The notes under the pieces are model-generated. The model was given only the letters and a program-made list of their open reading frames with translations. It made no database searches and was not told the DNA's origin. DNA of 64,000 nt from the NCBI GenBank assembly GCA_029204225.1, contig CM055092.1:22471669-22535668 (forward strand), in the 5' to 3' direction. The translations under genes were made by a program, and so were the position numbers. Below are positions 1 to 64,000 of the stretch, piece by piece (within the stretch, counting starts at the first letter, position 1; each line of letters opens with the position of its first letter). This stretch comes from Diphasiastrum complanatum (lineage: Eukaryota; Streptophyta; Lycopodiopsida; Lycopodiales; Lycopodiaceae).

Positions 1-187
1 TCTTTGCATGCATTTTGGTGGATCCAATGCTTTGATTAGTGTTAGAACTTTGCTCTTTGGTTTATGTCCATACAACAGGCTATGGTTCATGCTGTGGTTC
101 ACCTGTGTGAAGCCTATTTGATCATTTACACTTTGTTTTAGATTGCTCTTGCTTACAAATCACGATAGTATCAATTCTAACTTGCAT

Positions 188-259
188 TTGGTGATAGAAT
201 TATTGATAGTAATGCAACCAATCACTCTTTTGGATTGAATGAATCCATTTATGGTCCTT
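188..259 (+). pseudogene. Copia protease remnant
   Basis: A short plus-strand stretch reads IIDSNATNHSFG, which resembles the copia aspartic protease motif (I)DSGATxH with the catalytic-loop glycine changed to asparagine. It lies before, not after, the zinc-knuckle remnant at 280-473, so the two pieces cannot belong to one colinear element. Only about 20 codons can be read, so the call is weak. Confidence 0.35.
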
Positions 260-279
260 ATTGTACTTTTCTTTCATAG

Positions 280-473
280 AGAAAACATGTTTTATTAATA
301 GAAAAGCAATTGGAAAGACAAAGGCAAGAACAAAGAAAGGACCAACTCAATGAGGGTGGATAACCATCCACATCACATGAGAAAGATAAAATGGAAAAGT
401 GAAGGATTAAGTGCTTCTTTGGTGGAAAGAAGAGGCACAATTCATCCAAGTGCTACAAAAAGAAAAATTGAAC
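280..473 (+). pseudogene. Copia gag C-terminal (zinc-knuckle) remnant
   Basis: A basic, glutamine-rich stretch is followed by KCFFGGKKRHNSSKCYKK. This matches the CX2CX4HX4C nucleocapsid knuckle of copia Gag except that the second cysteine is glycine. A stop codon interrupts the reading frame upstream. The sequence is closest in style to the gag of element K at 61.5-62.0 kb. It is non-functional. Confidence 0.5.
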
Positions 474-573
474 TTTAGAAACTTTGTTCAGGTCAATTAG
501 GACATTATTGAAATATCTTGTCAGTTATATCCATCAATAATATGCTGTAGAATTTGATAGAAACCTAATCTTG

Positions 574-1337
574 TCCCTACACCCCTCAACAGAATGGGGT
601 GGCTGAGAGGAGAAATAGAACATTATGTGAATGTTCTAAAGCCTTGAGATTAGATGCATGCTTGACAAAGTCATTTTGGGGTGAGTCACTCACTTGTGCC
701 AATTATTTGATCAATAGAGTTTCATGTAGATCTATTGATGGAAAAACTCCTTATGAAACACCTCAAGCACTTGAAAGTTTTTAGATGCACTTGTTATGTG
801 CATGTTTGGAGACAAGGACAAAGGAAGATCCATCATCAACAAAGGAAATCATGCTTGGATATATTAACTCAAGTAAGGGATACAAGGTATACCTTCCATC
901 CTTGGATAAGTTTTGTGGTGTTTAGAGATGTAATCTTTGATGAATACAAGATGCACAAGCTTGATGATGGCTCAACCATCTCAACAATCAAGAGGATAGT
1001 GGCCGAGAATCAAGATGATCTTGATTTTGAGGAGGAGTCTAAGGAGGAGCTTGAACCAAGTCAACCTACCACACCTAGCAAGGGTAAGAGTGGAGCCAAC
1101 AATGCTCACATATCAAGGCAAGGGGTAGCAAGCCGAGAGTAATCCATCTACTTCTTTTGCTTTTATGTCAAGTTTTGATGAGCCTTCAAATGTAAAGGAT
1201 GCTTCAAGTTCCAAAGAATGGTGCCAAGCGATGCTAGATGAGTATAATGCTTTGATGGATAATGATACTTGGATCCTTGTTGATAGACCTTCTAAGAATG
1301 TGATATGATGTAAGTGGGTGTTCAAACTCAAGTTAAA
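574..1337 (+). pseudogene. Copia integrase to RT-start remnant
   Basis: The piece opens with PQQNGVAERRNRTLCE, the signature at the end of the copia integrase core. It continues through FWGESLTCANYL and the GYxxxxKGY region, with frame changes near 784 and 1140. It ends in the N-terminal RT region (EWCQAMLDEYNALM, then CKWVFKLK) with a TGA where conserved Gly-Cys-Lys-Trp begins. The RT palm, YVDD and RNase H are absent. It is a 5'- and 3'-truncated fossil without LTRs. Confidence 0.85.
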
Positions 1338-1879
1338 TTAGATTTTTTTTCTCATCCTATGTGGCAATTAATATAGAGTATTTTTCTAGTTTGAAACTCC
1401 TCTAATGCTAGGTCATTTCAATTTTCATCTGAGCCTATACATGTTGCCATAGTTGGGGTACTCAGGACTGAGTTAAAGTCATTTTTATCTTACTGGATCT
1501 CCTAAGAGATTTTGGTGGGTTGAACTTTTTTTTGTACCTTAGCTTTTGAAAAATTCTAAGTGTATTGGTACAAAGAAGCATTAATGACGGGTCTACAAGT
1601 AGTTGTGGATAGTCTTGGACTATAATTGTTTGGATCTTTAACTTTTGTACATTGATTTCCAATGTAAAGTGACATTTCACCCAAAGATTCATGTAAACTG
1701 AGGTTACATGAAGGTGGCGTTATAATTAGAGGAAATTTTGATGTCAAGAGGGCCCTTTCAAAAGATGCTTTTTATTTATTTTTCAACCTTTTAAGCTTTC
1801 TTTGGACCAATAGAAAAAGCACATGTGTACTTTTACGTTACGTAGAAAATCTGCCCAAAATTCTTGGGTAAATTTTTTT
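1338..1879. other. Gene-free spacer with a dispersed repeat
   Basis: No coding sequence is convincing here. The part from about 1720 to 1855 resembles 29837-29965: both carry ATTAGAG, AGGGCC, AAAAGATGCTTTTT, ACCAAT and an ACGTWACGTAGAA block in the same order. The match is imperfect (roughly two thirds identical by eye) and of unknown nature. Confidence 0.45.
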
Positions 1880-2076
1880 AACATTCTATTCAAATCATGA
1901 TACATAGCACAAGACAAGATGTACAAAAATAGAGTGACTGTATTATCAGTTTTAATTTAGAGTGAATTCGTCAGTGTCTTGCTTGTTGGCGGAATGACAT
2001 TCTACTCTTTCGCTGTGTTCTGCTTGTTGGCAGACTTTCATGCACAGCTATGGTGTCTTTACTTTCTTAATCTGTT
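1880..2076 (-). repeat. Partial LTR of the element C family
   Basis: About 195 bp are nearly identical to 11862-12056 inside the LTR of element C, in the same plus-strand orientation. Shared stretches include GAGTGACTGTATTATCA and GAATTCGTCAGTGTC. The position, left of a minus-strand RT end, fits a truncated 3' LTR of element C. RNase H and both LTR ends are missing. Confidence 0.7.
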
Positions 2077-2146
2077 CGCGCGCATCAGCCGCACATGGAC
2101 AGAGAGGCCACACAGACCATGGCTAGTTTGATTTTCGAGCTGAACC

Positions 2147-2329
2147 TACCTTTTTTTGTGATGCAGCTCGAATCCTTTCTCTTCGTTTCTAGCTTTGTAG
2201 GTTAATCCGACATTCTGGGTACCCTTCAAATACTGTAGGATTCGTTTGGCCATTTTCCAATGTGCTAGACCAGGATTGGAACAGAATTGGCTCAATGCGT
2301 AGACAGAGAAGACCATATCGGGTCTGGTA
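2147..2329 (-). pseudogene. Element C RT C-terminus, split off by element B
   Basis: On the minus strand this reads TRPDMVFSVYALSQF followed by HWKMAKRILQYLKGT, the connection between RT and RNase H of copia elements. Its upstream RT part is at 8370-9246. The two were separated by insertion of element B, whose CAAAT target duplication lies at 2330-2334 and 8365-8369. RNase H itself is deleted. Confidence 0.8.
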
Positions 2330-2334
2330 CAAAT

Positions 2335-2610
2335 ACTTAGAATTTGCTTTGCACAGGAACACAGATCATGCTACACAGTAACACAGACAGAAAATCACTC
2401 TCCTCAGCAAGCTCACATAGCAACTGTATTTATCAAAATGAAATTACACTGTACATATAGTTGTTCACTAAGGCAACCCATGCATGACCCAGGTTGCCGT
2501 TGGCGGGACGCGTGTCCCGTCGACTTGCCTCGTGGCGAGGCCAACTAATCCTTATCCACTGATAGGACCCACAGTACAGTAACACAGTGATTCTAACTCT
2601 AATTCTAACT
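2335..2610 (-). repeat. Element B 3' LTR
   Basis: It is a direct repeat of 8089-8364. It contains the GC-rich segment GGGACGCGTGTCCC (imperfect palindrome) and ends in ATTCTAACT. The polypurine tract of the minus-strand element abuts its right edge at 2611-2620. Confidence 0.93.
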
Positions 2611-2663
2611 CTCTCCCTTAAAGTAGAGTCACTTTTTATACAGTCATATACATAGCTTTAAAG

Positions 2664-3344
2664 TCAACAAACTTTAAATACAGAAAGTTTTGATCTAAAC
2701 TTATCAAACTTTTTTCCAGTAAGTGGCTTAGTGAAAATATCAGCTAGTTGTTCTTCTGTGCTACAATGAACAACATGAATTTCACGACTTAGCAGCCTTT
2801 CACGTATGAAGTGATATTGGATCTCAATGTGTTTAGTTCTCGCATGGAACACTGGATTCTTTGCTAGCTGAATGCCACTCTGACTGTCGCTATGTAAAGT
2901 TGTGGGATTTTTCTGCTTGATGCCAATCTCTTCCAAGATTTGTCTCAACCATATAGCTTCTTGTGCAGCACTACACATTGCCTTATACTCTGCTTCTGTG
3001 GTGGAAAGAGCAATTGTACTTTGCTTCTTACTAGACCAGGAAAAGCAATTACCATAAAACTGGAATATATATCCTGTGGTGGATCTACGATCATCATAGT
3101 CACCTCCCCAATCCGCATCCACATAGCCACACAACTCAGGTAAACCATCATGCTTCCTGTAAATCAAGCCATACTCTGATGTGCCTTTCACATAACACAA
3201 AATGCGTTTAGCTGCTTTCCAATGCGTTTCCGTAGGTGCTGCCATAAACTGACTTACAATGCCAACAACATAGCATATATCTGGTCTAGTTGTGGTAAGG
3301 TAAATCAAGCTCCCTACTAATTGTCTATATAGCGTAGCATCAAA
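2664..3344 (-). pseudogene. Element B RNase H domain
   Basis: This is the RNase H end of Pol, which removes RNA from RNA/DNA hybrids during reverse transcription. Visible landmarks are YLTTTRPDICYVVGIVSQFM, the first acidic residue in GYVDADWGGD, TTEAEYKAMCSA (catalytic Glu), the HSDSQSGIQLAKNPVFHARTK region and the conserved tail QLADIFTKPL. The reading frame is open for 214 codons. A TGA at about 3345-3347 separates it from the RT, so Pol would be cut there. The domain itself looks intact. Confidence 0.9.
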
Positions 3345-3347
3345 TGA

Positions 3348-4310
3348 CTATGATTCATCAAGCTCAGAAAGCTTTTTACCTGGTTCAATAGGAGTGTTTA
3401 CTGGTTTGCAATCCTGCAACCTAAACCTATGCAGCAACTCGTTGACATATTTCACTTGTGTTAAACCCACTTCATGTCCTTTTTGCCACACTTCTACTCC
3501 AAGGCAGTAATGCATCAGGCTGAGATCCGTCATCTCAAATTGTTTCATGAGGTCTTTCTTGATTATGTCTATCATCTCTTGATTATTTCCCATAATAATC
3601 AAGTCATCAACATAAAGAGCAATCAAAGCAACCATACCATCAAAGCATAAGACATATAGATTTGGATCAGAATGTGTTCTCACCATCCCCTTTGAACGAA
3701 AGTAGGCATCAATCCTGCTATACCACGCACGTGGTGCTTGTTTAAGACCATAAAGCGCTTTCTTCAAGCGACATACTTTATTTTCTTGTCCTTTCGTTAC
3801 AAAGCCTTCATGTTGATCCATGAACACTTCTTCTTCTAACTCACCATTTAGAAAAGCAGATTTCACATCCATCTGATGCAAAGGCCAACCAAAATGTGAA
3901 GCTAAAGCAATAAGTAGACGTACAGTATTCCACTTACACACCGGTGCAAAGGTCTCCTCATTGTCAATGCCTTTATTTTGTGTGTACCCTTTGATTACCA
4001 ATCTTGCTTTGTGCTTTGCTATGCTTCCATCTGCATAGTACTTAGTTCTATATATCCATTTGCAACCAATGGATTTCTTGTCAACTGGTGGTTCTACTAA
4101 GTCCCATGTGCTATGCTTAGCAATTGACTCCATCTCCTCTCCCATGGCTTTGATCCAAATGTCATCATCCTTCGCTTCACCATAAGTCGAAGGTCCTTTG
4201 CTTTGAATAATGCTGGATAACAGAGCATAATTTGCTTCATACCTTTTAGGTAGTATCTTCTCTCGTTGATCTTCGTTGCTCTCCCTGGTTAGATGATCCT
4301 GGAAAGTCAT
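3348..4310 (-). pseudogene. Element B reverse transcriptase
   Basis: The RT domain is open for about 320 codons. It shows the N-terminal WIKAMGEEMESI and GCKWIYRTKY, then KARLVIKGYTQ, the QMDVKSAFLNGELEEEV block, KALYGLKQAPRAWY and the catalytic LYVDDLII near 3600-3615. It then runs through LGVEVWQKGHEVGLTQ to the PGKKLSELDES terminus, where a stop occurs. All residues known to be needed for polymerisation in the family are visible. Function as part of Gag-Pol is lost because frameshifts upstream disconnect it from integrase. Confidence 0.92.
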
Positions 4311-4360
4311 CTATATCGCGGCTCTCCATCAATCTCTCAAACCACTTAGGGAGCTTTCTG

Positions 4361-5912
4361 TCAGGTGATCTGCTTCCTTGTGAAAATGTTCCCACGGTAC
4401 ATCCTTCTCCTTGCGTTTGTCACCTGCAATTTCAATCCTTCTTGCACCAAAAGGTTTGTCCCTACCTCTCCAACTTGTTTCATGAGGCTAAGTAGTAGTA
4501 TCTTGAGATGTATCCTCATGTTCATCGCTCGGAAGGTCAATGAATGGATCATCATCAGGTGGTAGTGGTTCACCTTTGGCTTCTTCTTCGTGAATGCCTC
4601 CTCATGTATCATCTTTGAAAGATAACATCTCGGCTTATATGGATTTTGTTTTCGACTGGATCAAAACATCTATAGCCCTTCACGCGATCATCATATCCTA
4701 GGAATATGCACTTGATAGCTTTTACATCAAGTTTACGTCTTTCTTCCTTAGGAATATGTACAAAGGCCTTACATCCAAAGATTTGCAAGTGGTTCACCTT
4801 TGGCTTCTTCTTTGTGAATGCTTCCTCAGGTGTAATTTTTGGTATGGCAATGGTAGGACTTCTATTTTGAATATAGACGGTCGTGCTACATACTTCTGAC
4901 CAAAAATCTTTTGGTATTTCATCTCAGCTAGCATAGATCTGGCACTTTCCACAATTGTACAATTTTTGCGCTCAGCTACACCATTGAGACCAGGAGTATG
5001 AGCTTGCGTAAATTGTCTTTTAATCCCACATTGGTCACAAAGATCATTGAAGTCATTAGACTGATACTCACCTCCACTATCTGATCTTAGGACTTTGATC
5101 TTCTTACTTGTCTGATTTTCGACCAAGTTTTTGAAGTTCTTGAAGTTATCAAAAGTATCTGATTTCTTCTTCAGGAAGTAGATCCACATCTTACGTGACA
5201 TATCATCAATAAAGGTCATGAAATAGAAGGCTTTTCCTAAGGACATGGTCCTCATGGGCCCGCATAAATCTGTGTGGATTAAATCCAGGATGTTCTTTGC
5301 TCTTGCAACACCCCCTTTATTGAACTTCTCTCGATGCTGCTTCCCATATATACAAGATTCGCACATCAATTTCAAGTAATCTTCTATTGTAGGAAGTCCT
5401 GTTACCATCTCCAATTTTCTCATCAAACTGAGGTTTCCCAAGTTCAAGTGACCAAGCCTCTTGTGCCACAACTTAGTTTGCGAAAGAACGGATGATACAA
5501 GTCCATGTTGCCCCTTTATTGTAGCATTCAACCTGTACAATTTTGTATTGGGCTCTCTTACTCCATTCGCAATAACTTTGAACTTTTGGTTCGCAGCCTT
5601 CACAAAGCAACGATCATGGGCAAATTCTACTTTCAACTTTTGATCAGTAATGACTCCAATAGAAAGTAGATTTTTCTTCAAACCTAATACGTAAAGTACC
5701 TCCCTGATCATCCTGCTTTTGCCATCAGGCAGTTGGATTGAAACTGTGCCTATCCCCTTGATCATGCACACTTCACCGTTTGCTTGTGAAACAGATGTCC
5801 CATTTTCCAATGCCTTCAAACTATTGAACCAGTTCTTGTTACATGTCATGTGTCTTGTGGCTCCTGAGTCAATATACCATGCTTGATCATCTTGATTAGA
5901 TGACAATGCAGA
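4361..5912 (-). pseudogene. Element B protease and integrase
   Basis: The protease begins with AWYIDSGATRHMTCNKNWF. The GAG-pre-integrase zinc region (LWHKRLGHLNLGNL) and CESCIYGKQHREKF follow. The integrase core is recognisable by DLCGPM, FIDDMSRKMWIYFL, SDSGGEY and the GLNGVAERKNCTIVESARSML block. The frame breaks at about 4880-4800 and resumes with NHLQIFGCKAFVHIPKEERR to FDPVENKIHISRDVIF. A ~37-bp segment at 4569-4605 nearly repeats 4794-4830, so part of the damage is a small templated duplication. Confidence 0.88.
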
Positions 5913-6029
5913 TATGAAGATGTTAGAGTCTTCAATCTCACCTTCATCGACAAGGTTACCTGCTTGTTTTGGTTTCCCCTTGTCTTGTTCTGCCAGGAAT
6001 TTGCGACATTCACTCTTCTAGTGGCCCTT

Positions 6030-6776
6030 TTTACCACAATGGAAGCACTTGCCTTTCTTTTTAGTTTTGCTGGAAGATGCCTCATCCTCCTGAGACTTGG
6101 AAAATTGTTGTTTAGTCTTCTTCTTGCCCTTGCCCTTGCCTTGTTTTTGGCGTGTTGCAAGTGCCTGATCATCAGTATTTTGACGTCTAGCTTTCACCAT
6201 TTCTCATCGTTGCTCTTCCTGCATCAAGATTCCTGTGAGCTTGTCAAATCTTGGCAATATTTCTCTTGATGCTATTCCGCTCACAAACATCTGATAGGGT
6301 TATGTAATGCCGCATAATGCATTATGCACCAGCTCCACATCACGTATGCGCTCTCCAATAGAATGCAGTTCATCTCTCATTGTCTTGATTCTGGTCATGT
6401 ACGTCTGAATGTGCTCTCCTTGTTCCATGCGGACACTATTTAACTTTGACTTCAGAAACATGATTCTTGACGGATTTGACGTCTCAAACTGCTCCTTTAG
6501 CACATCCCATGCCTGTCTGGGTGTAATAGCATCACAAATGTGGGTAATGATGTGATCCTTCACTGACAAGTTAATGAAGGTCAAAGCTTTCCTCATCTTT
6601 TTGTCGAACACTTTGATGTCTACTTCATTTGGCGGCCTTCTCTCATCACCTGTGACGACTTCCCACACATCTTCCTCCATCAGTATGTTTTTCATTTTGA
6701 ATTTCCACACTGCATAGTTAGAAATCCCGTCCAATTTGCTACTTTCACTCAAAATGGACTCTCCCATGTTTGCCAT
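6030..6776 (-). pseudogene. Element B gag
   Basis: The copia Gag starts at the ATG at 6776 (MANMGESILSES) and shows the UBN2-like core: YAVWKFKMKNILMEEDVWEVV, AWDVLKEQFETS, LNSVRMEQGEHIQTYMTRI. A stop at about 6300 ends the first frame. The rest continues in another frame to the nucleocapsid knuckle CFHCGKKGH, followed by a TAG where Cys-proximal residues continue (SEC). Gag packages element RNA in cytoplasmic particles. This copy cannot make a full-length product. Confidence 0.85.
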
Positions 6777-8076
6777 CGCAAAACTGCTTAAAACTTTTGC
6801 CTTAGGCTAAGAACAGTATGTCGAGGCCAACAGTGATGTCAGAAGTTGAAAATAATGACCTGCACTTTTTTTCTTACTAGGCCACTTGCCGTTTTTCCAC
6901 CAATTTGAAAGCCAAATCGGCGTCGCCTTCCGAAATGCACTCAGTCGTCAATTCCCAACAACGTGCCTAGTGGAATGGTGAAACTACTTCTGGCGTACTC
7001 CGAACACTTTCTCCGCTGCAACCGCTCTGTTTTGCTATACCGTACTTGCAGGTACAATCCGGGTGCCCTTCGTTTGGAGGTTATAGCCTTTCGTTTGGGT
7101 CAAAACGGGCAAAGGACCCAAAAATAGGGACTTTTCTAGCTTTTGAACTGTTTCTTCACTTTGAAGAAACTTCACTCTTCACTTGTAAAGGGACCCAACT
7201 CAACTTTTGATATGAAAATTTTTTAAGAAGATGAAGGCTAGAATGCACTTCAATTCTTCAGGACCCTGTTTAAAGTTCATCCAATGGCTGAACCAAATCT
7301 TGTGGTTCACATTTCTCTCCCATCACAGATGCTGGATCGTTGATTCATTTGACACCTCATCCACAGGTTCAAAGTACATTTGGACATCAAACTAAACTCT
7401 TGCAGACGCTATGGTCTTCGATACACTAAGCTGAATGTTGCGTTGGGTGCGCGAACAGCCCGCGACTTCCCTGCCTGCGACCGCGCCTTCCTTCCCTGAA
7501 AAATGTTGGATCAAGCTCTCCTGTAGATCATTTTGAACACGATCTGAGGCCTGGAGCAGGGTCGCCCTACTGAATTCATGACTGTAGAGTGTTCAGTCAG
7601 GAAATTCCGTGGAGAAATGGTGATTTTAGCTCAAATTGACAAAGTGGCTTTTTCACCTATTTACCGCAAATATGCTAGGTTAACTGTCTGGAGACAAATC
7701 TCTGACACAAACCTCAGAATCTCTCCATGGCTCATTGACAATGTGATTAGCTTCCTTCCTGTCCTTACGACATCCAAAACGGTGCACAAACAGCGAAGAA
7801 ATCACCAGTTATGTATAAAAACCGTAACCCCAAGTCCGGTTTCAATTTTCAGCTGGCTTCAAAATTGTCAATTTTTCACCAAATTTTTCCCTGTCTAATG
7901 CTATGCACAGGCTAATAATCCCTCTGCTGAGCTTAGCAAACCTCTATAAATTAGAAACCATGCACCAGTGCTTCTCTTTCCGTCTTCAACCCGCCGTAAA
8001 ACCCTGAACTCTCAGAAGACGGTTCTCCCGAAGCTCTCTTCAACGACGACACTGTACTGTGTACACTCCCTGTACG
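6777..8076 (-). other. Element B long 5' leader
   Basis: About 1.3 kb lie between the primer site and the gag ATG, far longer than the roughly 0.6-kb leader of element G1. No protein motif is visible on either strand. A 106-codon plus-strand ORF here has no recognisable feature and is probably chance. Confidence 0.6.
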
Positions 8077-8088
8077 GCTCTGATACCA
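8077..8088 (-). promoter_or_regulatory. Element B primer-binding site
   Basis: On the minus strand this reads TGGTATCAGAGC, the complement of the 3' end of plant initiator-Met tRNA. It directly follows the end of the 5' LTR. Confidence 0.9.
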
Positions 8089-8364
8089 ACTTAGAATTTG
8101 CTTTGCACAGGAACACAGATCATGCTACACAGTAACACAGACAGAAAATCACTCTCCTCAGCAAGCTCACATAGCAACTATATTTATCAAAATGAAATTA
8201 CACTGTACATATAGTTGTTCACTCAGGCAACCCATGCATGACCCAGGTTGTCGTTGGCGGGACGCGTGTCCCATCGACTTGCCTCGTGGCGAGGCCAACT
8301 GATCCTTATCCACTGATAGGACCCACAGTACAGTAACACAGTGATTCTAACTTTAATTCTAACT
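8089..8364 (-). repeat. Element B 5' LTR
   Basis: It is a direct repeat of 2335-2610 and carries the element promoter by family analogy. It is followed on the right by the CAAAT target duplication and then by the RT sequence of element C. Confidence 0.93.
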
Positions 8365-8369
8365 CAAAT

Positions 8370-9246
8370 TGTTAAGTATATCAGACTACCGATTAAGTTA
8401 TGGTAGGGTATACCTGTCATCTTTTGTTCTTCCTCTTCTGTTTTTGGGCAATCCTGTTTCGTTAGCTTGGCTCCAACTATCATTGGTGTGGTTTTCTCTT
8501 CACAGTCCATCATGTGGTACTGCTTTAGCATTTTTCTGGCGTATTTTGACTAACTCAAGTGCATTTCACCATTTATTCGATCTCTTTCTAATCTCCAGCC
8601 CTAGGCATTTTGTTGCTTCTCCAAGATCTGTGATTTCGTAGTTTTCAAAAATCTGACTCTTCGTGTCTTTGATCATCATTAAGGAATTTCCTATCATCAA
8701 CGAATCATCCACAAAAATGGTCAATATCACAAAATCCTTTCCTACTCTTTTGATGTAGACATTACAGTCTGGTTGAGTAGGATTGAAGTCTAGACACTTC
8801 AAAAGTCCATCAAGCTTTTTGTACCAGGATCGTGATGCCTGTTTTAGACCGTAGATGATCTCTACAGTCGACAGACATATTGTCTGTTGTCGGGGTCTTC
8901 ATAGCCTTCATGTTGCTTCATGAAAATTTTCTCCTCTAGATCTCCATGGAGAAAGGCTGTTTTCACGTCAATCTGGTGAATTTTCAGATTGTACTATGTG
9001 GCGTATGCAAGGAGCATCCTTATGCTTGTCATCTTGGCCATGGGCAAATATGTGTCGAAATAGTCGACACCATATCTCTGTGTATAGCCCTTCGCGATAA
9101 GCCTTGCTTTGTAGCGGCCAATGGTGCCATCTGATTTCAGCTTTTTCTTGCACACCCATTTGCAGTCGACTACTTTTCTGTTTTTTTGGCAGTGGCTCTA
9201 ATGTCCATGCCTCATTTTGTCTCATCGACTCGATCTCTTCTGACAT
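8370..9246 (-). pseudogene. Element C RT (N-terminal and palm part)
   Basis: The minus strand reads [21 protein letters not shown], then a CKWV-type region, and, after frame changes, the palm with ILTIFVDDSLMIGN, where the catalytic YVDD is FVDD. It continues with YEITDLGEATKCLGLEI. Several frameshifts (near 9130, 8960 and 8890) break it. The 3' continuation is at 2147-2329. Confidence 0.8.
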
Positions 9247-9444
9247 TGCCTGTTTTCAAAATTCTCCCTCTGGACTCTAGATAGCTTCTTGGTATGTTGT
9301 TGGCTCTTTTGTGAAGCTGTAGTACTCAAACTACGTGTCTTTGCTCCATTGAAGATTGTTAGAATAGCGGTCTGTAGATCTTCTTTGTCTTGTTGACTTT
9401 CGAGGTTTGTTTTGTCGCTGCTCAAACATTTTTTGTTCGTGGGG

Positions 9445-10515
9445 TCAATCATCTGTCTCATGTTGCTCTGGAGTCTGGGGTCCTGCATTCTGATTTGATG
9501 ACTGTACTTGATCTCCCTCTTGAATAGGCAGTAGTGTGAAGATCTCATGGCCTCTTTCATCTTTCAGTCCAGGGAATGTGGACTCGTTGAACTTTACATC
9601 TCTGCTCGAAACAACCTTCTTCGTGGTTGGATCGTAGAGTCTGTACACATGTGTTCCGTTCGAGTAGCCGACCATGATTGTTTGTTCGGATTTGTCGTCG
9701 AGCTTGCTTCTCTTTTCCTTTGGAATGTGCTTGTATGCTGCACATCCAGACACTCATGCATATGACAACTATTGCTTCGGCCCAGAATTGGCCTGGCAAT
9801 TGAGCCTGTGCTATCATGCATCTAGCTCCTTCGACTAGCGTTCTATTTTTTCTTTTTTCCACACCGTTGTATTCTGGTTGTATGCAGGAGTGAACTGGTG
9901 TTCAATCCCCTGTTCTTCGCAGAATCTTGAGAATTATGTGCTTTTGTATTCACCTCCATTGTAAGATCTAAGGATCTGTATCCTTCTTGAGGTGTGTCGC
10001 TCTACGAATGCCACGAACTTCTTGAAAGAATCAAATACTTCAGATTTATTCTTCGAATAGTAGATCATGGTCATTCGGTTGTAATAATCTATGAACGTTA
10101 GAAAATATCTCGAACCTGAGAGCGAATCTATTTTCATTGGTCCACACACATCAGAGTGGACAAGTTCAAGAATTTCTTTGGCTCTTCTTCCTTCGTGTGT
10201 GAATGGATTCCAATGTTGCTTGCCTTTCTGACAAGCTTCGCAGAACTCAGTCTCGGGCCTTGATATTTTGAGATATGTGACAATGTCCTTTGTGCTCATG
10301 TTGTGTAGGCTCCGCATTTTCAGATGATACATTCTCCTATGCCAGAGCTGATCTTCGTTTTCTAAAGCATTTAATATGCTATCAGAGTTGCTGATTATTT
10401 TGGCCTGATAGAGGTTTCCTTCTCTGCATCCGACCGTCAGCAACTTGTTTGTCGTCTTCTCGATCATACGACAAGTGTTGCCGTCGAACAAAACTCGAAT
10501 GTCTAGATCTGCCAT
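9445..10515 (-). pseudogene. Element C integrase
   Basis: It starts with the pre-integrase segment (LWHRRMYHLKMRSL, CEACQKGKQHWNPF). The core shows DVCGPM, FLTFIDYYNRMTMIY and LRSYNGGEY, in which the DNGGEY-type motif reads YNGGEY, so a catalytic-region Asp is lost. After a break the C-terminal part has EKRKNRTLVEGARCMI and the IPKEKRSKLDDKS and GYSNGTHVYRLYDP region. Frames change near 9930, 9860 and 9760. Confidence 0.82.
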
Positions 10516-10554
10516 CTTGGAGACAGATAGCAGATCTTTTCAAAGTGAGGGCAC

Positions 10555-11664
10555 TTAGAGTGCTCCTGGCAGCTCTGCTTGGCCTGACAGTGTTCGTAGC
10601 TGTAGAGAGCCGATGCCCTTGACATCGTGTCTACTTCCATCACCTAGAATCACCGCTCTGTCATTTTCAAGTTCGCGAAAGTTGATCAAGATCTTCTTGT
10701 TGCAGGTTATGTGAGATGTTGCTCCTGAATTGATGACCACATCGTAGTCATGTTCGGAGTAGCTTGTCGAAGCTTTGTCGAGTATCGTGAAAGCTTCGTC
10801 ACCTCTTTCTGCATCTTTAGATGATTTTGCAACGTTTGCCTTTTCAGCTTTGTTTTTTCTTTTTGGGTTGAATCTGCAGTCGTATGCAGAATGCCCTTTC
10901 TTCTTGCAGTGCATGCAAGGTATTGCTGGATTGAACCAGCATTTGTTGGTCGTATGTCCTGGTTTGTGGCAGTGATCGCAGGAAGAAGATTGTTGATTTG
11001 AAAACTTCGTCTTCTCGAATCTTGGCTTGTTTTTGTTCTTCTTCTTTCCTTTCGTGAAGAGAGCCTTCTCTTGATCACTGCTTCCCTCTCCTTCATCTCT
11101 CATCAGTCTCTCATCAGCGATAAGACTGACTACTTTGCTGAATGTCATATCTGATAGACTCAGTATGAGCATTCTCAACGGCTGATAGGACGTCGGTAGA
11201 GATTTCATGAAGTACATCAACTGTTGTGGTGCTGGGACCTGGTGCTCCTGTCTTGATGCAGCGAGTTGAGCGAAGATCGTTCTGATCTTCTCAACGTGCT
11301 GATCCAACTAGTTGCCATCCCACCATATTGATTGCAGCTGATTGTGAAGGTGCATGACTGAAGCTGCAATCCTCACTTCATACTTCTACTTTAATCTTTT
11401 CCATGTTGCATGGCTGTTTTCGTAGTCTTCAATCTGCATGAGTAGATCTTCATTTATGGACGAAACGATGATTGCCATTGCGCGCTCATCCTTTCTGATC
11501 CATTCAGCTCTTCTCGGGTCTCCCTCTGGAGGCTGCACCTCTAAGAGCTTGGTCACCGACCAGATGCCTTCGCCTTTCAGGAGTGTTTTGATTTTGAATT
11601 TCCAAATTCTGTAATTTGCGCCATCGAGACTGATTGCTACTCTGGTCTGGATTGTCATAGCCAT
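10555..11664 (-). pseudogene. Element C gag and protease
   Basis: Gag begins near 11664 with SLDGANYRIWKFKIKTLLKGEGIW, then breaks near 11390. It resumes with the LMYFMKSLPTSYQPL region and two knuckles, CDHCHKPGHTTNKC and CMHCKKKGHSAYDC. A protease with VVINSGATSHITCNKK follows, where the catalytic Asp of DSGAT is Asn. That substitution alone would inactivate it. Confidence 0.85.
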
Positions 11665-11717
11665 ATTATGTTGTCTGGAAGAATCACTACTGGGATATCA
11701 GTAGTGACAACCTGTCA

Positions 11718-11729
11718 GCTCTGATATCA
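11718..11729 (-). promoter_or_regulatory. Element C primer-binding site
   Basis: The minus strand reads TGATATCAGAGC, one base from the usual TGGTATCAGAGC, directly after an LTR ending in CA. Confidence 0.7.
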
Positions 11730-12090
11730 TGTCGTGGAAGCGCGTGTGTGAGACTGATTCGTATTCGTCGTCTTCTTCTTCTTTATCGCGAACAATTTTC
11801 TGTCTTCAAATTTTGTTTTGTGCGGAAGCTGTTACAGGATCCCAGACACTCAACTACACATCACAGAAGACATTCTATTCTAGCAAGATACACAGCACAA
11901 GACGAGATGTACGAAAATAGAGTGACTGTATTATCAATTTTAATTTAGAGTGAATTCGTCAGTGTCTCGCTCGTTGGCGGAATGACATTCTACTCTTTCG
12001 GTGTGTTCTGCTCGTTGGCAGACTTTCATGCACAACTATGGTGTCTTTACTTTCTTACTCTATTTGCTACGTCTCTCTCTATCTCTTACA
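11730..12090 (-). repeat. Element C 5' LTR
   Basis: It starts TGTCGTGG next to the primer site and shares about 195 bp with 1880-2076. The right boundary at CTCTTACA is a guess from the TG...CA rule. Confidence 0.65.
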
Positions 12091-12225
12091 GATCTCTGTA
12101 TTCACATCATCTTGTTATGATCCAGAGAGAATCATTTATACCTCCACTATGTGGAGTTTACAAGATAGCTAAATGTTGAATCACCTGACTAGTTAATGCT
12201 AATCAACTACTTAGTTAGTCTCCGT

Positions 12226-13448
12226 CGTTGCTACTCGTTTCAGCTGGGCGTGAAGCCCATTGAGCTGCCACTTGGCAGCGCAAATGGACAGAGAGACTGT
12301 TCAGATGATGAGCAAGATGTGCTACTTGTACCCAGGACACCTGCTACTCACTACACTTCAACAGTCAGCAAAGGCAAGAGACTTGACAAAGGCAAGGCCA
12401 TTGATCTGACTGCAGACTCTCCAAGAAGATCCACGTGAGAAAGAAGAGCACCAGTCAGATTCATCCCTAACAGCTCATTTTCTATAACAGAAGAATTTTG
12501 TGGATTTGGTGGAGAACCTCAAACATATGAGGAAGCTGTCAGCTGTCCAGATAAGGACAAGTGGATTAAAGCGATGAAAGATGAGATAGATTCCATGGAT
12601 TAGAACAATGCTTGAAATCTACAACCATTACCATAAGACATGAAGACTGTAAAGTGCAAATGGATTTTCAAATACAAGTATGGACCTGATGACAATGTAT
12701 CAAAGTACAAAGCCAGATTGGTAGAAAAAGGTTTCTCTCAGAAGTATGGTGTTGACTATACCGAGACCTTTTCTCCAGTCATAAAGCATTTGTCCTTACG
12801 CCTGCTGTTTGCATATGCAGTAACATAGAGTCTCAAGATCCACATACTGGATGAAAAGACCACCTTCCTACATGGCGAGTTGAATGAGGAGGCCTATATG
12901 GACCAACCACCAACATTCATCTGCTCACGCTTTGCCAACTATGCCTATCGAATGCAAAGAAGCATATACGGACTCAAACGATCTGCGAGATAGTGGTATA
13001 AGAAGAAGGATCACACCTCAGGTCCTTAGGATTTCAACCATTGATGGCCGACTACAATGTCTACACAAAGGTCACAGATGGAGAAATCATAATCAGTGTT
13101 GTCTACGTTGATGACACTTTGATACTATCTAGAAGCAACGAGCTGATTACTCAAGTGAAGCATGATATTTCATAGCATTTTGAAATATTAGACCTAGAGG
13201 AAGCAAGATGCTACCTAGGATTGCAGATTGACAGAGATCTTGACGAAGGGAAGCTGTATCTTTACAATCAAGATACATCTAGAAAATCATTGACGATTTT
13301 TAGATGACAGATTGCAAGGGAGCTAATACGCCGATGGTAGCTAGAACGATTCTAACAAAGCAGGATTGTCCGTAGAACACAGAAGAGTAGGAAGCCATGC
13401 TGAACGTGCCCTACAGGAGGCTGATCGGATCACTCATGTACCTGACAG
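12226..13448 (+). pseudogene. Element D: copia RT remnant
   Basis: A plus-strand RT fossil. It has KWIKAMKDEIDSMD, VKCKWIFKYKYGPDDN, KARLVEKGFSQKYGVDYTET, the LDEKTTFLHGELNEEAYMDQ block, RSIYGLKRSAR and, in another frame, a VDDTL-type palm. It stops abruptly near GSLMYLTDNTRPS, where minus-strand element E begins. No gag, integrase, RNase H or LTR can be assigned to it. Confidence 0.8.
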
Positions 13449-15503
13449 ATAATACACGCCCCTCGGTCCTTGCTTTTGTAGATCTTCTTGGAGTTCTTGG
13501 AGTTCTTGTATCTTGAGGTGGATCCTCAAGTTATTCTTCACTTGGAAGCTCCTCCTCCATCCTAGCATGATCCTTGGCATCAAGATGATTAGTAGCATTA
13601 TCATCCAAATCACAAGCATGTCCTTCATAAAAAATAACATCCCTACTCACTATCACCTTGCTAGTGATGGGATTGAAGAGTCTACATCCTTTGCTATTCT
13701 CACCATATCCCACAAAGATGCCATTGATGGATGTTGCATCATACTTCTTCCTCTTATCCAAGGATTGGTGTACATAGCAAGTGGATCCAAAAACTTTGAG
13801 ATCCTTGAGATTGGGTTTCTCTCCAAATAGAGCTTCAAATGGTGTGATTCCTCCAATGGATTGGTTTGGCAATCTATTGCACAAATAATTAGCACAAGTT
13901 ATTGCTTCACCCCAAAATGGTTTGGATAAAGAAGCATTTAGCCTTAAGGCCTTAGCACACTCACTCACTCACGCCATTTTGTTAAGGGGTGTATGGACAT
14001 GACAACTCCCTCTTTATGCCATTAGAACTACAAAAGTCAATCAACTTATTGGAGATATATTCACCTCCATTATCACTCCTTAATTCCTTAATCTTGGTAC
14101 TAAGTTGATTTTCTACCAAAGTATTGAACTTTACAAAAGAATCAAACACCATAGATTTGCTAGACGAGGTACATCCAACAATATCTAGAATAGTCATCAA
14201 TGAAGATTACATAATACTTGGCACCACCATTAGACTCATGTGAAAAGCTATGAACATCCAAATGGATGAGTTGAAGAGGAGAGCTTGATCTTGATGTAGA
14301 TCTTGAGAAGGGTAGTTTGTGAGCCTTTGAGAGACTGAATGCTTCACATATCTTCTTACACTTTGACAAATGCTTGGGGAGTCCAACTGCAAGCTCCTTT
14401 GCAACCATAGATTCCATGGCTTTGAAGTTGGAGTGACCCAACCTTTTGTGCCATAGTTCCACCTTTGATAACTCCACCTTTGCCAAGTTAACACTCTCCA
14501 ATGTAATATTAGCATCAAGCTTAAACAATCTACCTTGTTTAAAGCCTTTGGCTATATATTCATCATCTCTAAGGATGGAACAAATTTCATGCTTAAATTA
14601 TACATCAAGGCCATTATCCATTACTTGGCCAACACTAAGCAAATTCTTGGTTAACTTAGGAACATAAAGAACATTCTCAAGATTCATCCTTTTGGATGAT
14701 CCAACATACAATGGAATGGTTCCTATTCCACTTATCTTACATTCTTGACTACTTGTAGTATAAATTGATCTATGTAAATCATTGTAAGAAAGTAAAGTGG
14801 AGAAAATGTCCTTTTGATATGTCATGTGGGAACTAGCCCCACTATCAATTCACCAAGAATCATTGGTGTTGCTCTTGGATGACGGTGGTTTGTTGGAAAC
14901 CATCAAGGATGACTCTTCTTCATTCTCCTCCTCCTGATGTGTAATGTTGCTTTGTTTGCTCTCTTGTGCCTTCTTCTTCTTGATACATTTTGATGCAAAA
15001 TATCCTTTCTTTCCACAGAAAAAACATTTGTACTTGGACTTGTCTTTGACCTTGCCCTTTGAGCTTGAAGCCTCCTCCTCCTCCTTGTCTCCTTGAAGTG
15101 CTTCTTCTTGCCTTTGAATGAGAAATTAGCTTTCTCATCACCATCCTGCAGAGAAATAACATTCATTCTTGCATTGGTATGCATCATCCTACACTCTTCA
15201 TCCACTAATACATTGTGAAGCTTTTCTATAGTGGGCAAAGTGTCTTGGATTGCAAAGCTTTGGACCAAATTTGAAAAGTCACTCCCTAGACCATTAAGGA
15301 CAATCAAAACAAGCTCACCATCTTGAATCTTCTCTCCAATGGATGCTAACTACCTATTGAGAGACTTGATTCTGAGCACATAAGCCACTCTCATCACTCC
15401 TCTTCATGCTTTGCAGAATCTGATTCATAAGCATGAGAACCCTCGAAGTGTTACTAGACTCATAAATTGATTTTAAAGATTCCCAAGCCTCTTTAGCACT
15501 AGT
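13449..15503 (-). pseudogene. Element E: copia gag-protease-integrase remnant
   Basis: A minus-strand remnant. From right to left it holds gag (LVLIVLNGLGSDFSNLVQSF and an LHNVLVDEE region), a damaged knuckle, a protease-side segment (CKISGIGTIPLYV, LYVPKLTKNLLSVGQ), the pre-integrase LWHKRLGHSNFKAM and an integrase core (FIDDYSRYCWMYL, LRSDNGGEYISN, FWGEAITCANYLCNR, GYGENSKGCRLF). Frameshifts occur near 14825, 14530, 14200 and 13980. RT and RNase H are missing on the left and the gag start is missing on the right, where element F begins. Confidence 0.85.
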
Positions 15504-16519
15504 TGCTGGAAATTAATCCCACAATTTTCTCCTTGGTGAATAACTAATTCTATTTCATGATTCTTTCTACATATTTATTGATCATTGATCTAGGGTCAGG
15601 TGAAACCAACTTTGGTTCTATGTCTGCTCATCTAATACCTGCAGGAATCACAAAACTTAGACAACCAATTTATTTGAAGAATGTCTACAACGGGCTTCCG
15701 GCTGATCTCCAGCAAAGGGTAATCAATCCTGTTATAATTTCAAGTTTTAGATGTTAAGCTCAATTACTTGAAGTCATCGAAAACTTGGCCATCTTCAAGG
15801 ACTTCCAAGAACTAGCATTTAGAACAAGTCTGCAGAATTACACTAAGTGTTGCAACAGTCTACAAAAATACACTAAGTGTCGCAACAGTCTGCAAAAATA
15901 CACTAAGTGTCGCAATAGTCTGCAGAAATGAACTATGTTTTCTACAGCTTCGGCTTTTTCAAATTTCTCCGAAATGCGACACTTTTCTAGTTCAAAAGTT
16001 AAACTGTTTTAAAGGCACCTTTGGCTTTTTTGCAAAATCTCGAAGAGAGAGAAAATGCCGAAGGTCATCTATTTTCATAAGTTAAACTATTTCAAGGGCA
16101 CCTTCACCTTTTTAAAGACACCTTCAGCTTTTTCGCAAAATCTCGAAGAGAGAGAAAAATGCCGAAGTCATCTATTTTGAACTAGGAACATTCCCAGTCA
16201 CTTCTCGAAATTTGAGAAGTGAGAGAAAACCACTTCACGTAAAATGCAAAGTGAGAGAATCAGCGACGTCCTCGTCAGTGTCAACGATGCTAAATTGTTG
16301 ACCATATACATTATACAGTCATCACAAAAGCCATATACTTCCAAGTACAACGGCTTTCCTAATTAGGTGACAAGCATTGATTGTGATTAATACACGGATG
16401 GAATCTACAAGTAGATCATCCGAGCACAGATTACTGGTTGCTGTCCATGAGACACATTGTTTGAGCATCCCAGCTACACTGTCATTTTGGTTATAATTGC
16501 TATTCTGTATTGTGCTTCA
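15504..16519 (+). repeat. Element F 5' LTR
   Basis: It contains three to four ~30-bp tandem units (about 15829-15930) built on ACACTAAGTGTCGCAA and a second duplicated unit with CTCGAAGAGAGAGAAAA. An internal 66-codon ORF is conserved in both LTRs only because the LTRs are similar. The right boundary is approximate. Confidence 0.75.
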
Positions 16520-17236
16520 GTGTAATATAGCAGCAGCTTGTTTTTATTTGTGTACAACGTAGGTGAATGCTTGTTGTGATTAAGTGCACTTTCTTGCTGT
16601 TTGATCGCGTTTGTTTACTCACTTTGATCAGAACACGGACGTCTATGACTCTTCAGTTTCTGATCAGACGATGGTCGTCTTTGACACTTGAGGAACTCGC
16701 GTTATCATACTGCTCTTCCATTTACTTCAGAACTATACTGCATGATAAATCCGATTTCAGTAGTACCACATTCAAACCATCTCTAATTTCTTCGGTGGAC
16801 TGTAATCTAGTTTCAGAGCATGAATTAATTTCTAAGATCCTGTTGGGCAATTAGAACTCTTAAGGCTGTGATTACTCTAAGCATTAGCTGTCTTTTAGAC
16901 TGTTTTTGCATTTAGCAGCTGGTAATTACACAACTTTTACGATTGTTTATAGTAAAATGCTATTTATTTGTGTGGTAACCATGTGAAGAATAATTATTGC
17001 TTTATATTTAATAGCAATGTTTTTATTATGAGTGATAACTGATGAACTCAGTTCGTCAACATTACCTATGGTTGTGCTATCGAATGCAAACAATGAAATC
17101 ATAATCATGTCCAGTTGACAAACCAAGTTCACCAAGATTATTTCGAAAACGATAGAATAGTCGAGTAATAATTATATGGTCAGTGTAAATAATAAGTACC
17201 AAGGGTCTTATGATGGTTATTTTCCCTAATAATCTG

Positions 17237-17924
17237 GCGAATACATCTCTAACGAGATGTCTGACTACGTAGTTTCGACTTCCTATTCACCTCAACAAAA
17301 TGGTATTGCAGAAAAGAAGAATCGAGCTCTTCTCAACTCAGCCAGATCCATGCTACATCAAACACACCTACCTGCAAAGTTCTGGACAGAAGCTACTGCC
17401 ACAACATGTTACGTGCAGAACCGATCCAGCACCAAAGCCATCAACAACAAGACTCCTCATGAAGTTTGGCATGGGCACAAGCCTAGTGTCAATCATTTGA
17501 AAATCTTTGGTTGTATATGTTTTGTTCACATTTCTAAACAGCTTAGGAAGAAACTGGATCATAGGACAAATAAATGTATTTCATTGGCTATCCTGATGAA
17601 CATAAAGCTTATAAAGTTTATGATCCATCCACCAATGTAGTATTTGTCTCTAGGGATGTAATATTTCAAGAACATACATATTATGATTTTAAACAACCAT
17701 CGATAAACGATGCTATGTCATTTCATCCTATTTTATGTAGCATGGATTCTTCCAACATTGATGTTCCTTCTACAACTGCAGCTACAGCTACAGAAGTTGA
17801 GCAGCCGACAATACCTGTCATCAGACCAGACCAAGCTAGCTCGAACAGATCTGAAAAAATTCAAGAAGAAGCATCATCGCATCTGGTCAACCCAACGTCC
17901 GCAGATCCTCACGGACTCGGATAG
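17237..17924 (+). pseudogene. Element F integrase
   Basis: It opens with a damaged SGEYIS-like segment, then SPQQNGIAEKKNRALLNSARSM, LPAKFWTEATATTCYVQNR, TPHEVWHGHKPSVNHLKIFG and, after a frame change near 17575, GYPDEHKAYKVYDPSTN and VFVSRDVIFQEH. The catalytic N-terminal part of the core is missing. It is followed by the usual low-complexity linker toward RT. Confidence 0.82.
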
Positions 17925-19560
17925 TTCCTGAGAGGTATGCACCTCAATCATTATGGACTTCGTCAGAAGAACCAGAGAGCCTAGTTGAAGCAATTAACTC
18001 CAAGGATGCTGTGAAGTGGCAAGAAGCTATGGAAAGCGAGTATAACTCACTTTTGACGAATCAGACCTAGACACTGGTCGACTTCCCCACTCACAAGAGA
18101 GTTATCAACAACAAGTGTATCTTCAAGAAGAAGATCAACTCTCATGCTTCCATTGCAAAATGGAAGGCACGATTGGTGGCTACAAGATTCACTCAAATCC
18201 AAGTAGTGAATTATCAAGAAATTTTCAGTCTTGTCGTCAAGATGTAGTCAATCAGGACTCTGATTATGTTAGCAGCCGTGGAAGACCTCGAAATGCACCA
18301 AATGGATGTCAAGACAACATTCCTCAACGACAATGTCAAAGAGGAGCTGTACACCTTCCAACCAGAAGGATTCAAAGTCAAAGGCCAAGAGCACAAAGTG
18401 TGCAAGCTGCACAAAGCAATCTATGGTCTAAAATAGGCCGCAAGAGCATGGTTCGATAGAATCAACTCTTATCTCATTCAATTAGGATTTGCAAACAATT
18501 CAGCTGACTATAATGTTTATTCATAGCATATAGGCACCAATTCAATTCACATAGCTCTTTACGTAGATGATGCATTTATTTTGTCTAACGACACTTCTCT
18601 TCTGAACACTGTTAAGAGGGATCTGTCAAAGGAATTTGACATGACTGATTTAGGAGCTGTTCATTCTTTGCTAGGAATTCACATTATTAGAGATAGCCTT
18701 CAGAAGAAGATCTATCTTAGCCAGTAGACATATCTAAAAGGCATTTTAGAAAAGTTTCATATGTCTGATTGCAAATCAATTTATACTCCAATGGATCCAA
18801 GTATAGTATTGACTAAACCTTCTTGTGCTGAGACTGATAGTGAAATACTGGACTTAGCGAAGTACCCTTATCATTCACTAATCGGATCTCTAATGTATGC
18901 AATGCTGTGTACTAGACCAGATTTAGCATACACTATCAGCGTGTTGGGTCAATTCATGTCTAATCCTAGGATCACTCATTGGAAAGCATTAAAGAGAGTG
19001 ATGAGATATATTCAGAGAAGTTTAGACCACATTTTATGTTATGATGGAAATGCTATCGACCCACTCGTCCTATGAGGCTACTCCGACTCAGATTGGGAGA
19101 AACAATCTCTACCAGAAAATCTACCTCTGGGTTCTGTTTCTATCTGGCAGGGGACCAATTTCGTGGAACTCAAGGAAGCAAAAATTAGTTGTGCTTTCTT
19201 CAACAGAGACAGAGTACATCACAGCATGTCAAGCTTCAAAAGAAGCTATATGGATCAGGATATTACTTCACGACTTACATCACACTCAGTTCAATGCTAC
19301 CACCATTCTGTGACAACTTGAGCTGTATTTCACTGTCACTGAATCTCAAATTTCATGGCAAATCCAAGCACATAGAAATCGAATATCATTTCATTCGGAA
19401 AAAAGTTTTATCAGGGGAAGTGATCCTTCAATAATGCTCCACAACATAAATGGCTGTAGACATCTTCACCAAAGCGCTTCCCAGGATCAAGCACCAAAAG
19501 TTCTTCAACATGTTGAACCTGACAAAGATACCAAGACACCAACCGTATCCTTAAGGAGGA
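17925..19560 (+). pseudogene. Element F RT and RNase H remnant
   Basis: The RT N-terminal part is heavily frameshifted (17925-18460). The palm is readable at about 18470-19070 as IALYVDDAFILSND, SKEFDMTDLGAVHSLLGIHI and MLCTRPDLAYTISVLGQFMS. RNase H is present only as frameshifted pieces (TETEYITACQASKEAIW; KHIEIEYHFIRKKVLSGE). The region ends at the purine tract before the 3' LTR. Confidence 0.8.
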
Positions 19561-19561
19561 C

Positions 19562-20549
19562 TGTTTTAAATTAAGCCCACAATTTCTTCCTTGGTGAATG
19601 ACTAATTCTATTTCATGATTCTTCCTGCATATTTATTGATCATTGATCTAGGGTCAAATGAACCCAACTTTGGTTCTATGTCTGCTCATTTGATACCTGC
19701 AGGAATCACAAAACTTAGACAACCAATTTATTTGAAGAACATCTACAATGGCCTTCCGGCTGATCTCCAACAAAGGGAAATCAATCATGTTATAATTTCA
19801 AGTTTTAGATATTAAGTTCAATGAATTGAAGTCATTGAAGACTTGGCCATCTTCAAGGACTTCCAAGAACTAGCATTTAGAACAAGTCTGCAGAATTACA
19901 CTAAGTGTCGCAACAGTCTGCATAAATACACTAAGTGTCACAACAGTCTACAGAAATACATTAAGTGTCGCGACAGTCTGTAGAAATGAACTATGTTTTC
20001 CACAACTTCATCTTTTTTGCATTTTTCGAAATGCGACACTTTCATAGTTCAAAAGTTTAACTGTTTTAAAGGCACCTTCGACTTTTTCGCAAAATCTCGA
20101 AGAGAGAGAAAATGCCGAAGGTCATCTATTTTCATAAGTTAAACTGTTTCAAGGGCATCTTCAACGTTTTCGCAAAATCTTGAAGAGAGAGAAAAATGCC
20201 GAAGGTCGTCTATTTCGAACGAGAAACATTCCCAGTCACTTCCTGAAATTTGCGAAGTGAGAGAAAACCACTTTACGTAAAATGCAAAGTGAGAGAATCA
20301 GTGATGTCCTCGTCAGTGTCAACGATGCTAAATTGTTGACCGTATTCATTATGGACAATCGTCACAAAAGCCATATACTTCCAAGTACAATGACTTTTCT
20401 AATTAGGTGACAAGCATTGATTGTAATTAATACACGAATGAAATCTATAAGTAGATCGTCCGAGCACAGATTATTAATTGCTCCGTTCATGAGACACATT
20501 GTTTGAGCATCCCAGTTACGCAGTCATTTTGGTTGTAATTGCTATTCTG
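19562..20549 (+). repeat. Element F 3' LTR (3' end missing)
   Basis: It is homologous to 15504-16507 with the same ~30-bp tandem units at about 19890-19990. Similarity stops at GCTATTCTG, just before the PPR reading frame, so the terminal bases are lost or replaced. Confidence 0.8.
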
Positions 20550-20564
20550 CTATTAATCTATTTT

Positions 20565-21334
20565 AGCAGATGCAAAGAACAGGCTTAGCACCAGACAAGG
20601 TTGTGTCCGTTGTTGTCCTAAAAGCATGTGCCAGCCTAGCAGCTCTGGAACAGGGGAAACAGTTGCACTCCGACATCATTAAAAGAGGCTTTCAGTCGGA
20701 TGTGATTGTAGGGAACACCCTTGTTGACATGTATGCAAAATGCGGGTGCACAGATGACGCCCGTGAACTGTTCAACAACATGAGTGAACGAGATGTGGTT
20801 TCGTGGAATGCGATGATTGCGGGATACGCACAGAATGGGCTTGGCAAGGAGGCCCTTGCTCTGTATGACCAAATGAAACAGGAAGGGGTGCAGCCAAACA
20901 AAGTCACATTTACTTGTGTTCTCTCTGCATGTGCCAGCTTAGCAGCCCTGGAACAGGAAAAACAGCTCCACTCTGATATCATAAAAAGAGGCTTTCAATC
21001 AGATGTGATTGTAGGGAGCATCCTTGTTGACATGTATGCAAAATGCTCAACAACATGAGTGAACGAAATGTGGTTTCATGGAGTGCGATGATTGCAAGAT
21101 ATGCACAGAATGGGCTTGGTAAGGAGGTCCTTGCTCTGTATGAGCAAATGAAACAGGAAGGGGTGCAGCCAAACAATGTCACATTTACTTGTGTTCTATC
21201 TGCATGTGCCCATTCTCGCCTAGTAGATGAAGGTCGTCACGTCTTTGATTCCATGTGTAAAGATCATGATGTTACTCCAACCAAGGAACACTATGCATGT
21301 ATGGTCGATCTGCTAGCGCGTGCAGGGTGCTGGG
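20565..21334 (+). pseudogene. PPR protein, PLS subfamily (5' part)
   Basis: PPR proteins bind organellar RNA, usually for editing in the PLS class. Here the frame reads through P, L and S motifs: ACASLAALEQGKQLHSDIIK, VDMYAKCGCTDDAREL, ERDVVSWNAMIAGYAQNGLG, QPNKVTFTCVLSACAS. A 303-bp unit (one P-L-S triplet, 101 codons) is repeated in tandem from 20624 and 20927. The second copy has lost 28 bp after MYAKC, which shifts the frame. It resumes to LVDEGRHVFDSM and HYACMVDLLARAGC, where element G1 is inserted. The N-terminal repeats are absent, replaced by element F. The 3' part is at 27340-27764. Confidence 0.9.
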
Positions 21335-21984
21335 TGTGAAAGATTCAACTAGTTTCATCACATTTTGCAATATTTCCATATTTGGCATATTGAGGCCAAA
21401 ACTTGTTTTAGACTTAGAGGTTGACTTTTCAAAGTTCATTAGTCTAAATTTCATCTGAATAAACACTTTTTGAAAGTGTGGGAAAGATAGAATGCGAGTT
21501 TGAGTAGATTCAATTTGAATAAGTTGGGTACATTGAATCTAGACTCAAAATTGGTAGGGTTAGCATTCTGGTGGAAAAGCCAAGTGGCCAAGTAGGGTTT
21601 GGACCTGTTATAAAAGGATGTACCTCATGGAGAGAGTCATCTTCTCTCTTCTCTATCTCATTTCATGCTTATACATGGTTCGCTTGGGTTCTACTATCCA
21701 TTGGTGCACTATCTTGGTGATTGCTTGCAATTCTATGTGTAGAATGATCTATATTTGCTATTTTTGGATCCACACGTGTGAAATACAGTAGCTTGATGGT
21801 TTTGTACAGACAAAAATAGTACATAATCATTTCATTCAAGTTTGATCAAGTTCTATAAGTGTTTGCATCTCAAATTGTGTGTAGATGCTAATTTTTCTAC
21901 ATTGGTGAAATTGGTAGTGTATTTCTCTTTCTAACCAAAGATCATTCAAGTAGATTGGATCTTAAGGATCTGAAATCTTTCACA
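21335..21984 (+). repeat. Element G1 5' LTR
   Basis: It starts TGTGAAAGATTCAACTAG and ends GAAATCTTTCACA, giving a perfect short terminal inverted repeat (TGTGAAAGAT/ATCTTTCACA). A likely TATA box (TATAAAAGG) lies at about 21611. It is nearly identical to LTRs at 26701, 37241 and 55745. Confidence 0.95.
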
Positions 21985-21998
21985 TGGTATCGGAGCTC
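21985..21998 (+). promoter_or_regulatory. Element G1 primer-binding site
   Basis: TGGTATCGGAGCTC follows the LTR directly and matches the initiator-Met tRNA primer site with one change. Confidence 0.88.
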
Positions 21999-22584
21999 GT
22001 GTTTCAGGTTATGAAGGAGGAAATCAAATCTATCAATGATTTGGTGAAGATATCAAGTCTAGAGCATGCTAGAGAGGATTCTACACCAAAATCGGATTTT
22101 TTGCTTTTGTAGATTGGATCTTTTGTAGATCAAAACACTAAATAGGTCAATATACTTCTTCAATTCCGATTTTTGAATTCACATGCTGGATTTGGCCGAT
22201 TTTTGGATCATTGGTTCAGCCTAAGTGGTGGCTTATAGATTGCATATCAAATTTTTAGCATTTGCATGTAGATTTGGAATAGTCAATTTTTTGTGATTTT
22301 GTCAAAACCCTAATTTTGATTGGATCTCTAGATAGTGAGGATGCTAGAATTCATTTGAGTGTGTTTCAATCTTAGGAAGTGGCAAAAGTCATTAGATTGA
22401 GGATAGATCATAAGTTGATCAAGATTCCATAATTCTATGTGTTGATTTGCTTGGATAAGTGCTAGAAGAGAATTTGTGAGATAGTTTCAAATCTTGGTGA
22501 TTTCTTTTGAAAGCATTTGTTGTTGTTCAAAGGAGTGCTTTGTGCATTGAAACAGGTTGAAAGAGAATATCAGGTCATTGCTAC

Positions 22585-23550
22585 ATGGCAACCTCAATTG
22601 GAGTCATGATGGAAGCCAATGATAGGCTTATCTCAAGCAACTATTCATTATGGAAAGTGAGGATGGAGTCACTTTTTGAGATGAATGATGTTTTGGATAT
22701 TGTTGTAGGTTTGGAGGAGAGACCAGCAACACAACAAGATCAATTGAGGTATGACAAGAGGGCCACGAAGGCTCTACACATGATAAAGATGAATGTTACC
22801 AATGAACTTCTCAAGGAAGTTGGTAAGTGCACATCATTTTTGGAAGCTTGGAATTCATTGAAGAAGCTTTATGAATCCAAGTCTATTTCTAGAGTGTTGA
22901 CTCTAAGAAGGCAAATTTTTTCTTGTTTGCAAAAGAATGAAGAAAGTCCAAGTACTTTTGTTTTGAGAATGAAAGCATTGAATGATGAGTTAGCTTGCAT
23001 AGATGAAAGCATTAAGGAAGGAGAGCTTATTCAAGTGATTCTTAATGGCTTGTTGGATGCTCATGCTAACATTGTTCAAAGTATTGCTATTCAAAAGACT
23101 TTTCCAAGTCTGATGGATCTTCAAGAGATCTTGATCAATGAGGAATATAGGCTTCAAGCAAGAGGTGGATCTACATCAACACTTCAAGAGGATGCTATGT
23201 TAGCAAAGGGCAAATTCAAGGGCAAAACCAAAAGCAAGTGGTCTAAAGGGCAAGATCAAGTGGATTCTTCTTCAAGTGGCAAAAAGAAGGATAGATCAAA
23301 GCTCAAGTGCTTCTATTGTGGCATCAAAGGACACTTTGCAAGTGAGTGCTACAAGAAAAAGAGAGATCAAGGAGACAAGCAAGGTAATCTTACTCTTGAT
23401 GAGGATGGTTTGGATGTGCAAGATGCAAATGATGATGCTTTTGTGATGTCTTCATGTATGCTTGCTAATGATGGAGATCTATATCCTTGGTGGATTGATA
23501 GTGGAGCAAGTTCCCACATGACCTTTCACAAAGTTGGCATATGGAGATGA
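22585..23550 (+). pseudogene. Element G1 gag and protease start
   Basis: An open frame of 321 codons. The N-terminus has SNYSLWKVRMESLFEMNDVL, AWNSLKKLYESKSISRVLTL, LIQVILNGLLDAHANIVQS and LQEILINEEYRLQ. The nucleocapsid knuckle is CFYCGIKGHFASEC. The frame enters protease at WWIDSGASSHMTFHK, where a 17-bp deletion relative to G2 (which keeps EYFTSLLAYG) throws it out of frame. Gag alone appears intact and could still form particles. Confidence 0.92.
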
Positions 23551-24121
23551 CAAGAGGGTGATCTACACGACCAATGATGGTGAGTGTGCAATCAAAGGGA
23601 TTGGCACAATTCCTATTTCTCTCTCTACAAATAGGAATGTTCATTTGGAGGATGTCTTGTTTATTCCATCTATTACCAAGAATTTGCTTAGTGTGAGTCA
23701 AATGCTAAGTAAGGGCCTCAAGGTGGAGTTTGATGGAGATGCTTGTTTGATCAAAAGGAAGGATGTCTTGATTGGAAAAGGTAAAAGGCAAGGGAAGTTG
23801 TTCAAACTTGATGCTTGTGTTATTGCTAACCAAGTTGGATGTGTTGCAAGGGAGCAAATTTCTATTGAAGAGGTTTGGCACAAAAGGATGGGAGACCTCA
23901 ACTTCAAGTCATTGGAGGTAATGGCAAGGAAGAAGGTTGCGATTGGTCTTCCAAGTTCCTTAAGTAATGACAAGCATGTTTGTGATCTTGTGCTTTGTCT
24001 AAGTCACATAGACTACCTTATACTAGATCTATTTCTAGATCTACAAAGCCTTTTCAACTTGTACATTCGGACATTAATGGATTTACTACAATTAGCAATA
24101 GTGGAGCTAAGATGTATGTAA
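23534..24121 (+). pseudogene. Element G1 protease end and pre-integrase
   Basis: The frame continues protease (ECAIKGIGTIPISLSTNRNVHL, NLLSVSQMLSKGL) and the pre-integrase region (VWHKRMGDLNFKSLEVM). At NDKHVCD it moves out of register: the following CxL-SKSHRLPYTR segment is in the -1 frame. G2 has the same shift at the same place, so the lesion or recoding site predates both insertions. Confidence 0.88.
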
Positions 24122-26133
24122 CATTCATTGATGATTTCAGTAGATTTTGTTGGATCTATCTACTAAAGAGCAAGGATGAAGTGTATGATGTCTTTGTCAA
24201 GTTCAAGAATGCAAGGGAGAACCAATTTTCCACAAAGATCAAGTGCTTGAGAGGTGACAATGGTGGTGAGTACATATCTAACAAGTTCAAGGCCTTTTGT
24301 GATGAGCATGGGATCAAGAGGGAGTATACAACATCAAGGACCCCACAACAAAATGGAGTGGCTGAAAGGAAGAATAGAACTTTATGTGAAAGTGCTAAAG
24401 CTATGAGGTTAAGTGCTAATCTTGACAAACCATTTTGGGATCAAGCTTTGTTGTGTGCCAATTTCTTGTGCAATAGGTGGCCGAGTGCTATTTTGGATGG
24501 AAGGACACCTTTTGAGATGCTATTCAAGAGGAGGCCGAGTGTCAACTTTCTAAGAACCTTTGGATGCACATGCTATGTCAACATTACTCTTGATGATAGG
24601 ACCAAGGAGGATCCATCTTCAAGAAGAGGTATTTTTGTTGGATATAGTGAGGTGAGTAAAGCCTACAAGGTTTACATTCCTTCTACTAACAAAGTGATTG
24701 TTGGTAGAGATGTCATTTTTGATGAGGGAAACATTCCAAAGGTGTCTTCAAGCATGATTGATGGTAAAGTAGATGGTTCTAACATTCTTGATGTTGATGA
24801 GAAGGATCCTACTTTGGATGGTGGTGATGATGGACCTTCATCAAGTCAAAAGCCAAGGAGAACATCAAGAGAAAGACAAGTACCTTCAAGGCTCACATAT
24901 GATCAAAAGGGTAAGCAAGTAGTTTCTAGAAATTATGTTGTTTTCCTAACCTCTTTGGATGAGCCTACAAGTGTAGATCAAGCAAGGAAAGAAGAGGAGT
25001 GGATCCAAGCAATGGATCTTGAGTATCGATCTCTTATGAAGAATAGAACATCTTTTGGAAGACCTTCTTGTGTACATGGAGCTATGCAAGTGGATGGATG
25101 TTATCTTGCTGTAAAATCAAGTATTGGATCTGGAAAACAAAGTTTGCTCGATGAATCTGATGATCAAGTTGAAGATCAAGAAGTTGATCTCAAAGCGCTT
25201 CAACTAGTCAAAAGGGAAGGTGGCAATTTGGAGCTAGTCAAGAACATCAAAGGAGAGGTAATTGGCAAAGGTGTTATGGATCTGTTTTTGCAGCATATTG
25301 AAGACTCAAGTAAGGTCAAAGGATCAGCAAGTAAGTGTTGTTCAAGTGTACTTTACTTGTTCTATCTCATGTTTGAGCAATTTCATGTGGATGTGTGCAA
25401 ATTGTCAAGATATGGCAAAACTAGCTACATTGGTGAGCATTGTTTTGATGTTGGATTTGTACTAGCATTATTGGATGATTTTGATGATGGAAATGAAGCT
25501 ATTGGAGGTTCATTATGTCACTCATCCATGGCTAAGTTCTCAAGTGTTGAGCTACTTGGTGCCAATACTGGGAGATTGTCAATTTTTGGTGAATTCATGG
25601 TCATTTTCTTGTGTCAAGTAGATCTTGAAGATGGACTAGTGCAAACTACTTGGTTTATGGAGTCATGTGGTGCTGGATTTGCATCATTTATGTACTCACC
25701 TACTCATGGATTTCCAAGGTTTGATGGTTTCTTGTGGCAAGATGAAGATGGAGGCTCATTCATGGAGTATCATGGTGGATACAAGGCAACAAAGGACAAA
25801 GAAGGAGGAGACATGCAAGCAAAAGTTGATCACTCACATTTATTGTTTGTTTGCTGTATTTTTCCAGAGAGTTCAGAGTTGGAAGCATGGTGGAATCATT
25901 TCATTTACATTCTATTTAATTCTTCATGTTCTAGTCACATTTTTACATGTAAAATTGATGTAAGAAATAGTGAAGCATCCCAAGTGGACACTATTCTCTA
26001 TATCAATTATGGTTGTTTCTATTTTAAGCATTACATGATCATTGAAAGGAGATCTATTCTTAGGAAGAAGATCATTCTTATGATGGATCAAAGTTCTATT
26101 GGCAAAAACTATGCTAGGAGCATTGGAAGCTAG
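23995..26133 (+). pseudogene. Element G1 integrase fused to a non-RT insert
   Basis: An open frame of 712 codons. Residues 1 to about 350 are integrase: SKSHRLPYTRSISRS, FIDDFSRFCWIYLL, LRGDNGGEYISNKF, PQQNGVAERKNRTLCESAKAM, FWDQALLCANFLCNRW, GYSEVSKAYKVY, VIVGRDVIFDEGN. The RT start follows (EEWIQAMDLEYRSLMKN). From about 25047 the sequence is unrelated to RT: no GCKWV, LNG, YGLKQ or YVDD. It reads FGRPSCVHGAMQVDG, later GKGVMDLFLQHIEDS and GGSLCHSSMAKFSSVELLGA, to a stop. I recognise no domain in these ~360 codons. The open frame is conserved in G2. Confidence 0.85.
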
Positions 26134-26144
26134 GAAAGCGAGTT

Positions 26145-26705
26145 TTGAGGTACATCATTGGAACTCGAGATTTTGGCATATTGTATGAGGGATCATCACC
26201 TAATCTTTTTGGATTTTCAGATTCGGACTATGCTAGAGATGTAATGGATAGGAAATACATTAGTTCTTATTGTATTTTCATAGGTGATGGAGCTATATCA
26301 TGGATGTCAAAGAAACAAGCCACTATCTCATTGTCATCTAGTGAGGCCGAGTACAAAGCTCTTACACATTGCACAAAGGAGATGGTATGGATCAAGAGGA
26401 TGATCAAGGATCTTCACTTGCTAGATTTTTCAGAGAGCCCAATCATCTTTTGTGACAATCAATCAGCCCAAAGAATGGCATCCAATCCTATCTTTCATGC
26501 TAGGAGCAAGCATATTGAGATACAATATCATTTTGTGAGGGAGCGAGTCATTGCAAAGGAGGTGGAGCTTCAACATGTGTCTTCAAGGGAATGTGTAGCT
26601 GATATCTTCACCAAAGCACTGGGAAAAGACTTGTTCATGAAGCATAGGACTTCACTTGGAGTATTATCAAAGTCTATGCTAAAACTAGTTGAAGAGGGAG
26701 TGTGA
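26145..26705 (+). pseudogene. Element G1 RNase H
   Basis: The frame begins in the RT/RNase H connection (HWKLGKRVLRYIIGT, just upstream at about 26113). It covers the whole RNase H domain: GFSDSDYARDVMDRK, LSSSEAEYKALTHC, IFCDNQSAQRMASNPIFHAR, KHIEIQYHFVRERV and ADIFTKALG. It is in a different frame from the integrase/insert ORF, so it would not be made as part of that polyprotein. It ends at the purine tract bordering the 3' LTR. Confidence 0.9.
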
Positions 26706-27334
26706 AAGATTCAACTAGTTTCATCACATTTTGCAATATTTCCATATTTGGCATATTGAGGCCAAAACTTGTCTTAGACTTAGAGGTTGACTTTTCAAAG
26801 TTCATTAGTCTAAATTTCATTTGAATAAACACTTTTTGAAATTGTGGGAAAGATAGAATGCGAGTTTGAGTAGATTCAATTTGAATAAGTTGGGTACATT
26901 GAATCTAGACCCAAAATTGGTAGGGTTAGCATTTTGGTGGGAAAGCCAAGTGGCCAAATAGGGTTTGGACCTGCTATAAAAGGATGTAACTCGTGGAGAG
27001 AGTCATCTTCTCTCTTCTCTATCTCATTTCATGCTTATACATGGTTCTCTTGGGTTCTACTATCCATTGGTGCACTATCTTGGTGATTGCTTGCAATTCT
27101 ATGTGTAGAATGATCTATATTTGCTATTTTTGGATCCACACTTGTGAAATACAGTAGCTTGTTGGTTTTGTACGGACAGCAACAGTACATAATCATTTCA
27201 TTCAAGTTTGATCAAGTTCTATTAGTGTTTGCATCTCAAATTGTGTGTAATTGCTGATTTTTCTACATTGGTGAAACTTTCTAACCAAAGATCATTCAAG
27301 TAGATTGGATCTTAAGGATCTGAAATCTTTCACA
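26701..27334 (+). repeat. Element G1 3' LTR
   Basis: It is a direct repeat of 21335-21984, missing about 16 bp near 27276 and with scattered substitutions. It is followed by the CTGGG target duplication and the resumed PPR frame. Confidence 0.95.
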
Positions 27335-27339
27335 CTGGG

Positions 27340-27764
27340 CTGATGTTGAGCTCTTTATCAACAAAATGCCAATTCAACCTGATAGTGTGGTTTGGATGAC
27401 TTTGCTGGGTGCTGCTAGAAACTATGGCCATGTGGAAATAGGAAGACGTGCCTTTGATCTTGTCGTGAAGTTGCAACCAAAGAATGCTGCACCTTATGTG
27501 CTCTTATCAAACATCTATGCAGCTGCTGGTAGGAAGGATGAGTTAGCAAAGATCAAAAATGAAATGAAGGATGCAGGTGCGAAAAAATTCTTGGGTGCAG
27601 CTGGATCGAAGTTGATAACCAAGTGCATGCCTTTGTTGTAGGTGATGCAACTCATCCACAAAGCAAGGAGATTCTGGCTGAACTGGATAGATTGGCAGGA
27701 TTGATGAAGGAGGCAGGGTATATACCTGATTTAAGCTAGTTCTTAACGATCAGCCCGACGATGA
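27340..27764 (+). pseudogene. PPR protein, PLS subfamily (3' part with E motifs)
   Basis: After removing element G1 and one CTGGG, the frame continues from LLARAGC into ADVELFINKMPIQPDSVVWM, LLGAARNYGHVEIGRRAFDL, NAAPYVLLSNIYAAAGR and, after a frameshift near 27590, a VDNQVHAFVVGDATHP segment and MKEAGYIPDLS. These are the E1/E2 motifs that close PLS proteins. A TAG follows, then VLNDQPDDEEEQEGL, similar to the start of a DYW domain (VLHDVEEEEKE type). No DYW deaminase follows; the sequence passes directly into the ParB-methyltransferase gene. Confidence 0.87.
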
Positions 27765-29867
27765 AGAGGAGCAAGAGGGCTTGGTCAAGGTTCTTGTCAA
27801 AGAGCTTGACAAAACTCGTTCAACATTCATTTTGGACGAAGGAATGCTGAAGATTCGACTTTGCCGAGATGAAACTGTTAAAACATATTTTGACAAAGCC
27901 CTTGTGACATTGGTAGGTACAATCAAAGAAGAATTTATAAATTTCTACCTAGATCATTAGGCTCGTTTGAAATGAAGTAGGTTTTGGACTATTTAGTACT
28001 ATAACAATTGTAAATTTCTATGCTGAGCATAGATTACATTATGATTATTTGAAGTTCTCTAATATTATTCTTCTGTTTTTTTGTCATATAGAGCCTCAGA
28101 CAATATCTACAAAACGTGCTCGATGCTGTTGTTGAGGGGAGGGATCTAATCTTTTCTTCCCGTGGTACAAAGTCAAGGGCTTTGGGACGTGGCAAAATAG
28201 CTTCTTCCACTGTCCCTTCCAACATTGATGGTACTGAAAAATCTGCACCCTCAGAATCAGCCCCTTTTTCAAAAAAAAGAAAGATCTTAGGCTCCTGTAC
28301 AAACCTAAGAGAGGATAGAGAAACCGAGGTCTAGAGACAAATCAATGGCCAAGCGACACAAAGTAGTTCCCTATGAAGAAAGTAGAAAAAAAATAGAAAA
28401 GTGTACTTTAGTTTTGCCTGGAGCCTCCATCCAACCTCTAAGAGATTCATCTGAGATCTCTAAACTTAGAGATGAAATTCATAAAATAAAAAAAATTAGA
28501 GAAACTACTTTGATTTTGGATATAGACCAGTGCGATCGTCCTCCCATTGATCCCTCCGACCAATGGAGGTTCGAGAGCCCAATGAAACACATGTACATAA
28601 CTTAAAAATCAAGCAATTGTGACACCTTTTGTTGTTTTGGTAGACCCTACTGAATGTTCATCTGTTGCCGATTTTAATTTTTCTTCTTTAGATAATTATC
28701 ATTTTTTTGTTTTGAGAGGCCTTTATAGTTTACAAGCTAGAAAACAACTGTCCCAGGAGTACTCCCATGTTGCTTCCTTCCGAACTGTTAGTGCCATTGT
28801 GTTTGCTGGGTTGACAGTGGAAGAAGCTAAACTTCTTGTTTGGGACCATAACATTGATGATGGTCATACAAAGGATTAGATTTTTTCACAAAGAATTTGT
28901 TAGTGTTTCCAAAGCTGAAGATTTTAACCGGTTGGTGCTGATAGCACTTTGTGCCCAAGAAACAGGCCTGCCATTTGACTCTAAGAATCCAATGCAGAGC
29001 CTAATTAAATATGATAATTTTTATCAGCATGCATTTCGCAGTGGCCAGGTAATTGCTTTGCTATGCTAAGCATAGAATGTTTAGTTCAAAAGGTTTTACC
29101 ATTAATAAATAAAATTTACAAAGCTTTTAATATTTTGTCTTTGCAATATTATTTTTCAAGTTTGGGCGCTTGTGGATAAAATTTTTGAAAAGTGGAAATT
29201 TTTTGAAGTTGTTGCCACCACTCACACATTAAAACCCATACCAACAGAGATGGTATTTTTGAGTGGAAATGGGCAAGCAATTTCAGAGGTCAATTTTTTT
29301 TTTATGTTTTAAATAACAATTTTTAATAGTAATTGCAAGTTTTGTTATTTTTTTTTATATTGATCATTAATTTGTTTTTTAATACAAGCATAAATTATTC
29401 ATGAAAGTTCAAGAGGCCCTAGTAACAAGGTTCTATAATGATCTTGAGGAGTGCTAGAGGCTTTATCCTCTGAGCAGTAAAAATGAAGCTCTCACTCTCT
29501 TTTTTTAAATTATTTAGAGATATGGTATTCACTTTACTCATGCTTCGCATAGAAATATATAATTAATTTTCTATTTTAAACATTCATATCTTATGCTAAG
29601 CATAGTAATCATATTCTCTTTGCTAGGATCTCAAGCCTAGCATAGATTTAATTTACTAATTATTTATTATGTTCATCCTTACCTTTCTTAAAATCGAATT
29701 TTTTTTAATTATTTCTTTTGTACATCTTATGCAAAGGTATATTTGCATTCTCTCTTCTTTCAGTCGGCTGAAGACAAGAAAAATAGTTCTTCCAGGGCAA
29801 TTTAAACGACATTCTTAAAGCGAAGACAAAAAAACATTAGAGAAACTTAGAGCCCGACGAGGGCCTT
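27765..29867 (+). pseudogene. ParB-like domain half of a ParB-methyltransferase gene
   Basis: Coding blocks with splice-like borders: about 27765-27911 (donor GTAGGT), 28094-29048 (donor GTAATT), 29161-29288, 29389-29456 and 29764-29867. The second block (frames shifting near 28300, 28610 and 28870) contains NYHFFVLRGLYSLQARKQL followed by a charged loop, then VSAIVFAGLTVEEAKLLVWD and HNID. This order resembles the ParB/sulfiredoxin fold (G-x-x-R-L-A-A helix, VP-x-x-V, LSDEEAxxLAxxEN). A later block has VWALVDKIFEKWKFFEVVAT. In phages and bacteria ParB-like domains occur fused to N4/N6 DNA methyltransferases, which is what lies beyond the 13.9-kb insertion at 43794. Stops and frameshifts show decay. 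The ParB assignment is by eye and moderate. Confidence 0.55.
28018..29605. repeat. Intron palindromes, set 1
   Basis: The 15-bp palindrome CTATGCTNAGCATAG occurs at 28018-28032 and 29061-29075. Close variants occur at 29539-29552 and 29591-29605, and a half copy near 29630. All lie in introns of the ParB half. The same palindrome recurs in the methyltransferase half at 44247 and 44297, and I saw it nowhere else in the window. Confidence 0.8.
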
Positions 29868-30315
29868 TGAAAAAGATGCTTTTTTATTTTTTTTCTTATT
29901 TTCATTGCCATATGTACCAATTGAAACCTTAGCTTCGGGGTTATACGTAACGTAGAATTTTCCATATATAAATAAACTAAAAACTTTTTAAATATATTGC
30001 TATTTCGTCGGGCAACATGTGGAAATGCTATTGGTTGATGAGTCCTGTCCTTCCAGCTCATCACTGTCCGAAGAGACCCAAAAATATTGAAAATGAATCT
30101 GACAGATGGTTGAGAAGAGAAAATCGATGTACCGTTAATGTATATGCATTGTCAAACCATGGTTAATAGGGATAACCAGAGTTAATTTGTGGTGCCAAAT
30201 AGATCAGTGTTTCAAATTTTCGCCAACACTTTTTTTTTTCAGATTCATGGCTTTTTGTCTACGCAAATTTTCAGATTCATAGTTCATTGTTTCAGATTTT
30301 TGCATGCAAATTACG

Positions 30316-31290
30316 AATGGCACCATCAAGGAAGCCGTGCTCCTCAATCGACTCTGTGCTTCTATTCAACGAGACAGATGATAATGGATTATGGGTGCCA
30401 AGAAAATATTCAAAAAACTCTTGGATTTTGATGCATCCATCATCAAGAGGATCGTTTCGAAAAAGGAAAAGGTCAAAACTATCATTTCGATCTTATCGGA
30501 AGGCCAAAATTTTGGATTTCAGAACATCATCAGGAGGAAAATCTATTTCTGAAATTCTAGTCCAACATGTATATATGCATTCAGAGATAAATGTGCAAGG
30601 ATTCAACCGTCAGGATCACAAAAAAAACAATTGTGAGTATTGATATTTTTGATACTTTGATTTTTGTCATTCATAAATATCTAATAGTAAAGTTGCCAAT
30701 TTGATTATTTTTCTCTTACAGATTTATATCCATCCAACATAAATGAATGGGAGCCGAGTGGATTTTTAACAAGTGTGTTAGATGTTATTTACACTGATAT
30801 TGGACAGTTGTATTATCGAGGTAGAACTGCAAAAGATCTAGTTGATAGTGGAATCTTTGTTTATGAATCAATGTACATTCCTGATACAAAAGGAAATTTT
30901 GGACAAATAGTTCCAATTCCATTACCTAGTTTTGAAAGTGATGAATGGATTGCACCAGCTGCTATAGTTTCGGAATCATTTCATTGCAAGATATATAATG
31001 ATGTAAAAAATTCATTAAAAATGAGCACGAGATAAAAAAAACAGTCAGATTGAGTTGGTTTATTTCCTTGAATATATTTGTGGATTTCTTTTCAAGTGTC
31101 AATGTTCACAAAACCCCAACGATGTTTGTATGCAAAAATTTATCAGATAGTTTATTATCTGTACTTATGGATGAAGGCTGGGACAAAAGATCAAATGGAG
31201 AAATAGAATGCAGAATTAAAATGTCTTCCATGTGCTTCCATTATCAAATTGAAAGACAAATGTTAAGCTTATGCTTCCATTATCAAAGAT
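30316..31290 (+). pseudogene. Gene A, unknown protein
   Basis: The ATG at 30316 opens a basic N-terminus (MAPSRKPCSSIDSVLLFNET, then RKRKRSKLSFRSYRK). Exon 1 ends at 30632 with a GTGAGT donor. Exon 2 starts at 30722 after a TTACAG acceptor, with phase kept, and reads INEWEPSGFLTSVLDVIYTD, YYRGRTAKDLVDSGIFVYES and EWIAPAAIVSESFHCKIYND. It stops at 31033. A +1/-1 shift near an A-run then gives VRLSWFISLNIFVDFFSS and LMDEGWDKRSNGEIECRI. Further in-frame pieces (KGKWMPLDQDLEASGHSKR) reach about 31430. I do not recognise a domain. It lies near the left end of the block and converges on the Ulp1-like gene. Confidence 0.6.
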
Positions 31291-31983
31291 GAAAAAAAAA
31301 TAAAGGTAAATGGATGCCACTCGATCAAGACTTGGAAGCTAGTGGACATTCAAAACGAAAAAATATTGAAATGATATACAATGATGCCGTTTTGACATGT
31401 GTTAGGTGGAAGAAAATTGGAGTCTAAACTATATCCGACGAGAACTATTGCTCCTACAAGATGATGTACTTTCGGACTTCAGATTCATTTTCAATGGTAA
31501 ACTCGTAAGTAACTGTAAACACTCGATTTTTTATGAATAGTTTCAATCAAAACTTTCTAATACAATTTCTCTACTAATTCTAACTAGCTTTGTATTAGTT
31601 TTATGCAGGTACGTAAAAGACATGAGCTCGAGATCAAATGCAGAGATATTGGCGAAACAATCCAACTTATGGAAGAACATTGAGATTCACTATCAGCAAA
31701 TACATGTCAATCATCATGTCTTTTTATCATTATAGAAAAATTGCATTCCATTATTAGACTATGGACACAAGCTGATTGTAAGAATCTATTGTGATATCAA
31801 TAAAAAAAACCCATAAACGGGTTGTTTACAAGTAAAATGATTGTATCTTTTTTTTTTATGTCTCTCTATTTACAAATAGATCTCTATTCAATCAATTTTT
31901 CTATATTTTCTATATCAGTATTAGGAACTGATAAAGCAAAAGCTCCTTCTATAATCTCCCCCTCCTTTGTTTCGAGAAGGGCC

Positions 31984-33021
31984 TCAATGCCTTTTAAGAC
32001 GATGAATATCTGCTACAAAGTTGCCTTCCTCTGTATTAGGAAGGACTTTTATTCCTTTTTGATCATATAAAATAAGATCTGCATCCTGAACAACCTGAAA
32101 GGCTGTTAAGGCAGGAGCAGATTCCTTTTGAGGGCCCTCGATTGCGGGTGCAACGCTTACACCGTACTGGGCAAAGGTTCTGATCAACTCTTGCCGAAAT
32201 CTATATACATCATCAGGAGTATACGGCTCAAGAGTGAACTGTCATCACAAAACACGAGAATCAGCAAATTACAAACAATGATAGTAATAAAATATCAATC
32301 AGAATGAAATGAACTACAAATGAATAGAATATTACCTTTTCAATATCTACATCCGTTTGTAAATTATACCATTCAAAAAATAACTTTGTATTGTACAGGA
32401 CGAACCATGCACAACTAAAAGCGTCATTCTGCTGTACACACTGCATATAGAGAACGAAAATTAGTAATATTATGATAGAAATTTTATTTATGCTATGATG
32501 ATACATTTGATTTAAAAAAAGAAATACATGCATATCAGAGATAAATTGTATATACCTTCAGAGATTTGATGGTTATATCTCCAATTGAAGTTGCCATTGT
32601 CGGTATTTCCCGAACGACATCATGAAGTAGAGAATCAAATTCTCTATGTGTATTTGTAGTTGAGTTTAATTTTACACATAGAAAATTTGATACTCCCTAC
32701 TTATTTATCTTTACAAAAGAATGTTTAGGCTCCAATGCCGACTGCAACAACCACAAGATACAAATATCGATAAACTCATATTTATGAAAAAATTCCGTTC
32801 TTATTAACGCAATGAGGCATGCAACAATCCATAATAAAGCAACAAAAACAAAAGAGCAATCCTTACTTATTTTCATATGGAATCAAATAGAATTTCGCCA
32901 TAGGACTGCACTCAATAAAATAGACAGTCTTCTCAAAATTGGCTTCTTTCGCCTTTACCGCTCCTATGAAAAATGGACTAACTACAAAAGCTGTACCATG
33001 GAAATCAAAACTAATACTATT
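31984..33021 (-). pseudogene. Ulp1/C48-like cysteine protease
   Basis: The family cleaves SUMO or SUMO-like/viral polyproteins. Minus-strand exons: 33021-32867 (VYFIECSPMAKFYLIPYENK, donor GTAAGG); from 32741 (N-RHWSLNILL, with the catalytic His-Trp at 32732-32737), then after a frameshift THREFDSLLHDVV, with the Asp-Ser-Leu that carries the catalytic Asp in the family, donor GTATAT near 32555; 32440-32336 (CVQQNDAFSCAWFVLYNTKL, with the oxyanion Gln and catalytic Cys); and 32238-31984 (FTLEPYTPDDVYRFRQELI to the stop). Three splice junctions keep phase. His, Asp, Gln and Cys occur in the correct C48 order. A stop/frameshift around 32705 damages it. It lies directly downstream of the H3-like frame on the same strand and may be part of the same transcript or protein. 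Confidence 0.72.
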
Positions 33022-33157
33022 CTGCAAAAATGAAACACCGGCCTCTACTTATCTTTAAGCTCGGCACAAAATTTAGGATCTAATCTAAAGCTTCTACATG
33101 TATCTAGAAGAAAAAAAAATCAAAAAAGTTGCCGAGAAGATCAATTTTGTTAGCTAG

Positions 33158-33970
33158 CTAGGCCTCATATTGATTATAATGGTCAGAATAAAAAAAAACC
33201 TGGGCTGGATCATATGGAATTCTCACAAAAAGATTATGTACAAGAGGGGCAGAAAGAGAATTCGAAACAATATTTACATATTTCTCTGTTATTTTGTCTA
33301 GCTCCTCTTGGGTAATCAACAATTTTGGTGATGAAACCTGTTGAGGAGCTAGACGAATAACAGGAGGAGGACTGGGTGAAGATTCTCGATCTGAGTCAGA
33401 TCCTCCAGCATCTGACTCAGAGCTCAGAATGACATGGGGTCTTTTGGTCGGGATACGTCTAGGAGGAAGGGAAGCAGCTGGCCTTCGAGATCCAGCCTTT
33501 TTGGGAACAACCTGCTTTCTCTTCCTCCTAGAGGTAGTAGGCACGTCGCTTCTATCCAGAGGCAGGTCTCTGGAGGTGCTGGCATTATCTACACGCAGAC
33601 TTGAATATCTATCCTGAAACCTTTTGAGAATGACGAAATCCTTTGGCATGATGGTGACACGCTTACCATGCACTGCCAAAAGACAAGTATCCTCAAAAGA
33701 CTGGGACAAAAAATCTTCTGCAGCACCTTGCAAGGCCTGCATGGCTGTCACGACAAAACGAACATCAAGCCCAAGTAACAGAGTGACATTTTGGACAGAT
33801 CAGCCGAAAGGAGCTCTAGGGATCAACAATTCGATTGATCTCTGAAGTTTTATGATCTCCGTAAGCCATACCTGCTTCCTGCCACGCCTACGGCCAGTAC
33901 CAGCGGGAACATGAGAATGGAATGGTTGTATAGTGGTGATGGCATGGGCGGTGGATTTAGTTCTGGCCAT
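33158..33970 (-). pseudogene. Histone H3-like protein with long C-terminal extension
   Basis: The minus-strand ATG at 33970 starts MARTKSTAHA, matching the H3 ARTK N-terminus. The tail is short (about 33 residues, lacking the K9 and K27 ARKS contexts). The histone fold follows: VWLTEIIKLQRSIELLIPRAPF (helix N/1 side; compare VALREIRKYQKSTELLI), a single TGA at 33800-33802, LDVRFVVTAMQALQGAAEDF (helix 2) and VHGKRVTIMPKD. The stop sits where H3 has Arg (LPFQR), so a CGA-to-TGA transition is likely. LLIPxAxF and AAEDFL are closer to centromeric H3 than to canonical H3. About 150 extra residues follow: basic RRKRK and KKAG patches, an acidic Ser-Asp stretch and Pro-rich segments. The fold call is firm; the biological role is unknown. 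Confidence 0.85.
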
Positions 33971-35390
33971 CATTCTCGGAAGAAGAAAATTAACAAAAAG
34001 AAGTTTGAAATAAACAAAAGTGGATCAGAACAAAAAAATTTGCGACAAAAGGGCGCTTGAGATCGATACTAGCACTGAATATCGGTTTCGAGCACAAGAT
34101 CTACAGAGATTACATGCAGAAAGGAGATGTGCGCTCGAAAGCGATATTGCACAGCAGGCGGTATCGGACTCAAGCGCACTGTGAGAGAGTGGAAGCTTGA
34201 AGGATGAAAGAGCGTGCTTGAGAGCGATATCGGAAGCTAAAAGCGAAAATTTTGCGAAAAAAAATGAAAATTTCAAGGGCTTATATATACGAAATTTTTG
34301 CACGTGTGAAAAGATGGCCGAGACACATGTCGTCAGATAATTAGACCACGTGGAATGTCTGTACTGATTATGATATACCAATTATGAGCCCACGTGGGCT
34401 GAGACACGTGCACGAATCCCGGATCGACGCATGTCATTCTTGCACGTGACAGATGTCAGATCCATCCTTTTAGGTATGATGCATTTAGTCGACACATGTT
34501 CCTTCGTCACTTTTCCACACGTGCGAAATAATTTTTATAAATAGATCTTTTTGGGCGTGGATTCTCACGCAAATTCACGATTGCTTTGCCGGATATCGAT
34601 TTTAAGCGCGCCGCTTGCTCTCATTACAACTCGTTGGCTATTATGCGCCTGGATCCGATACTGCATCTTCCGATATCGCATTCAAGCGTGTCTCACATAC
34701 CTTTTCTTTTCTGGTCGTTGTTCTTGCGCTCGGATCCGATACTCCAACTTCAAAAATCTCTCTCGAGCACACGTTGATTGGACGTGCTTGTCGGACCAGG
34801 GGTTTGCGCGTGAGAGCAATATCTTTGTTTAAAACGTCTAATTTGGAATCCAGTTTGCTTTTTTGTTTTATTGTATTTTCAAGACACATGTCGTTTGATG
34901 ATTAGTCCACGTGGAATGTCCGTACTGACAATGATGACCAAATTATAAGGACACGTGGGCTGTGACACCTGCGCGAATCCCTTGATGATGTGTGTCATTC
35001 TCGCACGTGACAAATGTCAGATCAATCATTCAAGGTACGATGCATTTATTTTGGCCAATCACATGTCGACACAGGTTCCTTCGAATATCGATTTCAAGCG
35101 CGCTGATTGCTCTCATTACGTCTCGTTGACTATTATGCGTCTGGATCCAATACTGCATCCTCCGGTATCGCATTCAAATGCGTTTCGTATCCCTTTTTTT
35201 CTCTGCTCGTTGTTCTTGCACTCGGATCCGATACTCCAGCTTCCAATATCTCTTTCGAGTGCACGTTGCATGGACTTGCTTGTCTGACCTGGTGTTTGTG
35301 CCTTAGGGCGATGTTTGGAACTTCAGTTTTGTTATTTTTGTTTAAAACGTCTAATTTTGAATCCAGTTTGGTTTCTTTTTTTTAATGAAT
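33971..35390. promoter_or_regulatory. Divergent promoter with inverted and tandem duplication
   Basis: Nine CACGTG motifs fall between about 34301 and 35007. Minus promoter: CACACGTGC then TATATATAAGC (TATA near 34281-34290), leading to the H3-like gene. Plus promoter: CACACGTGC at 34516-34524 then TATAAATAG at 34536-34544, leading toward gene C. The two are inverted copies, and the transcribed leaders on both sides share TTCCGATATCGC-TTCAAGC-type words. A tandem copy of the plus arm starts at 34882, about 560 bp after 34321 (shared AGACACATGTCGT). ORFs in this stretch have no protein features and follow the duplicated DNA. CACGTG is the plant G-box; binding here is inference. Confidence 0.7.
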
Positions 35391-36887
35391 TTGGTATTAC
35401 TGATAGGTTGGACTATTTCAAATCTCTTTTTTCTCCTTTTCTTTTTATTCTACCTTCTACAACTGAGGGCCCTGGTGTGGAGGCATTTTCTGAGAAATAT
35501 CTCAGATTTAAGTCCCTGCTCAGTACTCCGTTATTAAGGTATCAGAATAAAGACATGATTCATTATCAGGACTGGGTGGCACTCGACAAGCATATCTATA
35601 AAGCTAAGCTTGACAGAATGTTTACCAAGTTACATAATGATTTCAAGTCTGTAGATGAGTGCCCAATTCATAATAAATAATGTAGATTTGTTGATTTTCA
35701 GTCTGCTTTTGTTTTTTTCTTTTTTCTTTTGTTAAATATTTCTAATGATTTGGACTCTGTGCCCTCCACTTCTGAAGTAGCTTCTTCTAGTGGTACAAAG
35801 TCTGAAAAGTCAAAGATTGTAGATATAGAAACCTTTTTTATTGATACGAGTGTTAATTTAGATGATTGTTCTGATTTTGATCCTGTTCGAAATAGGTCTA
35901 CCTTTATAGGCCCTAGAACACCCACCATCCTTTCTCCTTCTAATAAATGTTTGATCACTTTGCCTACTTATAATATAGATAATAATTCCTTTTTGACAAT
36001 ATCGGATATATCGGATCTTTTTTACTTCATTGAAGCTGAGACTCTTTGCATTTTGAACAAAGAGCTTGATGAATTTTTGGATATTATTGATTTTGATGTT
36101 GATGATCTTCTCCCTGGTGTTGACGATGTACATAATGATGGGTTTTTTTGGGGAAAGATTGCTTGAAAATGGCTGTGGAGGAAATGCGCAATAAAGAAGA
36201 CGATCTGCCTTCCAAGGAGGAGTTTTTTAGAATCCAAAGTCAACTTGGATTTCCACAACCATCTGTCTATTCACCAGCAATATTGACATCGAAAGGTGGA
36301 CATAATATTGATGGTGAGACAGTAATCAGAAAAGACAAAGCCGAATGCGTAAGTTTTTGTCTCTTATCAAGTACTAGTAGATTATTTATGTCAAATTAAA
36401 TCACTGAGTTTACTTTATTTCTTATCATTTCAGAAAACAATTTTCCTTTATGATTTCGCAATTCGTCAAGGAGGGCAAAGATCTTCTGTGGGAGAATTTT
36501 CAAGAGATCATGCACTCGGGCACTATCTAAAGTCCTTCAAGAATAATGAGATAAGTGTTGCCCATTCAAAGTTTCATCAACATGGTGAAACTATAATTAT
36601 GACAATCAAGGCACTATCTCATTTTCTTGGAGGACATAATTTTAATAAGGTGCATAAAATAATTTTTGTAAAGAAAACTATTGCGCTTAAAATTTTAGGA
36701 TATGGACCAGTGAATTCCATGCTTAGATTATCTCATTTTGCAGTATTACGTTGATCTTAATAAGCATGAAAACTATGAGCTATTGGATCCATACGAAAGA
36801 AGAAAACTGTTGCATGATTTTAAGTTGCAACTTTCATTTGAAAAAATATCGGAAGCAGATTATATACTGCTGAATTGTACATTTTAG
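35391..36887 (+). pseudogene. Gene C, unknown spliced protein
   Basis: A plus-strand frame reads LRFKSLLSTPLLRYQNKDMI and HYQDWVALDKHIYKAKLDRM to a TAA at 35678. It reopens in the same frame as LNISNDLDSVPSTSEVASSS, then a Ser/Asp-rich acidic region (LDEFLDIIDFDVDDLLPGVD). A 7-T run near 36143 shifts the frame into MAVEEMRNKEDDLPSKEEFF and QLGFPQPSVYSPAI. Exon ends: 36351 (GTAAGT), 36434-36648 (TIFLYDFAIRQGGQRSSVGE, GHYLKSFKNNEISVAHSKFH) and about 36744-36887 (YYVDLNKHENYELLDPYERR to a stop). Junction phases agree. I recognise no family. The acidic middle could be a protein-interaction or activation region. Two lesions make it a probable pseudogene. Confidence 0.6.
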
Positions 36888-37031
36888 ATATTTTTCTTTA
36901 ATATACAAAATTTTATTGTGTGTCTATAGCCTATTGGCTTGTATAAATTTGCATGCTTTTTGAAATTTTTTATAATCCGTTGATTTTGAATTATGACGAA
37001 TTTGGATTCTTTTGTAAAACCATTGGAAAAG

Positions 37032-37193
37032 TTACAATATATAGTTGTTTTTGGTGCTAGTCCCGCCATGTTGTGTACTTTTATGAAATGATGCTCTTGC
37101 TTGCCAATGAGATTTTTCCATTCCTTGCGATGACCATATGCTAAGACTTTCACTATTTCTTGCAAAGAATGTCGAATGATGTCGTAATATGTG
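37032..37193 (-). CDS. Gene D, terminal exon
   Basis: After an acceptor (ATGCAG) the minus strand reads HILRHHSTFFARNSESLSIW and SSQGMEKSHWQARASFHKST, then QHGGTSTKNNYIL and a stop. The phase matches the donor at the end of exon 2 (42406), so this is the probable last exon, separated from it by element G2 sitting in the intron. The GMEKSHWxARxxFHKxTQHGG stretch is compact and His/Trp-rich and looks like a conserved domain end. I cannot name it. Confidence 0.5.
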   Translation of the reverse strand, partial: HILRHHSTFFARNSESLSIWSSQGMEKSHWQARASFHKSTQHGGTSTKNNYIL

Positions 37194-37240
37194 CTGCATG
37201 TCATAAAAACACAATCTAAATCAGTACCAAAGGTATCTAA

Positions 37241-37890
37241 TGTGAAAGATTTCAGATCCTTAAGATCCAATCTACTTGAATGATCTTTGGTTAGAAAGAG
37301 AAATACACTACCAATTTTACCAATGTAGAAAAATCAGCATCTACACACAATTTGAGATGCAAACACTAATAGAACTTGATCAAACTTGAATGAAATGATT
37401 ATGTACTGTTGCTGTCCATACAAAACCAACAAGCTACTGTATTTCACACGTGTGGATCCAAAAATAGCAAATATAGATCATTCTACACATATAATTGCAA
37501 GCAATCACCAAGATAGTGCACCAATGGATAGTAGAACCCAAGAGAACCATGTATAAGCATGAAATGAGATAGAGAAGAGAGAATATGACTCTCTCCACGA
37601 GTTACATCCTTTTATAGCAGGTCCAAACCCTATTTAGCCACTTGGCTTTCCCACCAAAATGCTAACCCTATCAATTTTGGGTCTAGATTCAATGTACCCA
37701 ACTTATTCAAATTGAATCTACTCAAACTCGCATTCTATCTTTCCCACACTTTCAAAAAGTGTTTATTCAGATGAAATTTAGACTAATGAACTTTGAAAAG
37801 TCAACCTCTAAGTCTAAAACAAGTTTTGGCCTCAATATGCCAAATATGGAAATATTGCAAAATGTGATGAAACTAGTTGAATCTTTCACA
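37241..37890 (-). repeat. Element G2 3' LTR
   Basis: A 650-bp LTR with the same TGTGAAAGAT/ATCTTTCACA ends as G1. The CTCCCTCTTCAAC sequence on its right is the complement of the element's purine tract. Confidence 0.94.
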
Positions 37891-38455
37891 CTCCCTCTTC
37901 AACTAGTTTTAGCATAGACTTTGATAATACTCCAAGTGAAGTCCTATGCTTCATGAACAAGTCTTTTCCCAGTGCTTTGGTGAAGATATCAGCTACACAT
38001 TCCCTTGAAGACACATGTTGAAGCTCCACCTCCTTTGCAATGACTCGCTCCCTCACAAAATGATATTGTATCTCAATATGCTTGCTCCTAGCATGAAAGA
38101 TATGATTGGATGCCATTCTTTGGGCTGATTTATTGTCACAAAATATGATTGGGCTCTCTGAAAAATCCAGCAAGTGAAGATCCTTGATCATCCTCTTGAT
38201 CCATACCATCTCCTTTGTGCAATGTGTAAGAGCTTTGTACTCGGCCTCACTAGATGACAATGAGATAGTGGCTTGTTTCTTTGACATCCATGATATAGCT
38301 CCATCACCTATGAAAATACAATAAGAACTAATGGATTTCCTATCCATTACATCTCCAGCATAGTCCGAATCTGAAAATCCAAAAAGATTAGGTGATGATC
38401 CCTCATACAATATGTCAAAATCTCGAGTTCCAATGATGTACCTCAAAACTCGCAT
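37886..38455 (-). pseudogene. Element G2 RNase H
   Basis: It is colinear with the G1 RNase H, reading MRVLRYIIGTRDFDILYEGS and GFSDSDYAGDVMDRKSISSY to ADIFTKALG. YAGD is the family consensus where G1 has YARD. The frame is open throughout and, as in G1, differs from that of the integrase/insert ORF. Confidence 0.9.
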
Positions 38456-38457
38456 TC

Positions 38458-40596
38458 CTAGCTTCCAATGCTCCTAGCATAGTTTTTGCCAATAGAACTT
38501 TGATCCATCATAAGAATGATCTTCTTCCTAAGAATAGATATCCTTTCAATGATCATGTAATGCTCAAAATAGAAACAACCATAATTGATATAGAGAATAG
38601 TGTCCACTTGGGATGCTTCACTATTTCTTACATCAATTTTACATGTAAAATTGTGACTAGAACATGAAGAATCAAATAGAATGTAAATGAAATGATTCCA
38701 CCATGCTTCCAGCTCTGAACTCTCTGGAAACATACAGCAAACAAACAATAAATGTGAGTGATCAACTTTTGCTTGCATGTCTCCTCCTTCTTTGTCCTTT
38801 GTTGCCTTGTATCCACCATGATACTCCATGAATGAGCCTCCATCTTCATCTTGCCACAAGAAACCATCAAACCTTGGAAATCCATGAGTAGGTGAGTACA
38901 TAAATGATGCAAATCCAGCACCACATGACTCCATAAACCAAGTAGTTTGCACTAGTCCATCTTCAAGATCTACTTGACACAAGAAAATGACCATAAATTC
39001 ACCAAAAATTGACAATCTCCAAGTATTGGCACCAAGTAGCTCAACACTTGAGAACTTAGCCATGGATGAGTGACATAATGAACCTCCAATAGCTTCATTT
39101 CCATCAGCAAAATCAGCCAAGAATGCTAGTACAAATCCAACATCAAAACAATGCTCACCAATGTAGCTAGTTTTGCCATATCTTGACAATTTGCACACAT
39201 CCACATGAAATTGCTCAAACATGAGATAGAACAAGTAAAGTAAACTTGAACAACACTTCCTTGCTGCTCCTTTGACCTTACTTGAGTCTTCAATATGCTG
39301 TAAAAACAGATCCATAACACCTTTGCCAATTACCTCTCCTTTCATGCTCTTGACTAGCTCCAAATTGCCAACTTCCCTTTTGACTAGTTGAAGCGCTTTG
39401 AGATCAACATCTTGATCTTCAACTTGACCATCAAAGTCATTGAACAAAATCTGTTTTCCAGATCCATTACTTGATTTTACAACAAAATAACATCCATTCA
39501 CTTGCATAACTCCATGTACACAAGAAGATCCTCCAAAAGATGTTCCACTCTTTATAAGAGATCGATACTCAAGATCCATTGCTTGGATCCACTCCTCTTC
39601 TTTCCTTGCTTGATCTACACTTGTAGGCTCATCCAAAGAGGTTAGGAAAGCAACATAATTTCTAGAAACTACTTGCTTACCCTTTTGATCATATGTGAGC
39701 CTTGAAGGTACTTGTCTTTCTCTTGATGTTCTCCTTGGCTTTTGACTTGATGAAGGTCCATCATCACCACCATCCAAAGTAGGATCCTTCTCATCAACAT
39801 CAAGAATGTTAGAACCATCTACTTTACCATCAATCATGCTTGAAGACACCTTTGTAATGTTTCCCTCATCAAAAATGACATCTCTACCAACAATCACTTT
39901 GTTAGTAGAAGGAATGTAAACCTTGTAGGCTTTACTCACCTCACTATAACCAACAAAAATACCTCTTCTTGAAGATGGATCCTCCTTGGTCCTATCATCA
40001 AGAGTAATGTTGACATAGCATGTGCATCCAAAGGTTCTTAGAAAGTTGACACTCGGCCTCCTCTTGAATAGCATCTCAAAAGGTGTCCTTCCATCCAAAA
40101 TAGCACTCGGCCACCTATTGCACAAGAAATTGGCACACAACAAAGCTTGATCCCAAAATGGTTTGTCAAGATTAGCACTTAACCTCATAGCTTTAGCACT
40201 TTCACATAAAGCTCTATTCTTCCTTTCAGCCACTCCATTTTGTTGTGGGGTCCTTGATGTTGTATACTCCCTCTTGATCCCATGCTCATCACAAAAGGCC
40301 TTGAACTTGTTAGATATGTACTCACCACCATTGTCACCTCTCAAGCACTTGATCTTTGTGGAAAATTGGTTCTCCCTTGCATTCTTGAACTTGACAAAGA
40401 CATCATACACTTCATCCTTGCTCTTTAGTAGATAGATCCAACAAAATCTACAAAAATCATCAATGAATGTTACATACATCTTAGCTCCACTATTTCTAAT
40501 TGTAGTAAATCCATGAATGTCCGAATGTACAAGTTGAAAAGGCTTTGTAGATATAGAAATAGATCTAGTATAAGGTAGTCTATGTGACTTAGACAA
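38458..40596 (-). pseudogene. Element G2 integrase fused to the non-RT insert
   Basis: It has the same 712-codon layout as G1. The integrase part keeps FIDDFCRFCWIYLL, LRGDNGGEYISNKF and PQQNGVAERKNRALCE. The insert (about 38470-39540) keeps its frame over the whole length, with scattered amino-acid differences from G1, for example FGGSSCVHGVMQVNG for FGRPSCVHGAMQVDG. Again no RT motif is found. Retention of the open frame in two copies implies either young age or use of the product. Confidence 0.85.
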
Positions 40597-41198
40597 AGCA
40601 CAAGATCACAAACATGCTTGTCATTACGTAAGGAACTTGGAAGACCAATCACAACCTTCTTCCTTGCCATTACCTCCAATGACTTGAAGTTGAGGTCTCC
40701 CATCCTTTTGTGCCAAACCTCTTCAATAGAAATTTGCTCCCTTGCAACACATCCAACTTGGTTAGCAATAACACAAGCATCAAGTTTGAACAACTTCCCT
40801 TGTCTTTTACCTTTTCCAATCAACACATCCTTCCTTTTGATCAAACAAGCATCTCCATCAAACTCCACCTTGAGGCCCTTACTTAGCATTTGACTCACAC
40901 TAAGCAAATTCTTGGTAATAGATGGAATAAACAAGACATCCTGCAAATGAACATTCCTATTTGTAGAGAGAGAAATAGGAATTGTGCCAATCTCTTTGAT
41001 TGCACACTCACCATCATTGGCCGTGTAGATCACCCTCTTGTCATCTCCATATGCCAACAAAGAAGTGAAGTACTCTTTGTGAAAGGTCATGTGTGAACTT
41101 GCTCCACTATCAATCCACCAAGGATATAGATCTCCATCATTAGCAAGCATACATGAAGACATCACAAAAGCATCATCATTTGCATCTTGCACATCCAA
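40470..41198 (-). pseudogene. Element G2 protease and pre-integrase
   Basis: The protease is complete here (WWIDSGASSHMTFHKEYFTS), showing that the 17-bp gap in G1 is a private deletion. The frame runs into VWHKRMGDLNFKSLEVM and shows the same -1 shift after NDKHVCD as G1. Confidence 0.88.
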
Positions 41199-41258
41199 AC
41201 CATCCTCATCAAGAGTAAGATTACCTTGCTTGTCTCCTTGATCTCTCTTCTTCTTGTA

Positions 41259-42021
41259 TCACTCACTTGCAAAGTGTCCTTTGATGCCACAATAGAAGCA
41301 CTTGAGCTTTGATCTATCCTTCTTTTTGCCACTTGAAGAAGCATCCACTTGATCTTGCCCTTTAGAGCACTTTCTTTTGGTTTTGCCCTTGAACCTGCCC
41401 TTTGCGAACATAGCATCCTCTTGAAGTGTTGATGTAGATCCACCTCTTGCTTGAAGCCTATATTCCTCATTGATCAAGATCTCTTGAAGATCCATCAAAC
41501 TTGGCAAAGTCTTTTGAAGACAATACTTTGAACAATGTTAGCATGAGCATCCAACAAGCCATTAAGAATCACTTGAATAAGCTTCCTTCCTTAATGCTTT
41601 CATCTATGCAAGCTAACTCATCATTCAATTCTTTCATTCTCAAAACAAAAGTACTTGGACTTTCTTCATTCTTTTGCAAACAAGAAAAAATTTGCCTTCT
41701 TAGAGTCAACACTCTAGAAGTAGACTTGGATTCATAAAGCTTCTTCAATGAATTCCAGGCTTCCAAAGATGATGTGCACTTACCAACTTCCTTGAGAAGT
41801 TCATTGGTAACATTCATCTTTATCATGTGTAGAGCCTTCTTGGACCTCTTGTCATACCTCAATTGATCTTGTTGTGTTGCTGGTCTCTCCTCCAAACCTA
41901 CAACAATATCCAAAACATCATTCATCTCAAGAAGTGACTCCATCCTCACTTTCCATAATGAATAGCTACTTGAGGTAAGCCTATCATTGGCTTCCAACAT
42001 GACTCTAATTGAGGTTGCCAT
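41259..42021 (-). pseudogene. Element G2 gag
   Basis: It begins at 42021 with MATSIRVMLEANDRLTSSSY and matches G1 gag. A frameshift lies at about 41510-41575 (FK for the IQVILNGLL region), and a stop follows HFASE in the knuckle CFYCGIKGHFASEC at about 41262. Gag is therefore damaged in this copy though intact in G1. Confidence 0.88.
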
Positions 42022-42405
42022 GTAGCAATGACCTGATCTTCTCTTTCAACCTGTTTCAATGCACAAAGCACTCCTTTGAACAACAACAATTGTTTCAAAA
42101 GAAATCACCAAGATTTGAAACTATCTCACAAATTCTCTTCTAGCACTTATCCAAGCAAATCAACACATAGAATCATGGAATCTTGATCAACCTATGATCT
42201 ATCCTCAATCTAATGACTTTTGCCACTTCCTAAGATTGAAACACACTCAAATGAAGTCCAGCAACCTCACTATCTAGAGATCCAATCAAGATTAGGATTT
42301 TGACAAAATCACAAAAAATTGACTATTCCAAATCTACATGTAACATGTCCCTTTTTTTTTTTAAAGATGAAATGGTCGTGGGATTGAAAACTTTTTAATA
42401 TTTAC

Positions 42406-42670
42406 CTGTGCAAGTGTCTCATTTATCATCTTAAACATTGTTGCATATGCTTCCCTACTGATGCTAGAAAAGTCACATGTCCCTTGAAGCAATGTAGTGT
42501 CTAATATTTTTTCAACTTCATCCATAATGCTATCAGTAACTGAAGCCTTAATTTTTTTCATTTTGTTATTATTTAACATTGATTTCATAGATTTAAAAGT
42601 CAAGATAGAGCCTAGTGAGTTTTCAATTGAAATCTCATCAGCCAAATGGTCTTCAACAACCAATGCTGAT
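42406..42670 (-). CDS. Gene D, exon 2
   Basis: It is bounded by an acceptor (AATGCAG) at 42671 and a good donor (CAG|GTAAAT) at 42405. It reads SALVVEDHLADEISIENSLG, then KKIKASVTDSIMDEVEKILD and AYATMFKMINETLAQ. The codon split with exon 1 restores a Lys. It is mostly helical with no recognised domain. The following intron contains element G2. Confidence 0.6.
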
Positions 42671-42831
42671 CTGCATTGCAAACATAATGTTTATGAAAAT
42701 GTCAGTAGAAATTAGGACACTCATAGTATTCACAACAGTATATAATAAAAATGAATAAATAACAAAATTAGTGATTATAAATAAATAAAAAAACTCAAAC
42801 AATTTTCAGTACCAAATAAGCTATAACTTAC

Positions 42832-43457
42832 TTGAATGTACGGATTCGTCTTTTTCTATGACCTCCTCTGGATGATAGATCACATATATCCTTGTTTACC
42901 AGTCTTTTTCTCTTGTTGCTTTGGACCTTTCTGTTGAGCACATCCATATCTTTAACAAGAGACAAATATGAGATATGCATGGATTGAAATGCAATTTTTA
43001 TCTCATCATTACTAGTTGTATAATGATACAAAGAAGATTTCAACCTTTGGATCTCCTCTTTGAGCATCTCATTTTCATCCAAACAAGTTTTTATCTTTGT
43101 AGATTTTTCTTCACACTCTTTTGATATTTTTCTTGATTCCTCTTCCAAATAATGTATTCTTTGCATTGAATGTGCATTCCCATAGAGCATCAAATTCTCA
43201 CAGTAACCCAAAAGGCCATTTTTACCATGACACATATAGATTATTAACTGACTCACGGAATGAAAATCTGGATGTTGCAATAAACATGGATCAATAGGAT
43301 ACAATGTTCCTGATGACCATAAATCTACATGCTTTAGCTTTTCCTCTCTGTGTCGGACCATATCAGAAGTTGACAATTTGAATTGCTTTGAATTTCTTGT
43401 CCTGAGCAAAGCATATTCTGGTGACAGATCCACATGAAGATGATAAAGCTTTTTCAT
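42832..43457 (-). CDS. Gene D, exon 1: coiled-coil protein
   Basis: The ATG at 43457 begins MKKLYHLHVDLSPEYALLRT. A region with LYPIDPCLLQHPDFHSVSQL follows, then a coiled coil (about residues 95-145, heptad-like LEEESRKISKECEEKSTKIK and ENEMLKEEIQRLKSSL), and a basic C-terminal end (SNKRKRLV, GGHRKRRIRTFK). The donor CAA|GTAAGT is at 42832. It is the only gene in the block with no internal stop or frameshift in its three exons (about 350 residues in total). It starts 340 bp inside the right end of the block. Structural or DNA-binding roles are possible; I recognise no family. Confidence 0.62.
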
Positions 43458-43793
43458 CAGTACAGTAGTATAGTAACAAACAACACAATGACAATAACAA
43501 AACTGGAGATGGCGCTAACGACTCTGCTGGAGATAGAGATGGCGTAGACTTTCTTCGGAAATGTCATTCCTAATTCAAATTTTTTAGTGTTCCCAACTAT
43601 TGGGAGAGAATATTTCAGCGTTTTGAAAAATTATATTTTAACTGTGGTTAAACACCAGTGAAGTTTGATGTGACTAAACTAAAGTGCATTCATTTACATG
43701 GAAAGTAGTGCGGGCAAATGCGTAAAGAAGTTAGAAAATGATATTATAATTATTTTATAGTTATTTTTCTCTCTCCTACATGACATTTCTTAT

Positions 43794-45023
43794 AGGGCCT
43801 TCTTTGGGCCCATATTTTCTCTAATGAGAGACAGAGAAAGATTGGCACGGAGTGAGACTATTGTCGAGAAGGATTCAACAGAGACTTTCCTCCCAAGTGT
43901 CGATGATCAACCGTGTTTTTATATTGTGGAAGAAGGAGATTGTAGGGAGATTTCAAAATTTTCAAAGAAAAAACCCTACACTATTTGCATAGCAGACATA
44001 TCCTTCAAAGAATCTCTAAATGATGATTCTCCATTCAAATTCACTGAGATCCATAGTGTGATGCAAGGATTTCTTGAAATCACAACTTCTCCTATTTGGA
44101 GAGTTGTAATATTCCATTCAAGTTGGCAGTCGGCTTCAGTGCAAAAAGCTCTTCTAACTTTTTGCAATATTGGGATTGAAAATGCTATATGGTATGTCTT
44201 TAACTTTCTTAAAACTCAATTTTATTTGTTTTGATTTTTAAATATTCTATGCTTAGCATAGATCATTGTTTAAAATAATATTTTACTTTTAATCTTCTAT
44301 GCTTAGCATAGTATAGATAATTGTTTAAACTAATAATTTACTTTTTTTTTTGTAGGTACAAGCCTAGTGTTTGCAATGCTCGTGGTGCACGGTTGTGCAA
44401 CGAGATTGAATACATAAACATTGGTTATTATTCATTGGATGATGCTGCACTATAACACCATCGGACTGACTAGCTTTGGGAACTTGTTCCAATTTTCAGC
44501 AGTAACAAAGAAACTGAAAAATCCAATGACAGGTTCTGTGGCTTATCCTTATCAAAAACCACAACAATTAACTAGTCTTGTTGAAATTTTTTCACACCCA
44601 GCAAATTGGGTTTTAGATTTGTTTAGTGGTAGCGGCACTACAAGCGCATGCGTTGTGCAAAAAGACAGACATGTTGCTGTTGTAGAATTAGATTCTAGCT
44701 TGGTAGAATTTATAAGAATACGAATGAAGTCTATTTCAGTTTTGCCAGATGAATTAACTGAGATAGGAAGGTCTACAGAATCTGACGAAGACTCTATAAT
44801 TTCGCCGTCGAAAGAACCACAACCTTCCGCTAGTGGGAAAGTGAGTGACACATGGGAGTTTGCAAATGTACTAATTCAAGATTATAATGTTATAACTGTA
44901 GAAGAAACCGTCGAAGAGGTTGCCATAGTTTCTATTGAGACTGGACCTCCAGAAAAGCGCAAAGATGTCAATGAGCTTGATGACTATGAATATCAAACTT
45001 TTTTGACGTCACGAAGTTTTTAA
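43794..45023 (+). pseudogene. N4/N6-type DNA methyltransferase half of the ParB-methyltransferase gene
   Basis: Beta-class amino-methyltransferases place the catalytic (D/S)PPY motif before the SAM-binding FxGxG motif. Exon 43794-44191 has YTICIADISF at the motif IV position, so PP is replaced by IS, then WRVVIFHSSWQ and FCNIGIENAIW. After an intron (GTATGT...TGTAG, 44192-44355) it reads YKPSVCNARGARLCNEIEY, matching the IWxKP...EYI segment. A second short intron (44424-44499) or a frameshift follows, then GSVAYPYQKPQQLTSLVEIF, the SAM loop VLDLFSGSGTTSACVV and motif II VAVVELDSSL. An acidic tail ends at 45023. Family membership is clear. Catalysis is doubtful because motif IV is altered. In plants such a domain is unexpected; transfer from a phage or bacterium, possibly via a mobile element, is inference. 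Confidence 0.82.
44247..44311. repeat. Intron palindromes, set 2
   Basis: CTATGCTTAGCATAG occurs twice, at 44247-44261 and 44297-44311, inside a 50-bp tandem duplication in the methyltransferase intron. It is identical in form to the palindromes in the ParB-half introns. Confidence 0.85.
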
Positions 45024-46654
45024 ATTCATTTATATTTTTTCATACTATTTGTTACTTCAAATATTTTAAAATTTATTTTTTAATGTTACTTTGTAAGGTA
45101 AATTTACTAAATGTTTATTTTAATGAATATTGTTCTAGAATGACAATATTGTTTTAAATTTATTCTAAAATCATATTCTCAAAAAATTAATGAATATTAT
45201 TGAAATTATTAATATATTTCATCTTTTAAAATGTAGAAAATTTCTAATAAAATTTCAAGTTATTAATTATGAAGATACTAAAAATAAGATTTTTTTTTAA
45301 AATAATTTTAATATTTTCAAAAATATTGTAATTTTAGATGTATACTAAGTAAATTTATATGTTATAGACCTAAATTACGAAAATCTAAATTTATATGTTA
45401 AAGACCTAAATTGAAAAAATCTTTTTGAATTTGTACAAATTATTATTTTAAAAAATTAAAGTTTTTTAAAAATATTAATTTGAAATCATATTGTATTCAT
45501 GCAAAATATTTGTTACAAGAAAAAATCTCAAATAAAATAGATTTTTTTGTTGATTTTAGTATTTTTATATTTAATGATCTTATTTACTATTAATTAGTTT
45601 AAAATATGTACAAAATTGAATTTGTTGTTAAAATTTTATATCTACTTTTTTTTGTATGATTTTAGTTTTTCACAAAAAAATAATATTCTTTTAGCATGAA
45701 AATATAAAATTTGCAAAGCATTAGAAATAGAACTACTTCTACGAATGTCTTGGCTCTGCTATGAAGTTCGAACATTCGAAGCAACATCAATTCTTGAAAC
45801 AACAAAAAGGTGTAGACTAGCAGTGTGGATCGTTGCGCTGAAAATCAATATTCAATTGAATCTAAAATGCACAGTTGATATATGATACCTACTGCCTTTT
45901 CTAGTTCATTGTTAGATCACAATTTTGGATCCCGATGAACTGTTGCCATTGAAGGCTAATAGTGGGAAGGTGAAGGATAGAGAGAGGCACATCTTTTTAA
46001 TTTTTATTGTTGGTAAAAACGTCAGTCAATTTACCTATGGTAAAACAGTGTTTTAAGAGGAACCTTACACAGTTGTAAGATTCCTCTCATGCCCTGTCAC
46101 ATTCTTCCAATTAAGCTCACTTCTAAATACATAACAAATTTTTTTGAAGTGCTTTATGTTTGCATAAGACAAGGCTCATTCTTGATCACTCCTTCGACTT
46201 TTCTAAGTAGCCATAACATCTCTAGCATATGGCTATTCTAGCCTTTACTTGGAGCTTCCTAGTAAATAAAGATAGAAACTATACATAAAACATAAGATGA
46301 GTCAAATCCTATAGAGAATTGCTTTGGCTAATATTCAACCATTGAGAGAAATACCTAAGCTCTCATGATATCCTCTAGAGAACACATTAGCAAAGAAACA
46401 TGTTTCAAAGACAACACATTTCAAGTAGAACATGAATATCTATTTTTCTCTCTCAAAAAATATTTATTGTTCAAAACAACGTTTTAGGATCCCCAGTAGG
46501 TCTCCTCTTGTGAATTGTATTTCTTAGTGATAGCATTGATGTATTAAGCATGCTTTATATTTTTTTGTTTCATCCAAGTGATCTTAAACATCATGAAATA
46601 TTTGAGATTTGTTTTCTATTTGCAATGTTCATCATTTAAAATGTTCCCCTCATC
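45024..46654. other. AT-rich gene-free region
   Basis: Very AT-rich to about 45720, with direct local duplication (AAATTTATATGTTA near 45353 and 45387), then moderately AT-rich. No ORF with protein features, RNA gene or LTR boundary was found. It follows the methyltransferase stop and may include its 3' flank. Confidence 0.6.
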
Positions 46655-46862
46655 AAAAATGGCATCTCTACCATTTAGTCATATTTTGGTAAATTGTCAA
46701 TAAGAGGCCAAAACTCATTTTAGACTTAGAGATAAACTTTTTGAAGTTATATTAGTTTAAAATACATTCAATAAACACTTTTTGAAAGTGTGGGAAAGTT
46801 GGTAGTCGAGTTTGAGAGAGATTCAAATTTGAACTTTGGGTACATTGAATCTAGACCCAATC
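46655..46862 (+). repeat. Fragment of an H-family LTR
   Basis: It matches 60845-61035 of the solo LTR near 60.8 kb (CATATTTTGGTAAATTGTCA, AATAAACACTTTTTGAAAG, CATTGAATCTAGACCCAA). It is truncated at both ends and abuts element M. Confidence 0.8.
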
Positions 46863-46869
46863 ATGTGAC

Positions 46870-47722
46870 ATAGCCTCTTGTGCCACAAAATATCTGTCGA
46901 TTCTTGAGTTTGATTAGCTTGTTCAACTCGAGTTCAAATGTTCAAGTGATACAAATTTCCTTCTCTGTTGCCTTTAGCAACTAGGTTATTAGAATCTTCA
47001 TCGAACAATTTACAAGAGTCCCTTGTGAAGGTTATTGACATTCTTGTGTCGACTATCTTTGCTACGGATAGAAGATCTTTATCAAGAGTAGGGACATAGA
47101 GAACTTCCTCCAATTTCTTGTCACCCTGATTCGTGTCTAACCACAATACACCGGTTCCATCAAGTGCATGTTTAGAACCATCTCCAAGTATAATGAATCT
47201 TGAATAATTCGTCTTTTTATACTCAAATAAAATTTGTTTCGAGGAAACTAAATGTGAGGTGGCTCCCGAATCAAGTATTACTTCTCAAATTTTTGAATTT
47301 GATGAACAACATTGATCAGCACAAACATATGCTATTGAGTTTCTTGTCATCCTGTCTGCTACTGCTCTGGAGCATTCTGCTTTGTCTTCGACATAATTTG
47401 AATCTGAAAGTTCACTTCGATTCTGTTCCTTTTTGTTGCTGGGATTTTGATAACAGTCTACTACTGCATGACCCCGTTTATGACAATGAATGCAATCAAT
47501 TTTTGGATTTAACCAACACTTGTCTTCTGTATGACCTGATCTATTGCATCTGTTGCAAATCTTCCTATCACTAGAATTTTTCTGTTGTTTTCCAGATTGT
47601 TGATCATTTGTCTTGGATTCGTTTTCATTCTTTTTAGACGACTCCCTCTTAAACTTAGACTTCTTTAAAGATTTATTCTTCTGAGTAAATAGAGCATTTT
47701 CAAAATAAGTTTTCTCAAGCAT
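46870..47722 (-). pseudogene. Element M nucleocapsid and protease
   Basis: Minus-strand reading: a basic linker, CNRCNRSGHTEDKC and CIHCHKRGHAVVDC (two CCHC knuckles 6 residues apart), then after a stop at about 47285 a protease with LDSGATSHLVSSKQ. LYVPTLDKDLLSVAKIVDTR and the pre-integrase start follow. Catalytic Asp is retained but the frame is broken at least twice. Confidence 0.83.
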
Positions 47723-48253
47723 GCAACAAAGACAAATCCAAGGAAAGAGACAAATATGGTGAAGAGGATGACTCGTCTCATCCTTCTACTTCGAAGACCA
47801 AGAAGAAGAAAGTCAAGTGTTTCTTTTGTGGCAAGAAGGGGCACTATGCCCCTAATTGCTTCAAAAAGAATAATCAACTCAAACAAGCAAATCTCTCTAA
47901 TGAGAAAGAAGAAGATTTTATTGCAAGGGATGGAGAAGGATCACTCACGGTGTCAAGCTTTTCTTCATCACCCTTCAAGAAAGATGGAGCTTGGTACATA
48001 GATAGTGGAGCCTATTCACGTATGTGTTGTTCAAAGGAGTCTTTTGACTCTATTGTACCTTATAAAGGACTTAAAAGATCTATTTATACTGCAAATGATC
48101 ATGAGTGCTCTATTGAAGGAATTGGCAACATTCCATTGAAACTTGCTTCTTCTAAAGTTCTATCACTTTCCAATGTTCTTTTTGTTCCTAAGCTCACAAA
48201 GAACTTGATTAGTGTTGGAAAGTTGCTTGATAGTGGTTTTGATGTGTTCACAA
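47723..48253 (+). pseudogene. Plus-strand copia gag-protease fragment inside element M
   Basis: It reads CFFCGKKGHYAPNCFKKNN, GAWYIDSGAYSRMCCSKESF and NVLFVPKLTKNLISVGKLLD. This is the K/J-type gag C-terminus and protease (DSGAY for DSGAT), not the M lineage, and it lies on the opposite strand to M. No LTR or target duplication is visible at its borders. Confidence 0.82.
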
Positions 48254-48354
48254 GCTTCTACTTCCTCTTTGACTCCATCTATTGTCTTTTGAAGTGTCAT
48301 TGTCAAATCTTTCGCCAGTAAAGTTCGAGTTGTGTGGAATGACGTGGATAGGGC

Positions 48355-48837
48355 TCAAAGAAAATAGCTAAGCTGTTTTTCCTTTGAGATTACATTTTCC
48401 ATGCCAGAATTCTGCAAAGAAATAAACAGATCTTTCATCTTTCGTACGAATGTGGTCAGCTCTTTGTCATCCCATTGTAGGTAAGTCAATTGGACTTCCA
48501 AGAACAAGATTTGACTACGAGATCGAGTCTCATTCTTGGTTTGCAATTCTTCCCATAAATCTTTCGCATTCAAAATTGATGTGAGGTCTAGCATTATGTT
48601 GTCATGCATTGAAGACGCAATAATTGCTATAGCTTTGTCATTTCTCAAACTCGATTCTCGAAGTTCTTTGCCAGGAGTAGTTATTGGCTTCTCCTCTATT
48701 GGTTCTACCCATTGCCAAAGACCTTCGCTCTTCAATATGAGTGAAGCCTTTAATTTCCAGATTAAATAGTTCGAACCATCTGTATCCAAGATCGTACTGA
48801 TATTAGATTGAATATTACAAATAGACAATATCTTCAA
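48355..48837 (-). pseudogene. Element M gag N-terminus
   Basis: 160 open codons: TDGSNYLIWKLKASLILKSE, IASSMHDNIMLDLTSILNAK, FLEVQLTYLQWDDKEL and TTFVRKMKDLF. This is the copia Gag (UBN2-like) core. The C-terminal part is cut off by the plus-strand fragment. Confidence 0.85.
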
Positions 48838-48942
48838 ATCTTCTGAATAAACTCCAGATGCGGCTTACTGATGGATGTGTGAAGGATGCTGAGAGGGGTG
48901 TGAGGATAACACTGTATCGACTCTGATATGCTCTGATACCAC

Positions 48943-49625
48943 TGTAGAAAAAATAGTAATAATTCTTCCTCAGAGAACACAATGAAAGTTTGAATAGATC
49001 AAACTAATATCAGTGTCTTCAATCGGGTCTGTTTCTAATCTATGTACTTAAAAAATAGTTTCTGCTTTGATTAAATAAAGCATGCGAAATCAAGAGACAA
49101 TTTTAGACAATAAAAAATTGAGAAACTTTGATCAAAAATGAATTTTTATAATTCTGAATCTGAATCATCAGTATACATATCTTGCTGCCTTATTTCTCTG
49201 ATTGTGTTAGAGAGTGTATTACAACGAGTAGTGCACACGTATTTATATTGTTACAGGTTAGGTCTTTTGGCCTGTTAATTTTGTAACAGTACATCTTCTG
49301 TTAAGATGGTTGATATTCAAATAAACATTCTATTTCCATACTCGAATAATTTTTGTCTCTTCGTGACAGCTTCGTGTTTTGCGAATTGTTTGCGACACTC
49401 TTCGCGAATTGTTCGCGATAGGTGACAGTTTCATGACAGGTGAGGTTTGAACAAGAAACAAAATATTTTGTGAATCTTTCGAGTTTCAACAAGAATATAT
49501 TTCACGACTCTTTCGAGTTTGAACCCGAATAGAAATGTTTTGAGTTCCAGTTTGTTTCTCATCCTTTGTCAATTAAACTGTGCACTTTGTTAGTAGAACC
49601 GATTTGTCTGATCAGGTGTTCTACA
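48943..49625 (-). repeat. Element M 5' LTR with adjacent primer site
   Basis: A 683-bp LTR with TGTAGAAA and TTCTACA at its two ends (inverted). On its left, the minus strand reads TGGTATCAGAGC (about 48930-48941), the initiator-Met tRNA primer site, one base from the LTR. No partner LTR is in the window. Confidence 0.78.
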
Positions 49626-49779
49626 AGGGATAGAAAAATATCACATCTAAGTGTTTATGACAAGTTCTTCTTGAGTTTTCATCTTCTATGTGTAGTTGAT
49701 GCATGATCTCTACATTGGTAATGAAGCTAAATGTGCTCTCCAAATTTGCTAAAGATCAAAGGGCATAATTAGGTCTTTG

Positions 49780-50750
49780 TGATCTAACTTTTTCATAGAC
49801 TACAATCTGTAGAAAAATACCATCCGCTAAAGCAAGCAAACTCTCCATACAAAAAATACTTTACTTATGAAAATGCATGTGAGACACATATGTTCTCAAA
49901 TTACTGGAGAAAAGTTAGATTTGGAATACTAACCCAATTTGTTCTCCCAATCAAGGATTGTGAATCACTCAACATTTCACATGAATAATTACATTTCCAC
50001 ATAATTCTCAAATAATAATCAAGTACTCGTTTATAATTCGTCCTTCATAATGTTACTGAATTCCAAAGTCACACTTAATCATTAGAGAGTATAAGAGAGT
50101 GTTCAAAACATACAACTCGGGAAATACAAGAACCATTTCTAAGTCTTTTTCCACATGGAAAATGTTCTGAAATTTAAGAATATTCTTTAAAGTAGACTAT
50201 TAATATGAGTAATTCCAATTCTATAACTTAGCTGGTAATTACGATAGAGCACATACCAAAATTGGTCCAATACTTAACTTATTTAGCTACAGAAAATCTT
50301 TAGATTACAAAGTTCTGTTGAATTCAATTTGGAACTCAGATGTTATTCTTGGGATTTGTCAAGATTCGTCATCCATACTGAACTCACTAGGATACAATCA
50401 CTACCAAGTTGAATCTATTTTCCATCAAGAAATACTCAATACCAAGAATCCCAGATATTCTATGCACATAATCACCATTGATGAATCTCACTTACTCATA
50501 AAATATGCATCTTACAAGCAATATTCACATTGCTCGTGTATCAATTAATTTTTCACCTGAGTAATCTAGCTACTCAAGTTAAACATGGGAATGACTTAGA
50601 AACCTCAAATGTCTAGATGCAGATCTTGCTTATTGTAGTGGAACACCACGTTTCAATATTTTTCTAAACCATTTCTAAGTCAACAAGTCATCTTTGCACA
50701 AAAGACTCATTAATCAACAACTAACTATTTCAAACAAATTGAAAATCATA
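49780..50750. repeat. Diverged non-coding repeat, copy 1
   Basis: It shares ordered blocks with 61985-62340: a CTGTAG-AA-A-CATCC-CTA start, AATAATCAAGTA-TC-TTTAT and an AT(C)CGTC-TCAT block. There is no protein motif; short ORFs here are not supported. It may be part of a retroelement LTR or leader or an unclassified repeat. Confidence 0.4.
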
Positions 50751-51230
50751 CTTGGCAATTCATAGATCTACCATCTAACAAGAAAATAATTGGTTGTAAA
50801 TGGGGTTTTAGAATCAAATATAACCAATATGGGTCAAACAACAAGCTTAAAGCTCGGCTATGTGCAAAGGGCTATGCACAAATCAAAGGTTTGGACAATG
50901 AAAAGACCTTTGCACATGTGGCCAAGATGACAACAATTAGAATCTTGATTGCTCCATCTTCACACTTTATCTGGATGTTTTTCAAATGGATGTGTCTAAA
51001 GCTTTTTATGTGTGGCCATATTGATGAGGAGATCTATATGGAGCAACTTGAGGGCTTCATTCAACATGAATTCGAAGACAAATTGTGCCACTTTATATTT
51101 CATGATGGTAATGTAATTATTCTTTCATTCCACGTAGAATATATCATTTTTTTATGGAAAGAATGTTGATCTCATTGTGATGGTAGTTCAAAATGTAAGA
51201 TCTAGGCCCCCTTGCACTATATTCAAAGTT
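50751..51230 (+). pseudogene. Copia RT fragment
   Basis: It reads GCKWGFRIKYNQYGSNNKLK, ARLCAKGYAQIKGLDNEKTF, KMTTIRILIA and HIDEEIYMEQLEGFIQHEFE. Then it jumps to a palm-like VIILSFHVEYIIFL, where YVDD has been lost. It ends with AAACTAGTTGAAGAGGGAG, the purine-tract context seen in element G1, but no G LTR follows. Confidence 0.75.
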
Positions 51231-51337
51231 GTGTGGTAAAACTAGTTGAAGAGGGAGTGTAAAAATTTGTCAACTAGTTTTGTTGGTTTATCTTTGTTCA
51301 GATATTGTGCTACAAGGAAAGCTCTGAAGTGAAGATC

Positions 51338-51608
51338 TATGGCATAGGAGGTTGGGCCACCCCAACTCTAAGGCCATGCAATCTATGTGCAAATTGGAGC
51401 TAGCTTATGGATTGCCTAAATCCATGATCAAGGAGCCAAGTCCTTGTGAAGCATGTGCCTTGGCCAAATCACATGCAAGGCCACACCCAAGAGCAACCAT
51501 CAAGTCTAAAGCACCTTTGGATCTCATTCATAGTGGTATCCACTTTTCATCCACTAAGAGCAAGGGTGGAGCTACATGCTTCATAACATCTATTGATGAT
51601 TACTCTCG
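51338..51608 (+). pseudogene. Copia pre-integrase/integrase fragment
   Basis: It reads GHPNSKAMQSMCKLELAYGL, CEACALAKSHARPHPRATIK, LIHSGIHFSSTKSKGGATCF and SIDDYSRL. Asp-to-Gly at LIHSD and Phe-to-Ser at FIDD mark decay. It is the same lineage as J and K. It breaks off at the truncated LTR of element J. Confidence 0.8.
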
Positions 51609-52146
<538 letters not shown>

Positions 52147-52886
52147 TGGTATCAGAGCAAAATTAAGCTTTGCATGCTATTATCTCTGATTGTTCAAGAA
52201 TTTGTGAGCTAATTCAAGCAAAAAAATAGTAGTCGCTTTTCTTTACCTTTCCTTGAAATGTGTTTAGATCAAAGTGGATAGAAACTGAATTTTCAGGTCA
52301 GAATAGTGATTGTACAGAATTCTGGAATTCCACACGTGTGAAAATCAGTGATTTTCAGTCCCCTTTATTTCCTTGCTATTTGGTCCAAAGATAGTGGTGT
52401 TATAGCTTGATGGAAAGTATGAAGAGTAATTTCCATAGAAATTGATCCCAAATCAATCTGATGTGTCTATCAAGAGTTATAAGCTCTTAAAGAGGGTAGA
52501 GAGAGGTCCAAAATCCGAGTGACCACTTTTTGATTTGATTCAATCTTGCTTGATTCTTAATCCATTGTTTTGAGTATCCTACACAATCAAGACAAAGTTT
52601 GACGTTATTGAACACCTTTGAGCCTTCTGAGAATCATTAGTGTTTTCTTTTGAAGCATCTAACACGTGCCAAAAGTAGAATTCAAACTTGTCTAAGTGCC
52701 TCAACCCATTTTGAAAGACTGGTCTAGATAATCTTGTTTTGTGGAATATTTGAGATCCATCTCAAATATAGTTGCAAGTTTTTCACATAGAGGTAGCAAA
52801 TCCTTGAAAATACCTATAGTGAAAGAGAGTAGCAACATTAAGTCTGATTGGAACAAGCTCAAACATATAATTGTCCTTCACATTAT

Positions 52887-53458
52887 GGCATCTGTGGGAG
52901 GATATCTCCTAGAAGCAGGTGAGAGACTAAGTACCTCTAGTTACTCAATATGGAAGGTAAGAATGGAGTCTATTTTGATACTCCAGGATGTTATGGTATT
53001 GAGGAGGAGTCTCAAGCACAACTTGAAATACCAAAGTACAAGAAGAGAGCTAGAATGGCTCTACATTTCATTAAAATGAATGTCTCTAATGAAATTCTGA
53101 GAGAGATAGAAGATGCTTGGGATGCAATTAAATCCATCTATGAAGCTAAGAACACTTCTAGAATACTCACTCTTAGAAATCCGATTTTCCAAAGTTTTCA
53201 AAGAAGTGAGAAGAGTGCATCAAATTATGTTCTGAGAATAAAAGATCTTCATAGGGAGCTTGCTTGTGTTGGTGTCGCAATCAATCAACATGAGCTAGTA
53301 CAAGTCATTCTAAATGGCTTAAAAGATGACTATGATAATCTTGTTCAATCCTTTGCCATTAAGGAGAAGTTGCCCAATTTGGAAACTCTTCAAGGAATTC
53401 TCATCTCTGAAGAAGCTATTCCAATACTTGATTTATCAAGAAAAATGATGAGATCCTA
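52887..53458 (+). pseudogene. Element J gag (no nucleocapsid)
   Basis: It begins MASVGGYLLEAGERLSTSSY, then SIWKVRMESILILQDV. The frame changes near 52990 and continues with KARMALHFIKMNVSNEI-like and YEAKNTSRILTLRNPIFQSF, LVQVILNGLKDDYDNLVQSF and ETLQGILISEEA. The zinc knuckle and protease are missing: the next readable sequence is pre-integrase. Confidence 0.82.
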
Positions 53459-55744
53459 GCTAATGGATCTAGATATGGTGGAATCTTCAAATTGAATTCT
53501 TATGAGAATGCAAACTTTTGTGAAGTTGCTCTTTTGTCTAAGGAGGAGTTATGGTATAGAAGGTTGGGGCATCCTAACTTTAAGTTTATGTTTTCTTTGA
53601 TCAAGAATGATAAGGCTATTGGCCTTCCAAGATCAGTTTCCAAGGATATCAAGCCTTGTGAGGCTTGTGCTATTGCAAAATCACATAGAAAGCCATATCA
53701 AATGTCTTTTATTAAGACTACTCATCCTTTGGAACTAATTCACTCGGATGTTCATTTTTCTTCTTCTAAAAGTATTGGTGGTGCAACTTGTTTTGTCACC
53801 TTCATTGATGATTTTACAAGATATACTTGGTTGTATCTACTTTCTTCAAAAGCTATGGTATTTGATCACTTCCTAGTTTTCAAAGCTTATGTTGAGAAAC
53901 AATTTTCATTCAAAGTTAAAGCTTTAAGATGTGATGGAGGAGGTGAATACATCTCCAACAAGTTCTACGAATATTGTGAGTGAAAGAATTAAGAGAGAGT
54001 TTTCTTGTGCTTATTCTCCATCTCAAAATGGAATTGTTGAAAGAAAAAATCGATCTCTATGTGAATGTGCTAAAGCAATCCGAGTTGAAGCTTCTTTGCC
54101 TACTGAATATTGGGGAGAAGCAATTAATTGTGCAATAGATTGCCTCACAATGCACTTGCAGGAAGATTACCATATGAAGTCTTGTTTAAGAAGAAACCTA
54201 AGGTTGATCACCTTAGAGCTTTTGGATGTGCTTGCTTTGTTCATGTACCCTTGGAAACAAGGAAAAGAGATGATCCTAATTCTATCAAAGGGATCATGGT
54301 TGGATATTCATCCAGCAAGAAGGCTTACAGAATCAACTACAATTGAGAGTAGGGATGTTATATTCCATGAGAATAAAAAATACATCAACTCCACTAGTTG
54401 TGTTTATTTTGTTTCACATGAGGAGCCAAAGGATGTATATGATGCACTCAATACAAATGAATGGTTTCTAGCCATGAAGGAGGAATATGATGCTTTGATG
54501 GCCAACAAGACATGGGAGCTTGTGGATCTTCCATCCAACAAGCACACCATTGGTTGCAAATGGGTTTTTTGAGTCAAATATAATCAAAATGGCACAATCA
54601 ACAAGTACAAGACAAGGCTTTGTGCAAAGGGTTTTGCTCAAGTTTATGGACTTGATGATGAGGAGACTTTTGCTCCAGTTGCAAAGATGGTATCAATTAG
54701 AATCATAATTTCTATTGCTTGTTTTTTCAAATGGCAAGTTTTTCAACTAGATGTCTCTAATGCATTTTTAAATGGATATCTAGAAGAAGAGATTTATATG
54801 GATCAACCTATTGGGTTCATCCAAGACAAGAACAAAGTTTGCTTGCTCTTCAAAAGTCTATATGGACTAAAGCAAGCTCCAAGTTCATGGTATTCTTGAC
54901 TTAACACCTTTCTTGATTCACTAGGATTTAAATCTTAGTAACTTTGATCCTTCCTTGTATGTCAAGTTTTATGATAGAGATATTGTCATCCTTCTCATTT
55001 ATGTTGATGATATCATTCTAACAGGAAGTTGTATCAAGTTAGTTGAGGAAACCAAGGTTGCACTTGGAAAAGAGTTTAAGATGCAAGATCTTGAAAAAAT
55101 TCATTGCATATTAGGATTAGAGATTGACTTCCATAATGAAATAGCTTTTGTATGTCAATCCAAGTATGCTCTTTCAATGCTAAAAAAGTTCAATATGCTA
55201 GATTGTAAGAGTATAGAAACTCCTATGGATCAGATTGTAAAAGACCCTAACAAAGGTGATGAAAGATCCTTCGTGGACATCACTCTTTTTGGGAGTCTTA
55301 TAGGCTCCTTAATTTGGCTCACTGTAACTAGGCTTGATATAAGTTTTAGTGTTCATAAGTTGAGCCTATAAGTTTTAGTGTTCATAAGTTGAGCCAAGCT
55401 ATGCAAAATCATATTATTCATCATTGGAAAATGGCCAAAAGAGTACTTAGATACATATCTTCAACTTTTGATTATGGTTTGTTATATAAAAGTGAAGATC
55501 TTTCTATAGTTGGCTATTCTGACTCGGATTTTGCAAGTGATAAAGCAAATCGGAAATCTACAAGTGCATATGTCATATATCTTGGAGGAAACTTGATATC
55601 TTGGCTTTCCAAAAAGCAAGATACTATATCACTCTCATCTTGTGAAGATGAATATAAGGCACTCACTACTACAACAAAGGAAGTGCTTTGGATCAAGAGG
55701 TTGCTAGTGTAGCCAAAGATAATCATGGAAGATGATCTACCTAT
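53459..55744 (+). pseudogene. Element J integrase, RT and RNase H start
   Basis: Pre-integrase (LWYRRLGHPNFKFMFSLI) and integrase (FIDDFTRYTWLYLL, RCDGGGEYISNKF, SPSQNGIVERKNRSLCECAK) are broken near 53980 and 54145. RT has NTNEWFLAMKEEYDALM, GCKWVF then a stop, VFQLDVSNAFLNGYLEEEIY, SLYGLKQAPSSWY and an intact catalytic ILLIYVDDIIL (YVDD at 55000-55011). A 29-bp tandem duplication at 55339-55396 shifts the frame before RNase H (GYSDSDFASDKANRK, LSSCEDEYKAL). RNase H is then split by the LTR at 55745. Confidence 0.88.
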
Positions 55745-56395
55745 TGTGAAAGATTCAACTAGTTTCATCACATTTTGCAATATTTCCATATTTGACATAT
55801 TGAGGCCAAAACTTGTTTTAGACTTAGAGGTTGACTTTTCAAAGTTCATTAGTCTAAATTTCATTTGAATAAACACTTTTTGAAAGTGTGGGAAAGATAG
55901 AATGCGAGTTTGAGTAGATTCAATTTAAATAAGTTGGGTACATTGAATCTAGACCCAAAATTGGTAGGGATAGCATTTTGGTGGGAAAGCCAAGTGGCCA
56001 AATAGGGTTTGGACCTGTTATAAAAGGATGTAACTCATGGAGAGAGTCATCTTCTCTCTTCTCTATCTCATTTCATGCTTATACATGGTTCTCTTGGGTT
56101 CTACTATCCATTGGTGGACTATCTTGGTGATTGCTTGCAATTCTATGTGTAGAATGATCTATATTTGTTATTTTTGGATCCACACGTGTGAAATACAGTA
56201 GCTTGCTGGTTTTGTACGGACAGCAACAGTACATAATCATTTCATTCAAGTTTGATCAAGTTCTATTAGTGTTTGCATCTTAAATTTTGTGTAGATGCTG
56301 ATTTTTTCTACATTGGTGAAATTGGTAGTGTATTTCTCTTTCTAACCAAAGATCATTCAAGTAGATTGGATCTTAAGGATCTGAAATCTTTCACA
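55745..56395 (+). repeat. Solo LTR of the G family
   Basis: 651 bp with the same ends as the G1 LTRs, flanked by a perfect target duplication CCTAT (55740-55744 and 56396-56400). No internal sequence remains, the usual product of LTR-LTR recombination. It splits the J RNase H coding sequence. Confidence 0.95.
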
Positions 56396-56577
56396 CCTAT
56401 GATCATGTGTGACAATATTTCAGCACAAGCCCTCGCCAACAATCCGATATTTCATGCAAGGAGAAAACACATCGAGGTTGCACATCACTTCATGAGAGAG
56501 AAGCTCATTGGAGGGGAATCTACTTGGAGCACATTGACATCTCATCTTGTATTGCAGATTTGCTCACCAAACCTTTG
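56396..56577 (+). pseudogene. Element J RNase H end
   Basis: The frame resumes after the solo LTR with PMIMCDNISAQALANNPIFH, RKHIEVAHHFMREKL and a frameshifted IADLLTKPL-type tail. It is followed by the purine tract and the 3' LTR of J. Confidence 0.87.
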
Positions 56578-56666
56578 AGCAAAAATTCCTTCATCAAGCA
56601 TAGAGCCAATCTTGGAATAATACCAAGGTCCATGTTCAAGTCAACATAGATTGTTTTTAGGAGGAA

Positions 56667-57198
56667 TGTTGAAATTGAAAAATCATCTATCTTGACTTTA
56701 GGCTTGCTACAAACTTTTTTCTATGCAAGTATGTTGTTTCATAATGTAAATGCCAAATTTGGCCTAGAAGGAACTCGAGCTACATGGGTTTCTCAAGTCT
56801 AGTTGGTAGTACAACTTGCATATATATTGTAGACTTAGAAATGGCATTAATATGCTTGTAGAAACTCGTGGCATATCACATGCAATTGTTGTAAGTGATT
56901 CATAGTGACATGCAAGACATGCACAAAGTGAAATGGACACATGCATGATGATTTGTACAATTCTAGACAGAAAAATGACACTTGGTAAAAATAGGTAGAA
57001 ATGCATGCATGAGATGTGACAAATGTCACTTGGACTCTAGTTTTCACTTTAGATGTGATTGAAAGGTGGATGGATGTGGTTCTACCTCGAGCTACCTCAA
57101 ACTCCATAAATATGTGTAGCTATTCTCATAATCTTTGATGAAGAACCAAGCTTTGAAGCTATTCCATGCCATTTTGGATCTACACCATTATTTGCTTG

Positions 57199-57282
<84 letters not shown>

Positions 57283-57510
57283 GTGGAGGCTTATGCTCAT
57301 ACACTAGATTCTTGTACTTTTGCTCTCTTGAAATCAAAGCTATCATTCTCTGATTCTTAGCATGCTAGATTGTGATTAAGCCATTAAATTTTGTACTAGA
57401 TCTTGCTATTCAATCTAGAATCAGTTTTTTGTTCTAATCATAAAGCTTAATAAGATCAATCACATGTGTGGATCATTCCCAAACGTGTGAACTTGTTGAA
57501 AATTTTGTCA
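56667..57510 (+). repeat. Element J 3' LTR
   Basis: An 844-bp LTR starting TGTTGAAATTG and ending TTTTGTCA, complete at both ends. Confidence 0.88.
57201..57280 (+). repeat. (TC)n microsatellite in the J 3' LTR
   Basis: 80 bp of uninterrupted TC (40 units), at the position equivalent to the 199-bp tract in the 5' LTR. Confidence 0.98.
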
Positions 57511-59147
57511 TTTGTGGCCCAATGCAAAATCCTTCATGATAGGATGCAAAGTATTTTATAACTTTTATTGATGAATTTTCCAGAAGGACTATGGTTTATT
57601 TTATTAAGAAGAAATCAAAAGCTTTCAATTGCTTCAAAATCTTCAAAGAGCGTGCAGAGAAAGAGACTGGTAAGACGATCAAAGCCTTGAGGTCCGATAA
57701 TGGTGGAGAGTACATCTCTACTGAATTCAAGGAGTACTGCCAGAGCCAAGGCATTGAACAGCAGTTTATCACTCCTTACTCACCTCAGTCTAATGGCTTA
57801 GTCGAGATGAAAAATTGTACTCTGGTCGAGTCAGCTAAATGTATGCTGCCATACTCATCTTTACCGAAGAGCTTTTGGGCTGAAGCTGTCTCCATTGCAG
57901 TATACATCCAAAACAGATGTTCTCGACCAAGGCCCTCTCAAGTAGAACACCCCACGAGGTGTGGACAGGCTCAAAGCCTTCATTGAAGAACCTACGAGTA
58001 TTCGGATGCATCGCCTTCGCACAGATCCCGAAAGAGACAAGGAAGAAATTTGACTTCCAAGGTCTCAAGACAATCTTTATCGGATATACTTCATCTGACG
58101 ACACCTATAAGTTGTATGACCCCGATACCCAGTAGACTTTGTTCAGCAGGAATATAGTCTTTATCGAGGATCAGTTTGTCGACCTCAAAGGCAAGGACAA
58201 AGTTCCTATTGAACCTCCAATACCTGCCTCCAACATGGCAATTCGAGTTTTAGCTCAAGCGTGCAGATAATCGACTAACTATCCAACAATAGTCAGACGA
58301 AGAATCCGCTGATACTCAGCAATGACAAATCCGAGGATTGGATCATCAATCGATACTTCCTCCAAGAAGATCAAGTCGAGTGCACACACAGCCCACAAGG
58401 TATACTCTTGAGTCCGTCTGTCTTTTAATGCAGGAACCGACATCAGTCGATGAGGCACTTAGCCAACCAGAATCTAATCTTTGGAGAGAAGCAATGGACA
58501 AATATTTCTCTCTGATCAAGAACCAAACATGGTCACTAGTTGAAGCTCCTGCTGGATGCAATCTCATCGATTGCAAATGGGTCTTTATAATCAAATACAA
58601 TGCCAATGGAATGATTGATCGAAGGAAGGCAAGACTAGTAGCACGAGGATTTATTCATATCACTAACATTGACTACAATGAGACTTTCAATCCAATAGTC
58701 AAACACTCATCAATCTGAGCCCTCCTATCGTATGCTACAGCAGCCGACCTGGAAGTACATCAGCTCGATGTACAGACAACTTATCTGAATAGAGTCATTG
58801 AAGAGGACATCTACATGCTACAACCTGAAGGATACATCCATAAAAGTATGAAGCATCATGTCTACAAACTCCACAAGGCACTTTATGGCTTGAAACAATC
58901 AGCCAGAGCTTGGTTTCAGATGATCAAAACATTCCTAATCCGACAAGGCTTTCAACCAAGCACGGCCAACAACAATGTCTACTTCAAGTCAGTACAACAA
59001 TCCTTTATAATTATCACCTTGTATGTAGATGATACATTGCTTTTCAGCAATTGTACCAATATGGTGAAGGATGCTAAGCAGATGTTGTCTTCTGAGTTCG
59101 ACATGACTGACCTAGGTGACGCTCACTTCTGTCTGGGCATTCAAATC
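57511..59147 (+). pseudogene. Element L: copia integrase-RT remnant
   Basis: Integrase core: KTIKALRSDNGGEYISTEF, SPQSNGLVEMKNCTLVESAK (Glu-Arg changed to Glu-Met), LPKSFWAEAVSIAVYIQNR, then TPHEVWTGSKPSLKNLRVFG and GYTSSDDTYKLYDPDTQ. RT: NLWREAMDKYFSLIKNQTW, DCKWVFIIKYNANGMID, YMLQPEGYI, KALYGLKQSARAWF and ITLYVDDTLLF (YVDD at 59022-59033), then FDMTDLGDAHFCLGIQI. It is cut off by the LTR at 59148. Several single stops are present but long frames remain. Confidence 0.88.
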
Positions 59148-59652
59148 TGTTGGATTTATCTCCTTTACTCTCCTAAATCCTATTTTAATTTGCCTCCATT
59201 CATGTTGCTATATTTTACTTGTGTGGTCGCATAGTCTGCATATTTACATGTAAAATAATACAGGCGAATAAAACGCGAATGTCTGCATAACTACAAGTAA
59301 ATTTCCACGGGCAAAAAAGGCAAAAAAGACGACACTATGTTTTTACACGTGATTTGTGACAGGCGAAATAGATGACACTACCCTGCAAATGCCAAAGGTG
59401 TCCTTATAGAAAAGCGAAGATACCTTGTAAATCAGTTTTTAAAGCATTTGTCAGAGTGTTGCGTTTTTCGCATTTTCACCAATGTTAATTTCAGTAACAC
59501 CTGTAGAAAAAAAAAATTTATGTATATATTGAATACCATCTACGTATTCAATGCGTGAAGTAAGAAAAGCAATACAGAGTATCAGAACGACATCAGAATA
59601 GAACGAAACATCACTAATAATCAGAGATAGACGTCGTAGATGCTTTTATGCA
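59148..59652 (+). repeat. Probable solo LTR, another copia family
   Basis: It starts TGTTGGATTT and ends TTTTATGCA between the interrupted RT of element L and minus-strand element K. No flanking duplication was found (AAATC versus TTGAT), and no second copy is in the window, so the boundaries are tentative. Confidence 0.5.
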
Positions 59653-60468
59653 TTGATTATTTCTTCCAGATGTATTGTGAGTAATTGCATTTTAAATTTT
59701 CCTCCAAGTGCACTTTTATTCTCTTCAACTAATTTGATGCAACTTCCACAAATTATAATGTCATCAACATAAATTAGAATAATGACAAGATCACTAGCAA
59801 CAAACTTGAAGTACATGGAAGGATTATAGTCACTTAGGATAAATCCTAGTGAGATGAGAGGCTTCAATTCTAAGTGCTTTGGCACACTCACACAAAGATC
59901 TATACTTCCTCTCAGCCACCCCATTTTGAGAAGGGGAATAGGCACAAGACAACTCCCTTTTGATTCCTTCTTGCTCATACAAATCATGAAATTTGTTGGA
60001 GATGTACTCTCCACCTCCAAACCTCAAAGCTTTGATCTTGAAGGAGAATTGCTTCTCATCATAAGCTTTGAATATAAGGAAATAATCAAACACCATGGAT
60101 TTTGAAGATAGAAGACATAACCATGTGTATCTTGTGTGATCATCAATAAATGTAACAAAACAAGTGGCTCCTCCTTTGCTTTTGCTTGATGAGAAGTGCA
60201 AATGCAAGTGTATCAACTCCAAAGGATGTGAAGTCTTGATGGAAGACCTTGCATATGGCTTCTTATGTGACTTGGCAATAGCACATGCCTCACATGGCTT
60301 GATCTCCTTGGATAGTGATTTTGGCAAGCCAATAGCCTTGGCTTCTTTGACCATAGAATACATAGATTTGTAATTGTGATGGCCCAATCTTCTATGCCAT
60401 AAATCCTCCTTGGAAAGCTTGGTCACATATGTAACATCACAAGAATTTTCACTCTCTCTTGGATCCAA
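59653..60468 (-). pseudogene. Element K integrase joined to RT palm fragment
   Basis: Pre-integrase LWHRRLGHHNYKSMYSMV, CEACAIAKSHKKPYARSSIK, integrase LIHLHLHFSSSKSKGGATCF, FIDDHTRYTWLCLLSSKSMV, LRFGGGEYISNKFH (the Asp of the DNGGEY motif is lost) and SPSQNGVAERKYRSLCECAK. The RT fragment has VIILIYVDDIIICGSCIKLV. Confidence 0.87.
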
Positions 60469-60822
60469 TTTGTAGATGCCTTCAAATCTAGATCCATGTG
60501 CAATTTCACATCAAGGCCATTATCAAGTAGTTGGCCAACACTTATAAGGTTCTTTGTAAGCTTGGGAACAAAAAGAACCTTGTTGAGAGAGAGAACTTTT
60601 GAAGATGCAAGCTTCAAGGGAATGGTCCCTACTCCATCAATTTTGCATTCAGAATCATTTGCAGTGTATATAGACTTCTTGACTCCTTTCATAAGGCATA
60701 AGAGGTGAGAAAGTCCTTGGAGCTACAAATATGAGATGATGCTCCAATATCAATATACCAAGTGCCATCCTTCTTAAAGGGAGAAGAGGAGAAGCTTAAA
60801 ACCATAAGAGAGCCTTCTCCTT
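60423..60822 (-). pseudogene. Element K protease region
   Basis: It reads KKSIYTANDSECKIDGVGTI, PLKLASSKVLSLNKVLF and VPKLTKNLISVGQLLDNGLD. The catalytic part upstream (DGTWYIDIGASSHIC-like, with Gly-to-Ile damage) lies at about 60715-60770, just before the solo LTR. Confidence 0.78.
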
Positions 60823-61476
60823 TGTGAGAGATTTCAACTAGTTTAGTCTAGTTTAGTCACATTTTGGTAAATTGTCAATTAGAGGCCAAAACTCATTTTA
60901 GACTTAGAGATAAACTTTTTGAAGTTATATTAGTTTAAAATACATTCAATAAACACTTTTGGAAAGTGTGGGAAAGTTGGTAGTTGAGTTTGAGAGAGAT
61001 TCAAATTTGAACTTTGGGTACATTGAATCTAGACCCAAAAATAGTAGGGTTTACATTTTGGAGGGAAAGCCAAGTGGCCAAATAGGGTTTGGAAACTCTA
61101 TAAAAGGATGTAACTCGTGGAGAGACACATATTCTCTCTTCTCTCTCTCATTTCATCATTATACATGGTTCTCTTTGGGTTCTACTACTCATTGGTGCAC
61201 TATCTTGGTGTTATCTTGCAATCTTGTTTGTAGAATGATCATTTATTGCTATTTTCGGTTCCACACGTGTGAAATACAGTAGGGTACTGTAATTGTACGG
61301 ACAGCAAACATATTTTATGTTTTGGTTCATGTTTGATCAATATCTCTTAGAGTTTGCATCTCATTATGTATGTAGATGCTGATTTTTCTACATTGGCAGG
61401 ATTGTTGGTTTGTTCCTTATTGTAACCAAAGATTTGGGACTTGGATTGGATCTTGAATGATCTGAAATCCTTCACA
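60823..61476 (+). repeat. Solo LTR of the H family
   Basis: 654 bp, TGTGAGAGATTTCAACTAG to GAAATCCTTCACA, with a perfect target duplication TCCTT (60818-60822 and 61477-61481). It is clearly related to the G-family LTR (shared TTTGAAAGTGTGGGAAAG and CATTGAATCTAGACCC contexts) but more diverged. A TATA-like TATAAAAGG is present near 61100. Confidence 0.94.
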
Positions 61477-61533
61477 TCCTTCACTTGCATTTGATTCATC
61501 TTCTTTCTCATTAGAGATGTTGGCTTGCTTGAA

Positions 61534-61985
61534 TTAGTTCTTCTTCTGGCCTTTCTTTTTACAGAAGAAGCATCTGATCTTCTTTTTCTTCAACTTTGAA
61601 GTAGAAGCTTGAGAGGAATCACCCTCCTCTCCATATTTGTCCTTGTCTTTAGCTTTTTCTTTAGAGAAATGTTGGTGTTGATTCTTGCTCCTCCCTTTGT
61701 GCTTGTCTTTGACAAATAGTGCTTTTCCATTTCCATTATGATTGAGTGATAACTTGTCCATCCTCATAAGCTTGTTCTCTTGTCTTGACTTTTCAGCAAT
61801 AAAAACACCTTGCAAAGCCTCCAAACTTGGTAGATTCTCCTTGATATCATAGGATTGGACAAGATTGTCATATTCATCTCTCAAGCCATTGAGGATGACT
61901 TGAACTAGCTCTTTTTGTTTGATGGTGTCTCCAATACAAGCAAGCTCTCTATGGATGTTTTGACTCTCAATACATAATTGATCTG
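61534..61985 (-). pseudogene. Element K gag C-terminus
   Basis: It reads HRELACIGDTIKQKELVQVI, LNGLRDEYDNLVQSYDIKEN and LPSLEALQGVFIAEKSRQEN. A basic linker follows, then a knuckle IRCFFCKKKGQKKN in which the His and third Cys are gone. The N-terminal half of gag is absent: the sequence changes at about 61985 to the unclassified repeat. Confidence 0.83.
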
Positions 61986-63975
61986 CAGACCATAAACTGT
62001 AGCAGAACAGCATCCACTAGATAAATAAGATAATGTCTGTGAGATCCATAGGTTCTCAATTAAAATACTATAGTAGAGAAATTCAAAATACTGATTTGAA
62101 TTCTTACTCAAATAATAGATCAAGAATTAATCATCACAATTTCTTATAATCCTTTGACAATAATTAAGTATCTATTTATGATCCGTCAATCATAAATATT
62201 TAGATTCGTATGATTCGTCAATCATAATTTTTTGGAATCCAAACCATAATCATTTACATGATACTGGAGTATATGTCCAATATAACTCAGGAAAAGGAAG
62301 AATCATTCCAAAATCTTTTGATTTGAGGGCCTCTGATTTTGTAAATGATGAGATACCACAATGAGATCTAGATTAAACCTCAAAATTTTCCAAAATACCC
62401 CACATTTGATCGAATGGTTTTCTTTTTTCCCATATCGCGACTAAGTACTAAAAACACACCATTGACTATCAGATTTTTACAGTTCTAGAATTCCCTTTCC
62501 AAAATTACTGATGTTCCATACCATCAGCTTTTCCTTCCAAAAAACCCTTAACCACCTTATCTGATATTCTAGAGATCCACTGATCATCTAACTCAATGGT
62601 CACAAAGATATCAGTTATGAATTCAACTAAATGAATTCTATCTAGGAAATTAATAACCGGTATTAAGCAATTATTTACCGGGACTTACCTAAAATCCTAA
62701 CTGCGAAATACATTTCCCGTTCACACTTACTACCTCTGATGTCCACTCTTCTTCCCTCCTTAGAATTTTTAGTTCCCTGAAAATCTATTTCAGTTGAGGT
62801 ACTAAGAAGACATAACGACATTAGTAAATGTTTAAAAATTATTTATTGTAGGAAAAAGTTCGAAACAATTTCATTTCTATCCTATACCTGGGCTAAATAA
62901 CTGATACATCAAAAATCATCTACTAGTATGTGGAACAGTACTAGTCTGATCTTTTGAATATAATTCACCATAGGATTTTACTGGAAATGCAATCAGTTAT
63001 GTACTTCCTATTATTACAATTTTCCCAATAAAATTGGACTATTCTCCCTTTTCACTTACTGGCTTAAGAATTACTTCGTTAAAGTTATCTATAATTAATG
63101 AGAAATAAGATTTGGATTTGGGTACTTTCTACAATGTATTCACTCCAAAATAATATTGTTGCATAAAGAATTACCTCCAAATACTATGAATTTTCCACCA
63201 TTAATTATTTAAGAAGTATTTCAAAAGCTTTGATTTGTTCAATTTTAATGACCAAAATCTTCAAAACCACAATAACCAACTGATCGGAGTTCTACCGAAT
63301 CGAAAAGGAGAAAACAAAACACAATTTAACTCTATTCACTAGGAGTACCAATACTCCAAAATTAATTGGTTTAAATAGCATCGTACCAAGGAATCACATT
63401 CCTAGAGCGGGTATATGCCTGAGAACTGTACCACTTCCTTCGTTCCGTCAAGATCGGCTTCGAAAAATTTTCCCTCGAAAACCAATTAATATTGCTTGAC
63501 CATGAATGATGATACTCAAGTTCCAAAAAAATCGGCTTAGCCAAAAATGTCAAAGTGATAAAGCCAAAAACATGCATATTGTTCCTAGAGAAAGGAAATC
63601 CCAATTCCTTTAACTCATGTTGCAAGAAACCATACAAAATTCAAGGCTAAATTTTGAATATCAAACACCAAGAAACCAAAATTTCTTTGTCCCAGGTGTT
63701 AGTAACTTATATTTCCAGAGTTGTTCTAGAAAACCAATATCGAACCAACTCAAAGCTACCATTTGTCTAAAATTCTCTCTAAGCCTTGATCCACTGGCAT
63801 GTAACCACACTGATGTAAATAGTCAGCTAATTCACAAAACTGCCGACCACTCATCACACATGAAACAAACACCATGCACATGCATGCTAAGAAGCCCATA
63901 AAGTAAGGTTTTAAAAATGCCACTAAAAAACAAACCAAATGTAGGAACCCTATTTTTTTGCAAAGAAAAGAAGTT
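61986..63975. repeat. Diverged non-coding repeat, copy 2, and unassigned DNA
   Basis: The first ~350 bp parallel 49780-50150. An ATGATCCGTCAATCATAA-type motif occurs twice in tandem (about 62180 and 62214). From 62.4 to 63.9 kb I see no gene, RNA or recognisable element; the ORFs are short and featureless. Confidence 0.35.
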
Positions 63976-64000
63976 TTAGGGCCGGCTCCCTCTATACATT
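63976..64000 (+). other. Possible DNA-transposon terminus at the window edge
   Basis: TAGGGCCGGCTCCCTCTATAC resembles the TAGGG/CAGGG starts of plant hAT-type inverted repeats. The rest lies outside the window, so this is only a hint. Confidence 0.2.

What the first reader, a model, noticed from the sequence alone, without database searches (positions are those of the whole stretch)
29860..43801. A 13.9-kb four-gene block flanked by an 8-bp direct repeat inside a DNA-methyltransferase gene
Seen: AGGGCCTT occurs at 29860-29867 and 43794-43801. Counting codons from the acceptor at 29763 and back from the methyltransferase frame, both copies fall in the same phase (Arg-Ala-Phe). Excising the block plus one repeat joins ParB-side and methyltransferase-side coding sequence in frame. 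Inside are four units in +, -, +, - order, with the outer two starting about 450 and 340 bp from the ends. Known: 8-bp target duplications are made by hAT, P and Zisupton-type DNA transposons. Inference: this is a large, apparently undescribed transposon with a histone H3-like protein and an Ulp1-like protease among its cargo.
Basis: partly seen in the sequence, partly recalled or inferred. Interest (0 to 1): 0.88.

Follow-up and report, generated by a model that had tools for sequence, protein, structure and literature searches.

The report
Histone-protease gene cluster in plant DNA
In a transposon-riddled stretch of what looks like a land-plant genome, a decayed DNA-methyltransferase gene seems to be split by a block of four genes, one of which appears to join a histone H3 to a SUMO-protease-like domain; the 8-base repeat taken as a transposon footprint is close to what chance gives.

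Summary
AGGGCCTT is at 29860 and 43794, but it is weak as a target duplication. It is one of 12 eight-base words shared by the two end regions, and about 6% of random pairs of stretches share one as GC-rich. No inverted repeats were found at these ends, none of 102 ORFs in the block matches a transposase, and a 64%-identical sequence elsewhere in the window runs through the left junction. "In frame" holds only as arithmetic: that frame has two stops, and the host gene shows apparent frame breaks in both halves. That left and right are one interrupted gene is supported separately: all five exact copies of a rare palindrome lie in its halves. "ParB" has no profile support. What stands out is the second gene: an H3 histone fold (Pfam 2.5e-18) with a long extension, then downstream exons resembling Ulp1/SUMO protease (C48, 5e-4, just under cut-off), probably one gene. 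Its tail keeps ARTK but lacks K9. I suggest a degraded copy of a multi-gene mobile element with a chromatin-directed deSUMOylase, working like plant VANC/KIU anti-silencing genes. The genome search did not complete, so no second copy could be sought.

The parts
29860..29867 (+). left copy of AGGGCCTT
   Evidence: not significant as a target duplication
43794..43801 (+). right copy of AGGGCCTT
43797..45020 (+). right half: N6_N4_Mtase-like C-terminal half (SAM motif DLFSGSGTT), intron 44192-44355, apparent frame break near 44450
   Evidence: Pfam PF01555 E 1.7e-10 for the ORF 44418-45020, 3.6e-11 for a bridged model; RsrI methylase 7.4e-5
28020..28030 (.). palindrome ATGCTNAGCAT; further exact copies at 29063, 29593, 44249, 44299 (5 of 5 in the two gene halves)
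30317..31683 (+). unit 1: spliced gene of unknown family (first intron 30633-30721); probable frameshift near 31013; 3' part read by eye
   Evidence: no Pfam match
33200..33970 (-). unit 2 exon 1: MARTK... H3 histone fold plus ~140-aa basic/acidic extension; in-frame TGA at 33800-33802 at a position where H3 has Arg
   Evidence: Pfam Histone 2.5e-18 for the typed model; PDB H3 5.9e-17, 41 of 84 identical
31987..33021 (-). unit 2 downstream exons: Ulp1/C48-like protease (HWSLNIL ... QQNDAFSC); a break between about 32714 and 32690 is unresolved
   Evidence: Pfam Peptidase_C48 5.2e-4, 20.3 bits vs cut-off 20.7, on a bridged model; Ulp1 1euv E 0.5, HW and QQ....C in register
34321..35298 (.). two-copy tandem duplication between the divergent starts of units 2 and 3 (83-84% identical pieces)
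35395..36886 (+). unit 3: the part 36169-36886 is an open spliced gene (introns 36349-36433, 36650-36743); upstream part uncertain; unknown family
37241..42347 (-). 5'-truncated copia retrotransposon, 97% to the one at 21335-27334; lacks the 5' LTR; no Pfam reverse-transcriptase match in the ORFs scanned
42405..43457 (-). unit 4: first two exons of a coiled-coil gene of unknown family, apparently cut short by the copia element
1725..1847 (+). sequence similar to 29836-29957 through the left junction

Best explanation
A methyltransferase-related gene of a plant, now decayed, is interrupted by roughly 8.8 kb of foreign multi-gene DNA, itself later hit by a copia retrotransposon. The inserted block is most likely a degraded or fragmentary copy of a mobile element (or virus-like element) whose termini are not yet defined; the 8-bp repeat probably is not its footprint. 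Its second gene encodes a histone H3 fold fused to a Ulp1-type (SUMO) protease. Proposed action (inferred): the H3 part, which keeps the ARTK start and the H3 core but has no Lys-9 site, lets the protein enter chromatin or pair with H4, and the protease removes SUMO from chromatin silencing factors nearby, keeping the element expressed. This copy is broken by a stop in the histone and probably by a break in the protease. Shown: the sequences, domain matches, stops and statistics. Inferred: that the four units form one element, the fusion (splice sites only, no transcript), mobility, and function.
For: One interrupted gene: 5 of 5 palindrome copies in the two halves. The block is gene-rich: its second-longest ORF, 213 aa, exceeds the maximum of 200 Markov shuffles, 149. 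H3: Pfam 2.5e-18 and 64.5 bits to solved H3. Fusion: exon 1 runs past the histone fold to 33200 in the same frame, then GT-AG introns of 178 and 125 nt lead to NNRHWSLNIL; a further exon carries QQNDAFSC; both align with Ulp1 at what I recall as its catalytic His and Gln/Cys. Tail: MARTKSTAHAITT lacks K9 by direct reading (H3 numbering recalled). Precedent: plant Vandal/KIU elements carry VANC anti-silencing genes with a captured Ulp1 domain (PMC13317346, passages read).
Against: No second copy, termini, transposase or transcript. The C48 score is slightly below the curated cut-off and comes from a model that bridges an unresolved break; no single block ORF matched C48 at E<=0.1; the PDB Ulp1 match is not significant alone (E 0.5); the catalytic Asp is not identified. 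The single-sequence structure model failed (mean pLDDT 39.5). The four units could be unrelated neighbours brought together by separate events. Ulp1's role in KIU elements is itself unknown.
Confidence: 0.4

Rival explanations
1. One reading: one 13.9-kb transposon (8.8 kb without the copia) bounded exactly by the AGGGCCTT target duplication inside the methyltransferase coding exon.
For: Exact 8-bp repeat in the same codon phase; the block lies between two halves of probably one gene.
Against: A repeat of this quality is found in about 6% of random pairs; no terminal inverted repeats; no transposase found; the left junction is crossed by similarity to 1725-1847; the frame is closed by two stops.
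Confidence: 0.15
2. All of about 27.8-45 kb is one larger element or viral remnant in which the left gene, units 1-4 and the methyltransferase are neighbouring genes; nothing was inserted into the methyltransferase gene.
For: The PPR reading seems to stop near 27780 where the left gene begins (direct reading). Related methyltransferase families exist in phages (9 PHROGs families at E<=1; but only 1 of 50,697 phage records matched).
Against: The palindrome occurs in the two gene halves and not in units 1-4. Viral-contig scans with three pieces, which reach close relatives only, found none.
Confidence: 0.2
3. The four units are ordinary host genes and pseudogenes (including a degraded H3 duplicate next to a Ulp1 pseudogene) brought together by rearrangement in a transposon-rich region.
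For: The region is decayed and full of nested copia; units 1, 3 and 4 have no family; lesions are present in units 1 and 2.
Against: The histone reading frame continues about 140 aa beyond the fold into GT-AG-linked protease exons in the same direction; several ORFs of the block exceed all shuffles at their rank.
Confidence: 0.25

Closest known systems
VANC / KIU (Kaonashi) genes of Vandal and other non-TIR MULE transposons of plants
   Same: multi-gene plant elements, lacking clear inverted ends in many cases, with a Ulp1-type domain joined to a protein that acts on chromatin state (PMC13317346, passages; PMC6446971, passages)
   Different: no MULE transposase or VANC-like domain found here; the partner domain is a histone H3 fold; MULE duplications are 8-11 bp, VANDAL 9 bp where given, and here none is established
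hAT, P and Zisupton/KDZ transposons (8-bp duplications; recalled)
   Same: an 8-bp direct repeat at the proposed ends
   Different: repeat not significant, no inverted ends, no transposase found
Histone H3 / CENH3
   Same: H3 core, 41 of 84 identical to a solved H3; LIPRAPF recalls CENH3 (from memory, not tested)
   Different: tail shorter and without K9; long C-terminal extension and protease; the core aligns to H3 without a gap, so loop 1 has H3 length
Ulp1/SENP SUMO proteases (C48)
   Same: HW ... QQxxxxxC pattern in register with yeast Ulp1
   Different: Ulp1's DCG is SCA; catalytic Asp not located; score just below the Pfam cut-off

Membership tests
DNA transposon with 8-bp target duplication (hAT/P/Zisupton) | target duplication beyond chance | tested here: not met
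   6.35% of random pairs share a word this GC-rich, 98% share some 8-mer
DNA transposon with 8-bp target duplication (hAT/P/Zisupton) | terminal inverted repeats | tested here: not met
   7 of 20 at the proposed ends; score 25 vs null 95% point 33
DNA transposon with 8-bp target duplication (hAT/P/Zisupton) | transposase | tested here: inconclusive
   0 of 102 ORFs match a transposase in Pfam, but exons are short and unit 4 is truncated
DNA transposon with 8-bp target duplication (hAT/P/Zisupton) | several copies with shared ends | not testable with these tools
   The genome search unanswered in 14 requests (last)
Non-TIR MULE (VANDAL/KIU) | MURA/MULE transposase | tested here: inconclusive
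   none among 102 ORFs; could be split over short exons or lost beside the copia
Non-TIR MULE (VANDAL/KIU) | Ulp1 domain (KIU) | tested here: inconclusive
   Pfam C48 20.3 bits vs 20.7
Histone H3 | H3 histone fold | tested here: met
   by sequence: Pfam 2.5e-18, PDB 5.9e-17; structure model uninformative
Ulp1 (C48) protease | His-Asp-Gln-Cys active site (recalled) | tested here: inconclusive
   His and Gln/Cys align with Ulp1; Asp not located because of an unresolved break
N6_N4 DNA methyltransferase (beta class) | SAM motif and catalytic DPPY-like motif | tested here: inconclusive
   SAM half matches; the place where I would expect the catalytic motif (recalled) reads ADISF
ParB | ParB domain profile | tested here: not met
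   no match of the typed left-half models in Pfam, NCBIfam, PHROGs; the gene is broken, so a miss is not proof

The most novel reading that the evidence does not exclude
A plant mobile element encodes a decoy histone: an H3 variant that cannot carry K9 methylation, fused to a SUMO protease. Deposited in the element's own chromatin, it would erase SUMO-dependent silencing there, a self-targeting anti-silencing factor built on a histone.
Probability: 0.12. Interest if true: 0.88.

Novelty: new variant of a known kind. Interest (0 to 1): 0.45.

Why it matters
Plant transposons have captured Ulp1 domains, and what these do there is unknown (PMC13317346, passages). A histone-Ulp1 fusion would give a concrete clue, deSUMOylation aimed at chromatin, and a testable new kind of anti-silencing protein. 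If only the repeat argument were at stake, the finding would be ordinary.

Tried and rejected
Tried without result: genome search for other copies (14 identical requests, none answered); protein database (switched off); viral contigs with the methyltransferase, H3-extension and unit-4 pieces (none); prokaryote genomes with the methyltransferase and H3-extension pieces (none); plasmids with 26700-37700 (none); phages with the H3-extension piece (none) and the methyltransferase (one weak match); Rfam (none at gathering threshold; one sub-threshold snoRNA hit at 29863-29942, E 0.56, taken as chance); tRNAs (none); structure of the histone exon (too poor to search, so no fold search was made).

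Considered and rejected: that the right repeat abuts a splice acceptor (TTTCTTATAG|GG), so that the border lies in an intron. A small acceptor matrix puts it at only the 65th percentile of 1450 AGs, against the 80th to 99th for the 12 acceptors used (chosen by eye, each left out in turn). CENH3 rather than H3: the core aligns with H3 without a gap.

My first spliced coordinates for units 1 and 3, the first unit 2 donor and the methyltransferase intron were off by a few bases; searches give the corrected ones.

Literature: ten searches. In the listings I saw (20 of 522, 15 of 15, 0, 0, 0, 12 of 22, 12 of 26, 0, 10 of 24 and 3 of 3 papers, titles and starts of abstracts) none describes a histone-Ulp1 fusion or a plant transposon carrying H3. 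The library is open-access only, four lists were capped, and I read only passages of two papers (PMC13317346; PMC6446971), so this is weak evidence of novelty.

Full report
Setting. The window looks like a land-plant genome: a PPR gene (Pfam E_motif 1.9e-17 at 27324-27638) and many nested Ty1/copia elements. The species was not identified. A full-length copia at 21335-27334 sits in the PPR gene with a clear 5-bp duplication, CTGGG, and joining its flanks restores an open PPR frame. This is what a clean insertion looks like 2.5 kb from the block.

The repeat. AGGGCCTT is at 29860 and 43794, in the same codon phase. The regions compared share 9 eight-mers (431 x 341 bp) or 12 (553 x 345 bp). Of 2000 random pairs, 98% share at least one and 6.35% one with 5 or more G/C. 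For 100 x 100 bp pairs the latter falls to 0.3%, so the repeat would matter if the ends were known beforehand, which they are not. Inner ends match at 7 of 20 positions. It is only 64%. It beats 300 Markov shuffles (79 against at most 70), but 8 of at most 300 random pairs of window stretches scored as high or higher, probably true repeats; its nature is unknown.

The interrupted gene. From the acceptor at 29763 the frame meets TAA at 29803 and TAG at 29848. The reading of the left half switches frame near 28600 and 28870, that of the right half near 44450; without a homologue these are apparent frame breaks. The right half is an N6_N4 methyltransferase C-terminal half. The left half has no family match, so 'ParB' is unproven. 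That both belong together rests on the palindrome ATGCTNAGCAT: 5 exact copies in 64 kb, all in non-coding parts of the two halves, none in the block. A looser pattern adds one copy in the left half (29540) and two elsewhere (6307, 57001). The motif was noticed by eye before counting, so the count is post hoc. If the two halves were one gene, the block is an insertion, with borders somewhere in 29764-30316 and 43458-43796.

The block. Unit 1 (+), unit 2 (-), unit 3 (+) and unit 4 (-) are spliced, gene-like sequences. Among 102 stop-to-stop ORFs of 42 aa or more in the block, the histone-fold matches stand out; the other weak hits (best 0.003, coiled coil) name no transposase. The longest ORF, 228 aa, lies above the 95% point (179) but below the maximum (272) of 200 shuffles. 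The second, 213 aa, exceeds the maximum at its rank, 149.

Unit 2. Exon 1 (33970 to 33200, minus strand) starts MARTK, holds an H3 fold (Pfam 2.5e-18; 41 of 84 identical to a solved H3), continues about 140 aa, and has one TGA at 33800. GT-AG introns of 178 and 125 nt lead to NNRHWSLNIL. A further exon carries QQNDAFSC, which aligns with Ulp1's Gln/Cys box in a match not significant by itself (E 0.5). Between these two lies a break that I could resolve only as a frameshift plus stop or as a 70-nt intron; neither is proven. The C48 match is 20.3 bits against a cut-off of 20.7 and was obtained on a model bridging that break. So the fusion is likely, not shown.

Working hypothesis. In plants, Ulp1 domains captured by non-TIR MULEs occur in VANC-type anti-silencing genes, with unknown Ulp1 function (PMC13317346, passages). 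A histone-Ulp1 protein would place the protease in chromatin. The tail keeps ARTK but reads H-A-I where H3 has R-K-S at 8-10 (direct reading; H3 sequence and numbering recalled). This is inference from one broken copy.

Limits. No homologue of units 1, 3 or 4, no second copy and no transcript were available; the decisive search did not complete 14 times.

Noticed in passing
21335-27334 and 37241-42347: Two copia elements 97% alike keep gag (found in the second copy), integrase and what looks like RNase H (recalled motif; no Pfam match), but the six ORFs scanned (two and four) show no reverse-transcriptase match; the place between holds an open frame of no known family shared by both copies. 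They may be a non-autonomous lineage that spread without its own reverse transcriptase.
   Followed up: partly
37241-42347: The second copia lacks its 5' LTR and about 925 bp of its 5' end, and I saw no target duplication; its broken end lies close to a run of A on its own strand.
   Followed up: no
28020, 29063, 29593, 44249, 44299: A palindrome CTATGCTNAGCATAG (or near) recurs in non-coding parts and introns of the methyltransferase-related gene; its 11-bp core has no other exact copy in the window. Nature unknown.
   Followed up: partly
20550-21334 and 27335-27780: The PPR gene is split by a copia with duplication CTGGG, has a further apparent frame break near 27590, and a pattern search found no DYW-type motif after it.
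   Followed up: partly
1725-1847: Sequence resembling the left junction of the block, beside what looks like the LTR of a nested copia; could be an end of an undescribed repeat.
   Followed up: partly
51713-51911: Perfect short-period tandem repeat, with related sequence at 57100-57511.
   Followed up: no
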